Assembly: GCA_009746045.1 (NCBI GenBank)
Contig: RPFO01000692.1
Location: 1,055,082 to 1,119,081, forward strand
DNA length: 64,000 nucleotides
Direction of reading: 5' to 3'
From: Mesostigma viride
Lineage: Eukaryota; Streptophyta; Mesostigmatophyceae; Mesostigmatales; Mesostigmataceae
Shown: one piece after another, positions 1 to 64,000 of the stretch
How positions within the stretch are numbered: position 1 is the first letter of the stretch
Layout of the letters: each line of letters starts with the position of its first letter
Translations under genes and position numbers: made by a program
Notes under the pieces: generated by a model
Told to the model about the DNA's origin: nothing
Seen by the model: only the letters and a program-made list of their open reading frames with translations
Databases searched by the model: none

Positions 1-106
1 AGCACTGCAACGTTACGCGACAGATACTTTAGCCACATGGATGGAAAATGGGACGTCGGTTGTGGTATGAAGGGGAGTTCTAATTTTGCCAGAAAGGCAC
101 AGAAGA

Positions 107-3615
<3,509 letters not shown>

Positions 3616-3878
3616 GCATTTTACCTGCTTCTGAATTCCCGGTTACCCATTAGTATATCAGGTTGGCCATGCTTTGAGTTGTACAAGCCTTCTAATCCGA
3701 ACCTGTGCGCACAGGCCCCTCCCTCTGATCTGGATATGAATGATGACCTCCATATAGCTACTGTGTCTATTGTCAGAGGCTTTTGAAAATGGTCCTCAAT
3801 GTGGGGGCCCAATGCCCGACGGGAGGGTCGATTAATTAATTATATGTTAATTAATCACGTCGATTAATTATATGTTAA
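3616..3878. other. Host gene 3' flank and AT-rich junction
   Basis: This is about 210 bp of 3' flank with no recognisable gene, then TTAATTAA-type repeats (about 3829-3878). I read these as the tail of the minus-strand SINE-like copy at 5624-5830, now separated from it by the TTAA element at 3879-5619. TTAA at 3875-3878 is the left target site of that element. Confidence 0.5.
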
Positions 3879-5619
3879 CCCGTGTTTTTTTTTTTAGAAC
3901 GCGATATACTGCGTTGTAAGCTATTTATAGAACACGTCATAACATCTAGGGAAAATTTTTTTTCATAGTCATGTGTATACTTTCCTGAAAGCCCATAAAT
4001 CAAAGGATTTTTTGAGCTACTCAGACCTACAATATGCTAATTCATTAGAGAGATACACTGGTTTGAATACAGGGGGGTCTGGCCATGACCGCGATTTGTT
4101 GACCCTAGGTCACAAGTCATGTGCTTATTCACAAATGGTTCATGAAAAAAATCTGGCTTCTTGCACGAGCTATGGGCAACATATGCAGGCTCTGTGAAAC
4201 AAAACTCAGGCCCATTGGGCCACTGGAGCTATTTTTTATTAGCATTACAATTACAACGCAGTACAACGCAGTGGGAAAAATGAGAGCCCTTCACAACATG
4301 ACCCAATGACACGAGCCCCATAAACGGGGATATCATGAGCTAGGAGGGTCAAAACGTTGAAAATAGGTGTTGTACAAGTTATACAGCATCAAACATGCAT
4401 CAAACATCATGACTGGCTGACATAATATTCTGAATCAGGCAGCCATAGCCAAAGCATCATCCACTCTCACAACGTGTTGAGCACATGCCTCGTGGGAAGG
4501 GAGGCACTGGGTTTTCATTCCATAACGTGTGCAATACTGAAAGAAAGAGGCATGTGGAATGCAAGGCTTGGATAGGTTGAGTGATCCATGAGCTTACATG
4601 CAGGCAAAGATGACGCTGGAATGCATGCTAGCAAATGGTGGCAAGATGCTAACAACGCATGATTATACACCATGATTATGGGCACCTAGCTTATCTTCTT
4701 GCACAATCAACGCAGTATAAACCATCAATATCCAATCCTCACGATATATGCACGGCTTGACGACGTATACAGCACCTAAATACTGCACAACTGCAGCCTG
4801 CTATGGCTGACATGCAAGCAACGTCGAGTAGGATGGCGGTCTTAGAGAGGCTGGGCAGAGGTCGGTAGAAATAAGTGGAAAACTGGTGCCCAGAAACTAG
4901 GTAGAAACACGATATACTTACGCCTGCAAGCACTATTGAGCCGGTGGCAGAGGCCATTTCCAGGAAAATACAGCATACCGTAGCAATAGCCACGGTCACG
5001 CCTTACGCTATTTGCAGGCACCATCATGCCCGGAGCTACCCAATAAAAGTCTGCACAAATCTCGGTTTAGCCGAGAGTCCGGGCGTTCGGAATGAATAAA
5101 CATGTGTTAAGAAGTCGAAACACCATGGAAATACCAAGCATGGTGCCGCAGCAGACCCGAGTCTTGCCGTAATAATATGTATGCCGGTTTCCAGGGTTTC
5201 CGCATGAAAGTTGGGTGAGAAACTGGAAAAATCTACGTTTCCTTTGCCCCAGTACCTCAACAAACTCGTAGAAACCTAATTATCAACCTTTGAACGCATC
5301 ATCATGGTCGTGCCACCCAACAGCCACTGAAATTCGCGCGAAAACTGGCGAGATCTACCTGCCGCCATCGCCGTCGTCTTCACCTTCGTCCCGCGAAAAT
5401 GCCTGATTTCAGTGGTACATATTTGTTTGCAGCTGTCACAAAAAAAATCCAAAAAATACGAGGATTTTTTCTTGAGTTCTACGGGATGTAAGGAGGCCGT
5501 CCACCGAGTTTCAGACCGAAAATCTCGTATCTACTGTGCCTGCCACGTGTCAGATTACAACGCAATACATCGCGTTCTAACCCTACAACGCGATACATCG
5601 CGTTGTAAAAAAACACGGG
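3879..5619. mobile_element. Non-autonomous TTAA-target DNA transposon (piggyBac-like)
   Basis: TTAA flanks both sides (3875-3878, 5620-5623). The ends are inverted: CCCGTGTTTTTTT on the left and AAAAAAACACGGG on the right. Just inside each end is a near-palindrome of the type CAACGCGATACATCGCGTTG. TTAA duplication and CCC-starting ends are the hallmark of piggyBac elements. No transposase is visible in 1741 bp; the longest reading frames are under 90 codons and show no domain. It inserted into the TTAA-rich tail of a SINE-like copy, which supplies ready targets. Confidence 0.72.
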
Positions 5620-5623
5620 TTAA

Positions 5624-5830
5624 TAAGTTAATTAAACACGTGCTCCCGTTGGGGAGTCATGGAGCACCACAGTGCTTTTAATCCCTGAGTGTGCACAACT
5701 GGCAGGGGGGCAGAGACCCCCCCGTTCCGTCATGCCACAGAGTGCACAATCAGACCCGTCGAAGTTAACGATCCGGCATCCCCTGTGATCCGGCACAGGT
5801 CCTGAATGTAGGGTTTTCCCAGCGTAGGTC
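5624..5830 (-). mobile_element. SINE-like copy, minus strand
   Basis: Read on the minus strand this ends in GGGATTAAAAGCAC, then the hairpin GTGCTCC...GGGAGCAC (5638-5665) and a TTAATTAA-like tail. The same 3' end is found at 13540-13990 and 39095-39371. The upstream part shares TGCCGGATCGTTA with the copy at 39095-39371. The 5' boundary near 5830 abuts a LINE ORF2 fragment. Confidence 0.6.
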
Positions 5831-5837
5831 ATTAAAG

Positions 5838-6345
5838 TCTTTGTATCAGGGTATTATGCCTCGTATTTCGGACGAGATTAGGCAGCGTAGGATAGCATTT
5901 GTAGGACATCTTGCTCGCACCAGCCAGGTCGACACCGCCCTTGGTCTGGCCGGGCCCCAGCGGCTTGGCCAACCAGGGCATATCCTGACCTGGCCTGGCC
6001 CCAAGGACATTCCCAGGAAGGTAGGTGAACCTGCCATGAACTGCATACAGATGTTGCTGGCCGACCTAGTGGTCCCAGCTCAGTCTGAACACCGCATTCA
6101 CTCCCTCTCTCTTCTTTGGACTGCCATGCAGATCAAGAAGCGGTGGCAGAACATTGTCCAGGCTCACACGCCAGCCCCTGTGGGCAAGCCACCCCCCCCC
6201 CCCCCAAGAGGAAGGGGCGTCTTGCTGAGTAGTGTAGTTAGGATTTTTCTAGACCAGAAATTAAGCTTAGAGTTAGGTTCGTGCGATTACGCGGCTCCGC
6301 CCACCTCCATCCATCCAGCAAGGAATATGTGCTACATGATCTCCA
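5838..6345 (+). pseudogene. LINE ORF2 C-terminal fragment plus 3' UTR
   Basis: The open frame from 5841 carries RISDEIRQRRIAFVGHLART, the region just past the reverse transcriptase domain of many LINEs (usual form RISxxIRxRRLRFxGHxxR). Homologous segments lie at 8850-8920 and 11130-11210. A short CCATCCATCC run near 6306 corresponds to the ATCC array in the 3' UTR of related copies. The fragment is 5'-truncated, and its AATATGTGCTACAT end resembles the sequence at 13780. It is not functional. Confidence 0.7.
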
Positions 6346-6349
6346 AGCC

Positions 6350-7867
6350 ACGAGACCAGAACGAGCCACGAGCCACGAGGCAGTAGCCATGGCTGTCGGA
6401 GCTCATAACTTTCACGTTTGAGCACCGAATTTAGCCGTGAATATCACTATCGCTTCGTCTTTCTAAGATGCACATGCTGATATAATTTTCCGAGTCTAAA
6501 ACGCAATATATGACGAGCAAACGCCCGTCGACGCAACGCAGTTTGGCGGATGCGCTCGCCTTTGACAATGCGGCAGCTGAGGCTGCCGCTTCGCCAGATC
6601 CGGCAGGCAGCAGTGACACTAGTCGTGCACTGGTGGTCGCCCAGCAACCTCCCGGCCTCAATGCCTCGCCATCGGCATCGCCTGACCCTAAACGCGCCCG
6701 CCCCGCCGACAAAACTGGAGGGCCACGCTTCTCGGAACCGCGCTGTCGGCTCCAACCTTTCCAGGTCGATGATTACGACTGGACCACCATTTCTCCGAAT
6801 GATGCTATGCATCACATCTTCTTCGGGGACTACGCCTCGCTTTACGACCTGTGCCTCCATCTCCACGCCACTGGACGCCTCCTCGTCAGCGACGGCCGTC
6901 GCTGGCACAACATCAGCCAGATGTTCGGGTGTCCCCGCCCCCAACTCCAGCACGCCGTCCTCAACTCTCTTCTCCAGCGCTCTGATGGTGAGATCTGGGC
7001 TCCATCCATCTCCGCCCCCGCATTCCGTTCCATCCTCACGGAAGCCTTTCAGCAGCACGTGACCCCCCTTGCTGCCGACGTAGCAGCAATCGGCGGCACG
7101 CTGACTGCTGAACTTCCTCACATTTCCACCGCCGCCGCCTCCACCTCCACTGCCATTTCCGCCTCCACTGCCGACATCAAAGCCCAGCTCCTCGACCTCG
7201 ACCAACGCCTTCTTGAAAGCCACCGCCAACGCCCTTGAGAGCTTGCATGACACCGCCGGCCTCACCGCCCAGGCGGTGAAGGACATCGCCGCCCAGCCGG
7301 CGCCTGCTGGCCCGGCCGGCGATGCCCCCTCCACCTGGGCGGACTTGCTTAAGCAGCACACCACCTCCACCACCTCCACCATCTCGGCACAACTCAAGCA
7401 ACAAGCCCTCGACCTTCGCGAGGAAGCCGACATCGCCCGGCGCAGCCACAATGTCATCGTCAAGCCGACTTCGACCACTGAGCCGGCAGCTAGGTGAGAC
7501 CTCCACGAGCCTTCTTGAGGCATTTAAGCGCGCCATTTTTGCCCCCATGTTACTCACTGGTGAGCTGGACGTGTCGGCTGTCCGCCTCCCCCGCGCGCGG
7601 GGTAAGGCTGGCCCGGCACCCGTGCTCCTCACCTTTAAGTACATGGCGGACAAGCTGGCGTTCCTTAAATGCCGCAATAAGCTCTCGGAGACTCGCTTCA
7701 CGCTGGACGACGACTTGACCCTGGCCCAGCAACAGCGGTGACGCGAGCTATGGCCGACCTACCTTCAGCTCCGGCAGAGCGCAAGGGGGAAGCCGGTATA
7801 CTGGAGGGGGGCGGTCATCCACGTTGACCACAAGCCCTGGCAGCCCCCTCCTGCCACCTCAGACTAG
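6350..7867 (+). pseudogene. LINE 5' end and ORF1 (nucleic-acid-binding ORF1p)
   Basis: The 5' UTR is marked by a doubled GAGCCAC motif at 6362-6378. ORF1 opens at ATG 6510 and can be followed to TAG 7865-7867, with frame changes between about 7210 and 7420 and an in-frame TGA at 7739-7741. The N-terminal half is Ala/Ser/Pro-rich. The C-terminal part contains PVLLTFKYMADKLAF and TRFTLDDDLTLAQQQ followed by RELWPTYLQLRQ, which matches the C-terminal domain of L1/Tx1-type ORF1 proteins (pattern: RPVLVxF...DxTxxQxxxR). A second copy of this ORF1 is scattered over 14015-19640. The ORF2 that should follow is not contiguous here. Confidence 0.72.
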
Positions 7868-8127
7868 GAATATATATATTAAAAATATAATTACTTACAG
7901 CAGAGTGAAATCACTCAAAACCAAAGCAAACGCCCAGCTATAAACCTATATACAGAGCCATGTCAAAGCTCTACACTACGATAAGACCAATGGAAACTAG
8001 GAATATATATTAAAAATATAATTACTTACAGCAGAGTGAAATCACTCAAACCAAAGCAAACGCCCAGCTATAAACCTATATACAGAGCCATGTCAAAGCT
8101 CTATACTACGATAAGACCAATGGAAAC
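7864..8127 (+). repeat. Two tandem ~132-bp units
   Basis: Units 7864-7996 and 7997-8127 both start CTAGGAATATATAT and are nearly identical. They differ by small indels in AT- and A-runs and a C/T change near the end. A third CTAGGAATATATATA occurs alone at about 8261. The array directly follows the ORF1 stop. Confidence 0.85.
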
Positions 8128-8480
8128 GCCTAACGGGAGGAACCTAATAGCCCTGCTGCACCGCAAAATCAGCCCGCGTACGGCGGAGCATGATGTCAGC
8201 CATGGCCCGAGTCAGCGCCACCGACAAGCGTTGACGCCAATATGACGTCCAGGTCCGCGCCTAGGAATATATATACCAGTAGTGTAGATTAGTAAGGCTT
8301 AGCCTAGCATGTGGCCCCCGCGCATGTGAGCCCATAATGGCCCCAATGGATGTTGCCTTCAGAATTCAGCCACGCCCTGCCTATAATGGGACCCCCATGG
8401 ATGTCGCATTGAGAATTTAGCCATGCTATGCCATGCAGAGAGATGCTCTCTGTCGAGAAGCCATGCCCTAGCTCTTGTAT
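8128..8480. other. Inter-fragment region, no gene seen
   Basis: This 350-bp stretch joins the tandem units to the next LINE ORF2 fragment. It contains a loosely repeated motif (ATAATGG..CCCAATGGATGT and ATAATGGGACCCCCATGGATGT). I see no protein or RNA signature. Confidence 0.4.
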
Positions 8481-9215
8481 AGCCATGATGATCTCGAGTC
8501 CTGTATCGGGACCGCGTCAAGTTGCTGGGTAGCTTATACTCCCCAGCTCAGCGAGGCCGATGTGGACCACCGTATCTCCCTCGCCTGGCACGCTTTACGC
8601 CAATACCGGGCCCTGCATGTGGCGCAAGGCCGCAAGCCCTTCGGGCAAGATAGAGAAACAGGACCTAGGTAATAAAGGTCCTGGTCCTCCCTGTTCTTAC
8701 GTACGGGGCCGAGACGTGGACCCTCACCGCCGACCTTGCCAACAAGCTGGACGGCGCGGTCACGAACATGCTGCGATCCATTTTTCGTGTAGCAGGATAC
8801 GCTGCTCATCATGAACATTGTTCGCAATGAGGACCTGTATCTCGGCATGCCATATATCACAAGCGGCGCCTGCAGCTAGTAGGGCACTTAGCTCGCACAA
8901 ACCAGGTAGACACACCGGCCCCCCAGCGGGACTGCGCCCAGCTCAGCCTGGCCTGCACCTCCTTACGTGGGCCGGGCCCCGCAATACTAGACGCCGCAAG
9001 GCCCGCACCTTCAAAGAACAGCTAGTCAGAGGACATGGGGGGCCGGCCTAGGCCTCTCCGTGATCTGAAACAAGATGATGGACAAGGCCAAGTGGGCCCA
9101 GGTCATAGAGGACAACGAAACCCCTCCCGTGGGGAAGCGCCCGCGTTTGCAAACCCGCGGGAAGCACGCTATATAGACAGGACCCCTAGGGTAGAGAGCT
9201 TAGAATAATAGAGTT
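8481..9215 (+). pseudogene. LINE ORF2 fragment (RT thumb to C-terminus) and 3' UTR
   Basis: The pieces in order, in different frames, are: SEADVDHRISLAWHALRQYR (about 8550-8610), the region following RT; YGAETWTLTADLANKLDGAV (about 8701-8760); and HLARTNQVDT (about 8887-8916). This is the usual LINE order of LGS...AW, then TYGxExW, then RRLxxxGH. The 3' UTR continues to about 9215 and aligns with 12862-12990 of the neighbouring copy. Several frameshifts show it is dead. Confidence 0.7.
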
Positions 9216-9444
9216 GGTCAATGATTCAGGCGCGCAAGCGATTTGCCCGCATCGTGCGTAGGGAACCGGGGGTGCAGGTTGCCAACCGTTTCTGGCATTA
9301 TTATGGCGGGCCGGCGGGCGGAAACGGAGATTCGGCTGGCAGACATCATCTATGCAGACGACACCACCCTCTTCGAGGACACTGGGCACGGGCAGACGTA
9401 GCTAGCTTGACTGCCTGGCTATCGAGGCCCGTGCTGCCAGTGCA

Positions 9445-10267
9445 CTCAGTGTTTTTTTTAAGGTTTTCGTTACTAGTGGCGCTAGGCCACTTGTGGCGTT
9501 TCGAACTAAGAAAACTTCAGTTTACTCGGCCAATGTGTGGCTTTAAGCCAATTAAAATTGGGCTTGGCACGGCCACGTGTGGTGGGCTGGCTTTTTGGTG
9601 CAGCAAACGACCCTGCCGGCAGCGGGGTCAGCGCGGCGCGGCGCCGTACTGGCTGTACACAAGACAGGCGAGCGTCTCCGTCTCAGGCATCGGCGCCAGC
9701 CGCCGGGCGTACTTGGTACATTAACAACGATTACTACGTGCCGAAAGTCGAAACACATTACGGTAGTCAATGCAGTACTGTATGGCTGGCGAGTGACTAA
9801 TAATATCTGAGGCCTCGGCGCCAGCCACCAGGCCGCCAGCCAGCTGAAGCCTGAAAAGTGAAAATGCACACAAGCTGCAGTCAGACTGCACAGTGCACTC
9901 TGGTCTCTGGCAGCGGGCCACTTGCCACTTGGCACTTGGCCGGGCTCTACGTACATGCACTATGCAGTCAGTAAGTCAGTCATAGTAGTACTCATAGTAG
10001 TACTCATAGTAGTTCTAGTACTAGGGAGGCTTGTGGCGGAACGCCGGCCGGAAGACCGGCTGACACCGCCAATTGTGGCGTAACCTGTACTAGAGTGAAC
10101 TTCAGGCACGGCCACCCTGTGGCGAAACGAAACTACAAAGTAGAACAGCACGGCCAAATTGCGGCTTCTTGGGTGCCCTGTCAAAGTGGGTGGCACCGCC
10201 ACACTTTGCCAAAAAAATTCCACACCGCCACATTTGGCGGCATATCGCCACTAAAAAAAACACTGAG
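9445..10267. mobile_element. MITE-like element, 16-bp TIRs, TGCA target duplication
   Basis: The perfect inverted ends CTCAGTGTTTTTTTTA (9445-9460 and 10252-10267) are flanked by TGCA on both sides (9441-9444, 10268-10271). The 823-bp interior has many short GTGGCG/CGCCAC inverted motifs and no coding capacity. Removing it restores the LINE reverse transcriptase frame, which independently confirms both boundaries. I cannot assign the superfamily. Confidence 0.82.
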
Positions 10268-10514
10268 TGCATGGGGCTTGAGGTCAGCAAGCAGACAGAT
10301 CGAGGTTCTGGCGATTGGGCTCACCCACCCACCGCCAGCCCTCTTTCTCCTTGATGACGGCTCTCGAGCCCTGTATCGGGACGGTGTCAAGCTGCTGGGC
10401 AGCCTGCTTCCCAGCTGCGAGGCTGATGTGGACCACAGCATCTCCCTCGCCTGGCACGCTTTACGCCAATACCGGGCCCTGTGGCGCAAGCCCGGCCCTT
10501 GGCAAGATATAGAG

Positions 10515-10965
10515 AATTAATAAGCGCGTGACTGCGTCACGTGGGTGCCAATACAGAGTAAAGGAACCTTCAACCCTATATACACAGCGAGAAGGAGGGA
10601 GGGCGCCCTAGCTTCTCTCACTGCCGCAAGTGGGCAGGCCACAGAGCGCTCTCTCCATGCATGGCATGGTGCATCATGCCGGGGCGCAACACTGTGGGTG
10701 CAATACAACCAATGCAATACCATAGGTAGGCTGACGCATAGCTTATGCTACAAATGTGAGGTGGGCTCCAGACATCGGCAAGCTGATGACCACAAGGTGC
10801 CAGAGCTAATTGAAGGTACTATAACGCTGTGCGCTAATATCGTTTCAAGTGCTGTATAATGCCTAAGCTATCCCATAATCGATTGCCCCCAGCTCGACAA
10901 CTAGCTTGAGTGCTCTATCCCGGGGAAGCCCGGGGGGGCTTGATCCACAGTTTCTTGTAAGATAG
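10515..10965. mobile_element. Unclassified insertion in LINE ORF2
   Basis: The LINE sequence breaks after AAGATATAGAG and resumes at AAGATAGAGAAACAGG. The parallel copy at 8640-8700 lacks the intervening 450 bp. The flanks suggest an imperfect duplication of about 9 bp. The interior has no ORF with a recognisable domain and no clear inverted ends. Confidence 0.45.
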
Positions 10966-11385
10966 AGAAACAGGACCTCGTCCTTCCTGTTCTTACGTAT
11001 GGGGCCGAGACGTGGACCCTCACCGCCGACCTGGCAAGCTGGACGGCGCGGTCACCAACTGATGCTGCGATCCATTTTCAGAGTAGGATATGCTGCTCAT
11101 GTCCGCACTGAGGACCTGTACCTTGGCATGCCATATATCACCAGCACCATTAAGCAGCGGCGCCTGCAGCTAGTAGGGCACCTAGCTCGCACAAACCAGG
11201 TGGACACCTCGCGTGGCCGGCCCACCCGCGGGGCTGCGCCCAGCTCGACCTGGCTGGCACCTCCTGACGTGGGCCGGGCCCCGTGATGCTAGACGCCGCA
11301 AGGCCCGCACCTTCAAAGACCAGCTAGTAGAGGACATGGGGGGCCTATAGGCCTCAGACTCCATGATTTGGAACAAGATGATGGC

Positions 11386-12861
11386 CCGTGTTGGTCTGTA
11401 CGGCAGTACGGGGTATTCGGTAAAACCCGCGCGTACTGCAAAAGTACGGGTATTTTCGGGAGGGGTCAAAAATACGGGAAAAAATACGCAGTACGGCAGT
11501 ACGGGTATTTTTCAAGTTGTGGTTAAGAAGTACGGGGTATTTTTGAGGCGAATGCTGAAAAGTACAGGGTATTCCAAGGACGTGTGACCCTGCAGCCAAC
11601 AAATGTTACTACTATATAATTATTCTATGCTATTCGTAAATGAACATACAGTGGTAGTGACTTGCTACCTGCCACACTTGGATTTACATTGCAATACATC
11701 CTTCAAGTACATGTGTATATTGTGGTCATGCAAACTATTGACCATTTTACACCGGTCTCTTTTTTTATTATAATACCCTTTTATTATAATGCATCAGCCT
11801 TTTCAAAATTTGCATGAATGCCATCAACTCATGATATAATGCATGATTGAATATGGTATAGTGCACCCAGATCTCTGCCTTGATGCAGTGGATGTGATGA
11901 CGACGTGAAACGGAATGCCATTCTCGTAAAAGAAAGAGGGCTGGGCAAGGCGGACTTCCTGGAGCTGCACATTGGAAAAGCACTGTGGAATCGTCTTCTG
12001 CACTGCCTTGCCAGAGCCACAAGGGCTAGCACCCGGGGCAGCGGCAGGCAGAAGGGCCTTGGCAACGCGGGCACCGAGCGCTGCCCTCAGCTCTCTCCTT
12101 TCCAACCGGGCTGCCTCAGCCGCCTGAAGCCTCCCGATCAGGCCTTCTACATTCCCGGACTCCTTGCAAAACGCGGCTCCCTTGTTGGGGATGTGGCCGA
12201 GCTAGATGGCCGACAGCGCGATCCTTGCTAAAGCTGCCAGGCCTGCCGAACTTGTAATCGCACAGCTTGCACGCCCACCTCTGGCCGACTACCACCGGCC
12301 TCTTCATGAACGGCTTTTCCACCTCGTCAATCAGATGGAGGTATTGATACTCCTCTCCTTTTCTGTCGTATAGGGCTCTACGCAGTGCCGTGGTCGCCTC
12401 TTAGAAGGTGATTGCCTGGCGCACAATGCATGAACCGTCGCACCACCCTCCATTCTCCTTTGATTGCGTCCTTAATTCTAGAACTGTTCCTTTAACCCAT
12501 GCAATCGTGTCCTTCTAGAACTGCACGCGTGTCTCAACCTTATGATTCTGCCAGGCTGTCCCCTTACAGCTTTTCTCCCACGCAATAAAAAATCCTGTCA
12601 AAAAAGGAAAAGGGTGCACTGTCACGCGCGTACTAGGAAGTAGCTATGCACTCGCTGCAATTTCTGCTATCTCAGCACCGCGGACAGGTTCCTGGGCCTC
12701 AATCTCGCGTGACACCTGCCCCCCCGCCCTCCGCGACCTCCGAAATCGGCTAAGTCCAAAGTGAAAAACAGCGAAAATCGTACGGCGTACGCGGTCGAAA
12801 GCGTCCGTACCGTACAATACGGCGTACTTTCATACCCGAGTTGCCGTACGGACCAACACGG
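11386..12861 (-). mobile_element. hAT-family DNA transposon remnant
   Basis: The 8-bp target duplication ATGATGGC (11378-11385, 12862-12869) flanks inverted ends CCGTGTTGGTCYGTACGGCA. Near the left end are iterated subterminal motifs of the type ACGGGTATTTT. Eight-base duplications are the rule for hAT elements, and the minus strand carries pieces of a matching transposase (see 11824-12322). It inserted into the LINE 3' UTR. Confidence 0.82.
11824..12322 (-). pseudogene. hAT transposase N-terminal remnant (BED finger and DUF659 start)
   Basis: On the minus strand, 12322-12116 encodes VVVGQRWACKLCDYKF followed by a His, which looks like the C-x2-C half of a BED-type zinc finger, the DNA-binding domain at the N-terminus of hAT transposases. 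Another frame, 12105-11824, continues with IPQCFSNVQLQEV and FFYENGIPFHVV, the usual opening of the hAT DUF659 region. The catalytic RNase H-like and dimerisation domains are absent, so the element is an internally deleted, non-autonomous copy. The frames are shifted relative to each other. Confidence 0.65.
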
Positions 12862-13144
12862 ATGATGGCCCAAGACCAAGTGGGCCCATGCAGGTCATAG
12901 AGGACAACGAGCCCCCCCCCGTGGGGAAGCGCCCGCGTGTGCAAACCCGCGGGAGGCACACCAGACAGGTCCCCTAGGGTAGAGTTGATGTTGATAGGTT
13001 TGGATAGATGCTGTAGATAGATTGTGTAGATAGATGTTGTAGATAGACTAGTTAGACCGTTAGGATTGTTTGCACCCATCCATTCATCCATCCATCCATC
13101 AGGCCGGGTTAATGCTCCGTGACTCCCCAACGGGAGCACAAGTC

Positions 13145-13525
13145 TAATTAATTAATTAACTAACTAATAGAGTTGGCATGATGTTGTAGATAGATTTGAC
13201 CGGTAGGATTGTGTGTCCCCATCCATCCATCCATCCATCCATCCATCCATCCATCCATCCATCCATCCATCCATCCATCCATCCATCCATCCATCCATCC
13301 ATCCATCCATCCATCCATCCATCCATCCATCCATCCATCCATCCATCCATCCATCCATCCATCCATCCATCCATCCATCCATCCATCCATCCATCCATCC
13401 ATCCATCCATCCATCCATCCATCCATCCATCCATCCATCCATCCATCCATCCATCCATCCATCCATCCATATATCGGGGTTAATGCTCCGTGACTCCCCA
13501 ACGGGAGCACGAGTCTAACTAATTA
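13145..13525 (+). repeat. LINE 3' end with expanded (ATCC)62 array
   Basis: This is a 5'-truncated LINE 3' UTR starting TAATAGAGTTGG, with an (ATCC) array at 13221-13470 (250 bp, about 62 units), then the hairpin GCTCC...GGAGC (13486-13510) and a short TAATTAG tail. The equivalent tract in the neighbouring copy (13076-13100) has only about six units. PSIH and GWMD reading frames across the array are artefacts. Confidence 0.85.
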
Positions 13526-13539
13526 GTACAGTAGCCTTT

Positions 13540-14005
13540 GTACAGCCAGCCATGCTACGTCCTGGCTATGATCAGATTACTTGCCCACGCTCCTTGTTTT
13601 GATATGTTCACGCGGGTCTTCTTGCACCCTCTAGGTCGGCGCCCCTAGGTTGCCTGAATACAGTGGTGTGCAGGTGCCCTTTGTGCATCCAGAGCAGGTG
13701 TAGTTTACATCCCTACTACCCTTGTAGGAAGTAGCCTAGAATGTATAAGCCATAAGCCCCTTCTCCGGGATATGTGCTACATAAACTCCCAAAGGAATTA
13801 TGTTCCTAATTAATTAGTTAATTAATTATTGCACCCACAGACCTTGCTGGATCGTTTATCGTGTCCGATTGCTGCTGTGGCATGCCTCAGGCATGAAGGA
13901 GAAGGGGGGTCTCTGCCCTTTCTTCCTGTCGTGCACATACAGGGATTAAAAGCACTTCGCGGTGCTCCGTGACTCCCCAACGGGAGCACGAAATTAATTA
14001 ATTAA
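13540..14005 (+). mobile_element. SINE-like copy with a nested insertion
   Basis: It starts CAGCCATGCTACG like the minus copy at 39095-39371 and ends with GGGATTAAAAGCAC, the hairpin GTGCTCC...GGGAGCAC (13960-13988) and an ATTAATTAATT tail. Two copies sharing the same 5' start argue for a defined short element rather than randomly truncated LINEs. A 199-bp insertion at 13630-13828 is flanked by TTGCACCC (13622-13629, 13829-13836) and itself ends in a TTAATTAATTA tail, so it is another TPRT-type insertion. Confidence 0.6.
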
Positions 14006-14667
14006 TCAATTATGTGCCAGGTGAACGAGCCACGAGCCACGAGGTAGCCATGGCTGACGGCGGAGCTCATAACTTTCACGTTCGGGCACTGAATTTGGCT
14101 GTGAATATCACGATCGCTTCTTCGTCTTTCTAAGACGCACACGCTGATACAATTTTTCGAAGCTATTGCGCAATATATGACGAGCAAACGCTCCTCTACG
14201 CAACGCAGCCTGGCGGCTGCGCAATGAGCCCTGAAAATACGTCTGCAGCTCCGGCTGCAGCTTCGCCCTCAGGTCCGGAAGGCGCAGCAGTGACTGTCAC
14301 TAGTCGTGCACTGGTGGTCGCCCAGATCCCTTCCGGGCATGCCTCGCCGTCTGCATCGCCTGAGCCCAAGCGCGCAGTCGCCCCGGCGAACCTAGCTGGT
14401 CTGAGCGCGACTTTGACGTGGACATGTTATTTTCCATGCACCTTTAACGTCGACAGACCTGGCTACTGCGACATGCCATCCATCAAGATACTGGAGCTCG
14501 TGTTTTATGGGTCGTACGCCTCACTCCTTGCCCTGTGCAAGCAACTCCACTCCAAAATGCGCCTCCGCAGTTTGGAGTTGACGGCCGGTTTTCCCACCGC
14601 AGACCTGACCACCTGCCTGGTGGTCCCGACCGCGCCTTCAGCTCGCCGCTCTCTTTTCCATCCTTAA

Positions 14668-16384
14668 CCCTTCAATTGTGTCAACTGGAACCACCAGAAC
14701 GGACTGAGTATGGGCATCTTAGTAAGTATGAGAGTATCTAGCCAAATAACATTTTCTGGCCCACCCTTGGAACCAAGGATGCTTTTATATCAAATAACTT
14801 TGGGGTAATGTCATTGGTCACATATCTATGCCCCACAGCTGCTATAAATAGCACCCCCCCTAAGGGGGTACGGTGCAGATGGGGTTCAAGAGATATATAA
14901 TGCAATATGGACCATTTCTCAAAATCTGCCGACCCTGGCCCTTTGAGGGGAGTTTAAGATAATCACAGGCATGCCATAGATGCATTCACAACATGACATG
15001 CCATAGAACTGCACAGGCTAGCTAGCATACAGCCCAAAATAGCTCAGACCGTTATAACGGGTGCAGTTATTTTGGGGTGTCTTGCTAGCACTACCGTATA
15101 GGCATTCAATTCCAACGTGGCACAAAACATCATAGATGGCCACACATGGATTCCCAAACACATTTCCAGCTTAAAAGTCACAACAGCATGCTGTACAATA
15201 AGTATAAAGCTTGTGCCAAGGCCCCAAACCAAGCGTATAACGGGGTCACAAGGAGCTACATTATCAATGCATCCAACACACTATAAAGCAATTCCAATGA
15301 TTGGCAATGATAGAAAAAACAAAAGAACTAACCTGGTTATGCTTCCATGCAAGCAGGCCCTGGCCATTCATGTTTCTTGCATGCATTATGGACGCACAAG
15401 CAGAAGGATAACTTGGGCCAGCAAACCAAGAAGCAATGCCTAGAGCTGGCCAGAAAACCACTTGTCTCGCTATGTCTGTGCAGGGAAAAGCATCCCGTTA
15501 TCAGGCCCACCATGTTTAGAGACAATACCAAACGCTACTTCACTGGTTTCGTCGAAGCCTCAGCTAATAGCAATCAAATCTGGTCCAAAATCTGCGTGAC
15601 ATAGTGGTATTCCCCAACCATCACAAGCGAACGCGTACAAGCACTAAAGCAACAAAACGACAAGCAAAAACCATCGATTACATGTCTACAACTAGTTTAT
15701 AAACGATAGGACGACTTGGTACTGTAATGTATAAACGCTAACACGTTAATACGTACCAGGTCGAAACCGCAGATTACCTGCTGTGCGGGAGCCATCACTC
15801 CCACCTCACGGACATAGCCTCGAACCTTTCCTGGCCGTCATCGCTAATAAAACATGTCAAGAATAACGTAACAAGTCTATCCACGCGCAAATATATGGAC
15901 GTTTGCTGCCGAACAACAGGTAGCATACGCACTGTCACCGCCTGACCGCTGACAGGATCTGCCGCACCGATTAGAACCTAGAGACATACTTGCGCACATC
16001 CAGACGCTTCACGGCCAGAGATATAACCTTTATAACACTCAAGGATAATTACTACAAGATTTGAGTTCAAAATTCCAAGCCATGCTCTCGTACCAGTCAT
16101 TTGCCTGCACCGCCATAGCCGCGGACGTCAATTATTTTCATTCACGTCGGTCCCGTTTGACCATGGTACCCCCCCAACTTTGATTGAGTATATCTCCCTG
16201 GCCAGTTGTCCAAAGTACGGTCTGAATAGTGCCAGGCATAGCTTACGTCTAGATCTTTCGATCCCCCCAGGTTTGACCGTTGAATTATTTTTGGCGCGGC
16301 GCCTGGTTCTGCCACAAACTCAGTCCGTTAGAGTGGCGCGAGTTCAACTGGCGCCACGAAAACGGACTCAGTACAAATTAAGGG
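14668..16384. mobile_element. TTAA-target DNA transposon (piggyBac-like), non-autonomous
   Basis: TTAA at 14664-14667 and 16385-16388 bounds imperfect inverted ends CCCTTCAATTGTG and (right end reversed) CCCTTAATTTGTAC. Subterminal inverted motifs ACGGACTGAGT (about 14700) and ACTCAGTCCGT (about 16318) add support. TTAA plus CCCTT ends are typical of piggyBac. No transposase was recognised in 1717 bp. It lies within a LINE ORF1 copy. Confidence 0.72.
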
Positions 16385-16596
16385 TTAAGCGCTCTGCCGA
16401 TGACCTCCGGGACCCGGCCCTCCCCCGCCTTGACCGAATCCACCTTCCTCCTCCACCTTCAAGAAGCCATCTCACAGCACGTGTCTCCCCTCGCTGCAGA
16501 TGTGGCAGCTGTGGGCAGTGGGCACGTGCTGGCTGCTGAGCACACTACAATACGCTTCCGCGGACACCTTTTTCAGCGGGGAAAGTGCCTCCGGGC

Positions 16597-17264
16597 TGTC
16601 AGAGGTGAATTTCACCCTGTGTGCCCAACTGCCTGTTTACATTTGTAGTGTCTGGCCATCATGTTGTAAACGGAGGTATTAGTAGGGTTGCGTCCCTAAC
16701 AATTGCACCCGCCTGCCGTCTTTCTGGCCGATAATTAAATAGGCTTGGTAGGGCCCGCCGTGAGCTTTCCGGCACAACTTACAGCACTGAATATAGTGCA
16801 GTATAGCAAAAGTTATGCAGTGCCGAAGTTGTAATTCCGGCACAATACTTTGCGTACCTTATAGGTGCCGACGGTACTATCCTCGGCCGAATATTCCGTG
16901 TTGGATATTTCGTATGACTGAATCCAGTTCTAGATGCATTGTATGCCGTGTTGGTTGCTTGACATCTGGCGTTCTCCTAATCGTCAATTGTATAATCGAC
17001 AGCTGGCAACTTGTGCAGAATATTCTAGAACGTGCACCGCTGCCCCAATGTGCCTTGATAAGGAAGTGACACACCTACGTTGCACTTACCTTGCAGTCCA
17101 AGCCCAGTGTGGCTATGGATGCTATGGTCCCCACCCGGGAACCGCACCATGGCTTTGGCGGTGAAACGGTGGCAGTCCGTAACCTAAATATGCAATGAAT
17201 AAACTGTCTATCAATTGTCTCAATCAGTCTTGACGACCAAGGAATTAAATGAAAATTTCTGACA
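16597..17264 (+). repeat. 5' LTR of the non-autonomous element
   Basis: 668 bp, TGTCAGA...TCTGACA. It is paired with 18156-18823 and has the same length. Confidence 0.9.
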
Positions 17265-18155
17265 CAAAGCCATTACAGAATTCACCCTATGGACGTCAAT
17301 TAGCGAGACCCGCCTGAAAATGGCGAGAGACGTAATGTATTTCATGCATTATTATGGTTCGGAAGTTGGCGGCCGTGAGTCGCGTAATATTTGCTGGTCA
17401 GGCGTCTTGTTGAAGTCCTGCTGGCCAGCGCGTTTCCTGGAACCAGTCGCGGCTGGAGTCGCGGAAGTTATATAAAACAATTTCCGGAATATTTCACATG
17501 TCGTCAGGCGTCGTTGGTTGAAGCCGGAGCCATACAATGAGCTCAGGTTCAAATCCTGCGGCCGGCGATGTCGCAAGCGAATTTTTTGGTATTTTTTCGG
17601 GCAACGCAGCGTGGAGCTGCGAATTTTGTGCCGGAACCTGTCACTGGCTTATGCCAGTATGGGGAGTAATATGGGATCGGCTGACCGGACGTTCATCGCG
17701 GGATTAATAAGACGTGCATAGTCCACGCAGATGCCCAATGCGAAAACGAGGGGATCAGACCGAGAGCAGGCGTTCAGGCCGGGAGCAACTTTTTGCACCG
17801 AGTATCGCCGCCATTACCACCTGCACGTTCAAAGTGCTACTCCACCAAGACCAAGAATTCTTTGCTGCTTCATCGAGCCAAGTTCGGCAATGCATCCAAG
17901 ACGACATCTTTATGCTGCGTTTTTTTTTCCAGGAATGGTTTGGCCGTGGCCCTTGCCACGAGCAATGTGTTTTCTTCCCCGTGCTGATAGCAATGGTAGC
18001 ACTGTTTTGACGGGCTAGCCATGTAAGGGGGGTGTCAGAGTATGTTTATACCTGGCTGCCCTACCTAGCTTTTAGGCCCTTGCCTGAATTGAGGGGGGAG
18101 AGACTGTTTGCCCTACCTGCGTAGTGTCTTCACTTTAGGCATTGTGCAAGGGGGG

Positions 18156-18823
18156 TGTCAGAGGTGAATTTCACCCTGTGTGCCCAACTGCCTGTTTACA
18201 TTTGTAGTGTCTGGCCATCATGTTGTAAACGGAGGTATTAGTAGGGTTGCGTCCCTAACAATCGCACCCGCCTGCCGTCTTTCTGGCCGATAATTAAATA
18301 GGCTTGGTAGGGCCCGCCGTGAGCTTTCCGGCACAACTTACAGCACTGAATATAGTGCAGTATAGCAAAAGTTATGCAGTGCCGAAGTTGTAATTCCGGC
18401 ACAATACTTTGCGTACCTTATAGGTGCCGACGGTACTATCCTCGGCCGAATATTCCGTGTTGGATATTTCGTATGACTGAATCCAGTTCTAGATGCATTG
18501 TATGCCGTGTTAGTTGCTTGACATCTGGCGTTCTCCTAATCGTCAATTGTATAATCGACAGCTGGCAACTTGTGCAGAATATTCTAGAACGTGCACCGCT
18601 GCCCCAATGTGCCTTGATAAGGAAGTGACACACCTACGTTGCACTTACCTTGCAGTCCAAGCCCAGTGTGGCTATGGATGCTATGGTCCCCACCCGGGAA
18701 CCGCACCGTGGCTTTGGCGGTGAAACGGTGGCAGTCCGTAACCTAAATATGCAATGAATAAACTGTCTATCAATTGTCTCAATCAGTCTTGACGACCAAG
18801 GAATTAAATGAAAATTTCTGACA
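18156..18823 (+). repeat. 3' LTR of the non-autonomous element
   Basis: 668 bp. Three substitutions were seen relative to the 5' LTR (near its positions 105, 390 and 560). It is preceded by a G-rich polypurine tract. Confidence 0.9.
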
Positions 18824-19640
18824 CGGGCTTCCGGGGCAAATTCAGCAAGCGCTGCGGAACTTAGATACTAAAATTTCGTTTTTGGTTCGTACCGTACAGC
18901 CAATCATTTTGCGCCCGGATCAAATTGTGATCTCGGCGCTGAACACGAAAATTTCAGCGAAACGTACGAAACACCAACGCAACTACAGAAAATTTTCAGT
19001 GACGAAACTGTAGTACCGTGTACCCAAGCAAAATGTAGTAGGACTTCGCTAAATTCACGTTCGGAATTTTTCCCCGCAAGATTCCCCCGCACGATTCCCC
19101 CCGCTAGGTTCAGGATCCAGTCGATGCTCGCCAAATGGCGCAAAAAAAGAAACATATGTTAAAATCAAACGGTGCGAATCCTCGTTACCGCTCGGGTAAC
19201 ATTCTCACTCATTTCGCGTCTCCTACGAACCGTATTGTAGTGACCCCGCCATCTCCACCGCCACCTCCACCCTCCTCGCCTCCCACCACCACCGACTCCA
19301 CCGACTCCATCACCGCCCAGCTCCGTGACATCAGCAAGAGCGCCCTCCAGGATAACGCCATCGCCATTGAGTGCTTGCAAAACACCGCAGGCCTCACCGC
19401 CCAAGCGGTGAAGGACATTGCCGCCAAGCCAGCACCCGCTGGCCTGGCTGGCGATGCCCCTCCCACACAGACCTGGGCGGACATGCTCAAGCACCACACC
19501 ACCTCCACGACCTTCGCCGTCGCAGCACAGCTCCAGCAGCAGACGCTCGACCTCCGCGAGGAGGCCGAGGCTCGCCAAGCGCAGCCTTAACGTCATTGTC
19601 AAGAACTTCAACCTGGTGGAATACATCCAGATGAGCCACT

Positions 19641-20176
19641 TGGCAGAGGTCCGTATGCCCAGATTGCGGCAGGAGCCAAACTCTGCGATGTCCTGTGTAA
19701 TTCGCGAGCTCCAGATATAACCGTCGCAAACTTTGGGTTGTTGGACCAAACTTTGTTCTTACAAATGCGCAGGAAGCTCACACGTGGATTTTCCTCTGCT
19801 CCGGTCCACCGCCTGTAAGTGGGCCGGTTGTTCCCTGCTGTCTGCGGGGTTGGTGAGGTCACTCATCCCCGCGCGCATCGCGCTCCCGTGCAGGCGCAGC
19901 AGTCAATCTGGAGCTGAACTCCGCGAGTATATAGTTCGCGAGCTCCGTCCACTGCGCGGTTGCGCAATATGTCCCTGTGTACAATGTACATATTGTAAAA
20001 CTTCAACGAAAATCCGTTTACGTAGTAGACTTCCGTCAGGCACCAAGGCACACTTTATGGTGAGCTTAAGTATGAAATTCCGGGTTCGAGCCTTGCCACA
20101 GTAGATTTCGCGTTTTCTTTGGTGTTTTTTTCTTCACCCTTTTGCCAACCTCCATGATTGTGGTCGAACCCCTATA
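19641..20176. other. Unassigned region between LINE ORF1 and copia-like LTR
   Basis: I see no gene here. TTCGCGAGCTCC occurs twice (about 19698 and 19932), and a GGGTTCGAGCC motif resembling a pol III B box sits at about 20081 without a credible tRNA around it. Confidence 0.4.
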
Positions 20177-20531
20177 GTTGTGAGAGGGTTGCACAGAATT
20201 CCGCCATGGTTCTTGCAGGAAATGTTGCCTTTATTATGAATAAGGAACACAGACGTAAGTCACGTCACTTCCAAGAGTGCACGCAGCACAGGCGACAGGG
20301 TTGCAGTGCCAAGAGAAGGTGCACGCAAGAACTAGCGTCCCGGTGCGACCAAGTCACACATATAGCTTGCTAGGGACGCGTCCAAGTATTCAGATGCACT
20401 GTCACAGCTGAACTGTCAATCAATTGATTACACAGACTCTGGCACGCCTTTGGCGCGCAGATCTATCAATTGTCCATACGGCTAGTCCTGTGGACCTATC
20501 CGTACACTACTCAGCATCAATGGTCTCATAG
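20177..20531 (-). repeat. Copia-like element F, 3' LTR, left part
   Basis: This is the outer part of the left LTR of minus-strand element F, cut off by gypsy A, whose CATAG target duplication (20527-20531, 31336-31340) joins it to 31341-31599. The left edge is tentative: AGTTGTGAG at 20177 fits the AG-start seen in related LTRs, but I cannot match it to a second LTR in the window. Confidence 0.45.
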
Positions 20532-21104
20532 TGTTACGTCGCGTAACAATTCGTTGTAGTTACGGACGTAAATTAGGTCCTTTGCCTCGGTTGTCCCTAG
20601 GTTTACGTTTAGGCTTCTACCGGGACATTATTGTCCTCGTAACAGTACTGTGGTACATTGGGTGCCGTTGGGCGCCGCGCCGCGTACTTTACTAGTGGTC
20701 CTGATCCTGTGGTAGAATGTAGTGGACCAGCGTGCATCAGTAGATTTAGTGGACCAGCGTGCACCTGTAGGCGAGGGCCATGTCCGCCCGAGCGTGTTGG
20801 ACCGTTGGTGACCATTTATGCGCGTTCTACCCCTTGTGTGTGTACTCGGCGTGTGTTAAGTGAATTGACACATTTAGGCTTGAGTCACGGCAGTGTAGTT
20901 GTGTTTCCTTCCTCTATTCCTGGAGTAAACGGGTTTTGATAAATGGTTGTATGGCGTATTATAGTAACACTTACGTTAATGCATTGAGATCAGCTCCGTC
21001 ACGTTCGTCTTTCGCCAGAGGGTTAAGTAGAGGAGGCCTGACCAGTTTAGGTAGTATCAGGCCCATTAGAGGTAGAGGTGGAGGTAGATATCCGCGGCGT
21101 AACA
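20532..21104 (+). repeat. Gypsy A 5' LTR
   Basis: 573 bp. It starts with the inverted motif TGTTACG/CGTAACA and ends GGCGTAACA. It contains two copies of AGTGGACCAGCGTGCA near 20720-20765. Confidence 0.9.
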
Positions 21105-21310
21105 ATGGTTCCGGAGGAACTTCAGTAGGTAGTGAACGAGACGACTATCCCTTGCCACATACACCTTTTCAAGACCCCTTCCGCGTCCAGGAACAAGAAG
21201 TCGACACTTCCTTGATAGGTAATGGGCGGGTCGCCTTCAAGCTAGGAGCGTCGTGCTGCCCGTTTCGGGACACGCTTTACCTAGAAGCTAGACCTGCTCA
21301 CAGCGGATAA
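20951..21310 (+). CDS. RG-rich small ORF starting inside the gypsy LTR (copy A)
   Basis: The ORF of 119 codons opens at ATG 20951 within the 5' LTR and crosses its end at 21104. It starts MAYYSNTYVNALRS and continues with arginine/glycine-rich sequence (RGRGGGRYPRRN), then an acidic tail. Copy B has the same ORF at 46885-47184. Between the two, many differences fall at third codon positions (for example GCC/GCT, AGA/AGG, CTG/TTG, ACC/ACT, AGT/AGC), which suggests selection on the protein. RG-rich sequence suggests RNA binding, but no named family is recognised. It could be an N-terminal gag-like leader protein. Confidence 0.55.
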   Translation: MAYYSNTYVNALRSAPSRSSFARGLSRGGLTSLGSIRPIRGRGGGRYPRRNNGSGGTSVGSERDDYPLPHTPFQDPFRVQEQEVDTSLIGNGRVAFKLGASCCPFRDTLYLEARPAHSG

Positions 21311-21637
21311 ATCCTTTCGTAGTTAGCCTGTCCTTCGCCTTGTTTTCCTGCTTACGGTTGTTTCCTGCCTTAGATAGGGGAGTATTACTGTTCGGAGACG
21401 ATTAGCGTCGCAGTACCTACACCTTTTTCCTTGTGCTGCTGCTTTATTAGACGGCCGCACCCGCAGAGTTACGGGGCGCTGTGTTAGGACGAGCGCTGGG
21501 ATATCCGGCCGCTGACTTAGGACGAGAGCTGGAAACTCCCGCCCTCCTTCTTCTTTCGGTGATCCAGATCGTCAAGCTAAGTCGCCTACCCCTACCTCGT
21601 CTAGCTTGACATCACAAGACACGCCAGGTGAGTTATC

Positions 21638-22030
21638 ATGAGTCAACGTCGTGTTTTTACTGCGCCTTCCCATTCATCTAGTGATAATAGTTTAGCTAAG
21701 TATTACGTAGTTATTACCCCTCAATGGTCAGCCATTTTCCTCTCTTGGTCAGATGCTAGGAAGATAGTGCAAAACCGTACATATAATGTAATTAGGTATA
21801 AGAAATTTGTTACCTTCGAGGAAGCTCAACAATTCCTTATAGACCATAGCGTATCAGATCTAGGCCTACACGTACGTTCTACTCCTCATGGTCGCCCTCC
21901 TGTAGAAGCTCTAGATTTTGCTACCCCTCCTTCGTCTCCCCCTAAGAGGGCTGCATCCTCATCTAGCTTAGATACTCCTCTCACCTTGGAATTCGGTTCC
22001 CTATCCATTACTGTTGTTAAAAAGGACTGA
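21638..22030 (+). CDS. Stand-alone RNase H1-type hybrid-binding / viroplasmin-like domain protein (gypsy A)
   Basis: A 130-residue ORF, ATG 21638 to TGA 22028. Residues about 21-70 (KYYVVITP..., FLSWSDARKIVQN, YKKFVTFEEAQQFL) fit the fold signature of the RNase H1 N-terminal RNA:DNA hybrid-binding domain, also the core of caulimovirus viroplasmin: YxVxxG..PGIY.SWxEA..V..F..A.YKKF.T.EEA..F. The C-terminal part is Ser/Pro-rich and ends TVVKKD. The ORF is separate from gag, which starts 125 bp downstream, and is intact in both copies A and B although gag and pol are broken. A role binding hybrids or RNA during reverse transcription is inference. The GIY motif is replaced by AIF. Confidence 0.68.
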   Translation: MSQRRVFTAPSHSSSDNSLAKYYVVITPQWSAIFLSWSDARKIVQNRTYNVIRYKKFVTFEEAQQFLIDHSVSDLGLHVRSTPHGRPPVEALDFATPPSSPPKRAASSSSLDTPLTLEFGSLSITVVKKD

Positions 22031-22154
22031 TTTAAATTGTTCCTTTCTTTTAAGCCATTAAAATCTTTTCCTTTTCTTTCCTTGCCTTATATTAGGCCTT
22101 GTCCTTTATCCTTGCTGCTTTCAGTTAGATTTTTGATCATTTACTTAAACAAAA

Positions 22155-23913
22155 ATGGATCCAGTGGGTGGTAACTGTCGCCTATACCTACCAATACTCC
22201 TACTATGAATAATAATAATAATAATAATAATAACAACCATAACAACAATCGGGTAACCGACGGGACTCACTTGAAACGGTACACCATCTCACTCCTCAAG
22301 GTAATCTTCGTGCCTCACCTCCTTCTCCTCTTGCTGATGGTCGCCGTCGTCCCTCACTTACCCCTCCTACCTATGAACAACGTCAACGTATGCAAGTCAG
22401 ATTTAGTGATGACCCTTCCCTTACCCTGAACCAGGCCCCTGCCCCTCCTGCAACCTTGGCTCAACCCTCCAGCAGGTCCTCACTAACTAACAATGTTTTT
22501 AGGCCTCCTTCCCACCCTGTTCCTTCCATGCCTGCTCTTAACACGGGTCGTGCCTCTGCCCCTGTCGGTCCTTCTGGGCGCCCTAGTGCAGTTCCCTTTT
22601 ACCCACCTGCTTCCTGGTCCTACCCTGAGACGGCCTATGAGGCAGCCCAGGTCCCTACCCGTGTGGCTGATTTAGAAGTTAATAGTGATTTCAGTACCAT
22701 GCCCTTAGATGACAGAAATTATGATCATTTTGCCTATTCCTCTCTTCGTGAGCAATATACTGTCCCCTTCTCTTATGGGCACCAGCCTGAAACGGTGGCC
22801 CCGTCTAGACCCCTACCCAAGACTTTTCCTCTTCCTTCCTTCTATCCCGCTTATGTAGCAGTGGAAGATAGTGGCCCTATGGGAAAAACTGACTCTTCTA
22901 ATCCCCCTAAGCCCCCTGCTCTTCCCCTCTTTGCTAACCTTCCCAAGCTGGATGTCAAGTCTACCCCTCAACAGTTTTTCACCTTTATTATGTTGCTTAC
23001 ACAGAACACGGAGTCGTGGCAGAATCATAATAGATGGCGTCTTTCTGATGCTGTATTAGTTCCTCACTATCTCACAACCTGTATTACTCCTGAGCTTGCT
23101 AACCTCATTCAGTGTGAGTCTTTGGCCTCTCATGCCTACCCTAACTCTGTAGCAGAATTGTTTAAGCGTTTAGAGAACCATTTAGTCCCTCCTGATTCAG
23201 ATTGGCAGGATAGATTAGCCTTTGGTACCTTGCAGCAGGGTACCAAATCATTTAAGGAGTATATGAAAGAGTTTGATGCTCAGATGGTACGAATTAGGGA
23301 TTTGTCGGGTGCAGAAGTACGTGCTCGCTTCCTCCAAGGCCTCAGTAGACCCTTATTACGTGAAGTCAAGCGCCAGTTCTCTGCCTACCGTTTTACTGAT
23401 CTGCCCCTCAAGCATGTGCGCCAGCATCTCTTGCGTGTAGCAGATTTCTTCACCACCCTTCTCTTCCTACCCGTTCCCGTATTAATAATATTATCCTTAC
23501 CCCTGAGGAGGAGAACTCCTATGTAGAAGAATTAGATATCTGTGTTACTGACCTTTCAGCCCTTGATGTCTCTCATATCACATGCTATCATTGTAAGGAA
23601 GTAGGTCATCTTAAACGTGAGTGCCCCAAGTTCCTTTCGGGTGCTCCCCCTCATCCCGACGCTCGCCCTCCTCGTACCCCTCAGCGTGCTCCTATTCGTC
23701 CTACTTCAGGACGCATTCCTTCAGCTACCCCTAGTAGGCTGAATGCTGTGCAGACAGGATCCCCAGGGTTCCCCTATGATAATCAGGCTCCCGCACCCTC
23801 TTCGCTCCCTCGTGACCCTCCAGCAGTGGCTTTTTCGCCAGGGTCTTCTTCGGGGTTAGTTCCTATGGATTTGGGGGGGGAGGGGGAACAGTAGGCCTGT
23901 CAGCCGGGGGTAA
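22155..23913 (+). pseudogene. Gypsy A gag, frameshifted
   Basis: It starts at ATG 22155 (MDPVGG) and reaches TAA 23911. The capsid-like central part is at 22900-23450 (PKLDVKSTPQQFFTF, WQDRLAFGTLQQG, FLQGLSRPLLREV), a typical Ty3/gypsy retrotransposon gag pattern. The nucleocapsid zinc knuckle CYHCKEVGHLKREC (CX2CX4HX4C) is at about 23582-23623. Compared with copy B, single-base indels lie near 22170, in the 22380 region, at 23459 and in the poly-G at 23875. The longest open part is 22390-23526. Asn-rich AAT repeats near the N-terminus (22205-22250) vary in length between copies. Confidence 0.8.
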
Positions 23914-23964
23914 CCTGGACAGGTCCTTAGATAGTACCCCAGATAAAATTTTTGCCTGCCTGTT

Positions 23965-26388
23965 TTTATAACCTCTGTAGGAGCTGAATCTTCCCTACCA
24001 CTACGTGTGCGTCCTCTTATGTTCTTGAATGGTGGTTTAACCGTCCCTCACACTGTTGTAGACCCCTTCTTGCATGCTGATGAACTCTTGAATGTCTCTG
24101 TGTTGGTAGATAGCGGTGCGGCTAGCTCCTTTGTGAGCGAGGCCCTAGTTAGACGTTTAGGACTAGTCCCTACCCCTCACACCAAACCCGTTACTGTTCA
24201 TTATGCTGATGGTCGCACCAGTCATTCCCCGGGTACGGTGTCCCTTCCCATGGTTATACAAGGACGTACTGTCAACCTGACGGCCACTATAGGCCCTATC
24301 ACTACCGCTGATGTATTACTAGGATTAGATTGGCACCAGGATAATAAGATTACTATTAATTATGATACCATGGTCATTTGGTTTCCAGATAGCTCTTACT
24401 GGGTACCTGAACGTCATTATAGATTGGAAAATTTATCCTTGGTAGATATTACTCCTCCTACACCTGTTGATCCTCCTGTAAGACCTATACCTGAAGTAAT
24501 AATGTCAAATGACGAATTACGTTCTGAATTAAAGCAAAATGGATACCTATTATGTATGTTCCTTCAGTTAGAAGTACAACAGATACCTATCACTAACAAT
24601 AGTGTGGATATAGATGTAAATACAGTGGATACAATAGGAGTAGGATTTACTGAAAATGAAATAGTAAGATACATGGCTGTGATAGATTCCTCAAAAGTAT
24701 TTGAAGAAAAGACTCCTTCTTATCCTCCTCCTCGTTCTGTTTTACACCGTGTAGTTATCAAGGACGGTGCAGTTCCTACGCACTCTCCGATGTATAGAAT
24801 GGGCCCTACCGAGTTAAAGGAACTAAAACAGATTTTAGTGTCATTATTAGAAGCAGGATTGATAGAGCCTAGTAACTCCCCCTACTCAGCTGGTGTCCTG
24901 TTAGTTCCTAAGCCAAATGGCAAGTTTCGCCTAGTTACTGATTATAGGAAGTTGAATGATATTACTGTGAAATCTAAATACCCTCTACCTCGTATTGACG
25001 ATATATTTAATAAGGTTAAAGGTTCCACTTGTTTCACAGTACTGGATTGTGCGGATGGTTTTTGGCAGTTGCGGATAGCTCCTGAGGATTGCCATAAAAC
25101 CGCCTTTGCTACCCCTTTTGGTCATTACCAGTTTAGAGTAGCGGCTATGGGACTCTGTAACTCGCCTGCCTCTTTTCAAATGTTAATGAATGAAGTGCTT
25201 AGACCTGTTATGGGAAATTCTCATCTTCCTCAGGTGTCCTCTGATCTAAAGGATCCCTCCTTCTCCTCTGTTTCTTTATCTGAGCATGACCGTTCTTGTG
25301 CTCAAGCTTACTTAGATGATATTCTTATTTACTCTCCTGATTTTGAAACGCACCTACGTGATTTAAAGAAAGTATTAGAAATAATGGCTGAAAATTCTTT
25401 GTGGGCGCGCCGTGCTAAAGTGCGTTCGGGTAGGAGTGTCCCATTTTTAGGGCACGTTCTGTCAGATGCCGGGGTCGCTACCGACCCGGATAAAACTAAG
25501 TCAATTCAGGAATGGCCTACTCCTACCGACGTTAAAGGTGTACGTAGTTTCCTAGGAATTGCTTCTTACTATAGGCGTTTTATCCCGCGTTTCGCCACTA
25601 TAGCAGCCCCTATTAATCATTTATTAAAGAAGGATATCCCCTTTGTTTGGAGTAGTGAGTGTCAGTCTGCTTTTCAGTGCCTAAAATCCCTACTCCTTTC
25701 CCCTCCTGTACTCATCCTACCGGATACTACTAAACCCTTTGTTGTGGCTACAGATGCTAGTAAAGTAGCTATAGGTGGTGTCCTTCTCCAGGATCAGGGT
25801 CAGGGCTTACAGCCAATTGAATATATCTCTAGGACAATGCTCCCTGCGGAGCGTAACTATCCCGTCCACCAGCAGGAACTCTTAGCTGTGGTGTATTGTT
25901 GCCACGCGTGGCAGCACTTCCTTAAAGGTGCTCAATTTGATGTCTGCCTGAATGAACCCTGTGAGCTAGATCCTTATAGGTTAGTTATCCAAACGGATCA
26001 TCGTCCCCTTACCCATCTTCTCTCCCAACCCAACCTTACCCCTCGGCAAGCGCGCTGGATGGAATTTTTAGCACAGTTTTCCCCTTTTAAACTTCAGTAT
26101 GTCAAGGGTGTAGATAACATAGTACCAGATGCACTCTCTCGTCGTGCAGACTATTCCTTCTTCGAGGACCTTGATGTTCTCAATATTACTCTAGTTCCTA
26201 CTACTATGGGTGTAACCCCTTATGGTGAACTACCTGATGATGATTCCTATGCCTACCTCTTTCATACAGCTGTTCGCATGCCTGATCTCCTTTCTCACGT
26301 AGGACTCTCTCTCCCGTGTGAGGCCCTTCCTGTGGCCTCGGTGGGGGGGAGGGGAAAAATAAAATTTCTATACCGCTTAGCCATATAG
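23965..26388 (+). pseudogene. Gypsy A pol: protease, reverse transcriptase, RNase H
   Basis: One open frame. Retropepsin: VLVDSGAASSFVSEALV near 24105 with LLGLDWHQ near 24327. RT begins about 24830 (GLIEPSNSPYSAGVLLVPKP), with LVTDYRKLND and FTVLDCADGFWQL. The catalytic YLDD is at 25309-25320. About 28 extra residues lie between VLRPVMG and AQAYLDD, where most gypsy RTs have only a few. RNase H follows: FVVATDASKVAIGGVL near 25740, QQELLAVVYCCHAW, IQTDHRPL and VPDALSR. The frame ends at 26388 because of a poly-G (26345) one base shorter than in copy B, where the frame continues into integrase. The true start or gag-pol junction is unclear. Confidence 0.88.
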
Positions 26389-28024
26389 CGACTAGGTCAG
26401 GAAAGTCTTATGAAAACGTAGTCCCCTAGGACCTCCCCTTCTCTTCGGCAAGGCGGTAGGAGATCTCTTTAAACCTGTTCTGGATACTTCTGTAGCGATG
26501 CCTACCTCTGATCTTGAACGCCTTATTAGTAGATTTACGGCCACTGAGCCGGAAGCATTAGCTGCCATTGCTGCACATCCCCAACAATTAGGCAAGCACC
26601 CTTGTAAATTTGTAGGTGGGTTTTTATATGTGCAGATAGCAGATTCTCCCCCTCAATGGCGCCTGTATGTCCCTCCTATCTGTCGCTCCTCCTTGCTCTT
26701 TGAGTTGCATGACTTAGCTGCTCACCAGGGTGGTAAACGGGTACGGGACCTAGTAGCCCGCTCTTATTACTGGCCTTCCCTTTATAAGGATGTGGATGAG
26801 TATGTTAGAACTTGTCAATCTTGCCAGGAAATGAAACCCAATAATGTAGGACAGATAGCAGAACCTAGGACCTTGCCTGACCCTATCATGCCTTGGGATT
26901 CTATCATGATGGATTTTGTAGGACCTTTTAGAAAGAATGATAGGGGCAATGCCCAAATCCTTGTGTTCATAGATCGTTTTACTCGTATGTGCCATCTTGT
27001 GCCGTGTCCTTTAGAACTCACCGCACGTGATTGCGCACGCCTATACCTCAATAATGTATATAGATATCATGGATTGAGTAGGCAGTTTATTAGTGATAAG
27101 GATAAATTATTTACCTCAGATTTTTGGCAGCAGTTTTTCGCTGCCATCGGTACCAAGGTTACCTACGGTACTGCCTACCACTCCTCCTCCTCTCATTTAG
27201 TAGAGCGTCTTAATAGAGTAGTAGAAGAAGCGCTTAGGCACTATGTTAATGGCTCGGGTAGTGATTGGGAGGATTATTTATGTTTGGTAGAGTTCTCCCT
27301 CAACAATTGTCCCCAAGCTGCGCATGGATATACGCCCTTCTTCTTAGATACTGGGAGACAGCCCCTTACCCCTACCTCTCTCTTAGCTAGTCCTCTACGG
27401 GACAAGGATGATGTGTCCCGAGATACTGTAGAAGGTGTACAGTCCTTACTAGATAGAATGAAAACTGCTCATGACCACGCGATCTCAGGGTATCAAAAAG
27501 CTCAGGCTAAGTACCTTGCTAGGTTGCGTGCCTCCTTAGATAGACGAGCACCTGAGATAGAAGTAGGAGATCTAGTATTAGTAGAAGGCCCCCGTGTTGG
27601 CCGTTTTGCTCATAAGTTTGAAGCAGAACTGAAGGTCAAACTTAGGCCTGCCTTCTTAGGACCCTTCCATGTGTTGTCTAGGGTAGGAAATTTCTTGTAT
27701 AAAGTCGATATCCCTACCTCTTGGCAAACGCATTCAAACACCTTCCATAGGAGCCAGCTTAAACTGTACCACCCTAGTACGTTCGCTGGCAGGGAGTTAG
27801 CGCCTGCCCCTTTAGAGCATAATCCTGACACTGGGGAAGTAGAAGACGAAGTAGAAAGCATCGTGGCCCATCGAGATATCAAAAAGGGCCGCGGTACCCA
27901 GCGTCAGTATAAAGTGAAGTGGATGTATGCTCGTAGTGAAGTAGATAAGGTTTGGTATACGGAGAGTGAGCTAGATGGGTGTAGTCGCCTGCTGCAGGAA
28001 TATAAAACCCTGCACAAGCTCTAG
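26345..28024 (+). CDS. Gypsy A pol: integrase with C-terminal chromodomain
   Basis: Uninterrupted from about 26498. The HHCC zinc region has HDLAAHQGGKRVRDLVARSY and CQSCQ (about 26708-26830). The catalytic core has MMDFVGPFRK (first Asp), FISDKDKLFTSDFWQQFF (second Asp) and HLVERLNRVVEEALRHYV (Glu). The tail, about 27830-28020, contains VESIVAHRDIKKGRG, YKVKWMYARSEVDKVW and LDGCSRLLQEYKTLH, a chromodomain, which places the family among chromoviruses; such domains direct integration to particular chromatin. The exact join to the RNase H frame depends on the 26345 and 26430 indels. Confidence 0.88.
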
Positions 28025-28100
28025 TCGTAGGCCTTCTCCTCTCTTATGTTATGTCTGCTGTCGACGGGTGGTTGGTTGTCCCCTCCCCTCCGCAGCCGTC

Positions 28101-30399
28101 ATGACAGAGCCTACCCCTCCGGCTGAGAGCCCGCTGCCGTCCCTGCCCCTACCGGACCCTGAGCTGTATTTCGAGGCCCTTCCGGGCCGTTGGGTGTCGC
28201 GATCATGTTACCGGGGTGGCGTTGTGCAGCCGGCCCTTCAGGCCCAACATGCGAGCTTAGTCAGGGCGGCCCTCTTCGGGGTCACGTGGTATGGTCCTTC
28301 CCCTAATGAGCCGCACCAGCTTGTCCTGCACGGGTTCGACGATGCCGGACACTGTTTGTTGGGGTGTGGTTCTCGCTGTCCCGCCTTGGAACAGATAGAT
28401 GCGGTTCTCCGGTGTTGCCGTGTGTTCTCCTACCTCTCTACCCCTGTGGGCCGTACCTGCCTACGGGAGGTGTTTCCTTGGCTTCCGGCTGAGGGTGATG
28501 CTGAGGTAGATGAGAACCCCTGCGACCTTTTACGGGCCGTAGAATTCATGGAGATAGCTGATCAGGCGGCGGGACTAGCGGTTGATGGTCCTGCCCCTTC
28601 GGGCGCCCCAGCCGAGGTACATTATACTCCAGATTATTCTGCCTCGAGCGCTGCGTCCGCCTCCTCGGCGTCTGTTCCTCCCTCTCCGGTCCCGTCGTCC
28701 CCTCGGTCGACCCGGGGTGTTGCAGTGGAGCCTACCCCTTCGGGTTTGCCTGATCCTCTTTCGGCGACGGTCTCGGCTATGCAGGCTCAGATCCAGTCCC
28801 TGACCACGGCGTTTGGGGCCTTCCTGGCGGCCCAGGCGCAGGTCCCGGCTACGCCAGCTGGATCCGCGCCTCCTACCCCTTCTGTTGCCCCGGCGACTAC
28901 GGCTTCGCCCGCGCCCCCGCTGGCGCCCGCGGTCGCTGTGGTTCCGGCGGCTGCTGCGACTCCTGCTGCCTCTGCGCCTGTGACCGCTGTACCTGCGCCT
29001 ACGCGCGAGTCCCCTGCCCCTGTGACCGCGCCCGCTGTCGCTGCTTCCGAGCCTCCACCAGCTCAGTCGCAGCCGTCGCGGGGCTTCTTTGGCGACACTA
29101 GCGGACTGCCCAGGCTTTGGGAGGGTGGTCCCCGCAGAGGATCCGGTTCCTGACTGGAGCCTGGATGGTAGTCAATCTTATGCAGGACTGCCTGTCCCTA
29201 CGGGCCCCATTTTTAACATGTGGCCTGAGGGTGCACCGGCCACCGAGACCGGCGCGCCAGCTTCGGCGGCGGGTCCGTCACGGCCCCTCTGGCTTCGGGT
29301 CCGGCGCGACCTCTGCTGTACCAGTGTCACCTGCGTCGGTGTCGGCTCCTGCCCCTGCTTCGGCCCCTGCCCCTTCGGCCTCTCTGTCCTTGGCCGCGGT
29401 TGTTCGGTCCACCGGCCAGGATCCTCGCGCTACCCGCGCTTCCGACTCCCTCCGGGAGTTGTCCCAGGGTGATCGGGACAGGGCTCCTTCTGTGGTGCAT
29501 GCGACGCCGGAGTCGCGCGACACGCCCGTGCCTGGATGTGGTATGTCCGCACTCGCCTGCCGCCAGTGTGACCTGCCGCGCGCCTCCGCCGAGCTTGCCA
29601 TCTCGCCCATGTCCTACGGGTTTTCCCAGGTGTGTCGGGCGCCTCGGGATCGTGGCCTACCCATTGAGACTGATCGGCCTCCTTTCGACATGGTTATTTT
29701 AGCTGATCCTGTGTTCCAGGGTGAGATCCTGGTTCGGCGCGTTCTGTATCGCTGGGCTAGGCGCCACAACGACTTGGACACCTACGGTGGGTTCCAGTGG
29801 GCTTACCCTCCGCCTCTGGGCATTATGGCTTCGGATGCCCTTACGGTAGAGTTTCCTGCGGTGCCGGGTGTTACGTACACCACGGTCCTCCAGCCCATCC
29901 TCGAGTGGGATGCCCGGCGTCCGGCGCCCCTCCCGGGCCAGGGTCTAGACTCCCGCGGTCACCCTCCTCCTCGGGCCAGCGACTACCTAGAGACATTCGG
30001 GTCGCGCCAGTGTGCGCGTCGGTGGCGTTCCCGTGAGATTCGGCACATCCGGTTGTGGCCGTCCAACGTGGAGCCCCTGGTAGATCTGTTTTTCCCGACG
30101 GGTATGCGCCCTCGGATCCGGTATCATCGCCTGCTCCTTCGGGCTCTCTGCCTGATCGCGGTAGAGCCTTTCCTACGCCTCTTTGCCTGCGGTTTCCTGG
30201 ACTGGGCCCGGGCCAGGTCGTTCTTACTCAGCATAGGTATTACTGGGCCTTTCTGGGCCTTTTTCCTGACGGCGTGTGGGCCGATGTTTTCCTCACCGTA
30301 GATAGGCATGACAATGTTGAGGATGTGGCCCATTACCAGGCCTACCTGGAGTCCTGCTGGCCTCCCGTGGTACCTACCAGACGGATGGCCATTAGATAG
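28101..30399 (+). pseudogene. Gypsy A ORF3, unknown protein downstream of pol
   Basis: It opens at ATG 28101, 77 bp after pol, and can be followed through two or more frame changes (near 29130 and 30110) to TAG 30397, about 760 codons. The N-terminal about 160 residues are well conserved with copy B (LYFEALPGRWVSRS, FGVTWYGPSP, HQLVLHGFDDAGHCL, LREVFPWLPAEGDAE). The middle is Ala/Pro/Ser-rich, and the C-terminal third is ordered again (ADPVFQGEILVRRVLYRWAR). I see no signal peptide or convincing membrane span, so I do not call it envelope. It is more divergent between copies than pol. I do not recognise the family. Confidence 0.55.
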
Positions 30400-30763
30400 A
30401 GGGCCTTAGGCCCGACCTGAGGGTGTTGTCCCTCCGGTATGTAGAGTCGCCCTCATGTTCTGGCCAGTTGGCTGGTCGTTCTTGGTCCTTGGTGCTGATG
30501 GTTTACTCTGTGTGTCCTGCCCAGTGCCGTCCCCCCCGGCAAGGACTCCGTTCCAGGCAGTTAGGGGAACCTACCACCAGGCTTGGTGCTGGCTAACCCT
30601 ACACCTCCCGGCGTGGTGGTGGAGACCGTGTGAACTATTGGTGCCTTGTATCTTGGATGGCTTGCTGACTGTGTTAGTGTGTGCTGGGTGCATTAGGTTT
30701 CCTACCCCTTGTTTTCCTCCCTGTACGTAGGGAGAGGGCTCCCTACCTTTGTGGGGGGGGAGG
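30400..30763 (+). other. Gypsy A 3' untranslated region and polypurine tract
   Basis: Non-coding between ORF3 and the 3' LTR. It ends in a G-rich polypurine tract (about 30751-30763) directly before TGTTACG. Confidence 0.6.
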
Positions 30764-31335
30764 TGTTACGTCGCGTAACAATTCGTTGTAGTTACGGACG
30801 TAAATTAGGTCCTTTGCCTCGGTTGTCCCTAGGTTTACGTTTAGGCTCTACCGGGACATTATTGTCCTCGTAACAGTACTGTGGTACATTGGGTGCCGTT
30901 GGGCGCCGCGCCGCGTACTTTACTAGTGGTCCTGATCCTGTGGTAGAATGTAGTGGACCAGCGTGCATCAGTAGATTTAGTGGACCAGCGTGCACCTGTA
31001 GGCGAGGGCCATGTCGGCCCGAGCGTGTTGGACCGTTGGTGACCATTTATGCGCGTTCTACCCCTTGTGTGTGTACTCGGCGTGTGTTAAGTGAATTGAC
31101 ACATTTAGGCTTGAGTCACGGCAGTGTAGTTGTGTTTCCTTCCTCTATTCCTGGAGTAAACGGGTTTTGATAAATGGTTGTATGGCGTATTATAGTAACA
31201 CTTACGTTAATGCATTGAGATCAGCTCCGTCACGTTCGTCTTTCGCCAGAGGGTTAAGTAGAGGAGGTCTGACCAGTTTAGGTAGTATCAGGCCCATTAG
31301 AGGTAGAGGTGGAGGTAGATATCCGCGGCGTAACA
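30764..31335 (+). repeat. Gypsy A 3' LTR
   Basis: 572 bp. It differs from the 5' LTR by one deletion and about two substitutions. It is followed by the CATAG duplication. Confidence 0.9.
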
Positions 31336-31599
31336 CATAGGTCCTGGCGCGCTACAGCACGCCTACCTATCAATTGACCATCAAGTCCTGTACAAGTCCT
31401 GTCAACGTCCTGCGGACTATCAAAGTGACACTTGTACATCCTGTGTCCGTACGCGCCCACAGTGGCGCGCCGGGTACTGTCGGCACAGCCTAGGAAACGT
31501 CATAACTTTTACGTTCCTTAACCAAATGAGGCGTTCAAGGTGCCGTTGGAAAGAGCGTAACAATCTCTATCCAACTAAGGTAAATCCTTTACGTTAACT
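31336..31599 (-). repeat. Copia-like element F, 3' LTR, right part
   Basis: It continues the LTR interrupted by gypsy A and ends ...ACGTTAACT at 31599, matching the ...GCGTTAACT end of element C's LTR. It also shares CATAACTTT...GTTCC...GGTGCCG with the C LTR. Next to it, minus strand, is a polypurine tract (CTAAAGAAAAGAAGGGATTGG). Confidence 0.7.
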
Positions 31600-32348
31600 C
31601 CAATCCCTTCTTTTCTTTAGGGATCACATCCCCTGCCAGGGACCCTTAAGTAGCTTGAAATGTCCTTCACTCCAGCTTGAAGCTTGAACAGATGTCTTTA
31701 ATGGCCAATGCCATTCCCCCAGCCTTTTCTTTTAAGGAACTGGAAAAGAAACAGATCTGCCACAGGGAAAACCATTTCATGAGAAATGGAGAAAACCTAT
31801 GGAAGTGGCATTACAGAGTACCACCAGATATTAGAAACACACAAAATTAAATACATACAGGTTAATTCTATGAGGTCTTCTCCAGGAATTAATCCCATCA
31901 CCTCGGTAGAGCCTCCAGTACAATGACCTTCTGGCGGTGAGTTACATTAATCCCAGATACTAATCCCATAAAACCCAGTACATATTCAATATAAGTACAA
32001 TAAATCCATGACAATTAAAATACCACTTGACAAAGTAAGGCGTATTACAATAGTTTGCCTGTCATTCTCTCAACAGGGGTCTATTGGCGCCCGTCTTACG
32101 GCGCCCGTCTTACGGCGCCCGTCTACTTGCCAGATGGTAAACTGCCACAGCAAACAAATGACAAAATGAAACACATAGGCAGCAATTAAATCCTGCCCTG
32201 GGGAACTAGGGAAGTCTGAACAGGCAAACACCTGAACAGGCCAGCTTGTAGAAACATAATACCAGGGAATCGAACCCCGCCCTATAAACCCCAGTATGAA
32301 GGTTCCCAGACCATTGTGAGAAGTATGTACAAATATACATTTCTTTTA
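31600..32348 (-). other. Element F 3' untranslated region
   Basis: Non-coding. At 32261-32282 it has a 22-bp block identical to one in element C (57122-57143); on the minus strand it contains GGCGGGGTTCGATTCCC, a good tRNA T-arm / pol III B-box match. A triplicated TTACGGCGCCCGTCT-like motif lies at about 32090-32125. Confidence 0.55.
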
Positions 32349-34227
32349 AAATAGAATACATGCCGTTCAAGGCCCTTCATGAAGTACGTTGCCCTAGAGG
32401 CAACCAAGACAAGGGTGGGTGGGTGGGGAGCAAAGAAAGAGGCCGACAAAACCAGCCAGAGCGGCTTTTAGTCGCAAAACCTCCCTTATCCCTAGCTAAC
32501 TGACGTCATTAAACCCTTATGTTTAGTGGATGCTAGTAAGACGCTAACCGTACAGACCGGGGGTAGAATATCCCGAATCTGCACGGCTAGTATTAAATAA
32601 TGCGTAGGTTGTTCTTTTCAGGGGCACTGCACCTCACGCCCCGTTCCGCCCGGGTATAATCAACCCAAGCGCGGAACGCACATTTTATTTAATCCATTTT
32701 TCAACCATGCACTATATTGCATCTACTAATCACAAAAGCTCTAGCCAAACAGCTACGAGTAAACACTGCGACCTATAAGCCGCTCATCCAGCGGCCTCTT
32801 GTTCCCGCATTCACGTATAGAAGAAACTCCGTTCAAAGAACCCCGATTCATGTCCCACGTAGCTCCCACAAAAACCAGCATCTTCATTAAAACAATAAGT
32901 GGAAGCATACATGTGACACTAATTGACATGCCCGGAGGCACGCCGTTCAAGGCCCTTCACGAAGTACGTTGCCCAATCACCCCCGCCCTGGCTTTCCCTT
33001 GAAGCCGCACTCCACCTTGCTCGTTGTCACAAGTGACCGCCCTGCCGCAAAACGGGAGCCCCCCCACATCGGGAGGCGTGTGCCCGGCGGCTGTGGATGC
33101 ATGGCCAGGCCCAAAAAGGCCCAGCGCATTTGCACTGCGATTGCGCACGGCCAGCCTATCATGACCCCTCTCGGGGCCCCGAGTCGGTACCGCTATGGCC
33201 GTCTCCCCATAGACCCGGGGTGCTTCGAGAAAAAACGTGGACCTAGCCCAGGCCCCGCCAGCCCGGATGCCCGAGGCCTCAGCCCCAGGCACCTGGCTGA
33301 ACGAGAGTCCGTTCAGCCAAGACCGCATTCCCCCCCGAGGTTTCTATGCGTGGGGAAAAAATTTCTAGCTTAGACGCTTTTCCCATCGCCGTCCCCAGCC
33401 CCAACCACCCCCCCTCGGCGGAAGGCAATTGCAAAGTTTGCTGGCCAGCAGCAATTTCCGAAGAAAAAGCCGCAGGCCGCGGACCGAGACACGGGTCGCC
33501 AGTGCCAGCCATCCGGCTCCAACCCGGGGTGCAAGCATCCCCAGGTACGGAGCACCAGCTCGCGCACTGGGCCGACCAAGCGACAGGTGAGCACCTGTCA
33601 CGGCATCCGGCCCACCAAAGACCCCAAGCTGGGGAAAAGGTGCGGACCGGAGGTAATCTTTTTCTTTTCTTTTAGTTAACCGGGCGAGGAACTACGCCTG
33701 GCCGGTTAACAACTGGAAGTCTCACCACTGGCCAAGTGGCCAGTGCAACCAGTGCTTTTGGGATTTTGCTCCGCAGCACCCATAGCTGCGGCTGCCGCCG
33801 CAACGACAACGAGCAAAGAAAGAGGCCGACAAAACCAGCCAGAGCGGCTTTTAGTCGCAAAACCTCCCTTATCCCTAGCTAACTGACGTCATTAAACCCT
33901 TATGTTTAGTGGATGCTAGTAAGACGCTAACCGTACAGACCGGGGTAGAATATCCCGAATCTGCACGGCTAGTATTAAATAATGCGTAGGTTGTTCTTTT
34001 CAGGGGCACTGCACCTCACGCCCCGTTCCGCCCGGGTATAATCAACCCAAGCGCGGAACGCACATTTTATTTAATCCATTTTTCAACCATGCACTATATT
34101 GCATCTACTAATCACAAAAGCTCTAGCCAAACAGCTACGAGTAAACACTGCGACCTATAAGCCGCTCATCCAGCGGCCTCTTGTTCCCGCATTCACGTAT
34201 AGAAGAAACTCCGTTCAAAGAACCCCG
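32349..34227. mobile_element. Insertion in F: 418-bp direct repeats around a 963-bp core
   Basis: Nearly identical segments 32429-32847 and 33810-34227 (one G-run length difference seen) flank a distinct core. A further short match, GCCGTTCAAGGCCCTTCA followed by GAAGTACGTTGCCC, occurs at 32356 and 32942. The repeats lack clear TG...CA or AG...CT ends, and I could not find a target duplication, so an LTR element, a tandem duplication or a captured gene fragment are all possible. The outer borders are approximate. Confidence 0.5.
32829..33002 (+). pseudogene. Possible ubiquitin-like N-terminal fragment
   Basis: The frame from ATG 32829 reads TKTSIFIKTISGSIHVTLID, which resembles the first beta-hairpin of ubiquitin (IFVKTLTGKTITLEV). 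It continues TPFKALHEVRCPI to a stop at 33000. A +1 frame continues HSTLLVV, reminiscent of the STLHLV segment near the ubiquitin C-terminus, suggesting a frameshift. The match is short and the call is weak. It lies at the junction of the left 418-bp repeat and the core. Confidence 0.35.
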
Positions 34228-34427
34228 AGTCTGTAATGGACCTGTCAACCTTGTGTAGTCAACAGCATGAACCCCAGCCAAAACCTGGCTGTATCCTGAT
34301 TAAAATCAGAGTGAGTGTACCATGGTCCATGAGCCTTAGTACAGACTAAAATACAGGTATTATGCCAGTCACAATGCTGACACTACCACACAATCTGCTC
34401 TCCAATGCCCTATAACCAGGCACCAGC

Positions 34428-35302
34428 TTAGACAGCTTGCTGAGATGGGTCCATCAGAGACTGAAGAACCTTGTATTGCACTGCTGCCTTCTGCACTAGC
34501 TTGGTCAAAGCATCAGCAGGATTGTCAACCCCATGCAGCAGGGATATGCTCAATATTGGCCAAGGAGGACAATTCCTTAAGAAGGAGATAATCCAAGTCC
34601 CTACTTCTGGCCATCTGCCTGTGCACAAATTGCACCATCCCCATGGAGTCTGTTTTGAGAAGAGTGGTAACCTGAAGTGGCCAAGGAGTGTTAGAAGTCA
34701 TCTGATGAAGCAACTCCTTCAGATAAAGGCTTGTGTGAATGCCTTCACAAATAGCCCTGCATTCTGCCACATCACTGCTGACAGCCACCCGTTTGTGCAG
34801 GCGACTAAACCAGCTCACCAAACTCCCCAGGCCTTCCTGTCTGAGCACAAAGAGCCCTGCAGCCCTGCCCCTGACCTTGGAGACCTGCCTGCTGTCCATT
34901 GAGCTATCCACATACAGCTCCATGCAAATGGGTTGTGATAAATCCACTGCAGACAACAGAATGCCCGATGAAGCCCTGACCTGATCAGCCACCTTGGCAG
35001 ACCCTAGCTCCATCAGCATGTCATCAGGCAACCTGGCTATGACCATAAGGTCTGGCCTGGAAATGCCTGCCACCCAAGCAACCATGCCCCTGACCATAGG
35101 ACACAGTGCCTGTGTGATGGTTGGAGGAAGCTTGCTAATGAGGGTTTCTTGATAATCATTACCCCGACGTGGGGGGCCCCCACCAGCAGCATACGCCACT
35201 CCCCCCCCTTCTTCACCAGTGTGGCCTCCATGCCCACAAACAGCAGAGGCTCATTCTCCACCTGCCATTGCTCCCTACCCAGAGGAAACTTGGACTTGAT
35301 GA
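34428..35302 (-). pseudogene. Element F RT end and RNase H
   Basis: This is the minus-strand continuation of F pol beyond element E. 35302-35150 gives the RT end (LGREQWQVENEPLLFVGMEA). 35199-34525 gives copia RNase H: LYVDSSMDSRQVSKVRGRAA, SSDVAECRAICEGIH and LLKTDSMGMVQFVHR, with acidic residues D, E, D in place. After a frameshift near 34560 the end reads NPADALTKLVQKAAV. It is closely related to C. Confidence 0.8.
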
Positions 35303-35784
35303 AGTTGCAAATAAATGGAATGCGATGTAAATCAGAAAGCATGAAATGAACGTTGTGTTTATTGTTCTCATACGTTATTGTCGTTGCTGCATAATTCGTC
35401 TTCGTTGCGCATATATTCTATTGCGCTTGGCACCTTCATCAGTCTTGCTGAATATCCTACGTGGACATGCATTCCGTGTAGTTCAGTGCATGCCGCGTGT
35501 TAGATACTTCTAGAATCCTCTAGGAGGTACCAAGGCAGATGCGCATACATAATAGGCCGATAGTCGGCTCAGTCCTATTGACAGTACTACACCGGCCCTT
35601 GACCAGCCGGTGACGTGGAGGCCTGGGAGACGCCCACATATTCTACGTGGCGTTATCCCATTGGCGAGTACTAGTGAAGTACAGCCATTGGCCCAATACT
35701 ACAATAAAGTATATTGTAGTAATCTGTACAAGATCCTCTATCTCTGAGGACCCATGTGGACCCTAGATGGGTCTCCAACCAACT
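35303..35784 (-). repeat. Element E 3' LTR
   Basis: 482 bp with AG...CT ends. It is followed (minus strand: preceded) by a purine tract AAGGGAAAGAATGGCTGG. Confidence 0.9.
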
Positions 35785-36052
35785 CCAGCCATTCTTTCCC
35801 TTGTGAAAGTGATAAGGCTTAGATGTATTCATTGATGTTCGGCCGCACCTGGCCAGTTCACTTTCACATATGTGGGCAATGGGGACTCACTTGGGTCTTA
35901 TGGAGTTTGCATCTCATCATTGCATGGTTGGTGTAACCTGCTGTAGGGAAAACCCAAATCTGAAGGAAAACCTCTTCTCCAGAGAGGACAAAACCTCCAG
36001 GGGGATAAAAACCTACAGGAGGAGCATTAGGCTCAGGCTCCCAGATTACTCC
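35785..36052 (-). other. Element E 3' untranslated region
   Basis: Short non-coding stretch between the RNase H stop and the polypurine tract. It lacks the T-arm-like block present in C and F. Confidence 0.5.
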
Positions 36053-39000
36053 TCATGACAAGGGTTTCCCAGCCATCATGGACCGCAGCAACTGGTACCC
36101 ATTAAGGGCCAGTCGTGGAAGCTTGGTCATAGCATCAGCAGGATTTGAGTGTCCTGGCAGATGTATGGTTATACAGTGGCTGGACAACTCCTTTGCCACA
36201 AGGTAGTCCAAGTCAGTAGTAGTGGCCCTCTCATTCTTGATAAAAGAGACCACGGGCTTATTATCACAATAAACCCTGACATCAATCACGGGTTGAGGTC
36301 TTATCTGACTCAGACACCATAAGAGTAGCTCTCTTATGTATATGGCATCGCGAATGCACATGGCGTATGCCCTGCACTCAGCGGTGTCAATGCCAGCAAA
36401 CCGCCTCCTCTGAAGGTTACTGGACCAGTATACCAACGAGGGCTGTTTGCCTTCATTCCTGATGGTGATCAGGCATCCGGCTCTGGCACCAATCTTGTTG
36501 GCAGATCTAGACTCTTGGCTAGCATCTGTGTAGGTGTCTATGATGATGCGCCCATGCCAGTCTACACCGGACAACACCAAGTCAGGAGATTCATTGAGGC
36601 AGCTCTCCAGGCGCCTCCTTCCTTCTCCTACAACAACAGAGTCTGGCATCCTACTCTGTACTGCCAGGTCAGGGTTAGTTGTGGCAGCCAGCCAACCCAG
36701 TTGACCTTTAACCGTAGGGGCATTCTCCTCAGTTACTCTCTTGGGCAACTGAGTTATTACTTTTTCTTTATACCCCTTCGCCGATTGCAGCTTAAGATGC
36801 CATCCTTTGTCATCCTGGAAAAGGGTACAGCCAATGCCACAGTAAGGTACCTGGCTGTTTTTACTAAACCATGCTCTGGTACCAATAGGGGACTTGTCAT
36901 TGAGCCTTTTATAGGTCTCATTCAACCATCCCTTGGGACCAATGCGTTGCATATCATCTCCATGTAAGGTAGCCCAGGTGGGTTGTCCTTTGGATTGCCC
37001 CACAAAGAGACAATAAGCAAGATGAGATTGTTGCATCTGACATCTCTCCTGGATGGCAGGAGCAATGGTTTCATACCAGATGACTGGACTGCTGACCAGT
37101 CCTTCCCAGCCCACTTTAGGCTGCATGTAGGGATGACCTACTTCAGCTATCCAGCATGCTGGGGTCTTAACACAACAGGGTCTTTGAGCTTGCCAAGTGG
37201 CTCTGGCCACCTGAGGATCACCATGCAAAAAGGCCCTGGTGAAGTCATCAATTTCTGCTCCATAATCCAAGCCATAGTCCAAAGCACCAAGGTACAGACT
37301 AAGAATAAGCCTGAGAACAGGATGTGACAGGCCAGGAGTGTACAGCTCCTCCTTATCAAAGTCTGTAGTACCATGGAACTGGGTCACGACTGGACGTGCG
37401 TTTGGTATGGGAGGCTCACCAAGCTTGCTCTTCATCTTGCATACAAAACGCAACTGAAGCATTTGAGCATTGGGTGGAGGTTCTGAAATGCCTTCAAAAA
37501 CATCCAGCGTTTGCCACTCCTGGAGCGCACGCACCAATGCTAGTCGCCAGGCCTCAAGGCCAGCGAAAGTGTGACAATCCAGGTCTACATCATCAAAGGA
37601 CATGGGGCTATGAGCAGCAAATGACCTTTTTGTGAGACCAAGAGAAGTCACACTGAGCTGGGCGGGTTCTACCAGCTCAGAAGCTGGGGGTATATCCCTT
37701 CCCCATTCTGCTCCTTTTACTGAACCGACACAGGCGGTCTTCCAATTTGCCTTCTGGAACATTTCAAGAGGCAAGAGACATCTGAATGATTCCAGAGGAA
37801 TTGGGTCACAATGGGTTTTTAGGAGACTCTTTGTGTTATTGGGGCCATCAACAATGGTAACACCGGGAGTCACCAAGAATGGCTGGCCAATGAGAGTGGG
37901 TCCCTTATAGCCATCAACAACACAAAGTGTCAAAGACTCACCCAAGAATGGGATAGTGATATTCCCAAGAACTTGATGATCAGTGTAACCCGCAAAATCT
38001 TAGACAATAGTCCATGGACTGGGTTCAAGGGAATACTTATCCAGCAAAGCATTAAAGGGCGAGGTGACAGAGACCTCTGCTTTGGTATCCACATCAAAGC
38101 CATCAAGGTCCATGCCCTTCTCTGGAAGAGAAGTTATTGTGGCAATCTTTAGTGAGGGCTTGAGCTTCTTTACAATATCCCGAAGCTCTTGAGGATTGCC
38201 TCTCTTGCCGAGCTGAGTGTTCAACCTGGACAACCCCTCCTCAGCTTGTCTTCCTTGGGCTGGAATCCCATCAGTCTCCAAGGGCAATGGCTTATTACCA
38301 GGGTAATTGGATCCAAGCTTTGGCTGTTCAGACTGAAATATGTTATCCACCTGCCCAGGGGTCTCAAGCCCATGTTCCAACGGCCGGAGCTTCCGGTGCT
38401 GATCAGACACCCTATTATCCAACAAGTCAGCTTCATCCATATCATCCTGTGATATCCCAGTCAATGTCTTAGGCTGAGCTTGCTGAGTAGTAGGCTCCAG
38501 TTGATGGGAGGCCGCCCTTTCTGGTAGTTGGAGTCCAGCCTGTTCACTGGCCAAAGGTGGACAGGAAAGATTGGGAGATCCAAGTGCCTCTTCAGGGGCC
38601 ATAATTTCCAGGGGATTTTCTTGAACGTTCATTGGATCTCTCTTCAATCTATTCCAAGCCAGATGATAAGTGGTCCCATTCCAGACCACATCAGCAGTTT
38701 TCATCTCCAGGTCAACTGAGGTTATGGTCCCTGGACCCTGCCAATAACCACGTTTACCAGGAGCATTTTCTTTGTGGAAGATCACCTGGTCTCCCACCTC
38801 AAATTTTAATGATTCTCCTCTCTGTTTATCCTTTTCACAGAGATGAGCATACTGTGTCCACCTCTGCTTACTCCATGCCTGCATGATGTCATCAGGGTAG
38901 AGGCCACCTGCTAGTCCACGAGGTGAGACCAGCCGTGGAACACCACGCACCTTGATAGTATGAAAACGGTTGTTCATGGTGTTTTCCACTTTTGCAGCAC

Positions 39001-39082
39001 CCAAACACCTGACAGCAAAAGTTGGTTTAAACATCTCAGGATAGTCCCCGGATATTACCAACTTCTTAAGCTCCTGTATATA
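36053..39082 (-). pseudogene. Element E pol: integrase C-terminus, protease-like domain, RT, RNase H
   Basis: Frame 39061-38000: integrase C-terminal domain FEVGDQVIFHKENAPGKRGY near 38800, a linker, then the retropepsin-like start FDVDTKAEVSV near 38080. A TAA at about 38000 falls where C and F have VSDF. Frame 37945-36053 resumes with GPTLIGQPFLV (protease C-terminal strand). RT follows: LRFVCKMKSKLG, LDYGAEIDDFTRAFLHGD, and LHGDDM (plus-strand 36951-36965) in place of YVDD. RNase H: DTYTDASQESRSANKIGAR, DTAECRAYAMCIRDA, YCDNKPVVSF and NPADAMTKLP. The IN-PR-RT order is the same as in C and F. Confidence 0.82.
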
Positions 39083-39094
39083 TCTGTCAACCTT

Positions 39095-39371
39095 AATTAA
39101 TTAATTAATTAATTAAACTCGTGCTCCCGTTGGGGAGTCACGGAGCACCGAAGTGCTTTTAATCCCTGTGTGTGCACTACAGGAGAAAGGGCAGAGACCC
39201 CCAGTCTCCTTCATGCCAAAGGCATGCCACAGCTGCAATCGGGCGCGGCTAGCTAAAAGGACAGGCTAACGATCCGGCAAACTGTGGGTGCAATAAGACC
39301 CATGTGAGCATGTCATAGCAAGGAGCGTGGGCAAGTAATCTGAACATAGCCAGGGCGTAGCATGGCTGTGT
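39095..39371 (-). mobile_element. SINE-like insertion in element E integrase
   Basis: 277 bp flanked by the 12-bp duplication TCTGTCAACCTT (39083-39094, 39372-39383). On the minus strand it starts ACACAGCCATGCTACG and ends with the hairpin GTGCTCC...GGGAGCAC and a TTAATTAA tail. This is target-primed reverse transcription structure. Removing it restores the integrase reading GKVDR-YIQELKKLVISGD. Confidence 0.85.
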
Positions 39372-39383
39372 TCTGTCAACCTT

Positions 39384-40273
39384 GCCTTGGGCTTGGTGAT
39401 CTTCACGACCCACAATCCTTAGGAAAGGCAGATCAGAGTATTTGGTCAGGCAGTTAAACTGCAAGTCCATCTGCAGCTTATGAATAACTGCAAACTTCTG
39501 CAGAATAACAAGAACTGCGGCATGGAGAGTATTCTCATCCCCTGCTGCCATAGGTTCAATTCCAATGTAGCCTGACCATTCATCCACAGCCACCAAGTAA
39601 GGCAATTGCCTGTAATTGGTGAAGTAGAGGATATCAGCTTGTAGATTACCCCTACCATCTGCAGGATGCTTTGCATGACGTTTGGAAGGCTTCAGTTAGC
39701 ACACAATTGGCACACACAATGTTCTCTGACATCTTGATAAGCCTGCCAGAGAGCCTTGTTATTAATGGCTTGAACAAGCCTAATGGCATTGTTTCCATGG
39801 CCACAGGCATCATGCAAACTCTTAGCCAGAGTCCTAAGATTAATACAATCATTAGGCTCAGGCTCTTCAGGACATGGACGGGCATCCACGTTCCTGGCAG
39901 AGCAAGAGTCCAAGTTTTTATTATCAATATAACAAGGATTATTGCTCTGAGGAGCTTGACTGTTAACAATATCAATGGGTGCTTGGCTACAAACAGGAGC
40001 TGCACCACATGTATTGTTCACAGATACGTTGCTCACCTGGGCAACACCATGTGGCATCTGTCTACAACCAGGAGCAGATCCACATGTATTATTTACAGGA
40101 AGAGTTCCCTCTGGGGTACTCTTTTTATTCCAGGCATGGATAGGAATGCCACAAACAGGGGCACTTTTACTGCTGCTCACTGGGGCAGCTTTACGGTCAG
40201 TAGGGGTTACTGCTGGAGCCCCTACCACCTGGCAGGCCTCATCTGCCATGAGTCCACTCTCATCAGCATCCAT
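39384..40273 (-). pseudogene. Element E pol N-terminus: GAG-pre-integrase and integrase core
   Basis: Frame 40273-39692 holds a variable linker, then LAKSLHDACGHGNNAIRL and CVCQLC, the HHCC-like zinc region. Shifted frames 39676-39384 carry the core: LPYLVAVDEWSGYIGIEP, LQMDLQFNCLTKY (second Asp) and EDHQAQGKVDR. The residue aligned with the catalytic Glu of C and F (VER, IER) is Asp here (VDR). There is no protease motif between gag and integrase. Confidence 0.72.
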
Positions 40274-40311
40274 AAGGACGCTGTAGGGGTTATATAAACA
40301 GAGAGGATCAT

Positions 40312-41553
40312 CTAGTTTTTCTGCTGCTGCTTCCTCTTGCGGCCACGAGAGGTATTGCCACCCCGCGGCTGAGAAGCATCACCACCACGCGGCTGGGAAG
40401 CGTCACCACCACGCGGCTGAGAAGCGTCGCCACCACGAAGGGCACCGCTCTTGACGGCTTGGGAGATCTGCTGCAGCAGCTTGAGGACCTCCATCTGGGT
40501 ATCCTTGGGTCCAGCGCCCGCCTTGCTCCTGCAGGCAGACGCATCATGTCCAGAATTGCCACAAGACTTGCACTTGCGAAAGTAGCAATCCTTAGCCAGA
40601 TGGTTAGTCCTATTACAGAAAGTGCAGGGAGGGAAGGACTCAGAATTAGCGACAACCTTACCCTTACATGCGCGGCGTGTGTGCCCGGGCTGCCCGCAGT
40701 TGTAGCAGAAGATTTCCCGTTGCTGCTCCATCACCATGGCGACACGAGGCACCTCCGCGGCACCTCCTTCTCTGGAAACACGGGTTTGATTCGTCAGGAG
40801 CTCCTTGAGGTGAGCTCTGCATCGGTGAGTGTCGCACAGGTAACCGCGGCAGTTGGCGACCAAATTCCGCTTCTCGGATTCGGACAGAGCACAGTTTTGG
40901 ATCCATCGGAGATTCACCGCCTCGTCAGGCCACCGGAGCCCCTGCTTCTCCAGCATGTCGTAGTAAGAGTTGAGGTGCTCGATGATGGTCTGCCCGGGCT
41001 TCGGCTTTGCATCTACAAATTCCTCGATCTCGTCGCAGGTTTTGGCAGTGATAGAACGAAGAAAAGTCTCCCTCGCTCGGCGCAGAAACTCGAACGGCGA
41101 CCACCGCAGACGCTGTGCTCTATCCAGCAGCGAAATCCACTCTGGGTGGTTTTTCTCGCGGTCTCCCAGCGGGGTTCCACGAAGAAACTCCAGCCAGTCC
41201 GGAATGATGTCTCGGTTGCCCGCGAGCCTGCGGAAAAACGGCCCAAGAGAGCTTACAAAGCGATCCCGGTCTGCTTGAATAGCACCAGGCACCAGCGGGG
41301 CTGGAACCCATTTCTTGATTGCCGACAGCAGCTTCGCCTCTTGAAGCAAGGTCTCCCGCCGAAGCACTTTATCACGCGCACGCTGGTTGTCACTACTAGT
41401 ACTTCCCTGCCCGCAGCCCTCCTCCCGGGGCTGGTCGGACATATTCTTATTGTCATCCCTGTGCTCGCCTGGGCCAGGGTCGACAGAAAATTGAGCCGGT
41501 CCGTGCTCACCAGGGCCAGACCTCTGCTCTGAAAGATTGTCGTCCGAAGACAT
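40312..41553 (-). CDS. Element E gag
   Basis: An intact frame of 413 codons from ATG 41553 (MSSDDNLSEQRSG). A capsid-like helical part with IIPDWLEFLRGTPL, WISLLDRAQRLRWSPFEFLR and KPGQTIIEHLNSYYDMLEK precedes three zinc knuckles: CYNCGQPGHTRRAC, CTFCNRTNHLAKDC and CKSCGNSGHDASAC. The C-terminus has a repeated GGDASQPR motif (three times) and a basic KRKQQQK end. Only 13 bases separate the ATG from the end of the 5' LTR, leaving no room for a conventional primer-binding site before gag. Confidence 0.83.
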   Translation of the reverse strand: MSSDDNLSEQRSGPGEHGPAQFSVDPGPGEHRDDNKNMSDQPREEGCGQGSTSSDNQRARDKVLRRETLLQEAKLLSAIKKWVPAPLVPGAIQADRDRFVSSLGPFFRRLAGNRDIIPDWLEFLRGTPLGDREKNHPEWISLLDRAQRLRWSPFEFLRRARETFLRSITAKTCDEIEEFVDAKPKPGQTIIEHLNSYYDMLEKQGLRWPDEAVNLRWIQNCALSESEKRNLVANCRGYLCDTHRCRAHLKELLTNQTRVSREGGAAEVPRVAMVMEQQREIFCYNCGQPGHTRRACKGKVVANSESFPPCTFCNRTNHLAKDCYFRKCKSCGNSGHDASACRSKAGAGPKDTQMEVLKLLQQISQAVKSGALRGGDASQPRGGDASQPRGGDASQPRGGNTSRGRKRKQQQKN

Positions 41554-41566
41554 TGCAATGAATACA

Positions 41567-42048
41567 AGTTGCAAATAAATGGAATGCGATGTAAATCAGA
41601 AAGCATGAAATGAACGTTGTGTTTATTGTTCTCATACGTTATTGTCGTTGCTGCATAATTCGTCTTCGTTGCGCATATATTCTATTGCGCTTGGCACCTT
41701 CATCAGTCTTGCTGAATATCCTACGTGGACATGCATTCCGTGTAGTTCAGTGCATGCCGCGTGTTAGATACTTCTAGAATCCTCTAGGAGGTACCAAGGC
41801 AGATGCGCATACATAATAGGCCGATAGTCGGCTCAGTCCTATTGACAGTACTACACCGGCCCTTGACCAGCCGGTGACGTGGAGGCCTGGGAGACGCCCA
41901 CATATTCTACGTGGCGTTATCCCATTGGCGAGTACTAGTGAAGTACAGCCATTGGCCCAATACTACAATAAAGTATATTGTAGTAATCTGTACAAGATCC
42001 TCTATCTCTGAGGACCCATGTGGACCCTAGATGGGTCTCCAACCAACT
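41567..42048 (-). repeat. Element E 5' LTR
   Basis: 482 bp with AG...CT ends. It appears identical to the 3' LTR, so E inserted very recently. Confidence 0.9.
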
Positions 42049-42053
42049 GATGA

Positions 42054-44698
42054 TGGAGATCAGCTCCTTAAGCCACGACGTGGGAGCCAGCAGGTGCAGG
42101 TCATCCCCGTGCAGCGAAGCATACACTGGTAGGCCTTCCCATTGCCCCAGAAACAGACAGGGGTCTACAGGAGAGACCTTCAAGTTGCAATGCTCCTTCA
42201 GGAAACGGTTGAGAGTCTCCCTCCAGATTATTGGACTTGACCTCAGGCCCTCCAGGCCCTTGAGGATTTTAAGGAACTCAGTGTGAATGTCCCTTTTCCA
42301 TACAGCAGGCACCCTGACATATAGAAAGGCGTCTTGCCCTCCCACTTTTCCTGTGCCACATCTGCATCCCCCTCCAGAAATGCCCTCTTGAAGTCTACCA
42401 CCACTGAGCCATAGTCCAAGCCCTTGTTGAGAAGGCCTAAAAATACACACAGCAGCAGCCTCCAAGTGTCATGCAGCATGCCAGGGGTATACAACTCCTC
42501 AGCAGTGCACTCACCAGTACCCTTGAACTCATTCAGCACTGGCCTGACATGTGGTACCTTGACCCCGTCCACCTCCTTCATCTTGATGACAAACTTGAGC
42601 TTGAGTAGACGCCGTGCAGGAGGCAGGTCATTGACAGGTTCCACGCATTTCTTGGAGATCCAATCCTCCCCAGATTTAATCAGACCCAGTGTGACCTGGG
42701 GACACATAATGGGAGAGGACATGAGCTTCACCAGGCCTTGGTAGTTGATAGGGCTGTGTCCAGCAAGTGAGTGAGGACCAATGCCCAAACTGCTTGGATG
42801 ACTAGCAGCTGGCAGTATGAGGTCATCAACCAAGGGCTCCTGCCCCTGGCACACTTGCACACGCTTAACCGTCCTGGTTACTGCACGTGATAGGTGAGTG
42901 GTCCTGAAACTAATCAGTGGGACCTGACCAGCCCCTTCCTTAGTCAGGAGAGAGGACGTGATCGCTACCCCATCCTGGCATAGGAAATTCTGCCCCAGAA
43001 GAGCAGGTCCCTGATAGCCCTCCAAGACACAAAAAGCAGTGTCCTGTCCAAGGATGGGAATAGATACCTCACCCTGGCAGTACCTTCACGTGTACCCCGC
43101 CACTGAAGTCAGACACAAACTGATAGCTGGGTTCAGTCATGCAGTACCCTGCTGCAGCTCTGGTCCTAATGATGGAAACCTGAGAATTAGTAGTGTCTAC
43201 CTCTAAGGCAGTGTCCAGCCCCAGATTGCCATGCCACCTGAGCTTGGCTACCTTGGGCTGCTTCTTGGCTCTTTGCAGAGCCCCAATCAATCCAGCCAAA
43301 CTAGTCCCCCTGGGCTTGGTTAGAGCCTTGGGCTTGACAGTTGACTCCCCAGCTGTTGACCTTGCAGCCTGTTCAACAAGTACCTCTGCAACCTGGCCAG
43401 GGCTGACAGATTCCCCTGCAACAGATGTGGTCGTTGCGTCAGTGATGTCACTTGGGACCTGAAAATCCTGCAGATCCTGTGAGCCTTGTGCCTGACTGCC
43501 CTCATGCATCAGGTTAGGCTTGACATATGACCAACTCAGCCGGTGTACATGCTTTGGTTCGTCCTCCATGCTGACCAAGCATGCGTGGCTAGCTTCATCA
43601 ACCTGGGTGACCACCCCAGGACTCCAGCTACCACGTTTGCCATAAAGGCTAGGTTCCTTCCAAGCTAATACCCTCTGACCCACTGTTGGCTCCAGCATCT
43701 TCCAACCCCGGTCCTTCTCCCTCAGCTTGGCAAAGGTGACATGTGCAGCATGTTTCCAGCCCTCCAGCACATGTGGGGGGCACAGGCCATGATATAGACC
43801 CATTGGGCTGACAGCAACTCCATCATAGTAGAAATTGACCCTGCTGTTCAGCTGCTGCTCCACGTTCCTCAACCATGCACTCCTGACAAGTGCAGGTGCA
43901 GACAAGGGTACCCAGTCTTCAGAGATGATCAATTTCTTGACCTCCTGGATTGCCCTCTCGATAGCACCCTGCTGCCCATGAGCCTCCCTAGGTGTAACCA
44001 GCAACTCAGGAAGGGTGGGATCACCCTTGAGATGCTGAAACTGCATGTCCACCTGGATCCTTGTGCCAGGTAGGAAACTTGGCTCTTACATTCTGCAGGG
44101 CAGCCAGCAAGTACCTGTTCTTCATAGAAGGTAAATGCTCTAGCACCTTGTACTTTGTGTACCTGTCCACGCACACCAACAGTTGCATGCCCCTGATGTG
44201 TTGGATATCACATTGTAGATCACCAATGCTCTGAGGTAGAGCTTTGGCATGTGATTTCCTGGGCTTGTTGGAGGACAACTGGCACTTTCACCGTGAGGCA
44301 GCTTGCTGGCACGCCTTGAGAAGGGGTGCCCTGCCCATACGGAAGGCAAAGTTGTTTGACAGAGAAGTGGCATGCCCAAACATGTTGTGGATTCGGGCAC
44401 CCAACTCCTGGTACACGGAGGAAGCAGTCCCTGGCACAGTCAGGACTGTGCTGTCAGGTTGTCCAGCATCACCATGCTGACTTCCATCCTGTTCTGACTC
44501 AGAGCCTGAGTCACCCTGCTCATGCCCAACACCTGGACCGCCAGCAGGGACCACATGCATACCACCAGAGGCCTTCACACCCCTCTGTGGTTGTACATTG
44601 GTTTCTCTCAAAATGAGAGGTCCACCCTCGTGCCCAGCACGAGGATGCATGGGGTCAGACATTCTTACAGCTGCACCAGCTGTCAAGGACGTCTTCAC
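42054..44698 (-). pseudogene. Element F pol: integrase, protease-like domain, RT (5' part)
   Basis: Minus strand, several frames. 44698-44288: linker and GAG-pre-IN (ARIHNMFGHATSLSN), ending at a stop. 44278-44052: LQCDIQHIRGMQLLVCVDRY. 44052-43069: integrase with EAHGQQGAIERAIQEVKKL, C-terminal GQRVLAWKEPSLYGKRGSW, then protease start LEVDTTNSQVSII. After a frameshift near 43072, 43025-42243 gives GPALLGQNFLCQDG and RT (LKLKFVIKMKEVDG, SVVVDFKRAFLEGD). 42240-42054 gives RT up to LHGDDLHLLAP (plus-strand 42097-42111). It continues at 35302 beyond element E. The domain order IN-PR-RT-RH matches C. Confidence 0.78.
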
Positions 44699-44868
44699 AG
44701 GAACCTGTACCTCTCCAGGTGACCTGGGGCCATCCTGAACCTGGAGATCACCCTCTTGTTGCCCAGATATAAAATCTGCATTGGAGCACCTGGCCTCCCC
44801 TTTGGGTGAATTAAGGTGTGTAGGGGTTGCCTCAGACAGTCACTGCTCCTTGTTGTCTTCTTGTTGAC

Positions 44869-45964
44869 TCAGTGCCCTTTGAAGGCTGGCCTGCCTGGGA
44901 CTTGTTCTTGTTGTTGTTTTTGTTTAATTTTGTTGTTCTTGTTGCTGCCCTGGCCCTGGGTCTTCTTGAAGCTGGGACACTCCTTCTTGATGTGCCCCCA
45001 CCCCTTGCACAGGTAGCACTGGATCTTTGACTTGCCCTGGCCACCTCCCCCGTTGTCAGATGCGTTACCCGGCTTGGGCTTGCCACCCACCCTCCTGAAC
45101 ACCGACTCGGCATGTGATTGCCCGTCAGGGTCGGGTGAATGGTTGGCCTTCCGCTTGTTATGGTTGCCCCCACGCCCTCCTTGGCTTCTTTCAGCCTCAG
45201 ACGCCCTGGAGCCTTCCTGGGCACGCCCACCTGCATGGGTAGCCTTCACAGCTGGCACTCCACCCTCAAACAGCTCCTCTGCCTCGAGTGCCTGTTTGAT
45301 GATGACCTTGTAGGCCTTCAGGGTAGAGTGTGGGGCACACATGACCTTTAAAGAGCCACGTGTTGCCTTGTCCAGCCCAGAAACCTTTGAACAGCCAGTT
45401 AGTCAGGGCTATGTTGTCAGCTACATTAAAGCCATGAGCCCTGCCCTCCTCAACCATTTTACAATAGTTGAGAAAATTCTGGATGAGGTCTCCTTTGACC
45501 TCCCACCCTTGGTACTTATCCTGCCAATGGATCCCCACTTTCTTCCGTTGATCCTCTAGCAGCTCCCTCAGCTCTGCAACGTAGACTGCCCAGGCCTTGT
45601 TGGCCTTCTTGCATTCTCTAGTGAGGTCTTTAATCTGATCTGTGCACTTGCCAAAAGTCTGGCTGCCTATCCAGATCTGATAATAGTTAGTACCTCCGTA
45701 CAAACTTGGAAACCCCTCTAGTCCTTCCACAAACTCCTCTGCCTGCTTTGGCTTAGAGTCTGAAGTGACAGGTTGCAGCTGATTAACGATAAGGAGACCC
45801 TGTGTGGTGAGATCATATCCAGAGACAGCATGTGTATTATTATTGATAGGTACATTGGTAATCTCGCCGGTAACCCCCACGTCATCTACGTGAGCGGTCC
45901 CACTACCTGCACCTCCATTATTACCACTGGCTGGGGCACCCTTGCTACGGCGCCCGTCCGCCAT
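44869..45964 (-). pseudogene. Element F gag, frameshifted
   Basis: Frame 45964-45266 starts MADGRRSKGAPASGNN and contains GINNN-type Asn-rich and capsid-like sequence (LYGGTNYYQIWIGSQTFG, AWAVYVAELRELLEDQ, IQNFLNYCKMVEEGRAHGFN). Frame 45342-44869 carries RVGGKPKPGNASD, the single zinc knuckle CYLCKGWGHIKKEC and a Lys/Gln-rich end. The two frames overlap near 45300, implying one indel. The knuckle spacing and its RVGG lead-in match element C gag. Confidence 0.72.
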
Positions 45965-46469
45965 GATGTACTACAAGCTGTCTTAGAAACACCTGAGTAA
46001 AGCAGCAAAAGAAAGTATGTACAAAACTGTCGACTATTGCCGCCTGCACCGGTGTCGCCGCCGCCCCCGCGAAATGCCGTTGAAAAGTCGACTAAATGCC
46101 GACGAGCACTGGAAAAATGGCCGACGTTTTTAGTAGTCAAGGCCCCGAAAATCACAGTACTCATATGCAAACTCTGGATCCTCCATGTCTGGCGTGTGAG
46201 CCGGACCCGCACCGGTATGGATCAAAACCGGTGTATTCGCCGGGTTTTGCGTCGGGATGAAAATCGCAATGCGCCGACGCGCGACGAGGCGAAGAGGATG
46301 CGTAAAGATGGAAAGAAGCTCCCAGCCCGCTGGGATCCACTCACGCAAAGCCGAGAGAAATGCCACCAGGTTTATGAGGACCTGGCGCTCGCGAGTGCGG
46401 ACGCCGCGAGTGAGCAGCGAGAGCAACGCGATGTCTTGAAAACAAATTTGTAGAGACGGCACAGGCGCG
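45965..46469. other. Element F 5' leader, cut by gypsy B
   Basis: GC-rich sequence upstream of F gag. A + strand frame (46215-46453, Arg/Glu/Lys-rich) and an overlapping minus frame (46462-46130) exist, but I recognise neither. F's 5' LTR is not found before gypsy B begins at 46470 and presumably lies beyond the window. Confidence 0.45.
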
Positions 46470-47038
46470 TGTTACGTCGCGTAACAATTCGTTGTAGTTA
46501 CGGACGTAAATTAGGTCTTTTGCCTCGGTTGTCCCTAGGTTTACGTGTAGCTCCTACCGGAACACTATTGTCCTCGTAACAGTACCGTGGTACATTGGGT
46601 GCCTTTGGGGCGCCGCGCCGCGTACTCTACTAGTGGTCCTGATCCTTTGGTAATGTAGTGGACCAGCGTGCATCTGTAGATGTAGTGGACCAGCGTGCAT
46701 CTGTAGGCGAGGGCCATGTCGGCCCGAGCGTGTTGGACCGTTGGTGACCATTTATGCACGCTCTACCCCTCGAGTGTGCACTCGGCGTGTGTTAAATGAA
46801 TTAACACATTTAGGCTTGGGTCACGGCAGTGTAGTTGTGTTTCCTTCCTCTATTCCTGGAGTAAACGGGTTGTGTAAATGGCTTATGGCGTATTATAGTA
46901 ACACTTACGTTAATGCATTGAGATCTGGATCGTCTCGTTCGTCTTTCGCTAGGGGTTTAACTAGAGGTGGCTTGACTAGTTTAGGTAGCATCAGGCCAGG
47001 TAGAGGTAGAGGTAGTGGTAGATACCCGCGGCGTAACA
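46470..47038 (+). repeat. Gypsy B 5' LTR
   Basis: 569 bp, TGTTACG...CGTAACA. It is clearly more diverged from the A LTRs than these are from each other. Confidence 0.88.
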
Positions 47039-47184
47039 ATGGACTCGGAGGAATTTTAGGTAGAGAACCAGACGACGATCCCCTGCAACATACGTCATTG
47101 AATCAACCCTTCCGCGTCCGGGAAAATGAAGACGACACCTACTTGACAGGTAATGGGCGGGTCGCCTGCGAGCTGGGGGGGTAG
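46885..47184 (+). CDS. RG-rich ORF starting in the LTR (copy B)
   Basis: 99 codons, starting MAYYSNTYVNALRS inside the LTR and crossing into the leader. It ends early relative to copy A after a G-run (47175-47181). Substitutions relative to A are biased to third codon positions up to the LTR boundary. Confidence 0.5.
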   Translation: MAYYSNTYVNALRSGSSRSSFARGLTRGGLTSLGSIRPGRGRGSGRYPRRNNGLGGILGREPDDDPLQHTSLNQPFRVRENEDDTYLTGNGRVACELGG

Positions 47185-47580
47185 TGCTGCCCGATTCGGG
47201 ACACGCCCTGCCTAGAAGTTAGACCTGCTCAAAGCGGATGAACTCCTCACGTAGCTAGTTCCTTTTCCTTTTCCTCGTTTTGTTTTCTTGAGACATGTGG
47301 CCTACTGTCGTAGATAGGTGGTTTTGGTTCTGCGTTAGAGAGACGACTAGCGTCTCGTAGATTACACTTTTCTGCATCGTGGTAGGTTCCACCTTTTCCT
47401 TCGTGTTGCTGCTCATTAGACGGCCGCACTCGCAGAAACTCACTGGGTCGCTGACTTTAGGACTACGAGCGCTGGACTATTGCCGCCCTCGTCATTTCGG
47501 TGATCCAGATAACCCAGCTAAGTCGACTCCTACTACCCTTCCACTCCTATCGTGACTACTCAAGAACAAGGTGCGTTACC

Positions 47581-47973
47581 ATGAGCCAGCGGCGATCTTT
47601 TACTGCTCCTTCCCATTCTTCTAGCGATAATAGTCTAGCTAAATATTACGTAGTGATTACGCCTCAATGGTCCTCCATTTTCCTTTCTTGGTCCGACGCT
47701 AGGAAGATTGTCCAGAACCGTGTATACAACGTAATTAGGTATAAGAAATTTATGACCTTCGAAGAAGCTCAGCAGTTCCTTATAGACCATAGCCAATCAG
47801 ATTTAGGCCTGCACGTACGCCCTATTCCTCATGGTCGTCCTCCCGTAGAAGCTCTAGTCTTTGCTACCCCTCCTTCTTCTCCCCCTAAACGGGCTGCATC
47901 CTCATCTAGCTTAGATACTCCTCTCACCTTAGAATTCGGTTCCCTATCCATTACTGTTGTTAAAAAGGATTGA
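47581..47973 (+). CDS. Hybrid-binding / viroplasmin-like domain protein (gypsy B)
   Basis: 130 residues, ATG 47581 to TGA 47971, the same length as copy A and intact. The core is YYVVITPQWSSIFLSWSDAR, then RYKKFMTFEEAQQFLIDH. Differences from A are a minority of residues (for example V/M before TFEEA), while many silent changes are present. This is the strongest sign that the ORF is maintained within the family. Confidence 0.68.
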   Translation: MSQRRSFTAPSHSSSDNSLAKYYVVITPQWSSIFLSWSDARKIVQNRVYNVIRYKKFMTFEEAQQFLIDHSQSDLGLHVRPIPHGRPPVEALVFATPPSSPPKRAASSSSLDTPLTLEFGSLSITVVKKD

Positions 47974-48097
47974 TTTAAATTGTTTCCTTCTTTTAAGACA
48001 TTAAAAGCTTTTTCTTTTCTTTCCTTGCCTTAAATTAGGCCTTGTCCTTTATCCTTGTTGCTTTCAGTTAGATTCCTAATCATTTACTTAATTAAAA

Positions 48098-49846
48098 ATG
48101 GATCCAGTGGGTGGTAACATGTCGCCTATACCTACCAACACTCCTACTATGAGTAATAATAATAATAATACTAACAACCATAACAACAATCGTGGTAACC
48201 GACGGGACTCACTTGAAACGGTGCACCATCTCACTCCTCAAGGTAATCTTCGTACCTCACCTCCTTCTCCTGTTGCTGGTGGTCGCCGTCGTCCCTCACT
48301 TACCCCTCCTACCTATGAACAACGTATGCATGTCAGATTTAGTGATGACCCTTCCCTTACCCTGAACCAGGCCCCTGCCCCTCCTGCAACCTTGGCTCAA
48401 CCCCCAGCAGGTCCTCACTAACTAACAATGTTGCTAGGCCTCCTTCCCACCCTGTGCCTTCCATGCCTGCTTTTAACACGGGTCGTGCCTCTGCCCCTGT
48501 CGGCCCTTCTGGGCGCCCTAGTGCAGTTCCCTTTTACCCACCTGCTTCCTGGTCCTACCCTGAGACGGCCTATGAGGCAGCCCAGGTCCCTACCCGTGTG
48601 GCTGATTTAGAAGTTAACAGTGATTTCAGCACCATGCCCCTAGATGATAGAAATTATGATCATTTTGCCTACTCCTCTCTTCGTGAGCAATATACTGTCC
48701 CCTTCTCTTATGGGCACCAGCCTGAAACGGTGGCCCCTTCTAGACCCCTACCCAAGACTTTTCCTCTTCCTTCCTTCTATCCCGCTTATGTAGCAGTGGA
48801 AGATAGTGGCCCTATGGGAAAAACTGACTCTTCTAATCCCCCTAAGCCCCCTGCTCTTCCCCTCTTTGCTAACCTTCCCAAGCTGGATGTCAAGTCTACC
48901 CCTCAACAGTTTTTCACCTTTATTATGTTGCTTACCCAGAACACAGAGTCGTGGCAGAATCATAATAGATGGCGTCTCTCTGATGCTGTATTAGTTCCTC
49001 ACTATCTTACAACCTGCATTACTCCTGAGCTTGCTAACCTCATTCAGTGTGAGTCTTTGGCCTCTCATGCCTACCCTAACTCTGTAGCAGAATTGTTTAA
49101 GCGTTTAGAGAACCATTTAGTCCCTCCTGATTCAGATTGGCAGGATAGATTAGCCTTTGGTACCTTGCAGCAGGGTACTAAATCATTTAAGGAGTATATG
49201 AAAGAGTTTGATGCTCAGATGGTACGAATTAGGGATTTGTCGGGTGCAGAAGTACGTGCTCGCTTCCTCCAAGGCCTCAGTAGACCCTTATTACGTGAAG
49301 TCAAGCGCCAGTTCTCTGCCTACCGTTTTACTGATCTGCCCCTCAAGCATGTGCGCCAGCATCTCTTGCGTGTAGCAGATTTCTTCACCACCCCTTCTCT
49401 TCCTACCCGTTCCCGTATTAATAATATTATCCTTACCCCTGAGGAGGAGAACTCCTATGTAGAAGAATTAGATATCTGCGTTGCTGATCTTCAGCCTTGA
49501 TGTCTCTCATATCACATGCTATCATTGTAAGGAAGTAGGTCATCTTAAACGTGAGTGCCCCAAGTTCCTTTCGGGTGCTCCCCCTCATCCCGACGCTCGC
49601 CCTCCTCGTACCCCTCAGCGTGCTCCTATTCGTCCTACTTCAGGACGCATTCCCTCAGCTACCCCTAGTAGGCTGAATGCTGTGCAGGCAGGACCCCCAG
49701 GGTTCCCCTATGATAATCAGGCTCCCGCACCCTCTTCGCTCCCTCGTGACCCTCCAGCAGTGGCTTTTTCGCCAGGGTCTTCTTCGGGGTTAGTTCCTAT
49801 GGATTTGGGGGGGAGGGGGAACAGTAGGCCTGTCAGCCGGGGGTAA
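48098..49846 (+). pseudogene. Gypsy B gag, frameshifted
   Basis: ATG 48098 (MDPVGGNMSPIPTNTP) to TAA 49844. Frames: 48098-48421, then 48454-49500 (capsid region as in A), then 49481-49846 with zinc knuckle CYHCKEVGHLKREC and the end MDLGGRGNSRPVSRG. Breaks lie near 48410 (AG deletion in CCAGCAGG versus A) and 49490. Confidence 0.78.
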
Positions 49847-49899
49847 CCTGGACAGGTCCTTAGATAGTACCCCAGATAAAAATTTTTGCCTGCCTGTTT

Positions 49900-52800
49900 T
49901 TATAACCTCTGTAGGAGCTGAATCTTCCCTACCACTACGTGTGCGTCCTCTTATGTTCTTGAATGGTGGTTTAACCGTCCCTCACACTGTTGTAGACCCT
50001 TCTTGCATGCTGATGAACTCTTGAATGTCTCTGTGTTGGTAGATAGCGGTGCGGCTAGCTCCTTTGTGAGCGAGGCCCTAGTTAGGCGTTTAGGACTAGT
50101 CCCTACCCCTCACACCAAACCTGTCACTGTTCATTATGCTGATGGTCGCACCAGTCATTCCCCGGGTACGGTGTCCCTTCCCCTGGTCATACAAGGACGT
50201 ACTGTCAACCTGACGGCCACTATAGGCCCTATCACTACCGCTGATGTATTACTAGGATTAGATTGGCACCAGGATAATAAGATTACTATTAATTATGATA
50301 CCATGGTCATTTGGTTTCCAGATAGCTCTTACTGGGTACCGGAACGTCATTATAGATTGGAAAATTTATCCTTGGTAGATATTACTCCTCCTACACCTGT
50401 TGATCCTCCTGTAAGACCTATACCTGAAGTATTAATGTCCAATGATGAGTTGCGTTCTGAATTAAAGGAATATGGATATTTATTATGTATGTTCCTTCAG
50501 TTAGAAGTACAGGAGATACCTATCACTAATAATAGTGTGGATATAGATATAAACACAGTGGATACAATAGGAGTGGGATTTACTGAAAATGAAATAGTAA
50601 GATACATGGCTGTGATAGATTCCTCAAAAGTTTTTGAAGAAAAGACTCCTTCTTATCCTCCTCCTCGTTCTGTTTTACACCGTGTAGTTATCAAGGACGG
50701 TGCAGTTCCTACGCACTCTCCGATGTATAGAATGGGCCCTACCGAGTTAAAGGAACTAAAACAGATTTTAGTGTCACTATTAGAAGCAGGATTGATAGAG
50801 CCTAGTAACTCCCCTACTCAGCTGGTGTCCTGTTAGTTCCTAAGCCAAATGGCAAGTTTCGCCTAGTTACTGATTATAGGAAGTTGAATGATATTACTGT
50901 GAAGTCTAAATACCCTCTACCTCGTATTGATGATATATTTAATAAGGTTAAAGGTTCCACTTGTTTCACAGTACTGGATTGTGCGGATGGTTTTTGGCAG
51001 TTGCGGATAGCTCCTGAGGATTGCCATAAAACCGCCTTTGCTACCCCTTTTGGTCATTACCAGTTTAGAGTAGCGGCTATGGGACTCTGTAACTCGCCTG
51101 CCTCTTTTCAAATGTTAATGAATGAAGTGCTTAGACCTGTTATGGGAAATTCTCACCTTCCTCAGGTGTCCTCTGATTTAAAGGATCCTTCCTTCTCCTC
51201 TGTTTCTTTATCTGAGCATGACCGTTCTTGTGCTCAAGCTTACTTAGATGATATTCTTATTTACTCTCCTGATTTTGAAACGCACCTACGTGATTTAAAG
51301 AAAGTATTAGAAATAATGGCTGAAAATTCTTTGTGGGCGCGCCGTGCTAAAGTTCGTTCGGGTAGGAGTGTCCCATTTTTAGGGCACGTTCTGTCAGATG
51401 CCGGGGTCGCTACCGACCCGGATAAAACTAAGTCAATTCAGGAATGGCCTACCCTACCGACGTTAAAGGTGTACGTAGTTTTCTAGGAATTGCTTCTTAC
51501 TATAGGCGTTTTATCCCGCGTTTCGCAACTATAGCAGCCCCTATTAATCATTTATTAAAGAAGGATATCCCCTTTGTTTGGAGTAGTGAATGTCAGTCGG
51601 CTTTTCAGTGCCTAAAATCCCTACTCCTTTCCCCTCCTGTACTCATCCTACCGGATACTACTAAACCCTTTGTTGTGGCTACAGATGCTAGTAAGGTAGC
51701 TATAGGTGGCGTCCTTCTCCAGGATCAGGGTCAGGGCTTACAGCCAATTGAGTATATCTCTAGGACAATGCTCCCTGCGGAGCGTAACTATCCCGTACAC
51801 CAGCAGGAACTCTTAGCGGTGGTGTATTGTTGCCACGCGTGGCAGCACTTTCTTAAAGGTGCTCAATTTGATGTCTGCCTGAATGAACCCTGTGAGCTAG
51901 ATCCTTATAGATTAGTTATCCAAACGGATCACCGTCCCCTTACCCATCTTCTCTCCCAACCCAACCTTACCCCTCGGCAAGCGCGCTGGATGGAATTTTT
52001 AGCACAGTTTTCCCCTTTTAAACTTCAGTATGTCAAGGGTGTAGATAACATAGTACCAGATGCACTCTCTCGTCGTGCAGACTACTCCTTTTTCGAGGAC
52101 CTTGATGTTCTCAATACTACTCTAGTTCCTACTACTATGGGTGTAACCCCTTATGGTGAACTACCTGATGATGAATCCTATGCCTACCTCTTTCATACAG
52201 CTGTTCGCATGCCTGATCTCCTTTCTCACGTAGGACTCTCTCTCCCGTGTGAGGCCCTTCCCGTGGCCTCGGTGGGGGGGGAGGGGAAAAATAAAATTTC
52301 TATACCGCTTAGCCATATAGCGACTAGGTCAGGAAAGTCTTATGAAAACGTAGTCCCTCTAGGACCTCCCCTTCTCTTTGGCAAGGCGGTAGGAGATCTC
52401 TTTAAACCTGTTCTGGATACCTCTGTAGCGATGCCTACCTCTGATCTTGAACGCCTTATTAGTAGATTTACGGCCACTGAGCCGGAAGCATTAGCTGCCA
52501 TTGCTGCACATCCCCAACAATTAGGCAAGCACCCTTGTAAATTTGTAGGTGGGTTTTTATATGTGCAGATAGCAGATTCTCCCCCTCAATGGCGCCTGTA
52601 TGTCCCTCCTATCTGTCGCTCCTCCTTGCTCTTTGAGTTGCATGACTTAGCTGCTCATCAGGGTGGTAAACGGGTACGGGACCTAGTAGCCCGCTCTTAT
52701 TACTGGCCTTCCCTTTATAAGGATGTAGATGAGTATGTTAGAACTTGTCAATCTTGCCAGGAGATGAAACCCAATAACGTAGGACAGATAGCAGAACCTA

Positions 52801-53954
52801 GGACCTTGCCTGACCCCATCATGCCGTGGGATTCTATCATGATGGATTTTGTAGGACCTTTTAGAAAGAATGATAGGGGCAATGCCCAATCCTTGTGTTC
52901 ATAGATCGTTTTACTCGTATGTGCCATCTCGTGCCGTGTCCTTTAGAACTCACAGCACGTGATTGCGCACGCCTATACCTCAATAATGTATACAGATATC
53001 ATGGTTTGAGTAGGCAGTTTATTAGTGATAAGGATAAATTATTTACCTCAGATTTTTGGCAGCAGTTTTTCGCTGCCATCGGTACCAAGGTTACCTACGG
53101 TACTGCCTACCACTCCTCCTCCTCTCATTTAGTAGAGCGTCTTAATAGGGTAGTAGAAGAAGCGCTTAGGCACTATGTTAATGGCTCGGGAAGTGATTGG
53201 GAGGATTATTTATGTTTGGTAGAGTTCTCCCTCAACAATTGTCCCCAAGCTGCGCATGGATATACGCCCTTCTTCTTAGATACTGGTAGACAGCCTCTTA
53301 CCCCTACCTCTCTCTTAGCTAGTCCTCTACGGGACAAGGATGATGTGTCCCGAGATACTGTAGAAGGTGTACAGTCCTTACTAGATAGAATGAAAACTGC
53401 TCATGACCACGCGATCTCAGGGTACCAAAAAGCTCAGTCTAAGTACCTTGCTAGGTTGCGTGCCTCCTTAGATAGAAGAGCACCTGAGATAGAAATAGGA
53501 GATCTAGTATTAGTAGAAGGCCCCCGTGTTGGCCGTTTTGCTCATAAGTTTGAAGCAGAACTTAAGGTCAAACTTAGGCCCGCCTTCTTAGGACCCTTCC
53601 ATGTTTGTCTAGAGTAGGAAATTTCTATATAAAGTCGATATCCCTACCTCTTGGCAGACACATTCAAACACCTTCCATAGGAGCCAGCTGAAACTGTACC
53701 ACCCTAGTACGTTCGCTGGTAGAGAGCTAGCGCCTGCCCCTTTAGAGCATAACCCTGACACTGGGGAAGTAGAAGACGAAGTAGAAAGCATCGTGGCCCA
53801 TAGAGATATCAAAAAGGGCCGCGGTACCCAGCGTCAGTATAAAGTGAAGTGGATGTATGCTCGTAGTGAAGTAGATAAGGTCTGGTATACGGAGAGTGAG
53901 CTAGATGGGTGTAGTCGCCTGCTGCAGGAATATAAAACCCTGCACAAGCTCTAG
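49900..53954 (+). pseudogene. Gypsy B pol: PR-RT-RH-IN-chromodomain, frameshifted
   Basis: Open segments 50003-50836 (protease, VDSGAASSF), 50884-51486 (RT with YLDD at about 51241-51252), 51444-52904 (RNase H into integrase with no break across 52280, unlike copy A) and 52895-53617 (integrase core). The chromodomain end runs to TAG 53952. The same ~28-residue insertion before YLDD is present. Segment 51444-52904 shows that RNase H and integrase are one polyprotein in this family. Confidence 0.85.
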
Positions 53955-55186
53955 TTGTAGGCTTCTCCTCTCTTATGTTATGTCTGCTGTCGACGGGTGG
54001 TTGGTTGTCCCCTCCCCTCCGCAGCCGTCATGTCAGAGCCTACCCCTCCGGCTGAGAGCCCGCTGCCGTCCCTGCCCCTACCGGACCCTGAGCTGTACTT
54101 CGAGGCCCTTCCGGGCCGTTGGGTGTCACGGTCCAGTTATCCGGGTGGCGTCGTGCAGCCGGCCCTCCAGGCCCAGCATGCGGGTTTAGTCAGGGCGGCT
54201 CTCTTCGGGGTCACGTGGTACGGCCCCTCCCCTGCTGAACCGCACCAGCTTGTTTTGCACGGGTTCGATGATGCCGGCCACTGTTTGCTAGAATGTGGCT
54301 CCAGCTGTCCAGCCTTGGGACAGATAGCTGCGGTTCTCCAGTGCCCCAGGGTGTTTTCCTACCTTTCTACCCCTGTGGGCCGCTCCTGCCTACGGGATGT
54401 ATTCCCCTGGCTTCCGGCCGAGGGTGATGCGGAAATAGATGAGAACCCCTGCGACCTTCTACGGGCAGTAGAGTTCATGGAGATAGCAGACCAGACAGCG
54501 GGCGTAGGATTGGGCGACCCTGCTCCTACGGACGCGCCGGTAGAGGCACAGTATTCTCCTGAGTATTCGGCCTCCCCTGCGGCGTCCTCCTCTTCGGTGT
54601 CTGCGCCTTCCCCTGTCCCGTCTTCACCGAGGTCGGTCCTGTGCGCATCGGTGGAGCCTACCCCTTTGGGCTCTGGTCGTGAGCCTGATCCTCTTTCGGC
54701 GACAGTTTCTGCGATGCAGGCGCAGATCCAGTCCCTGACGGCGGCCTTCGGGGCCTTCATGGCGGCCCAGGGCACGCCCCAGCCACGCCAGGTGGGGTTT
54801 CTGCCGCAGCTGTGCCCCCTTCCCCTTCGGTCGCCTCAGCGTCTACGGGTCCGTCTGTGCCGCGCGAGCCCCCGGCGGCTGCGGCTCCCTCTGTTGCTGC
54901 GGCTCCTACGCCTTCGGTTTCCTCTGCGCCTGCTACTGACGTACCTGCGCCTCGGCGCGAGTCCACCGTCCCAGCGGCCGCGCCCGTCGCCGCCGCGTCC
55001 GAGCCGCCCACCACGTCAGCGCCGCCCTCGCGGGGTTTCTTCAGCGACCCGGGCGGTCTTCCAAGGCTTTGGGAGGGCGGTCCTCCGCAGAGGATCCCGG
55101 TGCCTGACTGGAGCTTGGACGGTAACCAGTCGTATGCCGGATTGCCTGTCCCCACGGGCCCTATTTTCAACATGTGGCCTGGTGGT

Positions 55187-55392
55187 AGTTACGTTAAATA
55201 GTGCCGGAACCTTTTGCCGCCTGAGGCAAATCGGTCCGTCACACTATTTTGCCCGGAATAACCACTTCCGAGCACCCAAGTTAATTCGGCCGAATGAACT
55301 TGGGTGCTCGGAAGTGGTTATTCCGGGCAAAATAGTGTGACGGACCGATTTGCCTCAGGCGGCAAAAGGTTCCGGCACTATTTAACGTAACT
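55187..55392. repeat. Palindromic direct repeat, left
   Basis: 206 bp, identical to 55525-55730. Arms are 103 bp with a single mismatch. Confidence 0.95.
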
Positions 55393-55399
55393 AAAACCC

Positions 55400-55440
55400 G
55401 TGCACCTTGGAGGTCAGGGGTTCGAATCCTCACTGAGGCA
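55400..55440 (+). ncRNA. tRNA 3'-half-like sequence
   Basis: The stretch contains GGAGGTC (variable loop), the T-arm AGGGG-TTCGAAT-CCTCA (four of five pairs) and CTGAGGC-A, which would be acceptor positions 66-73. GGTTCGAATCC is a perfect B box. A matching GCCTCAG occurs at 55352-55358 in the palindrome, but no D- or anticodon arm is recognisable, so this is a half, not a tRNA gene. Confidence 0.45.
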
Positions 55441-55524
55441 GCTCCGGCGCATTTAGTGGTGCGTGCTCAGCGGCCTAGGCGGATGTCTCGGGCTCTTCGT
55501 CCCCCCTCCACGAGGCCAGGTTTT

Positions 55525-55730
55525 AGTTACGTTAAATAGTGCCGGAACCTTTTGCCGCCTGAGGCAAATCGGTCCGTCACACTATTTTGCCCGGAATAAC
55601 CACTTCCGAGCACCCAAGTTAATTCGGCCGAATGAACTTGGGTGCTCGGAAGTGGTTATTCCGGGCAAAATAGTGTGACGGACCGATTTGCCTCAGGCGG
55701 CAAAAGGTTCCGGCACTATTTAACGTAACT
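55525..55730. repeat. Palindromic direct repeat, right
   Basis: 206 bp, identical to the left repeat. Followed by GTGGT. Confidence 0.95.
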
Positions 55731-55824
55731 GTGGTGCTCCGCCCCCAGAGACCGGCGCGCCAGTTGCGGAGGCGGGTCCGTCGCGACCCCCTGCGGCATC
55801 GGGTCCGACGCGGCCCCCTGTTGT

Positions 55825-56522
55825 AGTTAACGTTCTTAGCACACGCAATGTGAAGGATATGGTTGCAATGCAGCAATGTGTGAATATGGTTGGAAACGGA
55901 GCTTTGTTTAAATTGGATAATGTTACAGCGCTCACACGCTTGAGGCTTGTACACGCGCTTGCCAAGTCAAGGCACAACACGTGAGGCGGGCTCGCAAGAG
56001 ATCTACCCAAATGGCACTGGCCTATTGTTTATATACTTGTGCACTGTGCTTGCTAGTCCTGAGCAACCTAAGAGGTAGGCTCAGTAATAACACCCCCGGT
56101 ACAGTATTCACTACCTGTACAGCGCCCAGTTCCTATACAGTAGTTCTGCCATACAGGCACAGTGACCACAGAGCGCAGTCCACAGTGACTATTGCATCTG
56201 CACCTAGAAGTCCAGGACTAAGCCTGCGGTACCAACAGACCACAGGTTAAGGTTCCTATTTCCTGCGTACGACGTATTAATCCAATACCGTCGTAGGTAC
56301 AGCACCTAATTCCTGTCAGCCCAGGAATTACTGTCGACCCCATATGCTGTCGGCAAATATTCACGTCCGACTTAGAAGAACAGCCGGCTCGCGCTCGCGC
56401 GCGACCGGGAAGTCGGAACGCCATAACTTTCTTGATACTTGTCGGAATGAACTCGTTCCGGTGCCGCTGGAATCGCAGAGATATGCCGAATCAGGAACAC
56501 CCCAATGCGCTTGGCGTTAACT
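55825..56522 (-). repeat. Element C 3' LTR
   Basis: 698 bp with AG...CT ends, adjoining the polypurine tract on its right. Confidence 0.9.
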
Positions 56523-57329
56523 CCAATCCTTTCTTTTCTTGAGCTGTAGCAGCTCACACAAGTCTACATACAAACACACACAATGGGTACTGGACATCCT
56601 CCCCGACTACAAGTCACAACCCACTGGGCATGACAGCCAGCTTGGATTCCTGGACATCCTCCCCGACTACAAGTCACAACCCACTGGGCATGACAGTCAG
56701 CTTGGATTCCTTATTATATGTACATAGCACCCATACTGGTTCAGGAGCACAAACAAATTACAATGAGTCCCTATCCCTTCACGGGAGGCTCGTTGTGTTA
56801 CCCATGTACAAGAGGTTGGCCAACTGTGGCAGCCCATAGGTGTTCAGCTAAGAACTTGAGAAGTATGTACAACCTTCAGGACCTTAGGCGAAACCCCACA
56901 GATCACCCACAACAGCTCATCAGAAAACATTGCTGACCCCCAGACGGGAGTCGGCGCCGGTCTGCTGCCCCTTATCGAACCAGACACAACATCTACGCGA
57001 AGCACATGCAAAACACAAGCTCCCATACTCGTTCCAACCGTGGAAAATCAGGGGACCTGTCGCCACCTCACCAGCATGGTGGATGGGTCAGCCAGTCCGT
57101 GAAACTCCGCCTTAAGACGGCACCAGGGAATCGAACCCCGCCCACAAACCACAGATCTGGGGAAACCTCAGACTGAGATGAAAACCCCAGATAGACATCT
57201 CTCCATCAGAGACAATGTCAGACATTCCCACACCAGAGACATGTCTCACCCCTCAAGGTGTGCTCAGGATTATGTACAATCAAGCTCCCAGCCTGATATC
57301 CAGAGACTTAAGCACCCAGCTCTCAGCTT
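56523..57329 (-). other. Element C 3' untranslated region
   Basis: Contains a 60-bp tandem duplication (56590-56649, 56650-56709) and, at 57122-57143, the 22-bp T-arm-like block shared exactly with element F (32261-32282). I see no ORF of note. Confidence 0.6.
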
Positions 57330-60300
57330 TTAGACAGATAGACCGACTTGACAGTCAGCATTCATGAGCTTCCTCAGTACATTGTACTGGGCTGGGGCCT
57401 TGTGTGGCAGCTTTGTCAATGCATCAGCAGGGTTCTCCTCGCCAGGGATATGCTTCAAGTCAACCAAACTGGCCAACTCCTTCAGCAACAAATAATCCAG
57501 GTCCCGGCTTCTGGCCAGCTGCTTGTGAACAAACTGGACCATACCCATGCTGTCTGTTAGCAACAACGTCTCCATCTGCAAGGTCCAAGGGGTAACTGAA
57601 GCCAGCTCCAGCATTAACTCCTTTATGTACAGGCTGGACTGGATCCCCTCGCATATGGCCCTGCATTCTGCCACATCTGAACTGATACAGACCCTCTTCT
57701 GCAGTCTGCTGTACCAGCTGAACAAACTTGCCCTGCTCTGATAAAAAGCAAACAGAGCAGCAGATCTCCCCCTGACCTTGGTAACCTGGCGAGCATCCAT
57801 GGAACTGTCAACAAAGATCTCCAAGGTGATAGGCTGGGTAAAGTCAATCCCAGACAAAATCAGATCAGGGGTACTCTCCACCAACCGGGCTATGACTCGA
57901 GGCTTCTCATCCTCAAGCACCTCATCAGGCATTCTGCTATGGACCATCAAAGACGGACCACAGATGCTGGCAAACCAGGCCCACATGCCTCTCAACTCAG
58001 GTCCTGCAGCCTGGGTGATCTTCTCTGGCAAGGCCTTCACAATGGTCTGTTTATAATCTCCTCCAGCCTGAAGCCTGATACTCCACTCCCCGTCCCTCCT
58101 GAACAGGGTAGCCTGCATTCCACAGAACACTACAGGCTTGTTGGGCTCCTGCCACAGCTCCTTGCCCAGTGAAAACTTGCCACTGATGACAGGAATAAAC
58201 TTCTTCAGCCAGGTCGTGGGGGCTAGCAAATGCAGATCATCTCCATGCAAACTAGCATACACTGGCAGACCCTCCCATTGGGCCAGCAGCAAACAGGGAT
58301 CAACTGAAGACACTCTCAAGCCACACTCACTGATCAGAGCTTCCTGCAGCGTGAGTCTCCAGATGATTGGGCTCGACCTGAGTCCTTCCAGGCCCTTCAG
58401 AATAACCAGGAATTGTTGATGCAGCTCCAGCTTCCAGATGGCAGGCACCTCAACACAGTAAGGCTCATCCTGCTTCCACACCCTCCTGGCCACTTCTGGA
58501 TCAGATTTTAAAAATGCCCTCTTGAAGTCCAGCAGCACTGATGACATAGCTGCTCCCCTGTTCAGCAACCCCACGTAGAGACATAGCAAAATTCTCCATG
58601 TGTCGTGTAGCATCCCTGGCGTGTATAGCTCCTCTCCTGGCAGACTCCCCGTGCCGTGATACTCATTCAGGACAGGCCTGACATGGGGCACTGATACCTC
58701 ATCCACAACCTTCCTCTTCAGCACAAATCTCAAAGCAAGCTTCCTTGATGCTGGGGGACGTCTGTCTGTTGGTGCAGCACACTCAAACTGCAACCACTCC
58801 TCCAATGCCTTGGAGAAGGCGAGCTTCCAAGCCTCAAACAAAGTAGGCGAGCTCATCTCTTGGACCAGCTGGTCATATGTCAAAGGAGAGTGTGCAGCAA
58901 GGCTCCTGTGAGTTATGCCAATACTGCTGGGGTGCAACACAGCTGGAATCACCAAACTGGCCGCTGGGGGCACCTCCCCTTCATCCCATTTTACACCCTT
59001 GACCGGCTTGGCCCTGCACCTGACTGGAAATGTTGTCCTGAAATTTTCTAGGGGAATCATCCCCCAGCCATCTCTTCTCAGAGCTGTAGCTCTGATAGAA
59101 ATCCCAGGATTGCCCAGAAAATTCTGACCCAAAATCACAGGGCCATCATAGTCCTCTAGGACAAGGAAGGTCACATCCACACCCATGACAGGGGCAGTAA
59201 CCTCTCCCAACACCCTTAGATGCGTCCTACCACTGAAATCAGACACCCAGGGGCAACTTGGTTCTCCGACCAGCAGTTCTCCTGTATGCTGAGGTCCCAT
59301 GACAGAAACCTGTGCATTGGTATCTATCTCCATGGCAGCTACCTCAGGTTCATCCAACTGGACAAGCTTGGACACCTTAGGCTCCTTCTTGGCTCTTTGC
59401 AAAGCCTGTACAATATCTGATAGACGCACACCCCTAGGCCTGGTGTCGGGCCGTTCCGGAGGTGCAGCCTGTCCGCCTGCTTGCCCAACCACCGTATGTG
59501 AAGGTACCCCAGGGGCCGGGCCAGGGTCACCCTGAGGGCTCGATACAGCTGTAGCACCCTGATCAGGAAGCTCCACGTCACCCCCGCCTTGTACACCAGC
59601 GGGCACCTGGAAGAGGTCTCCTTGATTACCTCCCCGGGGACGGATCTTTGACCAGGACAGACGGTGCACTGCTTGGGAGCCATCAATGGCCACCCAGCAC
59701 TTATGGCCAGCGGCTTCTACTCGGGTCACCACCCCATCATGCCAGCTGCCACGTTTCCCTGGAAAGCTTGGTTCCTTCCACACAACAACCTGTTGTCCAA
59801 CGTTAGGTTCTAGGACACTCCAGCCCTTGTCTTTCTGCCTCAGCTTGAGGAACTTGGCCTCTAGCTTCTCCTTCCATGCCTGCTCAGCATCAGCTGGCAG
59901 CATCCTGGTATGCAGCATAAGAGGATTGATGGCAATGTCACCAAAGAACATGGGAGTCCTCAGGTTCAGCCTGTCCTCCACAGAACGTAGCCATGCAGAT
60001 GTCACAATGGCAGATGACGTCCTTGGAATCCTCTCCACCAGCAGCACAGTCTTGATCTCTTGGATGGCTCTCTCCACCACCCCTTGCTGGCCGTGGCTCT
60101 CCCTGGGTGTAATCAGCAACTCTGGAAACTCTGGCAGGTTCTCACAGCACTCAAACTGAATGTCACACTGCAACAACTCCAACCCAGGGTACCTGCTCCT
60201 TGTCAACTTCAGAGCAGCAATCAATGTAGGCTTCTCCATGTCAGGCAGGATCTCTAGGGTCTTGTACTTGGTATATCTGTCCACTGCCACCAGCAGCTTC

Positions 60301-60887
60301 AAACCCCTGATTCTCTGAATATCTACCTGCACATGGCCTGGCTGCAAAATAGGAGTCCTGGCATGAGACTGCTTGGGCTTTCTAGCAACTAGCCTGCACT
60401 TGCAAGCTTGAGCAACCTGTTGGCAGATGGAGTACAACTCACTTCCTCCCAGCCGTCTAGCAACTTGCAAAGACTGAGCTGCATGGCCAAACATGGTATG
60501 CAACCTTGAGGCAATGTCATACAAGAGAGAAAACCTTTTATTGTCATTATTAGCACTCAAGGTATGTACAGATCCCTTATGTACAGGAGGCACCAGGGTC
60601 GTGCCTGTCAGACTGTCTCCAGCCCTATCCTCATCCTGACCATCCTGTGCCAGTCCTGCACGGTCAGAATGCTTCTGAGATCCACCTGGGTCCACATCAC
60701 CAGGTCCTACCTCAGGCTCAGCACCGCCATGGCGGGCACGTTGGCGAGTAACCACTGCAGCTACAGCTGGCATACTCTCTGTGGTAACCAAGCTTGCCCC
60801 ATCGTGTCCAATAGGCTCTTTCACTAGAGCATGGGGCTGCCCCTCACTGCTGTCACTAGCAGCTTCATTACACACCCCTGGGGGCAC
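57330..60887 (-). CDS. Element C pol: IN, protease-like domain, RT, RNase H (1185 aa)
   Basis: Uninterrupted. Residues about 130-175: GAG-pre-IN zinc region (RLHTMFGHA, CQQVAQACKC). About 180-275: integrase core (HVQVDIQRIRG, LLQCDIQFECC, HGQQGVVERAIQE, giving D, D, E). About 355-400: C-terminal domain (VGQQVVVWKEPSFPGKRGSW). About 518-600: retropepsin-like domain with EIDTNAQVSVMG (DTN in place of DTG) and GPVILGQNFLG. About 735-940: RT with LALRFVLKRKVVDE, SSVLLDFKRAFLKSD, LEGLRSSPIIW and ASLHGDDLHLLAP (HGDD at plus-strand 58233-58247). About 1030-1170: RNase H with FVDSSMDARQ, SSDVAECRAICEG, LLTDSMGMVQF and NPADALTKLP. No protease motif precedes integrase. This placement differs from the gag-PR-IN-RT-RH order of known Ty1/copia elements. 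Confidence 0.9.
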   Translation of the reverse strand: MPPGVCNEAASDSSEGQPHALVKEPIGHDGASLVTTESMPAVAAVVTRQRARHGGAEPEVGPGDVDPGGSQKHSDRAGLAQDGQDEDRAGDSLTGTTLVPPVHKGSVHTLSANNDNKRFSLLYDIASRLHTMFGHAAQSLQVARRLGGSELYSICQQVAQACKCRLVARKPKQSHARTPILQPGHVQVDIQRIRGLKLLVAVDRYTKYKTLEILPDMEKPTLIAALKLTRSRYPGLELLQCDIQFECCENLPEFPELLITPRESHGQQGVVERAIQEIKTVLLVERIPRTSSAIVTSAWLRSVEDRLNLRTPMFFGDIAINPLMLHTRMLPADAEQAWKEKLEAKFLKLRQKDKGWSVLEPNVGQQVVVWKEPSFPGKRGSWHDGVVTRVEAAGHKCWVAIDGSQAVHRLSWSKIRPRGGNQGDLFQVPAGVQGGGDVELPDQGATAVSSPQGDPGPAPGVPSHTVVGQAGGQAAPPERPDTRPRGVRLSDIVQALQRAKKEPKVSKLVQLDEPEVAAMEIDTNAQVSVMGPQHTGELLVGEPSCPWVSDFSGRTHLRVLGEVTAPVMGVDVTFLVLEDYDGPVILGQNFLGNPGISIRATALRRDGWGMIPLENFRTTFPVRCRAKPVKGVKWDEGEVPPAASLVIPAVLHPSSIGITHRSLAAHSPLTYDQLVQEMSSPTLFEAWKLAFSKALEEWLQFECAAPTDRRPPASRKLALRFVLKRKVVDEVSVPHVRPVLNEYHGTGSLPGEELYTPGMLHDTWRILLCLYVGLLNRGAAMSSVLLDFKRAFLKSDPEVARRVWKQDEPYCVEVPAIWKLELHQQFLVILKGLEGLRSSPIIWRLTLQEALISECGLRVSSVDPCLLLAQWEGLPVYASLHGDDLHLLAPTTWLKKFIPVISGKFSLGKELWQEPNKPVVFCGMQATLFRRDGEWSIRLQAGGDYKQTIVKALPEKITQAAGPELRGMWAWFASICGPSLMVHSRMPDEVLEDEKPRVIARLVESTPDLILSGIDFTQPITLEIFVDSSMDARQVTKVRGRSAALFAFYQSRASLFSWYSRLQKRVCISSDVAECRAICEGIQSSLYIKELMLELASVTPWTLQMETLLLTDSMGMVQFVHKQLARSRDLDYLLLKELASLVDLKHIPGEENPADALTKLPHKAPAQYNVLRKLMNADCQVGLSV

Positions 60888-60920
60888 CCTCCAGGGTTCA
60901 GGGATGTGTGCAGGCTCAAG

Positions 60921-62107
60921 TCAATGATCAGCAGCCTTGCCCTTGCCCTTGTCCTGGGATGGACCAGCCTTGTCCTTGCTGCCACCCTGAGCTGGCTTGC
61001 TCTGACCTTCCTGCCTCAGGTACGAGGGACACTCATTCCTGAAGTGACCCTTCCCCTGGCAGAAATAACATTCCACCTGACTGATGTCCCGTGAGGTCCC
61101 ACTGCTGGGCCCAGCCTTGGGAGGACCACCCACCCTCTTGAAGTCAAACTGGGACTGTGGATGTCCCGACTTCGGCGGGGTCCCCCGTCCAGCCCTTCTG
61201 TCACGCCCCCTCCTGGACCTTCCTCGACCCCTTGAAGAGGTCTCAGGCCCTCTCGAGGGCGCTGGGCCCCCGTGGCCCGATCCCCTCATGGACTTAACCG
61301 TGGGTTCAGTGGCCTCCTCATCACCCTGACGAGGGCGCTTACCACCCACGTACTTGCCGCTGAAACACTCATACAACTGGTCCGTCATGGCTGCCCAGCC
61401 ATGGACCTGTCGCATGTGGATGGTCACATTATCCATGGTGACCGGATCCAGCTGCAGCGACTTGAGAAAGTCGCCCATGGCCATCCGATCTGCGACGAAG
61501 AAGCCCTTGGCCATGGCGTCCTCCCTCAGCTTGACGAAGTCTTCAAAGGCGTGGACCACTAGCTGCCCCTTGATGGGCTTGTAGTCCAGGTATTCTTGCT
61601 TCAGGTGGGACCCATCTATGGTCCTCTTGTCACTCAGGAACACCTGAGTCGCGTCATAAACGCCGCCCAGGTGTCCCCCGCCGCGTGTCGCTCCCGAACA
61701 AACTTGAACAGCCGCCTCGCCGACTGCCGTATGTAGGCACTAGACGCCAGGATGCGAAGCTTGTCACCGTTGTATATCTCCGTGTACAAGTTCATGTCCT
61801 CTAACATCCTCTCAGCATCCCGGGGCTGCCAATTGTCCTTGATGGACTGAAACTGGCCTAGCACCGCGTACCCCTCAGCCACGGTCGGTCGCTTAGGCGC
61901 CGCTTGATCTGCGGCTGGCGCGTTCTGACCGCCCTGCGATCCTTGGCTCTGATTATCTGGCACCTCAGCCTGGTCTCCCAGCGCCTGGCCGTCCCCGCGT
62001 CCATCGCGTCCACCGCGTCCATCGCGTCCATCTCGTCCATCCATCCCAGCGCCGCGCCGCGCGAAGCCCATAAAGCCCGCTTGTTGGTTGATAGCTCCAT
62101 CATCCAT
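60921..62107 (-). pseudogene. Element C gag, one frameshift
   Basis: Frame 62107-61634 starts MDDGAINQQAGFMGFARRG, with a DGRDGRGG-type repeat, then SIKDNWQPRDAERML and ARRLFKFVRERHAAGDTW. Frame 61643-60921 continues QEYLDYKPIKGQLV and VHGWAAMTDQLYE, an RG-rich stretch (SRGRGRSRRGRDRRAGRG), the zinc knuckle CYFCQGKGHFRNEC and a Lys/Gln-rich end. The frames overlap at 61640, so one base change would join them. Gag ends 34 bp before the first pol codon, in a different frame. Confidence 0.75.
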
Positions 62108-62566
62108 GATGGCCTCTGTTCAGATCTGCTACAGCCAGCCAAGTGGCCAAGCAGCAATTAAAGCAATATAAGCTACTGAACAAGAAAGGAAAGTGCCAAG
62201 TGTTACCACTCAGGCAAGACCACCACGGCTGGCCCCAGGCGCGTCCTGGTTCTCCTTGTCGCTGTCGTCGTCGCTGTCGCTCACCACAATCAGCTCTGGT
62301 ACCCTGCTACCTGCTGCGCCGTCGTCGACCCGCTGTCGGCCCGCGATGACTGAATCGTCACCGTTGGTATAGTAGACAGGTGACAACCCGTCGTTGGCAC
62401 CCGCGGATTGTATCTTGGCACCTCGTGGTCGCCAAGTGTCTCGTCGCCTAGCCCAGCGACACCCCCTGCTCCCACCTCAAGGTCACTATCGTACCCAAGA
62501 GGTGCAAACTCTTCCCAACGCGTCACACGAACGCGAAGGGGCGGGGCAGTTCCTGAAAAGGAACTC
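62108..62566 (-). other. Element C leader, gag-proximal part
   Basis: On the minus strand, frame 62526-62290 (MTRWEEFAPLGYDSDLEVGA) may continue the upstream leader ORF after one frameshift. Otherwise no gene is recognised. Confidence 0.4.
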
Positions 62567-63124
62567 TTACTCGCTCCGGAAACCTGCCGACTCTTGCCGC
62601 GCGCTGTCCTCCGGTGATGGCTTCCGCTGTCGCCCCGACCTCTGCAAGCCGCCTGTAGTGCTCCGCTCCGCGTCGTTCACGCCTAACTGGCCCGCTGCAA
62701 CACCCTCGTCGCCGATGACGCCTGCGAAAGCACGTGGTACCCGCACCCGCTGCTGTCGGTACAAACTCGTGTCGCCCTGCGCCAGCTGCCTCCGCAACCT
62801 CGCCTCGCCTTGCGCCAACTCCGTCCGCACTCGCTCAGCTACTGCTGTAATCACCGTCTGGATGCCGACCAAACCGTGAAGCTCCTGCTCGAGGTCGTCG
62901 ATGCTCCGGTGCTCCGGAATGACGATGGTTTGTACGTGTCGCAGAATTCGCTCCCAATCTTCGACCTGGTCGTCGACGAATTGCACGAAGCTGCGATTAA
63001 CAGGCGGACGATCTGCAAGCAATAAAGATAGATCCCGAACGACACGACGCAATTCAGGCGAAATCGAACCCCCAGCAGACTGCCGAAACCGGAAATCCTG
63101 CTGCCGTTGTTCTTCCTGCACCAT
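62567..63124 (-). CDS. Element C leader ORF (ORF0), unknown
   Basis: 185 codons between the 5' LTR and gag, same strand. It has Asp/Glu/Arg-rich helical sequence suggestive of coiled coil (VDDQVEDWERILRHVQ, SIDDLEQELHGLVGIQ, RVRTELAQGEARLRRQLAQG). I recognise no family and find no counterpart in E, whose leader is 13 bases. It could be an N-terminal gag extension or an additional protein. Confidence 0.42.
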   Translation of the reverse strand: MVQEEQRQQDFRFRQSAGGSISPELRRVVRDLSLLLADRPPVNRSFVQFVDDQVEDWERILRHVQTIVIPEHRSIDDLEQELHGLVGIQTVITAVAERVRTELAQGEARLRRQLAQGDTSLYRQQRVRVPRAFAGVIGDEGVAAGQLGVNDAERSTTGGLQRSGRQRKPSPEDSARQESAGFRSE

Positions 63125-63217
63125 TCACCACCGGACGAGCTCCTCGCGTCGTCAACGCTGCACACCGCAACCGGCAACGACCCTCCTGGCCGTTCCGCTG
63201 AGACTGGTTGTAATTTG

Positions 63218-63910
63218 AGTTAACGTTCTTAGCACACGCAATGTGAAGGATATGGTTGCAATGCAGCAATGTGTGAATATGGTTGGAAACGGAGCTTTGT
63301 TAAAATTGGATAATGTTACAGCGCTCACACACTTGAGGCTTGTACACGCGCTTGCCAAGTCAAGGCACAACACGTGAGGCGGGCTCGCAAGAGATGCCCA
63401 TTTGGCACTGGCCTATTGTTTATATACTTGTGCACTGTGCTTGCTAGTCCTGAGCAGCCTAGAGGTGGCTCAGTAATAACACCCCGGTACAGTATTCACT
63501 ACCTGTACAGCGCCCAGTTCCTATACAGTAGGTCTGCCATACAGGCACAGTGACCACAGAGCGCAGTCCACAGTGACTATTGCATCTGCACCTAGAAGTC
63601 CAGGACTAAGCCTGCGGTACCAACAGACCACAGGTTAAGGTTCCTATTTCCTGCGTACGACGTATTAATCCAATACCGTCGTAGGTACAGCACCTAATTC
63701 CTGTCAGCCCAGGAATTACTGTCGACCCCATATGCTGTCGGCAAATATTCACGTCCGACTTAGAAGAACAGCCGGCTCGCGCTCGCGCGCGACCGGGAAG
63801 TCGGAACGCCATAACTTTCTTGATACTTGTCGGAATGAACTCGTTCCGGTGCCGCTGGAATCGCAGAGATATGCCGAATCAGGATCACGCCAATGCGCTT
63901 GGCGTTAACT
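63218..63910 (-). repeat. Element C 5' LTR
   Basis: 693 bp with AG...CT ends. It differs from the 3' LTR by several substitutions and small indels. Followed by the GTTGT duplication. Confidence 0.9.
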
Positions 63911-64000
63911 GTTGTACCGGCGCCGTCTGCGTCTGTGCCGGTTCCTACCCCTTCGTCGGCCCCTGCCCCTTCGGCCCCGCGGTCGTTGGCTGCGGTTGTT

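Follow-up and report, generated by a model that had tools for sequence, protein, structure and literature searches.

The described systems closest to the element reported here are the Ty1/copia and Ty3/gypsy LTR retrotransposons and the elements Gmr1 and REM1, the latter from Chlamydomonas. An excerpt of PMC10025401 gives the order of Ty1/copia as protease, integrase, reverse transcriptase (RT) and RNase H, and that of Ty3/gypsy as protease, RT, RNase H and integrase. Gmr1 and REM1 are, according to an excerpt of PMC2774666, gypsy-type elements with a moved integrase and a copia-like order. We analysed a window of 64,000 nucleotides from Mesostigma viride (assembly GCA_009746045.1, contig RPFO01000692.1, positions 1,055,082 to 1,119,081), numbered here from 1, and one of its elements, C, is a new order variant of LTR retrotransposon, with integrase, protease-like segment, RT and RNase H in that order (IN-PR-RT-RH). 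Among the titles and abstract openings listed by literature searches of open-licence PubMed Central papers, none described this order.

Element C has in common with Ty1/copia its LTRs, a 5-bp target duplication, a CCHC gag and an integrase ahead of RT-RNase H. However, its protease-like segment comes after the integrase and not before it (orders from the excerpt of PMC10025401), its RT has no Pfam match, its RT box reads H-G-D-D and its LTRs end in AGTT...AACT; C was not filed in Ty1/copia because of the difference in order. With Ty3/gypsy it shares a protease-like segment directly ahead of RT-RNase H, but the integrase of C stands in front, not at the end as in the gypsy order of that excerpt, and Pfam readily recognises the gypsy elements of the window and not the C lineage. 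An integrase-first order with the protease adjoining the RT is also not what the excerpt of PMC2774666 describes for Gmr1 and REM1.

Layout of element C and its pol frame

The features of C are as follows, with residues counted in the pol frame.

55825..63910, minus strand: LTR element C, whole, with the 5' LTR at the right end
63218..63910, minus strand: 5' LTR
55825..56522, minus strand: 3' LTR, preceded by a purine-rich stretch
60921..61643, minus strand: downstream part of gag with a CCHC zinc knuckle (Pfam zf-CCHC, E 7.1e-05, above cut-off)
60921..60923, minus strand: TGA between gag and pol, in frame with both, ending the zinc-knuckle part of gag and followed by CTTG
57330..60920, minus strand: open pol frame, listed from the GTG at 60887 (1185 codons)
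60528..60887, minus strand: residues 1-120, gag-integrase spacer without a protease match
59958..60506, minus strand: residues 128-310, integrase zinc region and catalytic core (D189, D242, E272)
59628..59870, minus strand: residues 340-420, integrase C-terminal domain, Tudor/Agenet-like (Pfam Agenet, E 0.00048, below the curated cut-off)
59430..59627, minus strand: residues 421-486, poorly conserved linker (27% identity with F; without alignment to E)
59088..59345, minus strand: residues 515-600, retropepsin-like segment, from profile searches and conservation
59313..59324, minus strand: D522-T523-N524-A525, putative active-site motif
57933..58910, minus strand: residues 660-985, RT, assigned by motifs, with the H-G-D-D box at 881-884
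57393..57860, minus strand: residues 1010-1165, RNase H, assigned by motifs and conserved in E and F

The two LTRs are 98.0% identical over the 698 columns compared, and the 5-bp repeat GTTGT flanks C on both sides as a target duplication. These direct terminal repeats and the target-site duplication, together with the zinc knuckle in gag, are those of an LTR retrotransposon. An open stretch in another frame (62107-61634) is probably the upstream part of C gag. The usual LTR ends are TG...CA, and both C (55825-63910) and E (35302-42048) end in AGTT...AACT. Just outside C, at 55187-55730, lie repeats some 200 bp long, both inverted and direct, with 98-99% identity.

The sequence-only reading had described a single frame of 1185 codons in C, leaving its strand unstated. 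This frame was found on the minus strand from 60887 to 57330, uninterrupted, and the chance of a frame as long at this base composition is P ~4e-25. The domain order claimed for it was also recovered, as the D, D and E integrase motifs are followed by the linker, the retropepsin-like segment and then the RT-like and RNase H-like stretches.

The boundary of gag and pol was surveyed over 1500 upstream bases in 30 copies fetched from the genome. The TGA lies 11 codons ahead of pol codon 1, as in C of the window, in 25 of the 30. In 9 of the 30, the pol frame read upstream meets no stop for more than 300 codons; in the other copies gag is broken or in a different frame. Pol may be made by UGA read-through in the copies that carry gag in the pol frame, and this is offered as a suggestion because the long upstream opening is present in nine copies and gag is elsewhere out of frame or broken.

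The integrase triad of C is spaced by 52 residues (D189-D242) and 29 residues (D242-E272). A profile search of the PDB with the integrase returned 75 sequences at E up to 10 (best E 0.011); among the best 60 of these 75, 59 were integrase, integrase-fusion or Pol chains and the other was the UHRF2 protein, aligned to the C-terminal domain. Pfam rve matched at E 0.035, below its cut-off. The PDB matches and the D, D, E residues are those of a retroviral-type integrase, and the lineage is, by the weakness of the scores, very divergent, so that low scores are the rule even for its undoubted domains. The Agenet/Tudor chromatin-reader resemblance of the C-terminal domain raises the possibility that it is a targeting module.

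The RT of C is 38% identical to that of E and 54% to that of F. No Pfam, NCBIfam or PDB match was obtained for the RT and RNase H of C, and RVT_2, the Ty1/copia RT family, gave none at E <= 10, in a divergent lineage and with filters that drop weak matches. The earlier description of the lineage as copia-like has on its side the RT and RNase H motifs, which look copia-like, but no sequence match in Pfam, NCBIfam or the PDB names the RT.

The same order in elements E and F and in genome copies

Two further elements of the window resemble C, and a tblastn search with C pol gave 27-37% identity per piece for E and 41-68% for F.

35302..42048, minus strand: element E, nested in F, with 483-bp LTRs that are 100% identical
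42046..44419, minus strand: element F, from the integrase to the first part of the RT
37826..38140, minus strand: protease-like segment of E, with D-T-K-A, broken by a TAA at 38002-38000
42933..43239, minus strand: protease-like segment of F, with D-T-T-N, split over two frames

The rest of the F RT and the RNase H lie at 35300-34449, on the other side of E. Element E sits within the RT of F, which matches C as far as residue 902 (position 42046) and picks up again from residue 901 (position 35300); E is flanked by a 5-bp GATGA repeat if its LTR start is set at 35303. Both pol genes are broken, that of E by frame changes, a repeat in the integrase and the TAA within the protease-like segment, and that of F by an integrase stop, frame changes (one in the protease-like segment) and the insertion of E in the RT. 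The two elements had been said to share the order of C, and the tblastn pieces bear this out, as integrase, linker, protease-like segment, RT and RNase H are colinear with C in both. The repeat in the E integrase is an insert of about 270 bp (39098-39368), with similar stretches at 13547-13629, 13865-14012 and 5620-5740, and the LTRs of E are still identical.

Nested repeats abound in the window, E inside F being one, and an element inserted in another could produce a false order. This reading of C is exceedingly improbable. The frame of C is uninterrupted, E and F keep the same linear order, and an uninterrupted, 100% identical C pol protein is encoded at no fewer than 39 further places in the genome (440 Mb in 2243 contigs). 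These 39 were scored among 10,171 first-look candidates, and none is on the contig of the window. The insertion artefact was rejected, as the genome copies refute it.

In the 30 fetched copies the pol DNA differs from that of C in the window by 0 bases (one copy), 1 base (20), 2 bases (8) or 3 bases (1). Dozens of near-identical copies indicate a recent burst of the C family, and the D-T-N-A form thus belongs to a mobile family. The copies of the burst do not count as independent evidence of selection, and they are compatible with help in trans. Relatives of the C lineage were not found in the scans of IMG/VR or GTDB, and IMG/VR was also empty for the copia RT pattern and for the gypsy pol of the window.

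In the rest of the window, two chromodomain gypsy elements (20531-31335 and 46469-55181) are 92% identical, and the first has long open frames after its integrase (27975-29153 and 29117-30301) to which Pfam matches nothing at E <= 0.1. At 32428-34231, two 422-bp direct repeats that are 99.5% identical and 1383 bp apart may form a short non-autonomous LTR element. A low-complexity tract at 1643-2846 holds several open frames with long His/Arg or Pro runs. Searches for Rfam families and tRNAs found none.

The retropepsin-like segment between integrase and RT

The sequence-only reading had also held that no protease motif lies between gag and integrase. We sought D-S/T-G in all minus frames of C, of E and of part of F, and ran Pfam on the gag and spacer pieces. 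From the zinc knuckle of gag to the integrase of C, D-S/T-G is absent from every minus frame, and Pfam gave no match at E <= 10 on the spacer (residues 1-120). Upstream of the knuckle, C has two more D-S-G, in an open frame of 128 codons other than those of gag and pol. The only D-S/T-G between knuckle and integrase in E falls in a 3-codon opening of another frame, and the one D-S-G in frame before the integrase of F belongs to an acidic, Ser-rich stretch without a protease family match. The motif and Pfam checks of C, E and F thus gave nothing credible, in agreement with the claim. The three diverged elements have inherited the integrase-first order and carry no recognisable protease upstream of the integrase.

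The motifs quoted earlier for C, E and F were all located, those of C being D522-T-N-A-Q-V-S-V and G-P-V-I-L-G-Q-N-F-L. In the 1185 residues of C pol, D-[S/T]-x-A occurs at 522 and nowhere else. The corresponding motif is D-T-K-A in E and D-T-T-N in F, so that Asp and Thr are retained in all three. The consensus of the retropepsin active site is D-S/T-G-A (PMC6952103, excerpt), and its Gly is replaced by Asn in C, Lys in E and Thr in F, which the sequence-only reading had not pointed out. Because this Gly is absent, we named the segment retropepsin-like and not retropepsin.

Of its 86 columns, the segment of C aligns with that of E in 69, at 42% identity, and with that of F in 84, at 43%. Its dN (Nei-Gojobori) is 0.52 for C-E and 0.41 for C-F, compared with 0.69 and 0.48 for the RT and 0.94 for the linker (C-F), values usable as a ranking alone since dS is at or near saturation. 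On this comparison of sequences, the segment is under purifying selection and constrained no less than the RT.

A retropepsin fold that no longer cuts could also be conserved in this way, as a dimerisation or spacer domain, with processing by a host protease, by one provided in trans, or none at all. The segment is indeed conserved despite the loss of a Gly that the consensus in the excerpt of PMC6952103 includes, and help in trans is plausible because the pol of E is broken while its LTRs are identical. Nevertheless, we consider this reading, the leading rival, unlikely, as the Asp and Thr kept in C, E and F would be needless in a dead domain and no other protease was found in any of the three. 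The segment is most likely an atypical acting protease.

The identity of the segment was examined by profile searches. A trimmed profile of four pieces matched 10 PDB sequences at E up to 10, and all 10 were proteases of HIV-1 type. Half of them carry the label "HIV-1 protease"; the remaining five are named simply "protease" but share the 99- or 203-residue design of the others and match over the same region. The best E, 0.042, sums both tandem copies of a tethered dimer; a chain with a single copy reached 0.14 at best. With longer flanks, five of five matches were again proteases of HIV-1 type (best E 0.12). The reversed profile matched five unrelated proteins (best E 0.23) and the column-shuffled profile one protein at E 0.83, not an HIV-1-type protease. 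As the retropepsin hypothesis preceded the search, we infer that the uniform identity of these matches outweighs their E-values. The gypsy protease of the window, taken as a yardstick, had a strong Pfam match and a single PDB match at E 0.65, so a genuine protease may well score in this range against the PDB. The segment profile matched that gypsy protease at E 0.3 and 0.53, not significant.

Pfam gave two matches for the C segment, an unrelated DUF at E 0.084 and gag-asp_proteas at E 0.11, and none for the other three segment pieces. Among ten scrambled controls (nine shuffles and one reversed sequence), two found some family at a comparable E; no retropepsin family was among the matches. The profile search against retropepsins proposed earlier thus gave gag-asp_proteas for C, ranked below an unrelated DUF.

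The PDB match spans the half from the flap to the C-terminus; the active-site half, including D-T-x-A, is not covered, and D-T-x-A stands 26 residues ahead of the match in C. The retropepsin identity claimed for the segment stood to the extent of a sub-significant but specific profile similarity, and not for its active-site half. In common with retropepsins, C has D-T-x-A followed by a half, from flap to C-terminus, with similarity to HIV-1-type protease profiles; it differs, with E and F, in having Asn, Lys or Thr where the active site has Gly and in matches below significance. Two fold predictions had low confidence (mean pLDDT 35.6 and 52.5), and VIA and Foldseek searches with the second model listed other folds and no retropepsin.

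These weak E-values and low-confidence models, with other folds alone among the hits, would also fit another beta-rich domain, such as a connector of integrase or RT, that resembles a retropepsin by chance in a lineage without its own protease. We find this unlikely, as the PDB matches are all of one type with and without flanks, unlike those of the scrambled controls. Moreover, C has 65 residues from the motif D to the Gly of L-G-Q, near the spacing of HIV-1 protease, where the corresponding distance is about 61.

Meaning of an integrase-first order

We propose that the segment would fold as half of an aspartic-protease dimer, in which D522-T523 from two chains would make up the active site and Asn or Lys would take the position usual for Gly. 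It would cut Gag-Pol so that integrase is freed upstream and RT-RNase H downstream. Element C functions in the manner of LTR retrotransposons, and the putative step in which it would cleave its own polyprotein is the most likely one. We hold it about evenly balanced that C represents a recently active LTR lineage whose polyprotein comprises gag, integrase, a retropepsin-like protease, RT and RNase H.

As a tentative possibility, IN-PR-RT-RH may be a third stable pol architecture of LTR retroelements, in which the integrase leads a gypsy-like PR-RT-RH and the protease has an active site without Gly. The order could be an intermediate that links those of copia and gypsy.

One standard criterion for telling copia from gypsy is domain order. 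A lineage that has the integrase first and the protease beside the RT would escape or mislead automatic classifiers, as no Pfam RT model matches C. It would also let the origin of the copia and gypsy orders be tested. If it works, a D-T-N or D-T-K protease would test the need for the active-site glycine of aspartic proteases.
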